Source of the DNA: Actinomycetes bacterium
Lineage (GTDB): Bacteria; Actinomycetota; Actinomycetes; Streptosporangiales; Streptosporangiaceae
Assembly (NCBI GenBank): GCA_021793235.1
Contig: JAJYTD010000041.1
Coordinates: 1 to 32,975 of the forward strand
Direction: 5' to 3'
Length of the DNA: 32,975 nucleotides
In this document: positions 1-32,975 of the stretch, one piece after another
Layout: every line of letters begins with the position of its first letter
Position numbering within the stretch: position 1 is the first letter of the stretch
Position numbers and translations under genes: made by a program
Notes under the pieces: model-generated
What the model was told of the DNA's origin: nothing
Seen by the model: the letters and a program-made list of their open reading frames with translations, nothing else
Databases searched by the model: none

Positions 1-40
1 GGGGCGAAGCCCCGCACCGGGGGGTGCGGGGGGTCGCCCC
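1..40 (-). terminator. Long GC hairpin downstream of tRNA-Ala
   Basis: Near-perfect inverted repeat: arms 1-18 and 23-40 around a GGGG loop, with one mismatched dinucleotide inside the stem. It lies beyond the 3' end of the leftward tRNA-Ala, so a terminator is the simplest reading. A dispersed palindromic repeat is the alternative. The window edge cuts the left side, so its full extent is unknown. Confidence 0.45.
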
Positions 41-69
41 CCGAAGAAAGTAACGAGGCGACCCGGCGA

Positions 70-84
70 GCAAGCAGAGCTTGC
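70..84 (-). terminator. Small hairpin after tRNA-Ala
   Basis: GCAAGC and GCTTGC form a perfect 6-bp stem around AGA, 24 bases past the tRNA-Ala 3' end. It is probably the proximal part of a tandem termination region with the larger hairpin at 1-40. Confidence 0.4.
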
Positions 85-107
85 GAGCAGGATCGCCCCG
101 AGACGAG

Positions 108-181
108 TGGAGCTGAGGGGATTTGAACCCCTGACCCCCTCGATGCGAACGAGGTGCGCTACCGGACTGCGCCACAGCCCC
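108..181 (-). tRNA. tRNA-Ala (anticodon CGC)
   Basis: Cloverleaf on the minus strand. The acceptor arm pairs 175-181 with 109-115 and includes the G3:U70 wobble that identifies alanine tRNAs. The anticodon stem CCTCG/CGAGG encloses the loop TTCGCAT, giving anticodon CGC for codon GCG. The T-arm GGTTCAAATCC is canonical and the discriminator base is A. CCA is not encoded. It lies 64 bp downstream of glpR in the same orientation. Confidence 0.95.
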
Positions 182-245
182 TGAGGACGTCTCACAGACT
201 AGCAGCTTCCGGCGTATGCTCCGAACCTGTTCGTGCCCAATGCGG

Positions 246-821
246 TCAGTCCCCTGCGGCGCGCAGATGGGCATCGGTGTACTGGTCGTACACCTGGTCG
301 CGGCGGGACATCAGCTCGACGATCTCGGCTTCGCGCGCGGCCGCGGCCCGGCGCGCTCGGATTTCGGCGGCGCGGCGGCGCCGCAGTTCCGCGGCGCGGC
401 GCTCCGCGTCGGCTTTGGCGGCTTCCCGGAGCAGCACGAGATGGCCGGACAGCAGCAGCCCTGGCGGAGCCAGCACCCACCAGGGCCCCAACCCCAGCAC
501 CACGGCGACGCTCGTCAGGACGAGCAGAGCTGTCAGCCCTGCCGTGCGGCGCCGCCGGCGGGCGATGATCCTGGCGCGGCCGGCATGGGGGCGCGGCGGT
601 GGAAGCGGCCGGTCCGGCGCGGCGCCGTCGTCCTCGCTGTCATTCTCGGCACCGTCGTCGGCGACCGGGTTCTGGTCCTCGTCGGTGTCACTGGTTTCCG
701 GGGCTTCGGCCCGGCGCAGCGGGGCGGGAGCCGGATCGGAGGCGTCGCGGCGCATCAGCATCGGTATGAGCACGATGAGCCACACGACCACGATCGCGAG
801 ATACAGAGGAGAGCTGCCCAT
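246..821 (-). CDS. glpR: GlpR-like membrane receptor of gephyrin-like Glp
   Basis: Protein of 191 aa. Residues 1-22 form an N-terminal membrane segment after the typical MGSSPLYLAIVVVW start. A long acidic, proline-rich linker follows, then a basic patch (RRRRR, about residue 87), two close hydrophobic segments (about 93-125) and a charged Arg/Ala-rich helix to the end. This is the architecture of the actinobacterial GlpR family. In Corynebacterium glutamicum GlpR is the membrane partner of the MoeA-like protein Glp, which binds FtsZ and links division to polar growth. The locus also holds glp and galU, as expected. The ATG start follows a strong GAGGAGG. The role here is inferred from family and synteny. 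Confidence 0.8.
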   Translation of the reverse strand: MGSSPLYLAIVVVWLIVLIPMLMRRDASDPAPAPLRRAEAPETSDTDEDQNPVADDGAENDSEDDGAAPDRPLPPPRPHAGRARIIARRRRRTAGLTALLVLTSVAVVLGLGPWWVLAPPGLLLSGHLVLLREAAKADAERRAAELRRRRAAEIRARRAAAAREAEIVELMSRRDQVYDQYTDAHLRAAGD

Positions 822-1237
822 TACCCCTCCTCGCGCCGCCGGTCACCGAACACTCCCCGACGCTCCGGCGACGCGGCGGCCCGCATATGGCCCATGCCGG
901 GTGACGGTCCTGCTGCGGACCGCCCCGGGTCACGGCCCGGCGCCTGTACTGTCCGCTGTACTGCTCGCCATCCGCCGTTCCCCGAGCGCCATATGTACGT
1001 GTTGCCGACATCGTTAGTGCGTCTACGTTCCGCACCGTACGACCCGGTGTCCGTAAATGCGCAGTATTCGGGCCGGAGTGTCGTGAGATTACAGTCTTTC
1101 CTCTTCCGGACGGGCCCCTTCATCGCTAAGAGCACAGGCGCCACTATGCGCGGTCAACGGATACCGCGGATGGGCCCGCCTTTTCGGACCAGGGTCCGCC
1201 ACAGTCGGACACTGGCGATTATTGCGCGGACAGCGCC
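822..1237. other. Intergenic region without recognised gene
   Basis: I see no convincing coding sequence here. Frames that stay open have no recognisable protein features and low-complexity Arg/Pro-rich content. GC is somewhat lower around 960-1130. A TTGACC at 1152-1157 (minus strand) could be a -35 for glpR, but no good -10 follows it. glpR may therefore have its own promoter in this stretch, since two hairpins separate it from the upstream acetyltransferase gene. Confidence 0.4.
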
Positions 1238-1281
1238 AAACCGACAGCGGTTTCCCTACTAGAGGCCGACACCGGTCGGCC
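1238..1281 (-). terminator. Tandem hairpins after acetyltransferase gene
   Basis: Two perfect stem-loops lie just downstream of the leftward GNAT gene, which stops at 1310. The first is GGCCGAC/GTCGGCC with a 4-nt loop (1264-1281). The second is AAACCG/CGGTTT with loop ACAG (1238-1253). No T-tract follows, which is usual in high-GC actinobacteria. They probably end the galU-to-GNAT transcript, at least in part, before glpR. Confidence 0.55.
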
Positions 1282-1309
1282 GATCAGCAGACTCCCGGCC
1301 TACTCGCGA

Positions 1310-2071
1310 TCACTCCGCATTCGATGACATGTCAGGGCCCGCTGTCCGGCCGCCTCGGCGCCGCCAGCGTGCGAGCAGCCCATCAGGAACGTCTTCACTG
1401 GTCAGGGCATAGCAGATGTGGTCCCGCCAGGCGCCGTCGATGTGCAGCTGGCGCTTGCGCAGCCCTTCCTCCCGGAAGCCGAGCTTCTCGGCGACCCTGC
1501 GGCTGGCCCGGTTCTCCGGCCTTATATTCGCCTCGATCCGGTGCAGGCCCACGGTGAAGAAGGAGTGGTCCACTGCCAGGGCCACGGCCGTCGGGGTCAC
1601 CCCGCGCCCGGCGTAGGAGCTGTCGATCCAATAGCCGACCTGGGCGGAGCGTGCCGATCCCCACACGATCGCGCTCACGGTCAACTGGCCGGCGAACTCC
1701 CCGTTGTAGGTGATGGCCCATGGCATCGAGATGCCTTGGCGCGCCTCTCGGCGGATGGCCTGGAGCATGGCGACGTAAGGTGTCAGGTTCGATGTCTGCA
1801 GAGGCATCTCCGGGTGGGTGGGTTCCCAGGGCCGAAGCCAGTCGGCGTTGCGCACCCGTGTCCGCCGCAGCACCGCGGCATCGCGGACCCGCAGTGGGCG
1901 CAGGCCGACCGGCCCTTCCTCCAGGGTGACCGGCCAGCCACGTATCCGACTCAATCCGCGTCCTTCCGGCACGCCTCCGGCGCCAGTGGTGCCGGGGAAC
2001 CGTATTCGATGCTCCACGGGGGCGGCTGTGAGCGCGCCGCGACCCGGGAATGCCACGGACCAGTATTCCAC
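1310..2071 (-). CDS. GNAT N-acetyltransferase, RimJ/RimL type
   Basis: Up to 253 aa. From about residue 45 it matches the RimJ/RimL class of GNAT acetyltransferases: the substrate strand (GPVGLRPLRVRD), then an acetyl-CoA site ending in YAGRGVTPTAVALAVDHSFF, and the signature HRIEANIRPENRASRRVAEKLGF split over residues near 180-205. Such enzymes transfer acetyl groups from acetyl-CoA to protein N-termini or small amines; the substrate here cannot be told. It sits 15 bp after mog. The start is uncertain: GGAGG directly abuts the GTG at 2071, and a GTG at 2056 is possible. The same gene sits between mog and glpR in many actinobacteria. Confidence 0.85.
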   Translation of the reverse strand: MEYWSVAFPGRGALTAAPVEHRIRFPGTTGAGGVPEGRGLSRIRGWPVTLEEGPVGLRPLRVRDAAVLRRTRVRNADWLRPWEPTHPEMPLQTSNLTPYVAMLQAIRREARQGISMPWAITYNGEFAGQLTVSAIVWGSARSAQVGYWIDSSYAGRGVTPTAVALAVDHSFFTVGLHRIEANIRPENRASRRVAEKLGFREEGLRKRQLHIDGAWRDHICYALTSEDVPDGLLARWRRRGGRTAGPDMSSNAE

Positions 2072-2086
2072 CCTCCGGGAAGATCG

Positions 2087-2602
2087 TCAGTTCTGCTCCC
2101 GCGGGTGGTCGCCACCTCTCATCTGGTCGATGGCGTGTGCCAGGATCGGCCGCAGCACGTCCATACCGTCGCGCACGCCACCGCTCGATCCCGGCAGGTT
2201 GATCACGAGCATGCGGTGCCCTGCGCGCTCCGCCACGCCTGCCAGCCCACGGGAGAGCACTGCCGAGGCGACACCTTTGTTCCATCCTGCCGCGCGCAGC
2301 GCCTCCGCGATGCCCGGGATCTCATAGGCCAGCAGTTCCCGAGTGACCTCCGGCGTCTGATCGCCGGGAGTCAGGCCGGTGCCCCCGGTGGTGATAGCCG
2401 CGTCGCAGCGTTCCTCCAGCGCCCGGACCAGCGCTTCGGCGACAGGTGCGCCATCGGCGACCACGTGCGGCCCCTCGACGCGAAATCCCGGCAGTGTTTC
2501 CAGGCCGGCCCGGATGATCGGCCCTGAGCGGTCCTCGTACACGCCCGCCGCGGCCCTGTTGGAGGCCGTGATGACCGCGGCCCGGTACTCCTGTGTGCTC
2601 AC
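2087..2602 (-). CDS. mog: Molybdopterin adenylyltransferase-type protein (MogA/MoaB family)
   Basis: Protein of 171 aa from a GTG at 2602 that overlaps the moaC stop by 4 bp (GTGA). The frame is open upstream, but that part lies inside moaC and is not mog-like. Family marks are AAVITASNRAAAGVYEDRSG near the start, the TTGGTGLTPGDQTPEVT nucleotide/molybdopterin site at about 90-107, and LPGSSGGVRD near 145. MogA-family proteins adenylate molybdopterin before molybdenum insertion. Its position after moaC and glp supports a molybdenum-cofactor role. Confidence 0.93.
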   Translation of the reverse strand: MSTQEYRAAVITASNRAAAGVYEDRSGPIIRAGLETLPGFRVEGPHVVADGAPVAEALVRALEERCDAAITTGGTGLTPGDQTPEVTRELLAYEIPGIAEALRAAGWNKGVASAVLSRGLAGVAERAGHRMLVINLPGSSGGVRDGMDVLRPILAHAIDQMRGGDHPREQN

Positions 2603-3087
2603 CGCGACCGCCTCCAGTGCCCGGATTTGCCGCCCGTCTTCTCCTCGACCCGGACATCTGTGACCACCGCCTCGGGGTCCAGGGCCTTGACCATGTCCAC
2701 CAGCCCCAGTGCGGCCGTCATCACGCAGGTGAGCGCCTCCATCTCCACACCGGTGCGGTCGGCTGTGCGGACGGTCGCGCTGATGTCCACACCGTCGTCG
2801 CGGACGTCCAGGGCGACGTCGACTCCGTGTACGGCGATGGGGTGGCACAGCGGAACGAGGTCGGGGGTGCGTTTGGCGCCCTGGATCCCCGCCAGCCGCG
2901 CGACGGCCAGTGCGTCGCCCTTGGGAACTTCTCCCCCACGCAACGCGGAGACGACTTCGGGGGAGAGCAGTACCCGTCCTGTGGCCGTCGCTGTGCGGGC
3001 GCTGACCTCCTTGGCGGAGACGTCGACCATGCGGGCCGCACCGGATGGGTCGAGATGGGTGAATCCGGATCGGTGGGGTTCGGTCAT
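2599..3087 (-). CDS. moaC: Cyclic pyranopterin monophosphate synthase MoaC
   Basis: Protein of 162 aa, the normal length. It carries the MoaC signatures: MVDVSAKEVSARTATA near the start, GIQGAKRTPDLVPLCHPI at about 67-84, GVEMEALTCVMTAALGLVDM at about 113-132, and a final KTGGKSG loop with the conserved lysines. MoaC converts the MoaA product to cyclic pyranopterin monophosphate, the first stable molybdenum-cofactor intermediate. No moaA is in the window. The Shine-Dalgarno site before the ATG is weak. The roughly 100-bp gap to glp contains a small CCGG-rich hairpin. Confidence 0.95.
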   Translation of the reverse strand: MTEPHRSGFTHLDPSGAARMVDVSAKEVSARTATATGRVLLSPEVVSALRGGEVPKGDALAVARLAGIQGAKRTPDLVPLCHPIAVHGVDVALDVRDDGVDISATVRTADRTGVEMEALTCVMTAALGLVDMVKALDPEAVVTDVRVEEKTGGKSGHWRRSR

Positions 3088-3186
3088 GGGTGGTGACGTG
3101 CTTTCTGCTGTGGGGGTGTATGGCCGATGGTGCTCCCGACGCTAAGCCCTCGCCGGTACACCGGGAAACCGGGGCAGAACGTTTCC

Positions 3187-4419
3187 TCAGTGGGCGGCGG
3201 GCAGCTGGACCACTTCGACGATGCTGCCCTCGGCCAGTTCGGTGACCGACTCGGGAACGACCACCAGTGAGTTGGTCTCCGCCAGCGCGGACAGCTGGTG
3301 GGAGCCCTGCCGAGCGACCGGAGCCGCAGTGTAGGCGGCTCCGTCGGCATCGCGGCTGTACTCCAGGATCGAGCGCAGGTATGAACGCCGCCCCTGCGGT
3401 GAGGTCACCGGGGCCAGCAGGCGGGCGTGCACTGAGGGCAGCGGTTCGGGCGGCAGGCCGCGCATTCGGCGCAGCACGGGCCGCACGAAGAGCTGGAACG
3501 AGACAAAGGCGCTGACGGGATTGCCGGGAAGCGTCAGGATCGGTGTGGCGGACTCGCCCACGGTCCCGGCGCCCTGTGGTTTACCGGGCTGCACGGCCAC
3601 CTTCTCGAACCGCACCGTTCCCAGGCGTGAGAGTGCCTCCTTGACCACGTCGTAACTGCCCATGCTGACGCCACCGGTGGTGAGGACGATGTCGGCCTGC
3701 AGCAGCACGTCGTCCAGGGTGTCCAGAATCGCGGCAGGGTCGTCGCCGATGAAGCCGTGGCGGTATGCCTCGCATCCGGCGTCTCGCACGGCCCCGGTGA
3801 GCATGAAGCTGTTGGATTCATAGATCTGCCCGGGGCCGAGCCTGGCACCGGGCTCCACCAGCTCCTCACCGGTGGAGAGGATCACGACCCGCGGGCGCGG
3901 GTGGACCGGGACCGACGAGCAGCCGACAGCAGCGAGCACGCCCAGTTCGGCGGAGCCCAGGCGGACACCGCTGCGTACCACCGTCGCCTGTTCCTCGACG
4001 TCCTCACCGCGTCGGCGCACGGCGTTGCCGACGCGAACGGACCGATTGATGGATACGTTGACCTGGCCGCCATCGGTCCATTCCACGGGAACCACGGCGT
4101 CGGCTCCGGCCGGCAAGGGGGCGCCGGTCATGATGCGGGCGCAGTGGCCCGCGCGGATGGCGCCGGCGGAGGCATCACCCGCGGGGATGTCGGCGACGAC
4201 TGGGAGGCGCACCGGGGTGTCCTCGGATGCCTCCGCCAGGTCGCCGGCCACCACCGCGTACCCGTCCATCGAGGAGTTGTCGAACCCGGGAAGCGACACT
4301 GGCGAGGTGACCGGCTCGGCCAGCACGCCACCGTGCGCCCGGAGCAGGTCCAGCTCGATCGGCTCAAGCGGTTCGACCAGTCGTAGGACGTCGGAGATGT
4401 GCTGTTCGACGGTCTTCAT
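3187..4419 (-). CDS. glp: Gephyrin-like molybdotransferase homologue Glp (MoeA family)
   Basis: Protein of 410 aa, full MoeA length. It has the N-terminal MoeA domain with the LPGFDNSSMDGYAV motif (about 43-56) and IMTGAPLPAGADAVVPVEW (about 95-113). The central molybdopterin-binding domain has VVILSTGEELVEPG, NSFML and TTGGVSMGSYDVVKEAL. It is followed by LPGNPVSAFVSF and a C-terminal domain IV. MoeA inserts molybdate into adenylated molybdopterin. In Corynebacterium the homologue Glp instead works with FtsZ and GlpR in division. The placement beside both moaC/mog and glpR leaves either or both roles open. It follows galU by 27 bp. Confidence 0.9.
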   Translation of the reverse strand: MKTVEQHISDVLRLVEPLEPIELDLLRAHGGVLAEPVTSPVSLPGFDNSSMDGYAVVAGDLAEASEDTPVRLPVVADIPAGDASAGAIRAGHCARIMTGAPLPAGADAVVPVEWTDGGQVNVSINRSVRVGNAVRRRGEDVEEQATVVRSGVRLGSAELGVLAAVGCSSVPVHPRPRVVILSTGEELVEPGARLGPGQIYESNSFMLTGAVRDAGCEAYRHGFIGDDPAAILDTLDDVLLQADIVLTTGGVSMGSYDVVKEALSRLGTVRFEKVAVQPGKPQGAGTVGESATPILTLPGNPVSAFVSFQLFVRPVLRRMRGLPPEPLPSVHARLLAPVTSPQGRRSYLRSILEYSRDADGAAYTAAPVARQGSHQLSALAETNSLVVVPESVTELAEGSIVEVVQLPAAH

Positions 4420-4446
4420 CGTGCTCCCTTACTCGGACCTGTCGGC

Positions 4447-5370
4447 CTATCGGTCTCTGTCGCGCGTCGCCACGAAGTCGCGCAGCCACGGGAGGAACTC
4501 CTCTGCGAGTTCGGGGCGGTCACACGCGAATTCCACCACGGTGCGGAGGTAGTCGAACTTGTTCCCGGTGTCGTAGCGCTGTCCGCGGAACAGTACGCCG
4601 TGGACGGGACCGCCGTCATCGGGTTTGCGCTGGGCGAGTTCACGCAGCGCGTCGGTCAGCTGGATTTCACCACCCCGGCCGGGAGAGGTCGTGCGCAGCA
4701 CGTCGAAGACCGCCGGATCGCAGACGTAGCGGCCGATGATCGCCCAGCGGCTCGGGGCCTGGTCGGCCGGCGGCTTTTCGACGAGGTCGGTGACGACGAC
4801 GACGTCATCCTCTGCGGTCGCTTCGATAGCGGCGCAGCCGTACAGCGAGGCCTGTTCGGGTGCGACCTCCATGAGCGCGACCACGCTTCCGCCGTAGGTC
4901 TCGCGGACCTCGATCATCCGTTTCAACAGCGCTTCCTGGCTGCCGATGAGGTCGTCGCCGAGCAGCACGGCGAATGGTTCGCCGCCCACGTGCGCGGATC
5001 CGCACAGCACAGCGTGTCCCAGTCCGCGCGGCTCGCCCTGGCGGACATAGTGCACCTGGGCCAGTTCACTGCTCTCGCGCACGGCGTGCAGCCGCTGGGC
5101 GTCGTTCTTGGCCCGCAGTGCCTCCTCCAGTTCGTAGGCCCGATCGAAATGGTCTTCGATGGAGCGCTTGCTGCGGCCGGTGACCACTAAAACGTCGTCC
5201 AGGCCGGCGGCGACGGCTTCTTCCACGACGTATTGGATCGCCGGCTTGTCGACGATCGGGAGCATCTCCTTGGGAGTCGCCTTGGTGGCGGGGAGAAAGC
5301 GGGTCCCCAGACCCGCTGCCGGTACGACGGCCTTGGTCATCGAAGGCCGGGCACGTTGCGCATCTGTCAT
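4447..5370 (-). CDS. galU: UTP-glucose-1-phosphate uridylyltransferase
   Basis: Protein of 307 aa from the ATG at 5370. The nucleotidyltransferase signature VPAAGLGTRFLPATKATPKE appears at about 15-34, followed by EMLPIVDKPAIQYVVEEAV and the later GEPRGLGHAVLC and LLGDDLIG segments. GalU makes UDP-glucose from UTP and glucose-1-phosphate for cell-wall and polysaccharide synthesis. The frame is open upstream of 5370, but a -10 box six bases before this ATG suggests a leaderless mRNA starting here. A second ATG at 5340 is the alternative start. It heads the leftward operon. Confidence 0.95.
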   Translation of the reverse strand: MTDAQRARPSMTKAVVPAAGLGTRFLPATKATPKEMLPIVDKPAIQYVVEEAVAAGLDDVLVVTGRSKRSIEDHFDRAYELEEALRAKNDAQRLHAVRESSELAQVHYVRQGEPRGLGHAVLCGSAHVGGEPFAVLLGDDLIGSQEALLKRMIEVRETYGGSVVALMEVAPEQASLYGCAAIEATAEDDVVVVTDLVEKPPADQAPSRWAIIGRYVCDPAVFDVLRTTSPGRGGEIQLTDALRELAQRKPDDGGPVHGVLFRGQRYDTGNKFDYLRTVVEFACDRPELAEEFLPWLRDFVATRDRDR

Positions 5371-5376
5371 GTCGGC

Positions 5377-5403
5377 ACTGTAGGACAATGTTCTGCTGAT
5401 CAA
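5377..5403 (-). promoter_or_regulatory. Putative leaderless promoter of galU operon
   Basis: On the minus strand TACAGT (5377-5382) stands exactly six bases before the galU ATG, matching the TANNNT-N6 pattern of leaderless actinobacterial genes. A TTGATC at 5398-5403 could be the -35, but the 15-bp spacer is short. No Shine-Dalgarno site precedes the ATG, which agrees with a leaderless start. Confidence 0.5.
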
Positions 5404-5545
5404 GGCCCGGCACGCACACGCCCACCGGACGTCCCGCGTGATTCCACCGGTGGGCATGCCGCATCTGTCGAGACGTTCACCTGCTCGTCGCCTGCACCTC
5501 ACTTCGCGGCCCGCTCCTCGGGTGTTCCTGAGAGACTGCTGTGTC

Positions 5546-6121
5546 ATGGATGAGGTGACCAAGCGGGAGATGCGCGGGCGGATCCTCGCCGCGCGCCGTG
5601 CGATGCCCGAGGAGCGCCGGACCGAGGCGGGGTCGGCGATCCGCGATGCTCTCACCGCCCTTCCCCTGCTGACCACGGGCGGCACAGTGGCGGTCTACTA
5701 TTCGGTCGGGACCGAGCCCGATACCCGCAAGCTGATCGCGACGCTGTGGAAGCAGGGAACCTACGTGCTGCTTCCGGTCCTGCTGCCCGGAGGCGAACTC
5801 GACTGGGCCGCCTATGACGGGCCCGCCAGCCTCGCTCCCGCGAAGCACGGTCTGTTGGAGCCCACCGGGCACCGCTACGGGCCGGATGCCGTGCGCCGCG
5901 CAGCAGCGGTCATCTGCCCGGCGCTGGCCGTCGACCGCGCCGGTCGGCGCCTGGGGCGCGGCGCCGGATGTTACGACCGCGCGCTGGCCCGGATCGGTCC
6001 TAATACCCTGACACTGGCAGTGATTTACGACACAGAGGTCGTGGATGAGGTGCCTGCCGAACCGCACGACCGCCCCGTGCACGGCGTTGTGACGCCACGC
6101 TGCGGCGTACACCGCTTCTAG
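5546..6121 (+). CDS. 5-formyltetrahydrofolate cyclo-ligase
   Basis: Protein of 191 aa, divergent from galU. It opens with a basic helix (KREMRGRILAARRAM) that holds the nucleotide-binding Lys/Arg residues of the family. It ends with the RLGRGAGCYDRALAR motif (about 140-154), a slightly changed form of the usual GRGGGYYDR. The enzyme converts 5-formyl-THF to 5,10-methenyl-THF using ATP and so recycles a folate store. The ATG at 5546 is chosen because the open frame upstream is Arg/Pro-rich and not family-like. The galU/cyclo-ligase pairing is common in actinobacteria. Confidence 0.92.
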   Translation: MDEVTKREMRGRILAARRAMPEERRTEAGSAIRDALTALPLLTTGGTVAVYYSVGTEPDTRKLIATLWKQGTYVLLPVLLPGGELDWAAYDGPASLAPAKHGLLEPTGHRYGPDAVRRAAAVICPALAVDRAGRRLGRGAGCYDRALARIGPNTLTLAVIYDTEVVDEVPAEPHDRPVHGVVTPRCGVHRF

Positions 6122-6171
6122 AAGCCGAAGGCCGGGCCGGCCCATGCGCAAAACACCGGTCATGCGCCCGG

Positions 6172-6192
6172 CGCTGCCGCATTTCGGCAGCG
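6172..6192 (+). terminator. Hairpin after formyl-THF cyclo-ligase
   Basis: GCTGCCG and CGGCAGC pair perfectly around CATTT; an extra C-G pair makes the stem 8 bp. It lies 50 bp past the cyclo-ligase stop and before the FmdB-type gene. Confidence 0.6.
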
Positions 6193-6292
6193 TCACCGGC
6201 GATGACGCCTCGCCCCCGGTGTCGCGGCTGCTCTGGCCGAGCGCATAGTATTTAGCAGTCGATGGGCGAGAGTGCCAGCAAGGAGGACCACC

Positions 6293-6634
6293 GTGCCTAC
6301 GTACCAGTACGCATGCACCGAGTGCGGCAACCAGTTGGAGGTCGTGCAGAGCTTCAGCGATGACGCGCTGACCGTATGCCCCGAGTGCGAGGGGCGGCTG
6401 CGCAAGGTGTATTCGGCTGTGGGCATCGTTTTCAAGGGCTCCGGCTTCTACCGGACTGACAGCGGCTCCGGCGGATCCGGCGCCAAGAGCGGCGACTCCG
6501 GCGCCAAGAGCGGCACCGACACGAAGAGCGACGGCTCGGGCTCGGAGTCCTCCGGTTCCGCGGATTCCACCGCCGGCACGGGCTCTGGCGACTCCGCTGG
6601 ATCGCCCTCCGCTTCCGCTGCTGCCTCTGCCTGA
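6293..6634 (+). CDS. FmdB-family zinc ribbon protein
   Basis: Protein of 113 aa from GTG 6293, preceded by AGGAGG at 6281-6286. Residues 1-45 are the FmdB putative regulatory domain: PTYQYACTECGNQLEVVQSF, then CPECEGRLRKVYSAVGIVFKGSGFY, with two CxxC pairs for one zinc ion. The rest is a low-complexity Ser/Gly/Asp tail with repeated SGAKSGDSGAKSG, typical of actinobacterial members. The family's function is unknown despite the name, which comes from a methanol/amide-utilisation locus. A TAGTAT at 6246-6251 may be its -10. Confidence 0.9.
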   Translation: MPTYQYACTECGNQLEVVQSFSDDALTVCPECEGRLRKVYSAVGIVFKGSGFYRTDSGSGGSGAKSGDSGAKSGTDTKSDGSGSESSGSADSTAGTGSGDSAGSPSASAAASA

Positions 6635-6694
6635 CATACGGCCGCGCTGGGCGCGCCCTGTGGACGGCGCCGACCGCCCGCACGGTCCGTGGCC

Positions 6695-6700
6695 TACCGT
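6695..6700 (+). promoter_or_regulatory. Leaderless-type -10 box of CpaB-like gene
   Basis: TACCGT stands exactly six bases before the ATG at 6707, again the TANNNT-N6-ATG pattern. No Shine-Dalgarno site is seen and no clear -35 hexamer. Confidence 0.45.
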
Positions 6701-6706
6701 GCGGGC

Positions 6707-7348
6707 ATGCGTTTCAGCGTCTCCCTTTTCGCGGCCCGGCACCGCAGGGTTCTGGCCGCTGCCTCCGCCGGGCTTGCCCTCACCGGGGCCATCCTGCTGA
6801 TCCGTCCGCCGTCGCCGCCCACGGTCGACGTCCTCGTCGCCGCTCGCGACCTCACGGCGCTCTCCCCCGTCTCCACCGGTGACGTCGTAGTGCGTACACG
6901 TCCCGCCGATACCGTGCCCGACGGCGCTCTGCGTCCGGATACCGATCCTGTGGGCCGCTCGTTGACCAGCCCGGTGCTCCGCGGCGAGATCCTCACCCGG
7001 GCGCGTATCGCCGACCCGCCCGCCGACGCCTACGGGGCCGACATGGTGGCCGCGCCGATCCGGATCTCCGACTCCCAGGCCGTCGCCCTGCTCCACCCGG
7101 GCAGCAGGGTGGATATCCTCGCCGCCGCAGGGGATCAGCTCTCGGCCGATTTCGGGGGCGCTCCCGCGCCGCCCGCCGAAACCGTGGTGGAGGATCGCCC
7201 CGTCATCGCCGTACCGGGCAGATCCGCTGAGTCGGGTCTCTCAGCCGAATCCGGCGCGCTGATCGTGGTGGCCGTCACCGGCGAGGAGGCCCGCGCTCTG
7301 GCCGGCCACGCCGTCGCCGACCACCTGTCCTTCACGATCACAGACTGA
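6707..7348 (+). CDS. SAF-domain protein, CpaB/RcpC-like
   Basis: Protein of 213 aa from ATG 6707. It has a short cytoplasmic basic start, one membrane segment (about 15-35), and then a SAF domain with VDVLVAARDLTALSPVSTGDVVVRTRPAD and VGRSLTSPVLRGEILTRARI. After this comes a CpaB-like part, VAAPIRISDSQAVALLHPGSRVDILAA. CpaB/RcpC proteins help assemble Flp/Tad pili in the periplasm. No other tad genes are in the window, so this may be one of the orphan actinobacterial copies often found next to fmdB. A GTG at 6689 is an alternative start. Confidence 0.85.
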   Translation: MRFSVSLFAARHRRVLAAASAGLALTGAILLIRPPSPPTVDVLVAARDLTALSPVSTGDVVVRTRPADTVPDGALRPDTDPVGRSLTSPVLRGEILTRARIADPPADAYGADMVAAPIRISDSQAVALLHPGSRVDILAAAGDQLSADFGGAPAPPAETVVEDRPVIAVPGRSAESGLSAESGALIVVAVTGEEARALAGHAVADHLSFTITD

Positions 7349-7415
7349 CGGAGGATGATGGCTGCTTCTCCGGCAGAGCTGTCGGACGGTAGCCGCGCCA
7401 CCACGCCCCCCGGGG

Positions 7416-7440
7416 GGTGTCGGCAGAGGCCAGCGACACC
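7416..7440. terminator. Bidirectional terminator between convergent genes
   Basis: GGTGTCG and CGACACC form a perfect 7-bp stem around 11 bases. A second palindrome of six C and six G overlaps it at its left (about 7402-7419). It lies between the convergent CpaB-like and VanY-type genes and can serve both. Confidence 0.6.
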
Positions 7441-7443
7441 ACC

Positions 7444-8592
7444 TTAAAACTCCGGTGCTCCACTGGCTTCCTTGTACTCCCAGTGCCACGGTTCGAACGG
7501 GCTGGAGTACGCCCACTGCGGGTGGACCCAGCCCCATTCCGTGGAATTGGCCTCCAGCCAGTTGAACTCCGGACTCCCCTGGTTCTGCACACCGCCGCAC
7601 AGGTCGACGGCCAGGCCCAAGCCGTGGTTACTGGTTCCGGGGACGGCCGCGATGCCGGGCGGTTGCTCGGCGTAGACGCGCTCCTGGTTGGGGAGATCAC
7701 GGTAGGAGCTTGTGACGCACAGCGGCTTGCCGAACTCCTCGCTGAACGCCTCGTTCATCGCCAGGAAGTCGGTGGCGGCGTCCGCCCGCAGGAACTCGCC
7801 GCTCTCGTGCAGTTCGCAGAGCGCGCCCTGCGGCAGCAGCCCATTGGGGTATCCCGAGGCGGCCTCCCCCTTGCTGGGATCGCACTCGACACCGGCCATG
7901 TAGGCGTCGACGTCCAGGCCGCGGTCCTCAAGCTCCTTGGTGAGCTTTTCGGTGCTTTCCTTGGACTTCTTCCGAAGAGCATCGAGATCGTCCTTGAGCT
8001 CCACTCGCTCCAGTTGGGTCTGCGCCTGGAGCTCCTGGGCCTCACCGGCCAGTTCGCTCTGTTCCTCCCGCAGGGCACTGGCTTCGTCCAGGAGCGCTTC
8101 CTTGTCGTCGGAGAGCTTGACCACGTGTGATTCGACCTGAAGGTCCTGGTCAATGGAGCCGGAGGTCATCATCGCGAGCGTTCCGCTGTCCGGCTGCTTG
8201 TAGAGAGTGCTGGCGAGCTGGGCCAGCGGCTCGCGCATGTCGGCGAGTTCGAGCTCGGTCTGCTGCAGGTCGTGCAGGGTGGAGATGAGCTCGTCCTGGG
8301 CGTCCTCCAGCGCTTTCTCACGCTCGGTGTACTCGTCTGTCGCCTCTTCGAGTTCGTCCTTGGCTTTCTCGGCCTGTTCCTTGAGGTCGTCGAGGTTCCC
8401 ATCGGCCGATGCCGGAGCCGTCACGGGGGCCAGCGCCGTCTGCGCACCGGGCACCAGGAAGACGGCTACGAGGATGAACACCGCGGCCTGAGCGAGCCGC
8501 CCCCGGATTCGGCGCGGCAGCGCTAGGTGGGAAGAGATCCCGCTTCTCGGCGTGCGAGATCCCTGCCGCGTCGAATCGGGGAAGAACGGCAC
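7444..8592 (-). CDS. Coiled-coil D-alanyl-D-alanine carboxypeptidase, VanY/M15 family
   Basis: Protein of 382 aa from GTG 8592, with GGAGG six bases upstream. A basic N-terminus leads to a membrane or signal segment (about 33-55). A long Glu/Lys/Leu-rich coiled coil (about 65-215) follows. The C-terminal VanY domain has TSSYRDLPNQERVY, SNHGLGLAVD (zinc ligands His323 and Asp330), WGWVHPQW and PWHWEY (His370). The full zinc triad is present, so it should be active on peptidoglycan stem peptides outside the membrane. The coiled coil resembles that of FtsEX-controlled cell-wall hydrolases, suggesting regulated activity (inference). VanX-like dipeptidase activity cannot be excluded. Confidence 0.92.
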   Translation of the reverse strand: MPFFPDSTRQGSRTPRSGISSHLALPRRIRGRLAQAAVFILVAVFLVPGAQTALAPVTAPASADGNLDDLKEQAEKAKDELEEATDEYTEREKALEDAQDELISTLHDLQQTELELADMREPLAQLASTLYKQPDSGTLAMMTSGSIDQDLQVESHVVKLSDDKEALLDEASALREEQSELAGEAQELQAQTQLERVELKDDLDALRKKSKESTEKLTKELEDRGLDVDAYMAGVECDPSKGEAASGYPNGLLPQGALCELHESGEFLRADAATDFLAMNEAFSEEFGKPLCVTSSYRDLPNQERVYAEQPPGIAAVPGTSNHGLGLAVDLCGGVQNQGSPEFNWLEANSTEWGWVHPQWAYSSPFEPWHWEYKEASGAPEF

Positions 8593-8976
8593 GAGGATCC
8601 TCCGGCTGCCTGTTTCGGTCGTTCGCGGGGCCGCAACGCAAGCTACTACATGTCCACAACCGGACGTGGTGAAGTGGGTATCGGGGTGTTACGGCCGCAG
8701 GGCACCCGGCACCGACCGCGATGCGGTCTCGCCTGTCGCCCCGGAAAACCCGCTTTTCGAAGGAGTCGCCGCTGCCCCGGAGCGCACCGGGAACTACCGC
8801 GGCACGGGCACCGGAGCCATACGTGTGTGACCAGAGTCACTGGGGGATAATGGCAACTCTTTCGAGACATAGGGTACTCAACTTCACCACTTCTATGTCC
8901 AATAGCCCGGCCCGAACCGGCGAACACGACCTAACCACACCACGCACCATCCTCCGCTAGGCTTGGTCGGCGAACG
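8593..8976. other. Intergenic region before tRNA-Arg
   Basis: No protein gene is supported here. The part from about 8840 to 8945 is AT-richer than its surroundings. TAGGCT at 8958-8963, about 13 bases before the mature tRNA start, is a plausible -10 for the tRNA, without an obvious -35. Confidence 0.35.
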
Positions 8977-9049
8977 GGCCTCATAGCTCAGGGGACAGAG
9001 CACCGCTCTCCTAAAGCGGGTGTCGCAGGTTCGAATCCTGCTGGGGCCA
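8977..9049 (+). tRNA. tRNA-Arg (anticodon CCU)
   Basis: Cloverleaf of 73 nt. The acceptor stem pairs GGCCTCA (8977-8983) with TGGGGCC (9042-9048), with discriminator A. The anticodon stem CCGCT/AGCGG holds the loop CTCCTAA, giving anticodon CCT for codon AGG. The T-arm has GGTTCGAATCC. CCA is not encoded. Confidence 0.95.
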
Positions 9050-9089
9050 CTTGTATGGTCACCGACTCGGCCCGAGCCCGTTGCTCTTG

Positions 9090-9129
9090 GCTGTGTGCGC
9101 TCCCGAAACGTGAGCAAGGGGCGCACAGC
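9090..9129. terminator. Terminator between tRNA-Arg and DUF421 gene
   Basis: The segment 9090-9103 pairs with 9118-9129, with one bulged base and one mismatch, to form a long GC stem. TTGCTC (9081-9086) can pair alternatively with GAGCAA (9112-9117). It lies between the rightward tRNA and the leftward DUF421 gene. Confidence 0.5.
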
Positions 9130-9161
9130 GCCAGGACCGGCGGTGGCCCCCGCGGCCGCCC

Positions 9162-9615
9162 TTATTGCGTCGTGCTCTTGGGCAGGATGCTGATGCCGCC
9201 GGAGCGCTCCAGGACGGCGTAGTCGATCTGGTCCATGCGCGACAGGCCCTGAGTCTTGCGCGCGGCGTTGAGGATGTCGTCCTCGTCGATGTGGCTCTTG
9301 GCCAGCCGCTCCGGGATCAATCTGCCGTTCTCCACCAGCACCACCGGGACGCTCTGCGTCACTTTGGCCACCCGGGGGAACCTCCACTGCAGATAGTCGG
9401 ATACGCGCTCGGCGGCCAGCAGGGTGAGGGCCACCAGCACGGCGTTGGTGAGCGAGAAGTCGTCGCCGAGCAGTGCCTGCTGCGCCGCCTGGGCGACGAG
9501 GAGCAGGAGCAGGAAGTCGAAGGTGGTGACATCTGGACAGGCTGCGCTTGCCGACGAGCCGCAGAAGCACCATGAGGACGAAGTAGATGACAAGGGCACG
9601 CAGGACCGAGTCCAC
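9162..9615 (-). pseudogene. DUF421 (YetF-type) membrane protein, frameshifted
   Basis: The N-terminus starts at GTG 9615 behind GGAGGA and reads VDSVLRALVIYFVLMVLLRL then VGKRSLS in one frame. The rest, VTTFDFLLLLLVAQAAQQALLGDDFSLTNA and onward, is in another frame down to 9162. Together they match one ordinary DUF421 protein: membrane helices followed by a small cytoplasmic domain (about 150 aa). The join needs a one-base change near 9530-9541, where the usual SQVTTFDF coding has four bases in place of three between Ser and Val. It is either a pseudogene or a sequence error. The next gene is its usual partner. Confidence 0.8.
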
Positions 9616-9629
9616 GGATTCTCCTCCGC

Positions 9630-10136
9630 TCAGGGGTACACGAACTGCCGGAACCGCGTTGGCGGAGCGCCCTCGATCCCGACCTCGGCGTGCTGGACCC
9701 CAACCCGGTCCGGCCGGAGATCGAAGCTGACCTTCAGCGGCTCGGTGACCTCGTCGGTTGTGAACACATAGGTCAGCTTTCCGGCGCCATTGACCACCGC
9801 CAGCGGCTCCGGGGTGACTTTCTGGACCATGACGTCGCCGAGGTAGTCCTGGGAGATCTGGAGCCGTATCTCCCCTTGCCGCGCGGCCTCAGGAGCGATG
9901 TCCACCGCGAGTGCGGTCATACCGAGCCGGCGGGCGAACCGCTCGTATTCCAGGTGGAGCAGCCCGTCCGGGGTCGTGGTGCTGGTCCAGCTCAACGGGC
10001 CAGTGCCGAACACGCCGAGGAGCGCCAGGACGAGCACTACCCCGGCCAGTACCCAGGAGATCCGTTGCACCAGCCACTCGCGCCGCTGGAAGACCATGTC
10101 CTCCTCGATGGTCACGCGGTTCGCGCTACTGTTCAT
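9630..10136 (-). CDS. DUF421-partner membrane-anchored protein
   Basis: Protein of 168 aa from ATG 10136. A cytoplasmic start (EEDMVFQRREWLVQRISW) leads to one membrane helix (about 30-50) and then an all-beta-looking outer domain rich in Val and Asp. It lies 14 bp before the DUF421 gene in the same direction. Small membrane proteins beginning with this pattern are commonly paired with DUF421 proteins. The function is unknown; an envelope complex with the DUF421 protein is a reasonable guess. An earlier in-frame start at 10196 exists but has no better ribosome site. Confidence 0.7.
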   Translation of the reverse strand: MNSSANRVTIEEDMVFQRREWLVQRISWVLAGVVLVLALLGVFGTGPLSWTSTTTPDGLLHLEYERFARRLGMTALAVDIAPEAARQGEIRLQISQDYLGDVMVQKVTPEPLAVVNGAGKLTYVFTTDEVTEPLKVSFDLRPDRVGVQHAEVGIEGAPPTRFRQFVYP

Positions 10137-10437
10137 CGGCGGTCCCGCCCACGCTGGGCAGCCCGCGACGGCGGCCGGCGCTCTCGAAGTCCCCACATGC
10201 GCCTTCGGCTGCCCAAAGCACGGGGATGGAAACGCGGCCCCCTACGCCGGCGAACACACGCTCGACGGAAGAGCGGTGACTGGAGCATGCCGGTGGCCCA
10301 TTGGGTGGGTCGTACGGCGGCCGTGCGATTTGTAGAGGCCGATGACCGGCTCTGCGACAACACCATCCCGGCTAGGGAGCTGCTCGGGACCGCGCTTGAA
10401 GCGCGATCCCGATATGCAACAATTGTGGCAAATCGAA

Positions 10438-10606
10438 AATTGCGTCGCGGTGAACGGGAAACCGGTGCGAATCCGGTGCGGTCCTCGCCACTGTGACCGG
10501 GGAATCGGCGCCTCCTGATGCCACTGGGCTGCGGCCTGGGAAGGCGGAGGCACCGGCCGCGCGCATCGCGCGTAGGCCCCGGGAGCCAGGAGACCGGCTG
10601 CGGCGT
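10438..10606 (+). promoter_or_regulatory. Cobalamin riboswitch
   Basis: The leader has the conserved adenosylcobalamin aptamer core: GGTGCGAATCCGGTGCGG and CGCCACTGTGA (10464-10495), a GCCACTGGG segment (10521-10529), a GGAAGGCGGAGGC segment, and the B12 box GAGCCAGGAGACCGGC (10583-10598). It lies just before an ABC importer, so cobalamin binding should turn the importer off. The AT-rich stretch at about 10410-10440 probably holds the promoter. From 10137 to 10437 I see no gene. Confidence 0.92.
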
Positions 10607-10639
10607 GTAGGAACTACGCCACGAAGGATGGTCTCTTCC

Positions 10640-11668
10640 GTGTCTCTCGCCCGCGCGGGCGTGCCCTTTCCGGGTGCGGTCGCCGCTCTCAGCACGCTTG
10701 TCCTCCTCGTTTCAGCCGGGTGCGCCGACTCCGGGCAGGACGCCGCGTCGGATGCCGGCCCCACCTTGGACAACTGCGGGATCGAGGTGCCCGCAGGCGA
10801 GGAGCCGCAGCGCATCTTCGCCTCCTATCACAACGCCATCGAGATGGTGCATGCACTGGGCTTGGGCGACCGCCTCGTGGGGACGGCGTTCTTGGACAAC
10901 ACGGTGCTGCCGGAGTACGCCGAGGCCCAGGAGAAGGCGGAGTACTACGAATCGCTGCCCTCCAAGGAGGAGCTGCTGCGGTTGAAGCCCGACCTCGTCG
11001 TCTCCGGGTACGGTTCCTTCACCGATGACGCGTTCGGCTCCCGCGCCGACCTCGCCGAGCTGGGTATCCGCACGTGGCAGTTCAGTTCCATGTGCCCGGC
11101 CGAGGACGGACTGGGCCAAGCCGACCTCGTTCCCGGCGAGGTCACAATGGATGACGTCTACGCCGACCTGGAGGGTTTGGGCGAGCTCACCGGCACCGGT
11201 GAACGAGCCGATGAGGTCGTGGCCGAGATGCGCTCCACCATCGACGGCGTGCAGGAGCGGTTGGCGGACACCGCCGAGCGGCCCCGCGTGGGCATCATCA
11301 GTACCGGGGATGACGGCTACCGCGTGCTCGGCAGCAATGACATCGCCACCGATGTCATCGAACTCGCCGGCGGCGAGAACGTGTTCGACGACATCTCCGG
11401 CCGGTTGACCCAAGTCGGCGCCGAGGAGCTCATCGCCTGTGATCCCGAGGTGCTGCTCGTGCTGACCTGTTGCGGAGCTGACGTCGACGAGTCCGACGCC
11501 GACCCGGAGATCACCGAGATGCTCGACGATCCGGCCTTGGCCGGCATCAGCGCCATCGAGGATGAGCGCCTGCACGGCTTCACCTTCGCGACCAGCAGCG
11601 CCAGCGTACGCAGCGCCGAAGCGGTCGAGCAGGTCGCCGGCTTCCTCCACCCCGACCTGTTCGAGTGA
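10640..11668 (+). CDS. Cobalamin/iron-type ABC transporter substrate-binding lipoprotein
   Basis: About 342 aa from GTG 10640, with GAAGGA 11 bases upstream; an ATG at 10628 is in frame but directly abuts that site. A lipoprotein signal peptide ends in LLVSAGC. The mature part is a two-lobed FecB/BtuF-type binding protein: RIFASYHNAIEMVHALGLGDRLVG, LKPDLVVSGYGS, GIRTWQF and a C-terminal QVGAEELIACDPEVLLVL. It should capture its ligand outside the membrane and deliver it to the two permeases that follow. The riboswitch argues for a corrinoid, but FecB-type sequences alone do not separate B12 from ferric siderophores. Confidence 0.88.
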   Translation: MSLARAGVPFPGAVAALSTLVLLVSAGCADSGQDAASDAGPTLDNCGIEVPAGEEPQRIFASYHNAIEMVHALGLGDRLVGTAFLDNTVLPEYAEAQEKAEYYESLPSKEELLRLKPDLVVSGYGSFTDDAFGSRADLAELGIRTWQFSSMCPAEDGLGQADLVPGEVTMDDVYADLEGLGELTGTGERADEVVAEMRSTIDGVQERLADTAERPRVGIISTGDDGYRVLGSNDIATDVIELAGGENVFDDISGRLTQVGAEELIACDPEVLLVLTCCGADVDESDADPEITEMLDDPALAGISAIEDERLHGFTFATSSASVRSAEAVEQVAGFLHPDLFE

Positions 11669-12726
11669 AGACCCGTCCCCGGCCGGACACCGCGACTCGC
11701 AGGCCGGTGTCCAGTATCGGACTCGCACGCGGTAACGGTTCCCGCGCCGCAGGCCTGGCGATCGCCCTCGCGGCGCTGAGTGGCGCGGTAGCCGCCTCCA
11801 TACTCATCGGTGCCCACCCGGTGTCGGCCGCACAGGTCTATACCGCCTTCACCGACCCGACCGGCTCGGACACCGACCGCATCGTGCTGCACCTGCGAGC
11901 ACCGCGCACCGCTGTGGGCCTGCTGGCGGGCCTGGCCCTGGGCGCCGCCGGCACACTGGTCCAGGCCATCACCCGCAATCCGCTGGGCGGCCCCGACATC
12001 CTGGGCGTGAACGCCGGGGCCGCGCTCACCGTCGTCCTGGCAATCGCCGCCCTGGACCTGGTCTCCTTCCACGGGTATGTGTGGTTCGCCTTTGTCGGCG
12101 CCGCCGCGGCCGGGGTGGTGGTCTATGCGGTCGGTTCGCTCGGTCAGGGCGGGGCCACCCCGGTCAAACTGGCGTTGGCCGGGGCGGCGGTAACAGCCAT
12201 GCTGGGTGCGGTGACGTCGGCGGTCACCTTGCTCGACCTCACCACACTGAACGAGTTCCGCTTCTGGTCGGTGGGGTCGCTCGGGGCCGCCGACAGCGCG
12301 ATCGCCGCGGGGCTGCTCCCGTTCATCGCCGCAGGCCTGGTCATCGCCGTCGCCCTCACCCGCTCCATGAACGCTCTGGCCTTAGGTGACACGCTGGCCA
12401 GCGGACTCGGCGCGCGGCCGCACCTGGTACGAGGGCTGGGGGGCGCGGCGGCGGTGCTGCTGGCCGGCGCGGCCACGGCCGCCGCGGGCCCCATCGGCTT
12501 CGTCGGGCTCATGGCCCCGCATGCGGCGCGCGCCCTGGTGGGCGCCGACTACCGGTGGATACTCGTCTGGTCGGCGGTCATCGCCGCCACCCTGCTGTTG
12601 GCCGCCGATGTGCTGGCCCGCATCATGGTGCGCCCCGAGGAGCTCCAGGTGGGAGTGGTCACGGCTCTGGTAGGGGCACCGTGCTTCCTCTACCTGATCC
12701 GGCGGCACACCTTGGTGAGGCTGTGA
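11665..12726 (+). CDS. FecCD-family ABC permease (first)
   Basis: Protein of 353 aa. Its GTG overlaps the lipoprotein stop by 4 bp. It has about ten hydrophobic segments and the FecCD/BtuC marks LRAPRTAVGLLAGLALGAAG, QAITRNPLGGPDILGVNAGA and GPIGFVGLMAPHAARALVG. The last lies near the coupling region facing the ATPase. It forms the membrane channel as a heterodimer with the next gene product. Confidence 0.93.
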   Translation: MKTRPRPDTATRRPVSSIGLARGNGSRAAGLAIALAALSGAVAASILIGAHPVSAAQVYTAFTDPTGSDTDRIVLHLRAPRTAVGLLAGLALGAAGTLVQAITRNPLGGPDILGVNAGAALTVVLAIAALDLVSFHGYVWFAFVGAAAAGVVVYAVGSLGQGGATPVKLALAGAAVTAMLGAVTSAVTLLDLTTLNEFRFWSVGSLGAADSAIAAGLLPFIAAGLVIAVALTRSMNALALGDTLASGLGARPHLVRGLGGAAAVLLAGAATAAAGPIGFVGLMAPHAARALVGADYRWILVWSAVIAATLLLAADVLARIMVRPEELQVGVVTALVGAPCFLYLIRRHTLVRL

Positions 12727-13814
12727 TGGCTGTGCACAAGACCGGGCCTGTGCGCGGGGACCGGTACCAGGTTCTGCCCCCCGACGTGCGCGCCGTGCGC
12801 GCCGGCGGGGCGGCGCTCCTCCTGCACGTGCGCGCTCTCGTGCTGGTCTGCCTGTTCAGCGCCGCCGCACTCGCCGCCGGTGTGGTGTCGCTGGGAATGG
12901 GGGACTACCCCGTTCCCCTTGGTGAGGTCGTGCTGGCGCTGGCGGGCGGCGGCGATCCGATCTCCGCTCATGTGGTGACCGAGATGCGATTGCCGCGTGT
13001 GGCGAGCGGCGCGGGCGTGGGCGCGGCCTTCGCCCTGGCCGGCGCGGTGTTCCAGCGGGTCGTGCGCAATCCGCTGGTCAGCCCGGATGTGATCGGCATC
13101 AACGCGGGCGCCTCAGCGGGGGCGGTGCTGGCCATCACGGTGCTCGGCGGGTCGACCATGTTCACCGTCGCAGGTGCCCTGATCGGCGCGTTCGCCTCGG
13201 CCGCACTGTGTTACCTGGTCGCCTACCAGGGCGGTGTGAGCGGTTATCGCCTGGTACTCGTCGGCATCGGTGTTACCGCGCTCAGCAGCGCGCTCACCTC
13301 CTATTTGCTCACCCGGGCCGAACTGCACGATGCCCAGCGCGCCTCGATCTGGCTCACCGGCAGTCTGGCCAACCGGTCCTGGTCCCATGCGGGCGTGATC
13401 GCCGGGGCTTTACTGGTCTCGGTCCCCGTGGCCGTGATCCTGGCGCGCAGGCTCCGGCTGCTGGAACTGGGCGACGACATGGCGCGCACGCTCGGCATCG
13501 GGCCGGATGGGGCGCGAAGCGCCCTGTTGGGCAGCGGTGTGGTGTTGGCGGCTCTGGCCACCGCCGCGGCCGGGCCCATCGCCTTCGTCGCCCTGGTCGC
13601 TCCCCAGATCGTGCGCCGCCTCCTCAACGAGAGCACCGCCGGGCTGGCCGCCTCCGCCGCGTGCGGCGCCATGCTCACTGTCGCGGCCGACCTCGCGGCG
13701 CGCAGCCTGTTCGCACCCATCGAGCTGCCCGTGGGGGTGCTCACCGCCGTGGCGGGCGCACCGTTCCTGCTGGTGCTGCTCGCACGGGCCAACCGGATAG
13801 GACGAAGTGGATGA
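12726..13814 (+). CDS. FecCD-family ABC permease (second)
   Basis: Protein of 362 aa. Its ATG shares one base with the stop of the first permease (TGATG). After a hydrophilic start of about 35 residues it carries FecCD signatures: LPRVASGAGVGAAFALAGAV, QRVVRNPLVSPDVIGINAGA and GPIAFVALVAPQIVRRLL, with about ten membrane segments. It pairs with the preceding permease. The tight coupling implies one riboswitch-controlled transcript. Confidence 0.93.
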   Translation: MAVHKTGPVRGDRYQVLPPDVRAVRAGGAALLLHVRALVLVCLFSAAALAAGVVSLGMGDYPVPLGEVVLALAGGGDPISAHVVTEMRLPRVASGAGVGAAFALAGAVFQRVVRNPLVSPDVIGINAGASAGAVLAITVLGGSTMFTVAGALIGAFASAALCYLVAYQGGVSGYRLVLVGIGVTALSSALTSYLLTRAELHDAQRASIWLTGSLANRSWSHAGVIAGALLVSVPVAVILARRLRLLELGDDMARTLGIGPDGARSALLGSGVVLAALATAAAGPIAFVALVAPQIVRRLLNESTAGLAASAACGAMLTVAADLAARSLFAPIELPVGVLTAVAGAPFLLVLLARANRIGRSG

Positions 13815-14626
13815 CCCAAAACATCGCCCAGACCGGAGCGCTCTCCGCCCGCGGCCTCACCGTGGGCTATGGGGATCGTGATGTGCTGCGCTCCCTCGCG
13901 CTCGACGTGGAACCGGGGCGGGTGACCGCGATCGTCGGGGCCAACGCCAGCGGCAAGTCCACCCTGCTGCGCGGGCTCGCTCGCATCATGCGCCCCAAGG
14001 CGGGATCAGTACTGCTCGACGGCGTCGACATCGCCAGGATGCCGGCCGCCCAGCTGGCGCTGCGCCTGGGCATGCTCCCCCAGCAGCCCGTCGCACCGGA
14101 GGGGATCAGCGTCGCCGACCTTGTCGGCCGGGGCCGCCACCCCCACCAGCGCTGGTTCCGGCAGTGGTCACCCGCCGACCAGGCCGCCGTGGCCGCGGCC
14201 ATGCACGCCACCGGGATCGGGCATCTCGCCCACAGGCCCATCGACGCCCTATCCGGCGGCCAGCGCCAACGCGTGTGGATCGCGCTGGCGCTGGCCCAGG
14301 ACCCCGACGTCCTCCTCCTGGACGAGCCGACCTCCTTTTTGGACCTGTCCCATCAGGTGGACGTGCTCGACCTGGTGGCCTCGCTCGGTGAAGAGCGCGA
14401 CCGCACGGTCGTCCTGGTCCTGCACGACCTCAACCTGGCCTGCCGCTACGCCGACCGCCTGATCGCCATGCGCGAGGGAGAAGTGCACGCCAGCGGCGCC
14501 CCTTCCGAGGTGGTGACCGCCGAGACGGTACGCGAGGTGTTCGGCCTGGATTGCGAAGTGGTCCCCGACCCGCTGACCTCATCGCCGCTGGTGCTGCCCG
14601 CCGCCCGCCACCGGCGCCACCGCTGA
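13811..14626 (+). CDS. FepC/BtuD-type ABC transporter ATPase
   Basis: Protein of 271 aa. ATG 13811 overlaps the permease stop (ATGA). Motifs in order are Walker A GANASGKST (about 43-51), Q-loop LPQQPVAPEG, signature LSGGQRQRVW (about 148-157), Walker B VLLLDEPTSFLDL (about 168-180) and the H-loop VLHDLNLA. All catalytic elements are intact. It powers import through the two FecCD permeases. The protein ends in a His/Arg-rich tail. Confidence 0.95.
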   Translation: MTQNIAQTGALSARGLTVGYGDRDVLRSLALDVEPGRVTAIVGANASGKSTLLRGLARIMRPKAGSVLLDGVDIARMPAAQLALRLGMLPQQPVAPEGISVADLVGRGRHPHQRWFRQWSPADQAAVAAAMHATGIGHLAHRPIDALSGGQRQRVWIALALAQDPDVLLLDEPTSFLDLSHQVDVLDLVASLGEERDRTVVLVLHDLNLACRYADRLIAMREGEVHASGAPSEVVTAETVREVFGLDCEVVPDPLTSSPLVLPAARHRRHR

Positions 14627-14760
14627 ACAGCATCGCCCCGCAGCCCGGCGGTGCACCCGTACTACGCCTGCCCGTCATCTGCGATCGCGCCGCGTAGGCC
14701 GCGGGCGGCCGTGCGTCCTCTCATCCTCGTCCTCGGCCGTATTCGGAGCAGTCGGAAGGT

Positions 14761-15296
14761 TCACCGTGCGGCGTGGGCTGTGGTGAAGTCGGCCCAGGTG
14801 ATCATGGGGCCGGTGTAGCGGCCGACGGGGTCTTCGGGTCCGGTATCGAAGATGCTGGCATAGCCGCGTTCGGCGTAGCCGGGGCCACCCTCGGCGGGCA
14901 GCCGCCCCCACTCTTTGGCCAGCGCCGCCGCCAGGAACAGGCCGCGGCCGCCGGGACGTTCGGGGTCGGGCAGCATGACGCGGGCGGCGGTGCGCGGCCG
15001 GTCGGCGCGCGGGCCCTGGTCTACTACCTCCAGGTGGATCACCCCATAGACCAGGCCGACCAGGCTGGCAAAGACCTCGCCGCCCGCTGGCCCGAAGCGG
15101 TGTAGGCGATGGCGTTGGTGAAGAACTCGCTGACCACCAGTTCCACCGCGTCGGCCACGTCGGGGAAGGGCCGCAGCAGGGCACGGGCCCACAGCCGCGC
15201 CTGGCGGCACTCCTCCGACCGGCCGGGGAAGGTCCGGGCGGCTTTGAGGGTGTAGAGACCGGTGTCGGCGGCACCTTCTGTGCTGTCGGCACCCAT
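14761..15296 (-). pseudogene. RsbW-like ATP-binding protein, frameshifted
   Basis: From ATG 15296 one frame reads TGLYTLKAARTFPGRSEECRQ and then ELVVSEFFTNAIAYTASGQ, the first part of an HATPase_c anti-sigma-type ATPase including the N-box (ELVVSEFFTNA). The frame then changes near 15085-15095, and the second half (GGEVFASLVGLVYGVIHLEVVDQGPR, later RGLFLAAALAKEWG) is in another frame to 14761. Adding one base after the Gln codon would restore a QxGGEV reading. It is either a decayed gene or an indel error. Such proteins sit next to XRE/DUF397 pairs across actinobacteria, and its start overlaps the upstream gene's stop (TGATG). Confidence 0.82.
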
Positions 15297-15658
15297 CAGG
15301 CCACCGCCGACAGGCGAGCGCCCGCCTCCCGGGGCTGCGGGCGCCGGGCCATCAGGTCGAGCACCTGTGCGTCGGCCCCGCTGAGGAACCGCGCGGCCAG
15401 ATCGGGCCGGTCGGCGGCCACCTGGTCGTTCTTCCCCCACATGAACCACCATTCGCCGCCGTGCTCCACCGCCAGCACCGCGACCCGGTGGCCGCCCGAG
15501 GTGCGAAGCGCATAGAGGACCGGGTGATCGGAGCCCGACAGGGCGATGAGGGCGGGAACGCCGAGTTTCCGCAGTTCAGCGGCGAGATTAGTGAGGAGCG
15601 AGCGGCGGGTGGTGCCGGATGTGGCCTGGCAACCGCCCGTGGATACCTGAGAGGACAT
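15296..15658 (-). CDS. Small conserved protein of the XRE/DUF397 cassette
   Basis: Protein of 120 aa from ATG 15658, with GGAAGGA just upstream. It has no membrane segment. Its middle reads RRSLLTNLAAELRKLGVPALIALSG and then VAVLAVEHGGEWWFMWGKNDQVA, an alpha/beta pattern with aromatic residues that I cannot assign to a named enzyme. The C-terminal RRPQPREAGARLSAVA is echoed by a fragment at about 26.72-26.76 kb. It is translationally coupled to the ATPase gene and divergent from the XRE gene. I infer a helper of the regulatory cassette; the function is unknown. Confidence 0.75.
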   Translation of the reverse strand: MSSQVSTGGCQATSGTTRRSLLTNLAAELRKLGVPALIALSGSDHPVLYALRTSGGHRVAVLAVEHGGEWWFMWGKNDQVAADRPDLAARFLSGADAQVLDLMARRPQPREAGARLSAVA

Positions 15659-15704
15659 GGGAGCTTCCTTCCTCCACCCCACAAGGAGTAGACGTGAATG
15701 ATTA

Positions 15705-15787
15705 CTCTCTATAGTCTTAGACAGGAATTATTCTCATTGCAAGCGATAGAGAGAAATCCTTCACAGAACCTTGAGTGGATCTAAGAT
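15705..15787. promoter_or_regulatory. Divergent promoter region with inverted repeat
   Basis: This region is much more AT-rich than its surroundings. For the rightward XRE gene, TTCACA (15760-15765), a 16-bp spacer and TAAGAT (15782-15787) stand seven bases before ATG 15795, a leaderless arrangement. For the leftward genes, TTGCAA (minus strand, about 15737-15742), a 17-bp spacer and TAAGAC form a candidate promoter. CTCTCTAT (15705-15712) and ATAGAGAG (15746-15753) form an inverted repeat that could be an operator for the XRE protein. Confidence 0.5.
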
Positions 15788-15794
15788 GCTTCCC

Positions 15795-16646
15795 ATGCAG
15801 CGGACCTACAGCCCAAGCGTGCGACGTCGGCGTCTCTCCAAAGAGCTGCGCAACCTGCGCGAAGCGGCAGGGTTCACTGCGGCGCAAGCCGCCAAGAAGC
15901 TCGGATGGGCGCAATCCAAGATCACCAAGCAAGAGATCGGGCAGACCAAGACCATCACGACTAGTGACATCGATGCCCTACTCAACCTGTACAAGGTCAC
16001 GGACACTCATAAGCGCGAAGCCCTGAAGACGTTGGCACGGGAGGCCCAGGAGCGAGGCTGGTGGGCGAAGTTCCGTGACGTATACCCCGGGATCCTGCCC
16101 GACTTTGAAGCCGAGGCATCGGTTATCCGCACCTTCGAGGTGCAGGTGATCCCCGGCCTGTTGCAGACGCCCGAGTACGCCGAGGGCATTTTCCGAGGAG
16201 CCGACCTACTCGATGATGGGACGATCAACCGACGTGTCGAATCGCGCATGCAACGCCAGGTGATCTTGAACCGCCACAAGCCTCCGACGTTCCAAGCAGT
16301 CATCGATGAAGCGGCTCTACGCAGGACTGTGAGCGGCCGAACGGTGATGCGTGAACAGATCGAACATCTCTGCCACATGGCGGTGCGTCACAACATCAGC
16401 CTCTACGTGCTGCCTTTCAGTGCAGGAGCACACGCAGGCACGGCCGCGCCGTTCACCATTCTCGACTTTCCTGGTCCACTCGACCAATCCATCGTCTATG
16501 TCGAAGCTGTCACCAACGATCTGTACCTGGAGGAAACTGAAGACCTCGACCGGTATAACGTGGTTTACGGCAAGCTACAGAACTCGGCGATGAGTCTGCC
16601 CGATTCCGTAGCCTTCCTAAGAGAGCTCGCCAGATCCTTGGAGTAG
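15795..16646 (+). CDS. XRE-family regulator with DUF5753 domain
   Basis: Protein of 283 aa from ATG 15795; in-frame starts at 15786 and 15771 exist, but the -10 box overlaps them. Residues about 8-65 are an HTH_XRE domain (RRRRLSKELRNLREAAGFTA, AQAAKKLGWAQSKITKQE). The rest is a DUF5753 domain with FEVQVIPGLLQTPEYAEGI, the conserved R-x7-RQ region (SRMQRQVILN), and the late FTILDFPGPLDQSIVYVE. This is the actinobacterial regulator class that includes WhiJ-like proteins and usually partners DUF397 proteins. Codon use is less GC-biased than in the genes to its left. Confidence 0.93.
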   Translation: MQRTYSPSVRRRRLSKELRNLREAAGFTAAQAAKKLGWAQSKITKQEIGQTKTITTSDIDALLNLYKVTDTHKREALKTLAREAQERGWWAKFRDVYPGILPDFEAEASVIRTFEVQVIPGLLQTPEYAEGIFRGADLLDDGTINRRVESRMQRQVILNRHKPPTFQAVIDEAALRRTVSGRTVMREQIEHLCHMAVRHNISLYVLPFSAGAHAGTAAPFTILDFPGPLDQSIVYVEAVTNDLYLEETEDLDRYNVVYGKLQNSAMSLPDSVAFLRELARSLE

Positions 16647-16655
16647 TGAACTTCC

Positions 16656-16847
16656 ATGCATACCCTCACCTGGCGCAGATCCAGCTACAGTGGCGCACAC
16701 GGTGAGAACTGCGTGGAATGCGCTCCGCTCCCCGCGTCCATGGCCATCCGGGACTCCAAGCATCCTGAGGCCGGGCACCTCACTGTCCTCGGGGGTGAGT
16801 GGGCCGCGTTCCTCAACGCCGTCAAGCGCGGCGAGCTCGACGCCTGA
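16656..16847 (+). CDS. DUF397 protein
   Basis: Protein of 63 aa, nine bases after the XRE stop. It shows the full DUF397 pattern: LTWRRSSYSGAHGENCVECA, then IRDSKHPEAGHLTV and GEWAAFLNAVKRGELD. DUF397 proteins almost always follow an XRE-DUF5753 gene and are thought to modulate or oppose that regulator; some annotations treat the pair as toxin-antitoxin-like. It is encoded in one operon with the XRE gene. Confidence 0.95.
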   Translation: MHTLTWRRSSYSGAHGENCVECAPLPASMAIRDSKHPEAGHLTVLGGEWAAFLNAVKRGELDA

Positions 16848-16863
16848 TCTTGAGCGGCACCGG

Positions 16864-16886
16864 GCCCCGCGCTTTTGACGCGGGGT
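16864..16886 (+). terminator. Hairpin after DUF397 gene
   Basis: CCCCGCG and CGCGGGG pair perfectly around CTTTTGA, 18 bases past the DUF397 stop. It probably ends the XRE-DUF397 transcript. Confidence 0.7.
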
Positions 16887-16917
16887 CTGATCGGTCCGTA
16901 TCCGTGGTGCTGCCCCG

Positions 16918-17035
16918 TCGGCGGGTGGTGGATCGCCCTCAGTGTCGTCGCTTCGCGTCGACCGTGCTCTGGTTTCCACCGCGGGGGCCCACCGGCGGCC
17001 ACACGGGCACGGTCGATGCGGGGCCGCGCCCCCGG
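16918..17035. repeat. 118-bp direct repeat, left copy
   Basis: This stretch recurs at 26761-26878 in the same orientation at a constant offset of 9843 bases. By eye there are no gaps and about five mismatches. It lies after the DUF397 terminator and just before the island genes. Similarity stops sharply on both sides. I recognise no transposase, tRNA or coding sequence in it. It could be a duplicated intergenic piece belonging to the cassette, or an att-like or homologous-recombination footprint. Confidence 0.9.
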
Positions 17036-17162
17036 CGCGTGGGTGCGCTCAACATCTCGGGCCCGCACTCGCAGGCGGCGGCCGCCCCCGTCTCGTGAGT
17101 TCGACCTTGCCATGATGTAGCCCACGGTCTACTCGATGGTGCTGTGCTCGTCGGTGACCGTC

Positions 17163-18134
17163 TCAAGCGGTCGCGTCCGTGCGCGTTTGCTCTTGAGATG
17201 AAGTTCGTTGCCGCGTGTTCTCCAAAGCTTCGGGTAACGAAACGCAGCGGAAACCGGTGTCGTCGTCGCGCATCTTTGCTGATGCGTCATTGAAGGCTGA
17301 GGGCCTAGCACGGTCGAAAGGGCTGGTGAAGGCGCTGCCTTTGAGTTCGTGGCGGCCGGGTTCAGTTTCAGTGGCGCACCACTCCCAGACGTTGCCGCAC
17401 AGGTCGTAGACGCCGTAAGGGCTAACGCCGCTGCGGTAGCAGTTGCCGGGTGTGGTGGTACCTGGACCGTTGTCGCGGACGTTGCACTTGGCGGGTGTGG
17501 GCTGGTTTCCCCATGGGTAAACGTTACCGCGGGTTCCACGGGCGGCTTTCTCCCATTGGTGGCTGCTGGGTAGGGACTTACCGGCCCATGTGGCGTAGGT
17601 GTCGGCGTCGTGCCAGGTCACGAAGACGACGGGGTGGTCTTGTGGCTCGTCGGGACAGCGTCCGTCGGCCCAGTGTAGGGGCGGGCGGTGGTCGGTGGCA
17701 GCAATGAAGCGCGCATAGTCGGCGTTGGTGGTGGGGTAGACGTCGATGTAGAAGGCGGGGAGCCAGACCGGCTCGTTGTTGGCGCCGGCGAGGAATATCC
17801 CCGCGTGGACCAACGTCATGAGCTTGCCGTCGACCGGATGCCGGAGCTGATTGTTGGAAGCGCCGGTCTCGGCTTGTTCGGCCGGTTTCAGTATTGCCAC
17901 GTCTCCGATGAGCAGGGCGAATCTGGCTTGGACGTCGGGGTCGGATTGGGCAAGGGAGGTATCGAGCGCGGCTTGGTTGACCGGGCGCGGGTGTATGGTC
18001 TCGCCACCGGCTTCCCACTTGGAGATCATGCGATCGCTAACACCGAGGTGGGCCGCGAACGCTCGGAGACTCATCCGTTTGGCCTCACGTAAGGCCCGGA
18101 CTTCCCAGCCGGACCACCGTGGCACTGTCGTCAC
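17163..18134 (-). CDS. HTH-SUMF1 fusion protein
   Basis: Protein of 323 aa from GTG 18134, with GAAGGAG seven bases upstream; an earlier start at 18161 is possible. Residues about 5-75 are an XRE-type helix-turn-helix (VRALREAKRMSLRAFAAHLG, SDRMISKWEAGGETIHPRPV). From about 105 a SUMF1/FGE-like fold begins: FYIDVYPTTNADYARFIAA, PVVFVTWHDADTYATWAGKS, WEKAARGTRGNVYPWG, YGVYDLCGNVWEWCATE and a final DTGFRCV. The late region lacks the paired active-site cysteines of formylglycine-generating enzymes, so a binding or regulatory role is likelier than catalysis. It is divergent from the radical-SAM operon and may regulate it (inference). Confidence 0.88.
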   Translation of the reverse strand: MTTVPRWSGWEVRALREAKRMSLRAFAAHLGVSDRMISKWEAGGETIHPRPVNQAALDTSLAQSDPDVQARFALLIGDVAILKPAEQAETGASNNQLRHPVDGKLMTLVHAGIFLAGANNEPVWLPAFYIDVYPTTNADYARFIAATDHRPPLHWADGRCPDEPQDHPVVFVTWHDADTYATWAGKSLPSSHQWEKAARGTRGNVYPWGNQPTPAKCNVRDNGPGTTTPGNCYRSGVSPYGVYDLCGNVWEWCATETEPGRHELKGSAFTSPFDRARPSAFNDASAKMRDDDTGFRCVSLPEALENTRQRTSSQEQTRTDATA

Positions 18135-18196
18135 CCATGGCTCCTTCACTGAGACGCTCACGAGTGAGAGTACCGACTAACGCGGAGCCATTTCGA

Positions 18197-18979
18197 CTAC
18201 AGCCGTTCGGGGGGAATATCCGCGTACTGCTTGCCCAGCGTACGCAGTGTGGGATGGTCAGCCGGCCGGTTCACGTCGTTGATCGCACTAACAAGACGGA
18301 CTCCCACAGCGGCGTTGGTAGCGAATACCGCGTCCACGTTGGTCAGATCGGCGAGCGTAATCGGTGCGGTGGTGACGTGCTCCTCCCTGGCCTGGTTGAT
18401 CAACCGCATCGTCACGCCCGGTAGATAATCGGCTCGAGGCCACACGACATGATCGCCCTGCACAAAGCCGATGTTGGAGGTGGCGACCTCGGAAAGAACG
18501 GCGTTGGCGTCAGTGAACACCACGTCGTCGAAGCCGTTGCGCTGGGCGATCCGCCGTAAGCGCAACGCACCGAACAGGCCGACGTGTTTAACCTCGGGCA
18601 TGTCGCGCCGGTAACTCGCGGACTGGAGCCGCAGGCCGGGCAACACTCCCTGGGGGGCAGGCCGAGTGGTGACGAGGATGTGTGGTATGGCGTCGGCGCC
18701 GAGGTGCCCGAGTTCGAGGGTTGGATCGAAGATGGTGACGCGGACGATGATCGGCTGGCTGATGTCGGCCACGACGCGGCGGACTAGGTAGCGGACCCGT
18801 TCGGGGTCGAGGTCGGCTTCGAACACCCGGCGGCAGTCGCGCATCAGGCGCTCTAGATGCAGGGATAGTCCGCGTACGCGCTGGTTCTCAATGCGCATTG
18901 AGGTGAAATGCCCGTAATTGGTCAATGCCAGGGCCTTGACCAGGTTGACATCGGCCGCAACGCCGTTGAGTTCCGCCAT
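18197..18979 (-). CDS. Class IV aminotransferase-like PLP enzyme
   Basis: Protein of 260 aa, full length for the family. It begins with ALTNYGHFTSMRIENQRVRG and LSLHLERLMRDCRRVF. It has the PLP-lysine region EVKHVGLFGALRLRRIAQRN (the Lys of KHVG, about 135), then DDVVFTDANAVLSEVATSNI with the conserved Glu and SN, and a C-terminal phosphate-cup segment (ADLTNVDAVFATNAAVGV). Members are branched-chain or D-amino-acid aminotransferases or aminodeoxychorismate lyases; the substrate cannot be read from sequence. It lies 62 bp upstream of the HTH-SUMF1 gene in the same direction and is probably co-transcribed with it. Confidence 0.88.
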   Translation of the reverse strand: MAELNGVAADVNLVKALALTNYGHFTSMRIENQRVRGLSLHLERLMRDCRRVFEADLDPERVRYLVRRVVADISQPIIVRVTIFDPTLELGHLGADAIPHILVTTRPAPQGVLPGLRLQSASYRRDMPEVKHVGLFGALRLRRIAQRNGFDDVVFTDANAVLSEVATSNIGFVQGDHVVWPRADYLPGVTMRLINQAREEHVTTAPITLADLTNVDAVFATNAAVGVRLVSAINDVNRPADHPTLRTLGKQYADIPPERL

Positions 18980-19183
18980 ATCCCCCAGTCTGGCACGCGA
19001 CCTGCTGGAGTGAGCACCGACCGGGACGCAAATTCAGCGAAAGTTCGGCGATTCGGCGGTGATGAGTCGGTTCCGCACCGTGGCGATGTAGGGAAGCCTG
19101 GAGTTCACAGAAGCTGATGGTGCCCGATTCGGGTCCACATCAGATACGGGCCCAGGGCAGAACTAGGAAAAGAGGGAGCAGAT

Positions 19184-20251
19184 GTGCTGAGCGACCGGGC
19201 GCACGCGGAGCGGCTGTCACGGGAGTGGGGTGTCCACGCGGACGACATCATGCTGATCGCGCTGAACTCCTGCGGGTTACAAGCGGACATCGACGTATCG
19301 CGCCTACGGTTCCGGATCAGGCTCGACTCCCGGCCCGATGAGCAGCTGTACATGATCTTGTCCCTTGGCCGGGCTCACTCACCCTTCGAACTCGTTGACC
19401 ACGAGATCCGGCTCAACGGGAAACGAATCGCGATCATCGATTCCGCCGAGGAAGATGATGCCGTCCTTGGATACTGGCGCAAAGATCGAAGAGTTTTGAC
19501 GCTGAACTCCAATTCCCGAAGTCAGTGCATCGGGTGCGTGTTCTGCCCCAACACTCTCGAGGATGCGTCAGATCCTCGCCTGACAGCCTTGGACGATTTG
19601 CACTCCTATTTCTCCGCACTCGTAGAGAACTTCTCGTTGGCAGATATGACGGAAGTCGAAAGGGTTACGGTCTGCACCGGATGCTTTAAGCATGAGCACT
19701 TGGCCTTGCAGCATTTGCAGCAAGTACGTGAAGCCATGACTGAGCAAAATTGTTCAGGAATTATCCACTTTCTGTCCAGCATCCTCACTACCACTCAAGG
19801 AATGGATGCCGCAGCGGATATTAGCCCGTTCCACCTCACACTCACCGCCGAATGTTTTACCCAGCGCGGCGTGATATTGAAGGAATCCAAGGCGAATTTG
19901 ACGCCAGCTGAGATGGTCCGCGTGCTGGGTGACGCCGCTGAGCGAAGCATCATGACAGATTTTACCTATATTGTCGGCCTCGACTCGCCAGAGGTCGCGT
20001 TGCAACATTTGGCCGACTTCGTGCCCGTGACGACAACATTCCCTCGATTCCAGATCTACCAGTCCCACAACAACTTGATGGATCTATTCATCGCTGACGG
20101 GGCCCGGGACATCGATTTTTATCTGTACATGCGCCGAGAGATCGAGGACCTATTCGGCCCCACGGGACTTCGCCCGAAGCCGTGGGAGAACTATCGGCCA
20201 TTGTGGTACTTCACCTTTGCCGACGAGCCACTACGCGGGGAGCGGATCTGA
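19184..20251 (+). CDS. Radical-SAM-like protein with CX2CX2C cysteines
   Basis: Protein of 355 aa from GTG 19184 behind AGAGGGAG. Cys115, Cys118 and Cys121 (QCIGCVFCPN) look like the iron-sulfur cluster loop of radical SAM enzymes, but the spacing is CX2CX2C, not the canonical CX3CX2C. Later parts fit the barrel: VERVTVCTGCFKHEHLALQH, the FHLTLTAECF strand, and DFTYIVGLDSPEVALQHL. The roughly 100-residue N-terminal part has no recognised domain. I see no SPASM-type C-terminal cluster. It heads the island operon. Part of the gene (19741-19800) is only 26/60 GC. The reaction is unknown. Confidence 0.75.
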   Translation: MLSDRAHAERLSREWGVHADDIMLIALNSCGLQADIDVSRLRFRIRLDSRPDEQLYMILSLGRAHSPFELVDHEIRLNGKRIAIIDSAEEDDAVLGYWRKDRRVLTLNSNSRSQCIGCVFCPNTLEDASDPRLTALDDLHSYFSALVENFSLADMTEVERVTVCTGCFKHEHLALQHLQQVREAMTEQNCSGIIHFLSSILTTTQGMDAAADISPFHLTLTAECFTQRGVILKESKANLTPAEMVRVLGDAAERSIMTDFTYIVGLDSPEVALQHLADFVPVTTTFPRFQIYQSHNNLMDLFIADGARDIDFYLYMRREIEDLFGPTGLRPKPWENYRPLWYFTFADEPLRGERI

Positions 20252-21394
20252 ATGTCTGTGCCGTCCCGTGTAAGACAGGTCGTTGTTCATCCCCTCCCCG
20301 CACTGCCGCAGCACAGCGCGAACATACTGCCCGAATGGGCGCAGCCGGCGATCCGAACGCCAATTGCGCAGCCGTGGCCGGAGAATCAGAACCGGTTTGT
20401 GATCGGTGTCGTCGACGACCTCGGCAATACAGGCTGGTTCGGACCGGTCAGCGCCAGCGTGGCCGCGATCATCCGCGACCAGATCATGCCTTGGGCCATG
20501 GGCGTGGAGGTGCGAGCATGGCGTTCGGCCGCCACCATTCGACCACAGGGACGTCACCGCTCCGGATCGCACGTCAGGCTGGCGATCTCGGCGGTCGAAC
20601 TGGCGCTGTGGGATCTCCGCAGCCGGATCCTGAACCTCGCGATTGGCGACCTGATCGGTGGTCGGGCCCGCACTGTCGTTCCCGCTTATGCTACGGCTCT
20701 GGGGATCGACATCGACCACCCGGTGGCTCCGGAGGTCGCGTCGTGGCTTGTTGAGGAAGGGTTCTGGGGCCAGAAGTGGAGGCTTCCCGGCTATGATCGC
20801 GGCGAACCACCACAGGCTGATGCTCGACGGCTGGAACGTCTACGGATAGCCATCGGGGATGCCGCCCGACTGTGCGTAGATGCTGGCAAGCGCTGGAATA
20901 CCGGCTACGCGCGGCAAATGCTGCCGGTGCTCGCCGAGCACCAAGTGACCTGGATCGAAGAGCCTGGCATGGTCTCCGACAACGACCTGGCCCGGTTCGG
21001 CCTTGTCCATGCCGCCGGAGAACACGACTACGACTCTGACGACCAGCTACTCACTCTGACTTGCGGAACGGTTCAGGCGTGGCAGCCCGATCCTTCCTGG
21101 AACGGTGGCCTAGCACACAGCGTCCGCATGGTGGAGCTTGCGGCGGCGTTGGGCATCCCATGCTTTCCACACGGTTCGAATCTGCCCGCCGCGCTGCACT
21201 TGGCCAGCTTGATGCCCAGCGAAGCCATTCCTGCCGTCGAGTACCACCTGAGTCTGGAGCCGCTGCGCCAAGCGGTGTACACGGTCCCCCTGATACCCGA
21301 TCGCGGCGCATTCGCCCTCACTGATAGGCCGGGGCTGGCAGCGCCCTACCGCCTTGACGAGACAAACGTGCCTGGGAGCCATCATGCTGCCTGA
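20252..21394 (+). CDS. Enolase-superfamily (mandelate racemase-like) enzyme
   Basis: Protein of 380 aa, starting right after the radical-SAM stop. The barrel part has AISAVELALWDLRSRILNLA (about 111-130) and GQKWRLPG (Lys175-x-Arg177 where KxK is usual). Metal ligands are probably Asp210 (CVDAGKRW), Glu236 (WIEEPG) and Glu257 (AAGEHDYD). Asp280 (WQPD) and His307 (FPHGSN) form the Asp/His dyad of the mandelate racemase group. Such enzymes abstract a proton next to a carboxylate and then racemise or dehydrate, often sugar acids. The substrate is unknown. The Arg in the KxK motif and Gly in place of Asn after Asp210 mark it as divergent. Confidence 0.88.
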   Translation: MSVPSRVRQVVVHPLPALPQHSANILPEWAQPAIRTPIAQPWPENQNRFVIGVVDDLGNTGWFGPVSASVAAIIRDQIMPWAMGVEVRAWRSAATIRPQGRHRSGSHVRLAISAVELALWDLRSRILNLAIGDLIGGRARTVVPAYATALGIDIDHPVAPEVASWLVEEGFWGQKWRLPGYDRGEPPQADARRLERLRIAIGDAARLCVDAGKRWNTGYARQMLPVLAEHQVTWIEEPGMVSDNDLARFGLVHAAGEHDYDSDDQLLTLTCGTVQAWQPDPSWNGGLAHSVRMVELAAALGIPCFPHGSNLPAALHLASLMPSEAIPAVEYHLSLEPLRQAVYTVPLIPDRGAFALTDRPGLAAPYRLDETNVPGSHHAA

Positions 21395-22046
21395 ATATCT
21401 CCGTGCGGTCTGTTTCGACATTGGCGGCATCCTGGTGCGCATGCCGCGAGGTTTTCTGGCCGAAGAACTCGCCGACACACTGGGAATCACCCCTGACCTC
21501 GTACGGCATCTGCTCATCGAGCACGGAAAACGGCGTCGCAGCAGTTCAAAGGTTCTCTCTCTCGCGCTGGCAACAGGGTGCGACTTACCATGGGAAGTTG
21601 ACCGCATCGAGGCCATCCTGCGGCAGCGACACCATGACATTGCCCACCCCGTGCTCTACCCCGACGCCATCCCGACGTTGAAAAAGCTGCGGTCCACAGG
21701 GTGGCGTATTTGCTTCCTGTCCAACGCGATAAGCGACGCATCCGATCAACCGCGACCGCCCTACTTCTCCTTCGCGGAGGTAGCTGTCCATAGCTGGGAG
21801 ATCGGTTACTGCAAACCGGAGATCCAAGCATTCCGCGCCATTGAGCAACGAATGAAATTGGCTCCGCATGAAATCGTCAGCGTCGGCGACTCGCTGCGAT
21901 GTGACGTGTTAGGCGCGCTGGACGCGGGTTGGTCAGCTGTCTACCTACCGCGCACCAGCACGCCCTCTCCGCTGCCGCACCAAGTTTCGACGATCTCGTC
22001 CCTGCCGGAACTGCTCACCCTTCTGCCGTCTGTTCGCGGCCGGTAA
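21384..22046 (+). CDS. HAD-superfamily hydrolase
   Basis: Protein of 220 aa from ATG 21384, overlapping the enolase-like gene by 11 bp. The four HAD motifs are present: CFDIGGILV (nucleophile Asp12, with Gly in the second-Asp position as in the FDxGG subgroup), CFLSNA, the KPEIQAF lysine, and VGDSLRCDVLGALDAGW. A helical cap is inserted after motif I. Members are mostly small-molecule phosphatases. In this operon it may dephosphorylate a sugar-phosphate intermediate (inference). Confidence 0.9.
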   Translation: MLPEYLRAVCFDIGGILVRMPRGFLAEELADTLGITPDLVRHLLIEHGKRRRSSSKVLSLALATGCDLPWEVDRIEAILRQRHHDIAHPVLYPDAIPTLKKLRSTGWRICFLSNAISDASDQPRPPYFSFAEVAVHSWEIGYCKPEIQAFRAIEQRMKLAPHEIVSVGDSLRCDVLGALDAGWSAVYLPRTSTPSPLPHQVSTISSLPELLTLLPSVRGR

Positions 22047-22065
22047 GTAGATATGCGAGCCAAGA

Positions 22066-22710
22066 ATGATACCATTTCATGAGTCCGCCTTACTACCCAC
22101 TTGTGGCGGTTGGGTCCCACACGCACGCCCCGATCCCATCACGGGGCTGGTGGCATTTCCTGATTTCCACGCTGTGTTCGGCCGCCATCTGGTCGATAGC
22201 TTGGTATCCGGTTTTTCAGTCGGAGTCGCGATCGGCGACGTGGACGATCTCAAGAGCTACGTCGAGGATTCCAATGAAGGCGACCCGGAATGCTTTGGAC
22301 ATTTGGCTGGAAACGCCCTAATGGCGCGCTGCGGAGCAGTCGGTACGACATGGTTCCGCAAACAGCTTTTTTCGGCCGGCTGCATGTCCACTTTCGGTGG
22401 TGACGAGATAATCATCGCGGCCGCTGTCATGAATTCTGCGAAATTCAAACCCACCATAGTCACTCTGAGGGACCGCTGCCGTCAATGGCTTCCGCGTACG
22501 GTTTCGTTCGGTATCGCGGTGGTTACACCCGACACCCCGGGCCTGAGCGAACACCTCCATGCTCCGCTCAGGATCGCAAATCTCGTCCTCGCGGGAGTGG
22601 ACAGGGCGCTGTTCACTCATAAGTCTGCTCGGCGGCGCAACGAAGGAGAAGAAGGCTTTGTCGTTGATATCGACCTTGATCTAAGGACGGTCGGCCATGT
22701 CATTTCCTGA
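22066..22710 (+). CDS. Stand-alone minimal GGDEF-domain protein
   Basis: Protein of 214 aa made almost entirely of one GGDEF-like domain: DPITGLVAFPDFHAVFGRHL (about 23-42), GVAIGDVDDLKSYVED with the metal-binding Asp region (about 53-68), HLAGNALMARCG, FGGDEIIIAA (motif GGDEI at 111-115), VSFGIAVV, and LAGVDRALFTHK near the end. There is no sensor, receiver or membrane part, and no RxxD inhibitory site before the motif. It could make cyclic di-GMP or another nucleotide product, or bind nucleotide without catalysis. Its place inside a metabolic operon is unusual. It starts 19 bp after the HAD stop with only a weak ribosome site. Confidence 0.85.
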   Translation: MIPFHESALLPTCGGWVPHARPDPITGLVAFPDFHAVFGRHLVDSLVSGFSVGVAIGDVDDLKSYVEDSNEGDPECFGHLAGNALMARCGAVGTTWFRKQLFSAGCMSTFGGDEIIIAAAVMNSAKFKPTIVTLRDRCRQWLPRTVSFGIAVVTPDTPGLSEHLHAPLRIANLVLAGVDRALFTHKSARRRNEGEEGFVVDIDLDLRTVGHVIS

Positions 22711-23164
22711 ATTGCCCGTTGATGATCAGACCACGGTGGAAGCAACAGGACACGTGAGATTCATCTGCGAGCGTCCACTCATCGTCTTATCCTACGCCGC
22801 TCCCATTGACATTAGTCGAGGCCACCGCTACCGCGTCGAAGCGGACCACAGTTCAGCGGTGTCACGCGTCGTGTTCTCCCTCGGTGGGCGGGCCGCGTTG
22901 CGCCCGCCCACCTCCTTACCATTGAACGAGAATCAATCGGTGGCCTTGCGCCTCCGTGCGCTTCCGTCCCGCCGATCACGTCGGATTCCTCACGATCTGT
23001 CCCGAGCCCTCGCCGAGGCAGGCGCTTCGTTAGAACACCTCAATGAGCCAGCCGCCCAGCACTTGCTGCTGATGGTGACCGAGGCACGCGATCCCGTGAT
23101 CCGCGCCCAGCGTATCCAGATCGCCATCGAAGCCACCCAGCAGGCAGGTGAGGTCGGGCCATGA
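22697..23164 (+). CDS. YdeI/OmpD-associated-like protein
   Basis: Protein of 155 aa, overlapping the GGDEF gene by 14 bp. The C-terminal half (RRIPHDLSRALAEAGASLEH, then a helix ending ARDPVIRAQRIQIAIEATQQ) follows the YdeI/OmpD-associated pattern of a PxDLxxAL start and an EAR..RxxRI helix. The N-terminal half is beta-rich and may be a diverged DUF1905 domain. Family function is poorly known. It is translationally coupled on both sides, so it likely belongs to the same pathway. The assignment rests on pattern recognition and is moderate. Confidence 0.55.
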   Translation: MSFPELPVDDQTTVEATGHVRFICERPLIVLSYAAPIDISRGHRYRVEADHSSAVSRVVFSLGGRAALRPPTSLPLNENQSVALRLRALPSRRSRRIPHDLSRALAEAGASLEHLNEPAAQHLLLMVTEARDPVIRAQRIQIAIEATQQAGEVGP

Positions 23165-25344
23165 CGTGGAGTCGAAAGGTGTTGACGGCCCACGAGAGCG
23201 TCAACAGCGGTGATGTTGACAGGGCCAGGCGGGCGCTTGATTATCTCTGCCTGGCTCAACTGTATTTGCGTGATAACGTGCTGCTCAATCGGGCACTTTA
23301 TCCAAGCGACATCGTGGAATCGCCCACCGGCCATTGGGGCACCTGCCCGCCTGTCAACGCGGTGCTATCCGCGCTCGGCCCTTACCGTCATCATCTGGAC
23401 GGTATTGACGTGCAAGTCGTGCACGGCGGCGGCCATGCCGGGCCGTCCGCGCTATCCCACGCCTGGCTGACCGGAAGTCTCGCGCATGTCACCGACGATC
23501 TGGACCACAACCCGGCCGGGCTGCAGCGTCTGATCGCCGGCTTTCCGCACCACGACCGATTCGGTGGTGAGATCACGCCACTGTTGCCCGGTCACTGCTA
23601 CATGGGCGGGCAGTTAGGGGCAGCGCTACCAACAGCCCACGGCATGGCGCTGGACATGCCGAACCGCTTGGTCATCGCGTTGATCGGGGATGGCGAATGC
23701 GAGACAGGCGCTACGGCCGCAGCATGGCTCGGCGCACACGCGCTCGCACAACGGAGCGAGCATGGCCGAGTCCTACCGGTGATCTTGCTCAACGGTTTGC
23801 GCATGGGCGGGTCGTCGCTGCTGGCTGGCCTCACGCTACCTGATCTCCGGCAGTTCTTAGCGGGATTGGGCTATCAGGCGATAGTCACCAGGGAAAGCGA
23901 CACCGCAGCCATCCGGGAGGCGGTCAGGGAAGGGCTGGCTGGTCTGAAGCCGCTGCAGCACGGTCCGTCCACCGTCGTCGCAGTGACCATTCCCAAAGGC
24001 CATGGCGCCCCAGAATCCGTGGGTGGCAGGCGGATTATGGGGACACCGTTGGTACACAAGACCCCGTTGATTCGGCCCTCGCAGGACAAGGAAGAGTTTG
24101 GCGCGCTCGCCGACTGGCTCGCCGGTTACCGGCCGCACGAACTATTCACCGCCCGAGGAAGTCCCACATCCGCTATCGTCCGCGCGCTGGGTACGTCCCC
24201 GGCAACGTCGCCACCTCAGACTGCGCCACCGCGCAACTGTCTTGCCGCATCAGCCAGTGTTGCCAATTCCGTCCGCAACCGTGGTGTCGAGTTCGGCTCG
24301 GCAATGGCACAGGTACTGAAGGATCTCCATGAGGCGTACGGTCTCCGGGTGTTCAGCCCGGACGAACTTAGTTCCAACCACATCCGCTTCGGCGATGAGA
24401 TCCCTGACTGGATCGTCGAGGTGCTAAACGAGGAGTTGTGCCACGCCTGGGCACAGGGCTATCAAGAGACCGGACGGCGCGCCCTAGTTGTGTCCTATGA
24501 GGCGTTCGCGCCCATCGTGGCCAGCCTGCTCGCTCAGCACCTGATTTATCGCCGCCTTACGACGACAGCCGGCCGACCACCGATGCCCAGCATCGTATAC
24601 CTGCTGACCAGCCTCGGCTGGCAGAACACGATCAGCCATGCCAACCCCGGCCTCATCGATATGGCCCTCGCGACGCGCGATCCATCCGTGCACGTCTACA
24701 CGCCCGCAGACACCGCACGTACCGCAGCGGCTGTGACCTTTGCGGTACGCAAACTCGGCCGGTGCAGCCTGGTAGTCAGCTCCAAACATCCCATGCCGGC
24801 TCACCCCCTGGACACCATCGAATCCGAACTCCGGGACGGCTATGCTATTTGGCCCCACATCGCCGACGATGACCAGCCCGATCTGATCCTGCTCTCCGCA
24901 GGTGATCTTCCAGCGCGTCAACTGACGAGCGCCGCTGCCGCTGTGAAAACCGCCCGCCCCGAAACGTCATTACGCTATATACACGTCCATGATCTCGTCT
25001 GCTTGGGTGCTCCCTCGATTCGGCCGGACGCGATTTCGGACGCCACGTTCACCGCGCTGATGCCACCGGATGTGCCCGTGCTCGCCGCTGTACCGTGCCA
25101 CGCCACAGCGGTTCACGCCCTATTCGGCGAGCGCGGCATGGCGAACCGCCTCACTGTACGAGGGTGGCGCACCCCCAGCCGTCCGCTCCCACCGGACCGA
25201 CTCCTCGAACACGCCGAACTCGACATCACCAGCCTCACCACCACCGCGCTCTCACTACTCGACCAACGCCCACCCCGCGATCGAAGGAGGGCGACTGGCG
25301 ATCACTCGACCACGCACAGCTTCGGTGTCAGCCGAGGAATTTGA
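23161..25344 (+). CDS. Divergent phosphoketolase-family ThDP enzyme
   Basis: Protein of 727 aa (phosphoketolases are about 800); ATG overlaps the previous stop by 4 bp. Clear XFP landmarks are: LAQLYLRDN; GHWGT (57-61); VVHGGGHAGPS; the ThDP motif GDGECETG (176-183); PVILLNGLRMG; PKGHGAP and HKTPL (278-303); FSPDELSSN; LNEELCHAWAQG with the probable catalytic Glu; SYEAF; and LLTSLGWQNTISHANPG. Phosphoketolases split xylulose-5-P or fructose-6-P to acetyl phosphate. Here the loop normally reading HNGFSH is shortened by about three residues, keeping only the second His (His493). That makes a different reaction, such as isomerisation or epimerisation, possible. I recall related proteins being annotated as xylulose-5-phosphate 3-epimerase but cannot verify this. 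Confidence 0.85.
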   Translation: MTWSRKVLTAHESVNSGDVDRARRALDYLCLAQLYLRDNVLLNRALYPSDIVESPTGHWGTCPPVNAVLSALGPYRHHLDGIDVQVVHGGGHAGPSALSHAWLTGSLAHVTDDLDHNPAGLQRLIAGFPHHDRFGGEITPLLPGHCYMGGQLGAALPTAHGMALDMPNRLVIALIGDGECETGATAAAWLGAHALAQRSEHGRVLPVILLNGLRMGGSSLLAGLTLPDLRQFLAGLGYQAIVTRESDTAAIREAVREGLAGLKPLQHGPSTVVAVTIPKGHGAPESVGGRRIMGTPLVHKTPLIRPSQDKEEFGALADWLAGYRPHELFTARGSPTSAIVRALGTSPATSPPQTAPPRNCLAASASVANSVRNRGVEFGSAMAQVLKDLHEAYGLRVFSPDELSSNHIRFGDEIPDWIVEVLNEELCHAWAQGYQETGRRALVVSYEAFAPIVASLLAQHLIYRRLTTTAGRPPMPSIVYLLTSLGWQNTISHANPGLIDMALATRDPSVHVYTPADTARTAAAVTFAVRKLGRCSLVVSSKHPMPAHPLDTIESELRDGYAIWPHIADDDQPDLILLSAGDLPARQLTSAAAAVKTARPETSLRYIHVHDLVCLGAPSIRPDAISDATFTALMPPDVPVLAAVPCHATAVHALFGERGMANRLTVRGWRTPSRPLPPDRLLEHAELDITSLTTTALSLLDQRPPRDRRRATGDHSTTHSFGVSRGI

Positions 25345-25619
25345 GCGGCACGGCAACGCCGCGACCGTCGCGCATGTCCATCTGCGCCGAAGATGCCACG
25401 CTCTCCAGCCGGTCATGGCCGAGGCCACCGATTTCGATACCATCGTTACGCTCTGCTACGCGCCGCGAGATGACGAACACTCGATTGAGCACCCATAGCC
25501 CGTGCGGAATGTGCCGTGAACTTCTCAACGGCTACGCACCCGACCTGCGGATACTCATTCCTACGGATCCGTACGATTCCCTTTTGCCAGCCAAGTTCCG
25601 CTATCCTCAGAACACGTAA
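25295..25619 (+). pseudogene. Cytidine-deaminase-like gene, multiple frameshifts
   Basis: Pieces of one cytidine/blasticidin-S-deaminase-like protein appear in alternating frames. AEEFERHGNAATVAHV is in one frame. ICAEDATLS, with the catalytic CAE, is in a second. AEATDFDTIVTLCYAPRDDE returns to the first. SPCGMCRELLNGYAPDLRIL, with the zinc PCxxC, and LLPAKFRY are in the second to 25619. GAAGGAGG (25283-25290) precedes a CTG at 25295 as the only plausible start, overlapping the phosphoketolase-like gene by 50 bp. Compared with the family, about 25 residues before CAE seem to be missing. Three shifts in about 120 bases suggest true decay, unless the sequence is poor here. Confidence 0.7.
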
Positions 25620-25629
25620 CGAGGTTACG
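25615..25629 (+). promoter_or_regulatory. Hairpin covering methyltransferase ribosome site
   Basis: CGTAAC and GTTACG form a perfect 6-bp stem around GAG. The loop and first stem base supply the GAGG that serves as the Shine-Dalgarno site for the methyltransferase start at 25632. The stem also contains the TAA stop of the deaminase-like frame. Such a structure could make translation of the last gene depend on ribosomes arriving from upstream. The role is inferred. Confidence 0.4.
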
Positions 25630-25631
25630 AA

Positions 25632-26435
25632 GTGCGCTACAACCCGGACGAGCTCTTCCGCTCCACGGCTCCCTACTACGCGCGATACCGGCCCGGGTAT
25701 CCGCAAGAGTTTTTCGAGCACCTTGTTGCGCGCTTCGCACTCAACGGCACCCAGCAGATCCTGGACCTGGGCTGTGGCACCGGCCAGATCGCCCTGCCCC
25801 TAGCACCACACGTCGCCCGCATTCTTGCCGTTGACCCTGAGCCGAGCATGCTCACCGAAGGTCAACATCTGGCCACGGAACGCGGTATCCACAACATCGA
25901 TTGGCTCGCCGGTGACTCCTACCGACTGCCCGAACTTGCTCTCCCGGAACTGACGCTGGTCACCATGGGTGCCGCGTTCCACTGGATGGACCGTGATGGC
26001 GTCCTTCAGGACCTTGACCAGCTCGTTCTACCCGGCGGCGCTGTGGTGATCGCTAGCGGCGGGGCGCCCGAGACCCAGACCCCACCGCCGTGGAACGACA
26101 CCATCACCGCTGTTCGCACAAAGTATCTCGGACCCGCTCGACGCGCTGGCTCCGGCACCTACAGCCATCCCGAAGAACGCCACACCGACGTGCTACGTCG
26201 CTCCCCTTTCTCGAATGTGGAGGTTGCTGAATGGAACTGGACACTGGAACGCGACCTTGATTCACTCGTCGGACTGCAGTTCTCTTTCTCCTTTTCCGCG
26301 CCTGTCCAATTCGGCAGTGAAGAGCAGCGTGCCGCGTTCGAATGCGACCTCCGGAACGCTCTGACTAGAGAGTTCCCCTCTGGCGCATTCCGGGAACACA
26401 TACGCACCGAAGCGCTCATCGCCACACGCCCCTGA
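25632..26435 (+). CDS. Class I SAM-dependent methyltransferase
   Basis: Protein of 267 aa from GTG 25632. The start NPDELFRSTAPYYARYRPGYP is typical of UbiE/Ycgj-like methyltransferases. SAM motif I is LDLGCGTGQIALPL (about 45-58), followed by the acidic VDPEPSM, GDSYRLPE, and motif post-I/II VTMGAAFHWMDRDG. The substrate is not evident. It is the last gene of the rightward island operon and is likely to act late in the pathway. Confidence 0.92.
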   Translation: MRYNPDELFRSTAPYYARYRPGYPQEFFEHLVARFALNGTQQILDLGCGTGQIALPLAPHVARILAVDPEPSMLTEGQHLATERGIHNIDWLAGDSYRLPELALPELTLVTMGAAFHWMDRDGVLQDLDQLVLPGGAVVIASGGAPETQTPPPWNDTITAVRTKYLGPARRAGSGTYSHPEERHTDVLRRSPFSNVEVAEWNWTLERDLDSLVGLQFSFSFSAPVQFGSEEQRAAFECDLRNALTREFPSGAFREHIRTEALIATRP

Positions 26436-26471
26436 CCCGGGGCCTCCTGTCGCAGCCATCGCTCGCTCCCC

Positions 26472-26486
26472 GCCCGTCGGACGGGC
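26472..26486 (+). terminator. Hairpin after methyltransferase gene
   Basis: GCCCGTC and GACGGGC meet around one base, giving a tight stem 37 bases past the methyltransferase stop. A second weak pairing (GCGGT/ACCGC, about 26494-26513) follows. Probable end of the island operon. Confidence 0.5.
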
Positions 26487-26548
26487 TGTCACAGCGGTGG
26501 AGTGAGTTACCGCCACAGAGCAAGGATTGGCGCATACCCTCGCCCCAC

Positions 26549-26763
26549 TCACCCTCGCAGCACTCGGTCGGCCGGGGTGACAGAGGCCGGGATCGGCGGC
26601 CGCCCCAGCCGCTCCTGGCGGCAGTGGTCCGACCGGCCGGGGAAGGTCCACTCCGCCTTGAGGGTGTAGAGGCCGGTGCTGGCGGTGTCGTCCGTGCCGC
26701 CCCTGTCATCGTTCATCAGGACACCGTCGACAGGTGAGCGCGCGATCCCCGAGGCTGAGGCCG
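26549..26763 (-). pseudogene. Remnant of a second ATPase/small-protein pair
   Basis: From ATG 26716 leftward a 55-codon frame reads STGLYTLKAEWTFPGRSDHC, closely matching the start of the RsbW-like ATPase at 15296. It loses similarity after about 35 residues and stops at 26549. Rightward of 26716 the same strand encodes RPQPRGSRAHLSTVS and a stop, matching the C-terminus of the small protein at 15296-15658, including the TGATG overlap. So this is a truncated paralogous copy of the cassette's leftward half. Its right edge abuts the second copy of the 118-bp repeat. Confidence 0.8.
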
Positions 26764-26878
26764 ACGGGTGGTGGACCGCCCTCAGTGTCATCGCTTCGCG
26801 TCGACCGTGCTCTGGTTTCCACCACGGGGGCCCACCGGCGGCCACACGGGCACGGTCGATGCGGGGCCGCGCCCCCGG
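26761..26878. repeat. 118-bp direct repeat, right copy
   Basis: Partner of 16918-17035, same orientation, ungapped, about 96% identical by eye. Together the copies bracket the HTH-SUMF1 to methyltransferase gene set plus the cassette remnant. Recombination between them would remove 9843 bp. Confidence 0.9.
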
Positions 26879-26978
26879 TGGAAAGCAGGGATCTTCGATG
26901 GTGGCCAGGCGGCCGAGCGGACTGGCGCCGCTGGTGCGGGTAGCGGGGAGAGCGTGGGTCAGGGATACCGACACAGCA

Positions 26979-27037
26979 GGCATGGCACCGTGCGGATCTG
27001 TCCTTAGGTCAGTGCCATGATCCACCGGTGCCATGCC
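26979..27037. repeat. Large two-part inverted repeat
   Basis: GGCATGGCACCG (26979-26990) and CGGTGCCATGCC (27026-27037) are perfect 12-base inverted arms. GGATC and GATCC inside them extend the pairing. The loop carries another GTGCCATG (27012-27019) that could pair alternatively with the left arm. No gene overlaps it. It could be a regulator site, an RNA switch or an element end. Between 26879 and 27200 I see no coding sequence. Confidence 0.6.
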
Positions 27038-27067
27038 CGTTTGCCCATTCCGTGATCCGATTGCTGC

Positions 27068-27104
27068 GGGCCGCGGTCCACGCTTACATGCGCTCCCGCG
27101 GCCC
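27068..27104 (-). terminator. Hairpin after small Lys-rich gene
   Basis: GGGCCGCG and CGCGGCCC pair perfectly around 21 bases, about 100 bases past the stop of the leftward 66-aa gene. It could terminate that transcript. Confidence 0.4.
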
Positions 27105-27200
27105 CACGGGCAGGTACCGAGAACTCCGGGGCCCTGTGGGGAGGGGGCCGACGACATAATTAGCGATCGCCCAGCGCTCCCGCGGTCCGGGACCGGCGTC

Positions 27201-27401
27201 TCAACGGGCGGATCCCTTCCCTTTCCCTTTTTGCAGCTTTTGAGCCGCCCTGACCTTGGCGGCACGTGCAGTCGCGTTGGGCCCTTTGTCGACCGTTCCC
27301 GGTTTGATCTTTAGCCCCTTGGGAAAGTCCCTGCTTACCCCAGGCTGGATGTCCGCACCCTTGGGATAGGAGACTTCGGTCCGGGACTTTTCGTCGGCCA
27401 T
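27201..27401 (-). CDS. Small basic conserved-looking protein
   Basis: Protein of 66 aa from ATG 27401, preceded by AGGAAGG at a good distance. It reads SYPKGADIQPGVSRDFPKGL, then IKPGTVDKGPNATARAAKVR, and ends in a Lys/Gly-rich tail. There is no membrane segment or cysteine. The frame is open far upstream, but that part is low-complexity. I do not recognise a family. The two similar PKG-x-x-(I/K)-x-P segments suggest an internal repeat. Its strong ribosome site and non-random composition support a real gene. Confidence 0.65.
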   Translation of the reverse strand: MADEKSRTEVSYPKGADIQPGVSRDFPKGLKIKPGTVDKGPNATARAAKVRAAQKLQKGKGKGSAR

Positions 27402-27905
27402 GGCATACCTTCCTGTCGCCTCGTAGCAGCCCAGGCCGCCCGCACGCATGGGAAGCCCCGCAGGGCGATATGCGCGCGGCGCGCAGACGCCGCGCTTGTG
27501 GCCACCGCCCTTCGGCACCAAGGAGCTGGGCCGCAGTGGGTCTTGCGGAGTCGGTTTCCTCTGTTTCAGGGGGCTTGGCGGATCGCTTCCTGGCGCTGTC
27601 AAGCGTACTCGGCAGACAGGAGGTTGCCCAGTGCCGAACACGGGCACCGGTGGCCGTGATACTCCACCCACAAGACGGCTGTTGCACGGTCGTCCTAGCC
27701 CATGATGCGGGGCTGGTGTCCTGACGGGAACGGCGGCACGCACGCCCGAGCGTGTTCGGGCCGGGTTCCCGGCCGGCACCGCTCCTTGGCGGCCTGCCTG
27801 GGCCTGCCGCCGAAGGGAGGCGGAGGGCCGTCCCGTGCCGATGCCGCCCTGGCCGCGGGCCCGCGCGCCGGTCGTGCCCGTATGGGGACGGCCGGGCCGC
27901 CCTCG
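27402..27905. other. Non-coding region with several hairpins
   Basis: No gene is supported between the TetR stop and the small Lys-rich gene. Three strong stem-loops stand out: 27474-27495 (8-bp stem, 6-nt loop), 27741-27754 (CACGC/GCGTG around CCGA) and 27759-27774 (GGCCGG/CCGGCC around GTTC). The latter two may terminate the TetR transcript. The first may belong to the leader of the small gene. Confidence 0.45.
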
Positions 27906-28553
27906 TCATGTCCGGCCGCTCGGCGGGTTCTCATGGCCGTGGCCGATCGCCGGCAGGATCGCCTGGTCGACGATGGCGTCGATGTAGGCGTCATCGGGCA
28001 GCTCGAACATGTCAACGCCGTACTTGAGCATGAGCGCCTCGCCGATGTCGAACACCACGGGTGTGAGCCTGGCGGGGTCGATCCGGCCGTGCTCGGCGTA
28101 ATGCAGCAGTACGGTACGGGTGAATCGGCCCCCGCGGGCGTCGAACACGTCGCTGTAGAGGCGCTTGTGCAGGTCAGGTCGGCGGCGTGCCTCTTCTAGC
28201 ACGGCGCCCATGACCGCGCCGTAGATGGGCTGCATCAGCCCGTCGCGCATCAGCTTGAGTGCGGCGATGAGGTCGCCGCGCAGATCGTCGGCGCCGGGGG
28301 AGGGCTCCTCCATCGGGTACATCCGGTACAGCGCCTCGATCACGATGTCCTCGGGCGAGGACCAGCGCCGGTAGAGGGACGTCTTGGCGGTGCCGGCCCG
28401 GCGCGCGATCCCCTCCATGGTCAACCGGCCCAGCCCGTGCTCGGCGGTCTCGTCCAGGGCGGCCTCGTGGATGGCGGCGACAAGTTCCGCACCACGGCGG
28501 CGCCTGGTGCGTCTCTGGGCTTCCCCGTCGGCTGTCCGGTTCCGGTCGGTCAC
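27906..28553 (-). CDS. TetR-family transcriptional regulator
   Basis: Protein of 215 aa. A basic start leads to the TetR helix-turn-helix: LVAAIHEAALDETAEHGLGR, LTMEGIARRAGTAKTSLYRR and WSSPEDIV (about 25-75). The C-terminal domain, for ligand binding and dimerisation, fits the TetR_C_11-like group (RPDLHKRLYSDVFDARGGRF). The ATG at 28553 faces the divergent DUF418 gene across two palindromes, so it most likely represses both genes until an unknown ligand binds. Confidence 0.93.
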   Translation of the reverse strand: MTDRNRTADGEAQRRTRRRRGAELVAAIHEAALDETAEHGLGRLTMEGIARRAGTAKTSLYRRWSSPEDIVIEALYRMYPMEEPSPGADDLRGDLIAALKLMRDGLMQPIYGAVMGAVLEEARRRPDLHKRLYSDVFDARGGRFTRTVLLHYAEHGRIDPARLTPVVFDIGEALMLKYGVDMFELPDDAYIDAIVDQAILPAIGHGHENPPSGRT

Positions 28554-28571
28554 ATCTGACCCGCTTTCTTG

Positions 28572-28623
28572 GATACGGATGTGTATCTTATAGTTCCCAT
28601 GTTAGATACGGACACGTATCTAA
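28572..28623. promoter_or_regulatory. Two TetR operator palindromes
   Basis: TTAGATACG-GACA-CGTATCTAA (28602-28623) is a perfect palindrome with 9-base arms. A second, weaker copy, GATAC-N6-GTATC, lies at 28572-28587. The centres are 33 bases apart, about three helical turns, so two dimers would bind the same DNA face. Their position between the divergent TetR and DUF418 genes makes autoregulation and control of DUF418 likely. A TATAGT at 28589-28594 between the sites is a candidate -10. Confidence 0.8.
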
Positions 28624-28646
28624 TTCTGCCGATCGAGGACGGACCC

Positions 28647-29834
28647 ATGCCCCAGAACACGACCGCCCAGGGCGGCCCGCCGCCGGACCCCGGCGCGGTC
28701 CCCGCAGCGCAGCGCTCGCTCGCCCCCGATCTGGCCCGGGGGTTCATGCTGCTCGTCATCGCCACTGTCCACGCCCACATGTTCCGTGTGACCACCGGCG
28801 GAGGCGGCTACGCGCTCGATGGCCCCCTCGACATCGCCGCCACCGCCTTCATGGCCCTGTTCGGCGAGAACCGGGGATACCCGATGTTCGCCGCCCTCTT
28901 CGGCTATGGTCTCGCCCAGATTCACCTCCGCCGCACGGCCGAAGGACGCGAATGGCCGTGGGTGCGCCGCCTGCTGCGCCGACGCGGCCGCTGGCTGATG
29001 GCCATCGGCATCGCGCACACCGCGCTACTGTTCTACGGCGACATCATCTCCGTCTACGGCCTCATCGCCCTGCTGTTCACCGCGGTCCTGCGCTTCACCG
29101 ACCGCCGGCTGCTCACCCACGCGTTCGCCTGGATGGCCGTCGGCAGCCTCATCTACGCGGCGGCCAACACTATGCTGTTCTCCGCTGCGCCGGAGGGATC
29201 CCAGGAAGTCACTCCCCTGCTCGATATGGCGCTGCGGCTGATATCGCTGCCCTTCTTCTGGCCACTGATGATCACCATCTCGGTGTTCCCGTTCATGGTC
29301 GGCATATGGGCCGCGCGGCGCCGCCTACTTGAGGAACCGCAGCAGCACCGCGCCCTGCTGCGGCGTGTCGCGGTCTGGGGAATCGGCGCAGCGGTGCTCG
29401 GTGGAATCCCGCACGCACTGGTCAACATCGAGGTGTGGACCGCCTCCCCGGTGACCGCGACCGCCATCTTCTGGCTGCACCTGCTCACCGGATACGCGGG
29501 CGGTTTCGGCTACGCGGCGGCCATCGCCCTCATCGCGCTCCGGCTGGGGCAGCGCCGCGGGCCGGTCGTCGCCGCGATCGCCGCGACCGGGCAGCGGTCG
29601 ATGACCTCCTACCTGCTGCAGTCGGTGGTCTGGGCGCTGCTGATCCCGCCCTATACCCTGGGGATCGGCCCGTCCCTGACCGACGCGCAGGCCGTCGGCA
29701 TCGGCGCCGCGGTGTGGCTGGCCACGGTCGTGCTGGCCGACATCATGCGCCGCACCGGCTTCAGGCAGGGACCGGCCGAGTGGTTCCTTCGCCGTATGAC
29801 CTACGGCCGTCCGGTCGCCGTCTCACCGGGCTGA
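28647..29834 (+). CDS. DUF418 membrane protein
   Basis: Protein of 395 aa from ATG 28647, with GAGGACGG upstream. An in-frame start at 28569 would run through the operators and is unlikely. After a hydrophilic start it shows about ten membrane segments. The YeiB/DUF418 pattern includes APDLARGFMLLVIATVHAHM, the ENRGYPMFAALFGYGLAQI segment, and C-terminal TGQRSMTSYLLQSVVWALL. The family's function is unclear; it is related to acyltransferase-type membrane proteins. Control by the adjacent TetR suggests a response to a small molecule. Confidence 0.9.
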   Translation: MPQNTTAQGGPPPDPGAVPAAQRSLAPDLARGFMLLVIATVHAHMFRVTTGGGGYALDGPLDIAATAFMALFGENRGYPMFAALFGYGLAQIHLRRTAEGREWPWVRRLLRRRGRWLMAIGIAHTALLFYGDIISVYGLIALLFTAVLRFTDRRLLTHAFAWMAVGSLIYAAANTMLFSAAPEGSQEVTPLLDMALRLISLPFFWPLMITISVFPFMVGIWAARRRLLEEPQQHRALLRRVAVWGIGAAVLGGIPHALVNIEVWTASPVTATAIFWLHLLTGYAGGFGYAAAIALIALRLGQRRGPVVAAIAATGQRSMTSYLLQSVVWALLIPPYTLGIGPSLTDAQAVGIGAAVWLATVVLADIMRRTGFRQGPAEWFLRRMTYGRPVAVSPG

Positions 29835-29953
29835 CCACCGCCGGGCATGCGGCCGAACGCCTGCCGCCGTCCGCCGATCCCTTCGTCCGGCCCCTGCGGC
29901 ACTCCCGTTAGGCTTCCGGGCAGCCGGCCGACGACGGCCACGGAGGGGGCGGT

Positions 29954-30877
29954 GTGAACGCTTCGAATCGATCCACAACACCGATCGACGCTGCCCAAGA
30001 CGTCCGCGACGTCGAACCGGTCACGGCGTTCTGGCGCGGCCTGGGCCTGCCCGGCCTCATCGACGTGCACACCCACTTCATGCCAAAGCGGGTACTGGAC
30101 AAGGTGTGGGCGTTCTTCGACGGCGTCGGGGCCTGGAGCGGGCAGCCGTGGCCGATCACCTACCGGATGGCCGAGGACCAGCGGGTGCGGCGCCTGCGCG
30201 CCTTCGGGGTGCGCGCGTTCAGCTCGCTGGTCTACCCGCACAAACCCGACATGGCGGCCTGGCTCAACGGATGGGCGGCCGACTTCGCCCGCCGCACCCC
30301 TGATTGCCTGCACAGCGCCACGTTCTACCCCGAACCGGAAGCACCGCGCTATGTCACCGCGGCGATCGAGGCGGGAGCGCGCGTCTTCAAGGCCCATATC
30401 CAAGTCGGCGACTACGACCCCGCGGATCCCCTGCTGGACGGCGTCTGGGGGGCGCTGGCCGACAGCGGCATACCCGTGGTGATCCACTGCGGCTCCGGCC
30501 CGCAGCCGGGCACCCACACCGGCCCGGGGCCGATCTCCGGCCTCCTGGCCCGCCACCCCCGGCTCCGGCTGATCGTGGCGCACATGGGGCTGCCGGAGTA
30601 CGCGGAGTTCCTGGACCTCGCCGAGCGCTACCCGTCGGTGTGCCTGGACACCACCATGGTGTTCACCGGCTTCACCGAGCACGGCGCACCGTTCCCGCGC
30701 GAAGAGCTCCCCCGGCTGCGCGCCATGGGGGACCGCGTGCTGTTCGGCAGCGACTTCCCCAACATCCCCTACCCCTACACCGAAGCGTTGGCGGCGCTGG
30801 CCCGGCTGGATCTCGGCGCGGACTGGCTGCGGGCGGTCTGCCACGACAACGCGGCGCGGATATTCGGCATTCGGTAG
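29954..30877 (+). CDS. Amidohydrolase family protein (TIM-barrel metal hydrolase)
   Basis: Protein of 307 aa from GTG 29954, with GGAGGGGG just upstream. Metal-site residues in order are the DVHTHFMP HxH (His39, His41), a later His in PVVIHCGSG, a His in LIVAHMGLPEY, and the Asp in LFGSDFPNIPY. This is the Amidohydro_2 pattern shared by ACMSD-like decarboxylases and lactonases. The whole active site is present, so the protein is likely active. The substrate is unknown. It stands 119 bp after the DUF418 gene in the same direction; whether they share a transcript is unclear. Confidence 0.9.
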   Translation: MNASNRSTTPIDAAQDVRDVEPVTAFWRGLGLPGLIDVHTHFMPKRVLDKVWAFFDGVGAWSGQPWPITYRMAEDQRVRRLRAFGVRAFSSLVYPHKPDMAAWLNGWAADFARRTPDCLHSATFYPEPEAPRYVTAAIEAGARVFKAHIQVGDYDPADPLLDGVWGALADSGIPVVIHCGSGPQPGTHTGPGPISGLLARHPRLRLIVAHMGLPEYAEFLDLAERYPSVCLDTTMVFTGFTEHGAPFPREELPRLRAMGDRVLFGSDFPNIPYPYTEALAALARLDLGADWLRAVCHDNAARIFGIR

Positions 30878-30972
30878 CGCGGCGGCAGTTTTCCAAGAGC
30901 CGACCGTGTGGCACATCCTGCCGCGAAGGCACGGAAAGCACCCGCCCGCCACGGGTAGGGCAGATCCCCACC

Positions 30973-31009
30973 CCGCGGGCGCCGCCCCACGGAGGGTCGA
31001 CGCCCGCGG
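30973..31009. terminator. Bidirectional terminator, amidohydrolase/beta-lactamase
   Basis: CCGCGGGCG (30973-30981) pairs perfectly with CGCCCGCGG (31001-31009) around 19 bases. It lies between the two convergent genes, eight bases from the beta-lactamase stop. Confidence 0.65.
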
Positions 31010-31016
31010 ACGGCTA

Positions 31017-31928
31017 TCAGCGAAGCGCGTCGGCGACGACCTCTGCGGCCTCGGCGATGAGCGCGTCGTCGGACTCGGCGTCCTCGCTGTCCCGGCTGGA
31101 CAGGACCGCCAACACGATCGGCTCACCGTCCGGGGGCCACACCACGGCGATGTCATTGCGCGTCCCGTAGCGCCCGCTTCCGGTCTTGTCGCCGACCTCC
31201 CAGTCGTCGGGAACCCCCGCGCGGATCACGTCGTCGCCGGTCGTGTTCTCCAGCAGCATCTCCCGAAGCAGGGTCCGTTCGTCCTCGGGCAGGGTGTCGC
31301 CGAGCACGTACTCGCGCAGGTCCGCGGCCAATGCCTCCGGCGTGCTCGTGTCTCTGGTGTCGCCAGGAGTGGCCTCGTTCAGCTCGGTCTCTTCCCGGTC
31401 CACCTGGGTGACATCGTCGCCGATCCCCACCAGGGCGTCCTGCAAGCCTTGCGGCCCACCGAGTTCGCGGAACAGCAGGTTGCCGGCGGTATTGTCGCTG
31501 TACCGGATGGCGGCGTCGCACACCTCCAGCACGGTCATCCCGGTGTCGACGTGCTCTTCGGTGATGGGCGAGTACTCCACCAGGTCCTCGTCATCGTAGG
31601 TGATGACCTCTTCGAGTTCCTCCATGGAGCGGCGCTCCATGACCGCGCCGCAAGCCAGTGGTTTGAACGTGGACGCGTAGGCGAACCGCTCATCGGAGCG
31701 GTAGGCGATGTCGCGGTCGGTGCCGGTGTCCACGGCATAGACGCCGAGCCGGGCGTCGAACTCCTCTTCCAGCCGCTGGAACTGTGCCTCGTGCTGTGCC
31801 GCGTCCGCGTGGGTCTCCGCCTCAGGTTCGGCTTCGGGAGCCGCTGTCGTCGCACAGCCCGCGAGCAGCCCCACAGCGAGCGTCGCCAAGGCCGTGAACG
31901 CGGCGCGGCGAGCAGGTCTGTTCAGCAT
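31017..31928 (-). CDS. Class A beta-lactamase lipoprotein
   Basis: Protein of 303 aa from ATG 31928 behind AGGAAGG. A signal peptide ends in the lipobox LLAGC (Cys25), so the enzyme is probably anchored outside the membrane; an acidic linker follows. Catalytic motifs are complete: STFK (86-89, Ser70 region), SDN (144-146), the omega-loop Glu in ETELNEA (Glu180), and KTG (248-250) followed by SGRYGTRND. It should hydrolyse penicillins and perhaps other beta-lactams; the spectrum cannot be judged. It is divergent from a LysR regulator, which suggests inducible expression. Confidence 0.95.
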
Positions 31929-31996
31929 GGTTCAACCTTCCTGTCCTCGGATCGGACGGGCCCCGGGAACCCTGCGTAGCAGTCTCACCCCCGGAA

Positions 31997-32015
31997 TCGA
32001 TGCTGTCGAAGACAG
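31997..32015. promoter_or_regulatory. Putative LysR binding site
   Basis: TCGATGCTGTCGA (31997-32009) fits the LysR T-N11-A box and has TCGA half-sites around five bases. It overlaps a CTGTC-GAA-GACAG palindrome (32003-32015). It lies in the 127-bp gap between bla and the LysR gene, where AmpR/BlaA-type regulators bind. Confidence 0.55.
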
Positions 32016-32043
32016 ATACCGGCTGTTCCATGCGGAAAAGGAA

Positions 32044-32049
32044 TAATGT
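32044..32049 (+). promoter_or_regulatory. Leaderless-type -10 box of LysR gene
   Basis: TAATGT stands six bases before ATG 32056, the same TANNNT-N6-ATG layout seen at galU and the CpaB-like gene. There is no clear -35. A GTG at 32050 is the alternative start. Confidence 0.4.
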
Positions 32050-32055
32050 GTGGCC

Positions 32056-32949
32056 ATGGACCTCGTCGGTGCCTGCCGGGCTTTTGTGCGCGTGAGTGAG
32101 AAGGGCAGTTTCACCCTGGGTGCCGCGGCCGCGCGCATCCCACAACCGGTGGCCAGCCGCCGCATCGCGGCCCTGGAGAAGCACCTGGGGGCGCGGCTTT
32201 TCGACCGCTCGACACGGCGGGCCGCCCTCACCCCCTTCGGCCGCGACATGCTGCCGTCAGCGCGCCGCCTGGTCCAGCTGGCCGAGGCCATGGAGGATGC
32301 CGCAGAGCAGGCACGGCGGACGCCGCTACGCATCGCGGTCCCCGACACCTGTTCCACACTGGGCTTGGCACGATTAGCTGTCGAGGCACGCCAGCAGGGC
32401 ATCCACCTCGACCTCCATCCGGCGGCTCCCGGCACGCGGGCCGAACTTCTGCGCTCTCAGGAAGTTCGAGCCGCCCTTATCGCGGTTCCGCCGGACGAGG
32501 CCACGTGGCGTGTGCCGTTGGGGCTGGCGAGTGTGTCCCGCCCCCGCGCGGGCACCGTGTTCATCGAGACCCTCCGCATCGGCCGCGGTGGCATCGCCCA
32601 GCGTCCGCGCCGCGCATGGATCCAGCCCGAGGACGATGTCCCGCACATCAGGGACCGGATGACCCGGATCCGCGACACGGTCGGCCTCCGTCCAGCGCAG
32701 GTAGCCGTCGCGCGCACTCTCACGGCCGCAGCGGCCGAGGTCCTGGACTCAGACGACCTTCTCCTGGCGTCTGCCCGGCAGGCCCAAGAGCTGGGGTTGC
32801 ACTGGCGCCCCATGGGGGAGGCCGATCTCGCCCGTGGTTTCGACGTCGCCACCACCGGCGGCGAGGATCCCGACCGCCTCCGTACTGCGTTGCGGGAAGA
32901 AATCACCCGCTGCCTTGGCGCCGTGGAGGGGGGCGGGGTGGCTCCGTGA
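32056..32949 (+). CDS. LysR-family transcriptional regulator
   Basis: Protein of 297 aa from ATG 32056. The N-terminal winged helix is AFVRVSEKGSFTLGAAAARI, PQPVASRRIAALEKHLGARL, FDRSTRRAALTPFG (about 8-62), followed by a linker helix and a LysR substrate domain that starts TPLRIAVPDTCS. Being divergent from a class A beta-lactamase, it is the likely inducer-responsive activator of that gene, as described for AmpR and for BlaA of Streptomyces cacaoi. Its stop overlaps the next start by 4 bp (GTGA). Confidence 0.93.
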   Translation: MDLVGACRAFVRVSEKGSFTLGAAAARIPQPVASRRIAALEKHLGARLFDRSTRRAALTPFGRDMLPSARRLVQLAEAMEDAAEQARRTPLRIAVPDTCSTLGLARLAVEARQQGIHLDLHPAAPGTRAELLRSQEVRAALIAVPPDEATWRVPLGLASVSRPRAGTVFIETLRIGRGGIAQRPRRAWIQPEDDVPHIRDRMTRIRDTVGLRPAQVAVARTLTAAAAEVLDSDDLLLASARQAQELGLHWRPMGEADLARGFDVATTGGEDPDRLRTALREEITRCLGAVEGGGVAP

Positions 32950-32975
32950 GGATCGAAGCCTTCCTCCGGGAACTG
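32946..32975 (+). CDS. Start of a gene coupled to the LysR gene (partial)
   Basis: A GTG at 32946 overlaps the LysR stop (GTGA) and opens a frame reading MRIEAFLREL up to the window edge. Only ten codons are visible. In Streptomyces cacaoi the LysR gene blaA is followed by blaB, a penicillin-recognising-like protein needed for beta-lactamase induction. A blaB-like gene is therefore a reasonable expectation, not a reading of the sequence. Confidence 0.5.
   Translation, partial: MRIEAFLREL

Follow-up and report, generated by a model that had tools for sequence, protein, structure and literature searches.

Ten genes stand together on a contig from a bacterium of the family Streptosporangiaceae (JAJYTD010000041.1), raising the question of whether such a group encodes a single pathway and, if so, for what kind of product. 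A first-pass annotation of the window, by which we mean the whole stretch of 32,975 nucleotides that was analysed, had proposed one undescribed pathway of ten co-inherited genes. Our results demonstrated that the ten genes are not one such pathway. The conserved unit is made up of seven of them, encoding a radical-SAM-like enzyme (rSAM), an enolase-superfamily enzyme, a HAD-family hydrolase, a GGDEF protein, an OmdA/YdeI-like protein, a phosphoketolase-family enzyme (XFP) and a methyltransferase (MT), while the SUMF1-HTH gene, the aminotransferase gene and a broken deaminase gene do not belong to it. We consider it likely that positions 19184-26435 hold a copy of an orphan biosynthetic cassette that is widespread, and that this copy is mosaic, partly worn and was acquired horizontally.

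Composition and origin of the block

The open reading frames were found where they had been placed, and six of the gene assignments were backed directly by Pfam, with FGE-sulfatase plus HTH, Aminotran_4, MR_MLE, Hydrolase, XFP and methyltransferase matches bearing out the HTH-SUMF1, class IV aminotransferase, enolase-superfamily, HAD, phosphoketolase-family and methyltransferase labels. No NRPS or PKS synthase domain occurred among the Pfam matches of the ten proteins. The rSAM and enolase genes abut (0 bp), the HAD and GGDEF genes are separated by 19 bp, and the GGDEF/OmdA and OmdA/XFP pairs overlap by 14 and 4 bp, respectively. The HAD open reading frame opens with a TTG at 21354, an ATG at 21384 being the likelier start; the enolase/HAD overlap is 11 bp with the ATG and 41 bp with the TTG. 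The several overlaps of 4-14 bp that had been claimed were measured at 4, 11 and 14 bp.

The three remaining genes do not belong with these seven. The HTH-SUMF1 gene (17163..18161, minus strand; PF03781, 131.5 bits) lies inside the block and outside the conserved cassette; its relatives occurred in 12 plasmid records (E 1e-40), none of them shared with the eight rSAM-bearing records, and one close relative lay near a partial cassette (L046). The class IV aminotransferase of the PRK09266 subfamily (18197..18979, minus strand; Aminotran_4; NF006734, 299.9 bits) had no relative in any other cassette locus searched. It is a common gene, with some match in 96 of 150 genomes of the family, and is probably a passenger outside the conserved cassette. 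The cytidine-deaminase-like gene (25380..25619, plus strand; PF00383, E 0.041) is, judged by its disagreeing motif frames, a broken remnant and no intact gene: the cytidine deaminase motifs CAE and PCGMC stand in one frame, the intervening stretch reads sensibly in another, and no relative was seen in other cassette loci. Since the aminotransferase is not co-inherited with the cassette, and the deaminase survives only as a fragment, the proposed amination and deamination steps are unsupported.

All ten genes lie in one low-GC block between two 117-bp direct repeats on the plus strand (16919..17035 and 26762..26878), the right copy being 97% identical to the left, and no further copies were found in the genome. 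GC3 was 0.61-0.78 in the block, compared to 0.84-0.87 in four flanking genes. On the basis of the low GC3, the direct repeats and the plasmid copies described below, the window copy looks horizontally acquired. It may also be inactive, since the deaminase is broken, the last approximately 25 residues of the XFP protein differ from those of its relatives, and neither PhyH nor YrdC was found in the window. A defence system was rejected, as no system-level match came from PADLOC, which reported only weak HTH matches for the SUMF1 protein and, for the methyltransferase, a partial match to mad2 (55.5 bits). A phage or viral origin was likewise rejected, with no phage record and no viral contig confirmed.

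Recurrence and co-inheritance of the cassette

A search with the rSAM family recovered 71 loci, whose hosts range from members of Streptomyces and Nocardia to bins of archaea and Patescibacteria. Largely complete copies of the cassette are found in many actinobacteria and in one or more archaeal genome bins. At presence thresholds of our own choice, and with the repeats L001-L003 left out, the rSAM, enolase, HAD, XFP and MT genes were all present in 52 of the 80 loci compared, and at least one was missing in the other 28. The rSAM gene stood alone in 16 loci, comprising 13 distant relatives (archaeal, Patescibacteria, Bacilli and other bins) and three short or cut loci (L004, L005 and L027). 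Open reading frames in the other loci were picked by homology and their starts are approximate. All five core genes lay on the same strand in 50 of 51 non-duplicate complete loci (L007, a near-copy of L006, left out), with a median span of 7068 bp. The distance matrices of the core genes were correlated (r 0.76-0.95), none of 300 permutations gave as high a value for any pair, and the grouping of these genes is far beyond chance. We also observed that the cassette loci are akin, so that these correlations and the NUDIX contrast given below partly reflect shared descent.

The distribution of the individual genes is consistent with this pattern. Among 296 genomes of the class, rSAM occurred in four (window included), each time with an XFP gene no more than about 3.1 kb away. 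On plasmids, rSAM was found in eight records; the best seven of 12 records with an XFP relative were rSAM-bearing, as were the best five of 32 enolase records (among the 25 listed), and all five records with a relative of the GGDEF gene. Many relatives also carry PhyH, a 2OG-type oxygenase, and YrdC and creatininase genes are found in relatives as well. The same neighbours recur in dozens of genomes, and the outcome that the first-pass annotation had named as refuting its proposal, homologues scattered singly, did not occur; the claim of co-inheritance holds for seven genes and fails for three. A literature search covering few subscription journals found no description of the cassette.

Conserved features of the encoded proteins

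The core rSAM gene (19184..20251, plus strand) was assigned by fold and by a CX2CX2C motif, its product having no Pfam family. Pfam and NCBIfam searches returned no curated model, PF04055 included, and the matches to XylR_N (E 0.028) and a MerR model (E 0.08) were below cut-off; a family profile gave only weak matches to unrelated PDB sequences (E 0.09 and above). The AF2 model (pLDDT 90.3, pTM 0.90) aligned to 4u0p in a VIA structural alignment (Z 13.6, rmsd 4.0, 240 residues), and all 50 VIA rows shown were radical SAM enzymes by title. Foldseek matched the model to 5exj (E 5.1e-5), with radical SAM enzymes on top of 50 rows and some other barrel enzymes present. The window protein, as modelled, carries the radical SAM (partial TIM barrel) fold common to lipoyl synthase, PylB, MqnE and viperin, but differs from that superfamily in its motif, its extra N-terminal beta region and the lack of a Pfam match, and is 8-16% identical to the radical SAM enzymes in the rows shown. 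The canonical radical SAM cluster motif is CX3CX2C. It is absent from all 79 rSAM sequences aligned, in every one of which Cys115, Cys118 and Cys121 of CX2CX2C are kept, and we call the protein radical-SAM-like because of this replacement. Alignment A2 covers 58 rSAM loci rather than every locus, with L012 (in-frame stop) left out; L006, L008-L011 and L022 were removed between A2 and A3.

Three further core genes encode proteins with direct Pfam matches. The MR/MLE enolase-superfamily dehydratase or epimerase (20252..21394, plus strand; PF13378, 112 bits; PF02746, 34.7 bits) has the N- and C-terminal MR_MLE domains, Lys, metal ligands and His-Asp dyad of the mandelate racemase subgroup; the Lys, the Asp/Glu/Glu ligands and the His were conserved in 48 of 48 sequences, and the dyad Asp in 47. 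In the HAD-family hydrolase (21384..22046, plus strand; PF00702, 46.2 bits) the nucleophile Asp was present in all 46 sequences, and the second Asp of the phosphatase DxD motif I was replaced by Gly in all 46, so that the cassette family lacks this motif. The class I SAM-dependent methyltransferase (25632..26435, plus strand; PF13649, 55.2 bits) has its closest relatives in L047, L016, L015, L019 and L020.

The ThDP enzyme XFP, also core (23161..25344, plus strand), exceeded the Pfam cut-offs for XFP_N (192.8 bits), XFP (97.7) and XFP_C (63.8), the three domains occurring in the same order, and with the same catalytic motifs, as in the solved phosphoketolases 8io8, 9cd3 and 3ahc. The GDGE, YEAF Glu, GHWG and GxGH His, and N-x-x-(S/T)-H motifs, whose residues we take to have ThDP-binding or catalytic roles, were found in the window protein and in the 11 further members shown, slightly altered to GDAE in L011, YDAF in L062 and YESF in L018 and L036. 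At the position of HQ in 8io8 and 9cd3, these 12 members carry HK (HR in L011), and they have a short deletion ahead of the N-x-x-(S/T)-H motif. Against NF003616, a phosphoketolase subfamily model with a cut-off of 777, the window protein scored 630.6 and four other XFPs tested were also below, whereas the pNF1 relative (L006) passed with 864.2. The window protein shares 30-35% identity with most of the other phosphoketolases detected in genomes of the class, and one cassette XFP (G072), at 211.5 bits against it, was outscored by many ordinary phosphoketolases.

The single-domain GGDEF (nucleotide cyclase-like) protein (22066..22710, plus strand) was assigned by motif and by the fold of a relative, having no PF00990 match at E 1; of two relatives, L062 passed that model's cut-off of 23.8 (49.8) and L011 did not (15.3). 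The family has GGDE in 17 of 18 members and GGDD in one, with both Asp residues of the GDVD segment in all 18. A predicted model of the L016 relative matched diguanylate cyclases and GGDEF domains in Foldseek (best E 1.2e-7), about 190 of the 385 residues of the GGDEF-OmdA model being aligned to GGDEF proteins, so that no fold could be assigned to the OmdA portion. The cassette protein carries a GGDEF-type active-site motif and is predicted to share the fold, and its cyclase activity is putative. The OmdA/YdeI-like small protein (22697..23164, plus strand; PF13376, E 0.022) is a sub-threshold assignment, at 15.2 bits against a cut-off of 25.6; in Streptomyces-type relatives it is fused to the GGDEF protein. 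In other cassette layouts, YrdC mostly stands in place of GGDEF.

Possible product and comparison with known systems

The cassette probably yields one small molecule, and we infer that its genes jointly make it, with a phosphorylated sugar or a sugar nucleotide as the starting material. The rSAM-like enzyme would rearrange or join carbon on a phosphorylated substrate, XFP would cut or transfer a two-carbon unit by means of ThDP, the enolase-superfamily enzyme would dehydrate or epimerise an alpha-hydroxy acid, the HAD enzyme would take off phosphate and the methyltransferase would cap the product, while GGDEF-OmdA could either use a nucleotide within the pathway or control it. The chemistry suggested in the first-pass annotation survives only in part; apart from its amination step, it omitted the GGDEF and YdeI-like proteins, as well as the PhyH, YrdC and creatininase found in relatives.

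Two observations hint at a nucleotide-type product. NUDIX boxes were present in 22 of 50 cassette loci (window left out) compared to none of 20 ordinary chromosomal control stretches, and were not found in the closest relatives L006, L013 and L049. In addition, pyrF, encoding OMP decarboxylase, adjoins the cassette in L006, L007, L046 and L049; for L046 and L049, a further pyrF scoring over cut-off lies elsewhere in the genome. The second pyrF was seen only in Nocardia, was not seen in N. shimofusensis, and its role could instead lie in the biology of the plasmid or the host. The product type that we tentatively favour, at well under even chances, is a nucleotide-like antimetabolite. More speculative, and improbable as a whole, is a new class of nucleotide-derived antimetabolite in which a non-canonical rSAM-like enzyme and a repurposed phosphoketolase would build the scaffold, the GGDEF protein would act as a biosynthetic nucleotide enzyme, and the Nocardia product would hit OMP decarboxylase, the second pyrF protecting the producer.

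Other functions for the locus are conceivable. Catabolic pathways commonly employ MR/MLE dehydratases and phosphoketolases, and an operon that takes up an unusual sugar acid and degrades it through dehydratase, phosphatase and phosphoketolase would account for both, as well as for an APC-type permease family (F17, named by sequence) in 11 loci. However, the conserved core in the loci compared has no permease, and the rSAM-like enzyme, methyltransferase, PhyH, YrdC and GGDEF protein are out of place in degradation; we regard such an operon as unlikely. Slightly less probable still is a pathway that makes no secreted metabolite but a cofactor, or that modifies a macromolecule. In several bins, those of archaea and Patescibacteria among them, distant rSAM relatives adjoin a methyltransferase, and such organisms are generally regarded as poor in secondary metabolites; these relatives may act differently, however, and the elaborated cassette, patchy, partly plasmid-borne and so sparse in its class, is unlike a cofactor pathway. 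The full ten-gene pathway, in which the class IV aminotransferase would aminate and a deaminase would also act, is favoured by the shared low-GC block and its flanking repeats, but is very improbable given two genes that do not co-travel with the cassette and a third that is broken.

In this one conserved unit, a radical-SAM-like family that is uncharacterised and a phosphoketolase subfamily that has diverged stand together with an MR/MLE enzyme and a GGDEF protein, and the cassette would reveal phosphoketolase and GGDEF enzymes in new roles. Many Streptomyces, and other actinobacteria too, have it, and its product can therefore be sought directly; the pyrF duplication provides a testable target hypothesis.

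Polyoxin/nikkomycin-type nucleoside pathways use a radical SAM enzyme, a phosphatase and a dioxygenase, an enzyme logic comparable to that of the cassette, with its radical SAM step, its phosphatase and, in many relatives, a 2OG-type oxygenase. No enolpyruvyl transferase was seen among the recurring cassette families looked at, and we know of no phosphoketolase, MR/MLE enzyme or GGDEF protein in polyoxin/nikkomycin clusters. The 4'-thiothymidine genes thmA-C of Photorhabdus encode a radical SAM enzyme, a nucleoside kinase relative and a nucleotide triphosphatase that confers self-resistance (PMC12691670). That cluster, as described there, has three genes only, unlike the cassette, but it likewise places a radical SAM enzyme beside nucleotide-handling genes, and the NUDIX enzymes near cassettes might give self-resistance in the manner of its triphosphatase.

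Conservation of a five-gene core

The first-pass annotation had proposed that ten genes at 17163-26435, from a SUMF1-HTH gene through a class I SAM-dependent methyltransferase (MT) gene, form one pathway, and all ten open reading frames are present in the window sequence. Using family models built from the loci found, with set thresholds, we detected a radical-SAM-like enzyme (rSAM), an MR/MLE-type enolase, a HAD protein, a phosphoketolase-family ThDP enzyme (XFP) and MT together in 52 of 80 loci, some of which are truncated by contig ends. XFP only was absent from four loci, MT only from two and HAD only from one; reduced sets comprised rSAM with HAD and XFP (one locus) or with MT (three), rSAM stood alone in 16 (13 distant non-actinobacterial relatives and three short or cut loci), and the Nocardia locus L046, with a partial rSAM, fell under every core threshold. 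With L007, a near-copy of the Nocardia farcinica pNF1 locus, omitted, 51 five-gene loci were left, the window counted; the five genes lie on one strand in 50 of them, and the median span is 7068 bp. Among the five proteins, pairwise distances were correlated (r 0.76-0.95, lowest for XFP at 0.76-0.87), and these correlations were not matched in any of 300 permutations per pair.

The window rSAM protein matched eight plasmid records, six of which were examined in detail; carriers include pNF1 (71.5%), Streptomyces plasmids and a Mycobacterium intracellulare plasmid, and no phage record or viral contig was found in the respective searches. All five plasmid records with GGDEF relatives bear rSAM. 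Among 12 plasmid records with XFP (E 1e-40), the best seven bear rSAM and the other five (28.5-31.4% identity) lack it; the eighth rSAM record, from M. intracellulare, is absent from these 12. Among the best 25 of 32 enolase records (E 1e-20), the top five bear rSAM and the other 20 do not, the fifth (31.9%) being barely above the rSAM-less ones (26.5-31.1%), and three rSAM plasmid records are missing from this best 25. Some phosphoketolase occurs at E 1e-60 in 128 of 296 genomes of the class, and the two best XFPs after that of the window (409.5 and 400 bits) are both in rSAM genomes; XFP lies within about 3.1 kb of rSAM in all four rSAM genomes, scoring only 211.5 bits in one (G072).

Two of the proposed members fall outside the conserved set. 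None of the 12 plasmid records matching SUMF1-HTH at E 1e-40 carries rSAM, and one close relative lies by L046, the partial cassette. No relative of the aminotransferase was found in the other cassette loci. Of 150 genomes of the family, 96 have some match to it; in 35 of them, not counting that of the window, identity is 44-59%, and genome G250 holds such a match and rSAM about 1.4 Mb apart.

The window copy and its setting

Direct Pfam support was found for six of the ten assignments. For the rSAM-like and GGDEF proteins Pfam gave no significant match, and for the YdeI-like (OmdA) protein a sub-threshold one only; these three identities are based on motifs, relatives and predicted folds. The claimed deaminase gene is not intact: its sequence is split across frames between XFP and MT, with CAE and PCGMC in one frame and the sensible reading of the intervening stretch in another. 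The final ~25 residues of XFP lack a match in relatives, and family models found neither PhyH nor YrdC in the cassette run. Given these features, the window copy may be inactive or may yield a simpler product. By pairwise distances, its rSAM, enolase, HAD and XFP are nearest to Nocardia relatives, and its MT is nearest (0.60-0.63) to the Streptomyces-type loci L047, L016, L015, L019 and L020, from Streptomyces, Streptacidiphilus and Actinomadura; because of this difference, the 3' end of the cassette seems to have a separate history.

GC content in 1-kb windows is 0.65-0.73 at 1-15 kb, 0.57-0.65 at 15-26 kb and 0.67-0.72 at 26-32 kb, and GC3 ranges over 0.61-0.78 across ten island genes (an XRE gene counted) versus 0.84-0.87 in four flanking genes. 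Immediately outside the SUMF1-to-MT block lies a 117-bp direct repeat (16919-17035 and 26762-26878; 97% identity); scoring 40 of 43 candidates across the draft genome yielded no further copy. Near it is a 95-bp direct repeat pair (15189-15283 and 26603-26697; 81% identity), perhaps remnants of a regulator gene. The simplest reading is that the block was inserted in, or adjoining, a duplicated regulatory locus. A gene at 31017-31928 resembles, by its sequence, a class A beta-lactamase.

Layouts and hosts

The window and Nocardia share the order rSAM-enolase-HAD-GGDEF-OmdA-XFP-MT; in the Streptomyces-type variant GGDEF is fused to OmdA and PhyH precedes MT. A third layout is rSAM-XFP-enolase-OmdA-HAD-MT-creatininase-PhyH-YrdC, and a fourth is rSAM-enolase-OmdA-HAD-MT-PhyH-YrdC-XFP-PhyH, single genes being absent from some members. 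GGDEF occurs without YrdC in 21 of the 80 loci, YrdC without GGDEF in 34, neither in 24, and both only in L062, from a Thaumarchaeota bin. There, an eleven-gene run (5135-16311) comprises HAD, MT, creatininase, XFP, rSAM, a weak OmdA-like ORF (21 bits), PhyH, an ATP-grasp-like protein under the cut-off, enolase, YrdC and GGDEF. It is possibly the fullest form of the cassette, and may also reflect contamination of the bin.

An alignment search of genome contigs with rSAM gave 71 loci, most from Streptomyces, and others from Nocardia, Actinomadura, Actinoplanes-type hosts, Arthrobacter, Saccharopolyspora, Salinispora, Geodermatophilus, Nocardiopsis and Treponema; distant relatives occur in archaeal, Patescibacteria, Nitrospinota and Bacilli bins. 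In an Actinophytocola bin the rSAM gene (L012:10001-11065) has one in-frame stop. Treponema lecithinolyticum (L065:9968-17530) carries rSAM-XFP-HAD with an uncharacterised 366-aa protein and genes that by sequence resemble ABC-2 exporters, perhaps a minimal secreted version of the cassette. In two Patescibacteria bins (L070:8016-9975, L074:2452-4405), the rSAM relative is accompanied by a methyltransferase and, in place of phosphoketolase, by a split pair of ThDP-enzyme genes whose sequences resemble decarboxylases. In eight loci (L078:11062-11583, L063, L072, L073, L075, L076, L079, L080; one member scanned) from bins of Saccharibacteria and other Patescibacteria, Bacilli and Micrarchaeota, a GrpB/UPF0157 gene adjoins a distant relative of rSAM or lies close to it.

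Product hints and enzyme features

NUDIX boxes occur in 22 of 50 cassette loci and in none of 20 control stretches taken from other genomes in the class (Fisher p 1e-4, overstated since the loci are related), with none in the closest relatives L006 (pNF1), L013 (N. shimofusensis) and L049. In four Nocardia loci, L006 (9895-11475), L007, L046 (7884-9349) and L049 (8218-9697), pyrF (OMP decarboxylase) and a GntR-type gene adjoin the cassette; in L006, L046 and L049 they are divergent from it. The genomes of L046 and L049, the two tested, each encode an additional pyrF above the cut-off at another site; the second copy is possibly a resistant target copy. N. shimofusensis has a single pyrF above the cut-off, with none adjoining its cassette, and the L014, L036 and window genomes have one each. 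A nucleoside hydrolase gene is present in L006, L007 and L046. The NUDIX, pyrF and nucleoside hydrolase neighbours are hints of nucleotide chemistry, and we infer the proposed steps of the pathway. Searches of open-licence literature found no published description of the cassette, which is weak evidence of absence; a radical SAM nucleoside cluster with a triphosphatase as self-resistance has been described (PMC12691670).

The HAD nucleophile is retained, and all 46 members have Gly in place of the second motif I Asp, so phosphatase activity is probable, not certain. In the enolase, the Lys, the metal ligands and the His-Asp dyad are retained; by the established chemistry of the MR subgroup, this suggests an alpha-hydroxy acid substrate. 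The predicted rSAM model (pLDDT 90.3) has a radical SAM fold with an extra N-terminal beta region, and its best structural match is lipoyl synthase (Z 13.6, rmsd 4.0, 240 residues aligned), matches within 1 Z being treated as tied. Its three cysteines are spaced CX2CX2C in 79 of 79 members, whereas the canonical radical SAM spacing is CX3CX2C; CX2CX2C is mentioned together with radical SAM in the open-licence literature. Catalytic motifs of XFP are retained in the 12 members displayed, which have HK (HR in one) in contrast to HQ in 8io8 and 9cd3.
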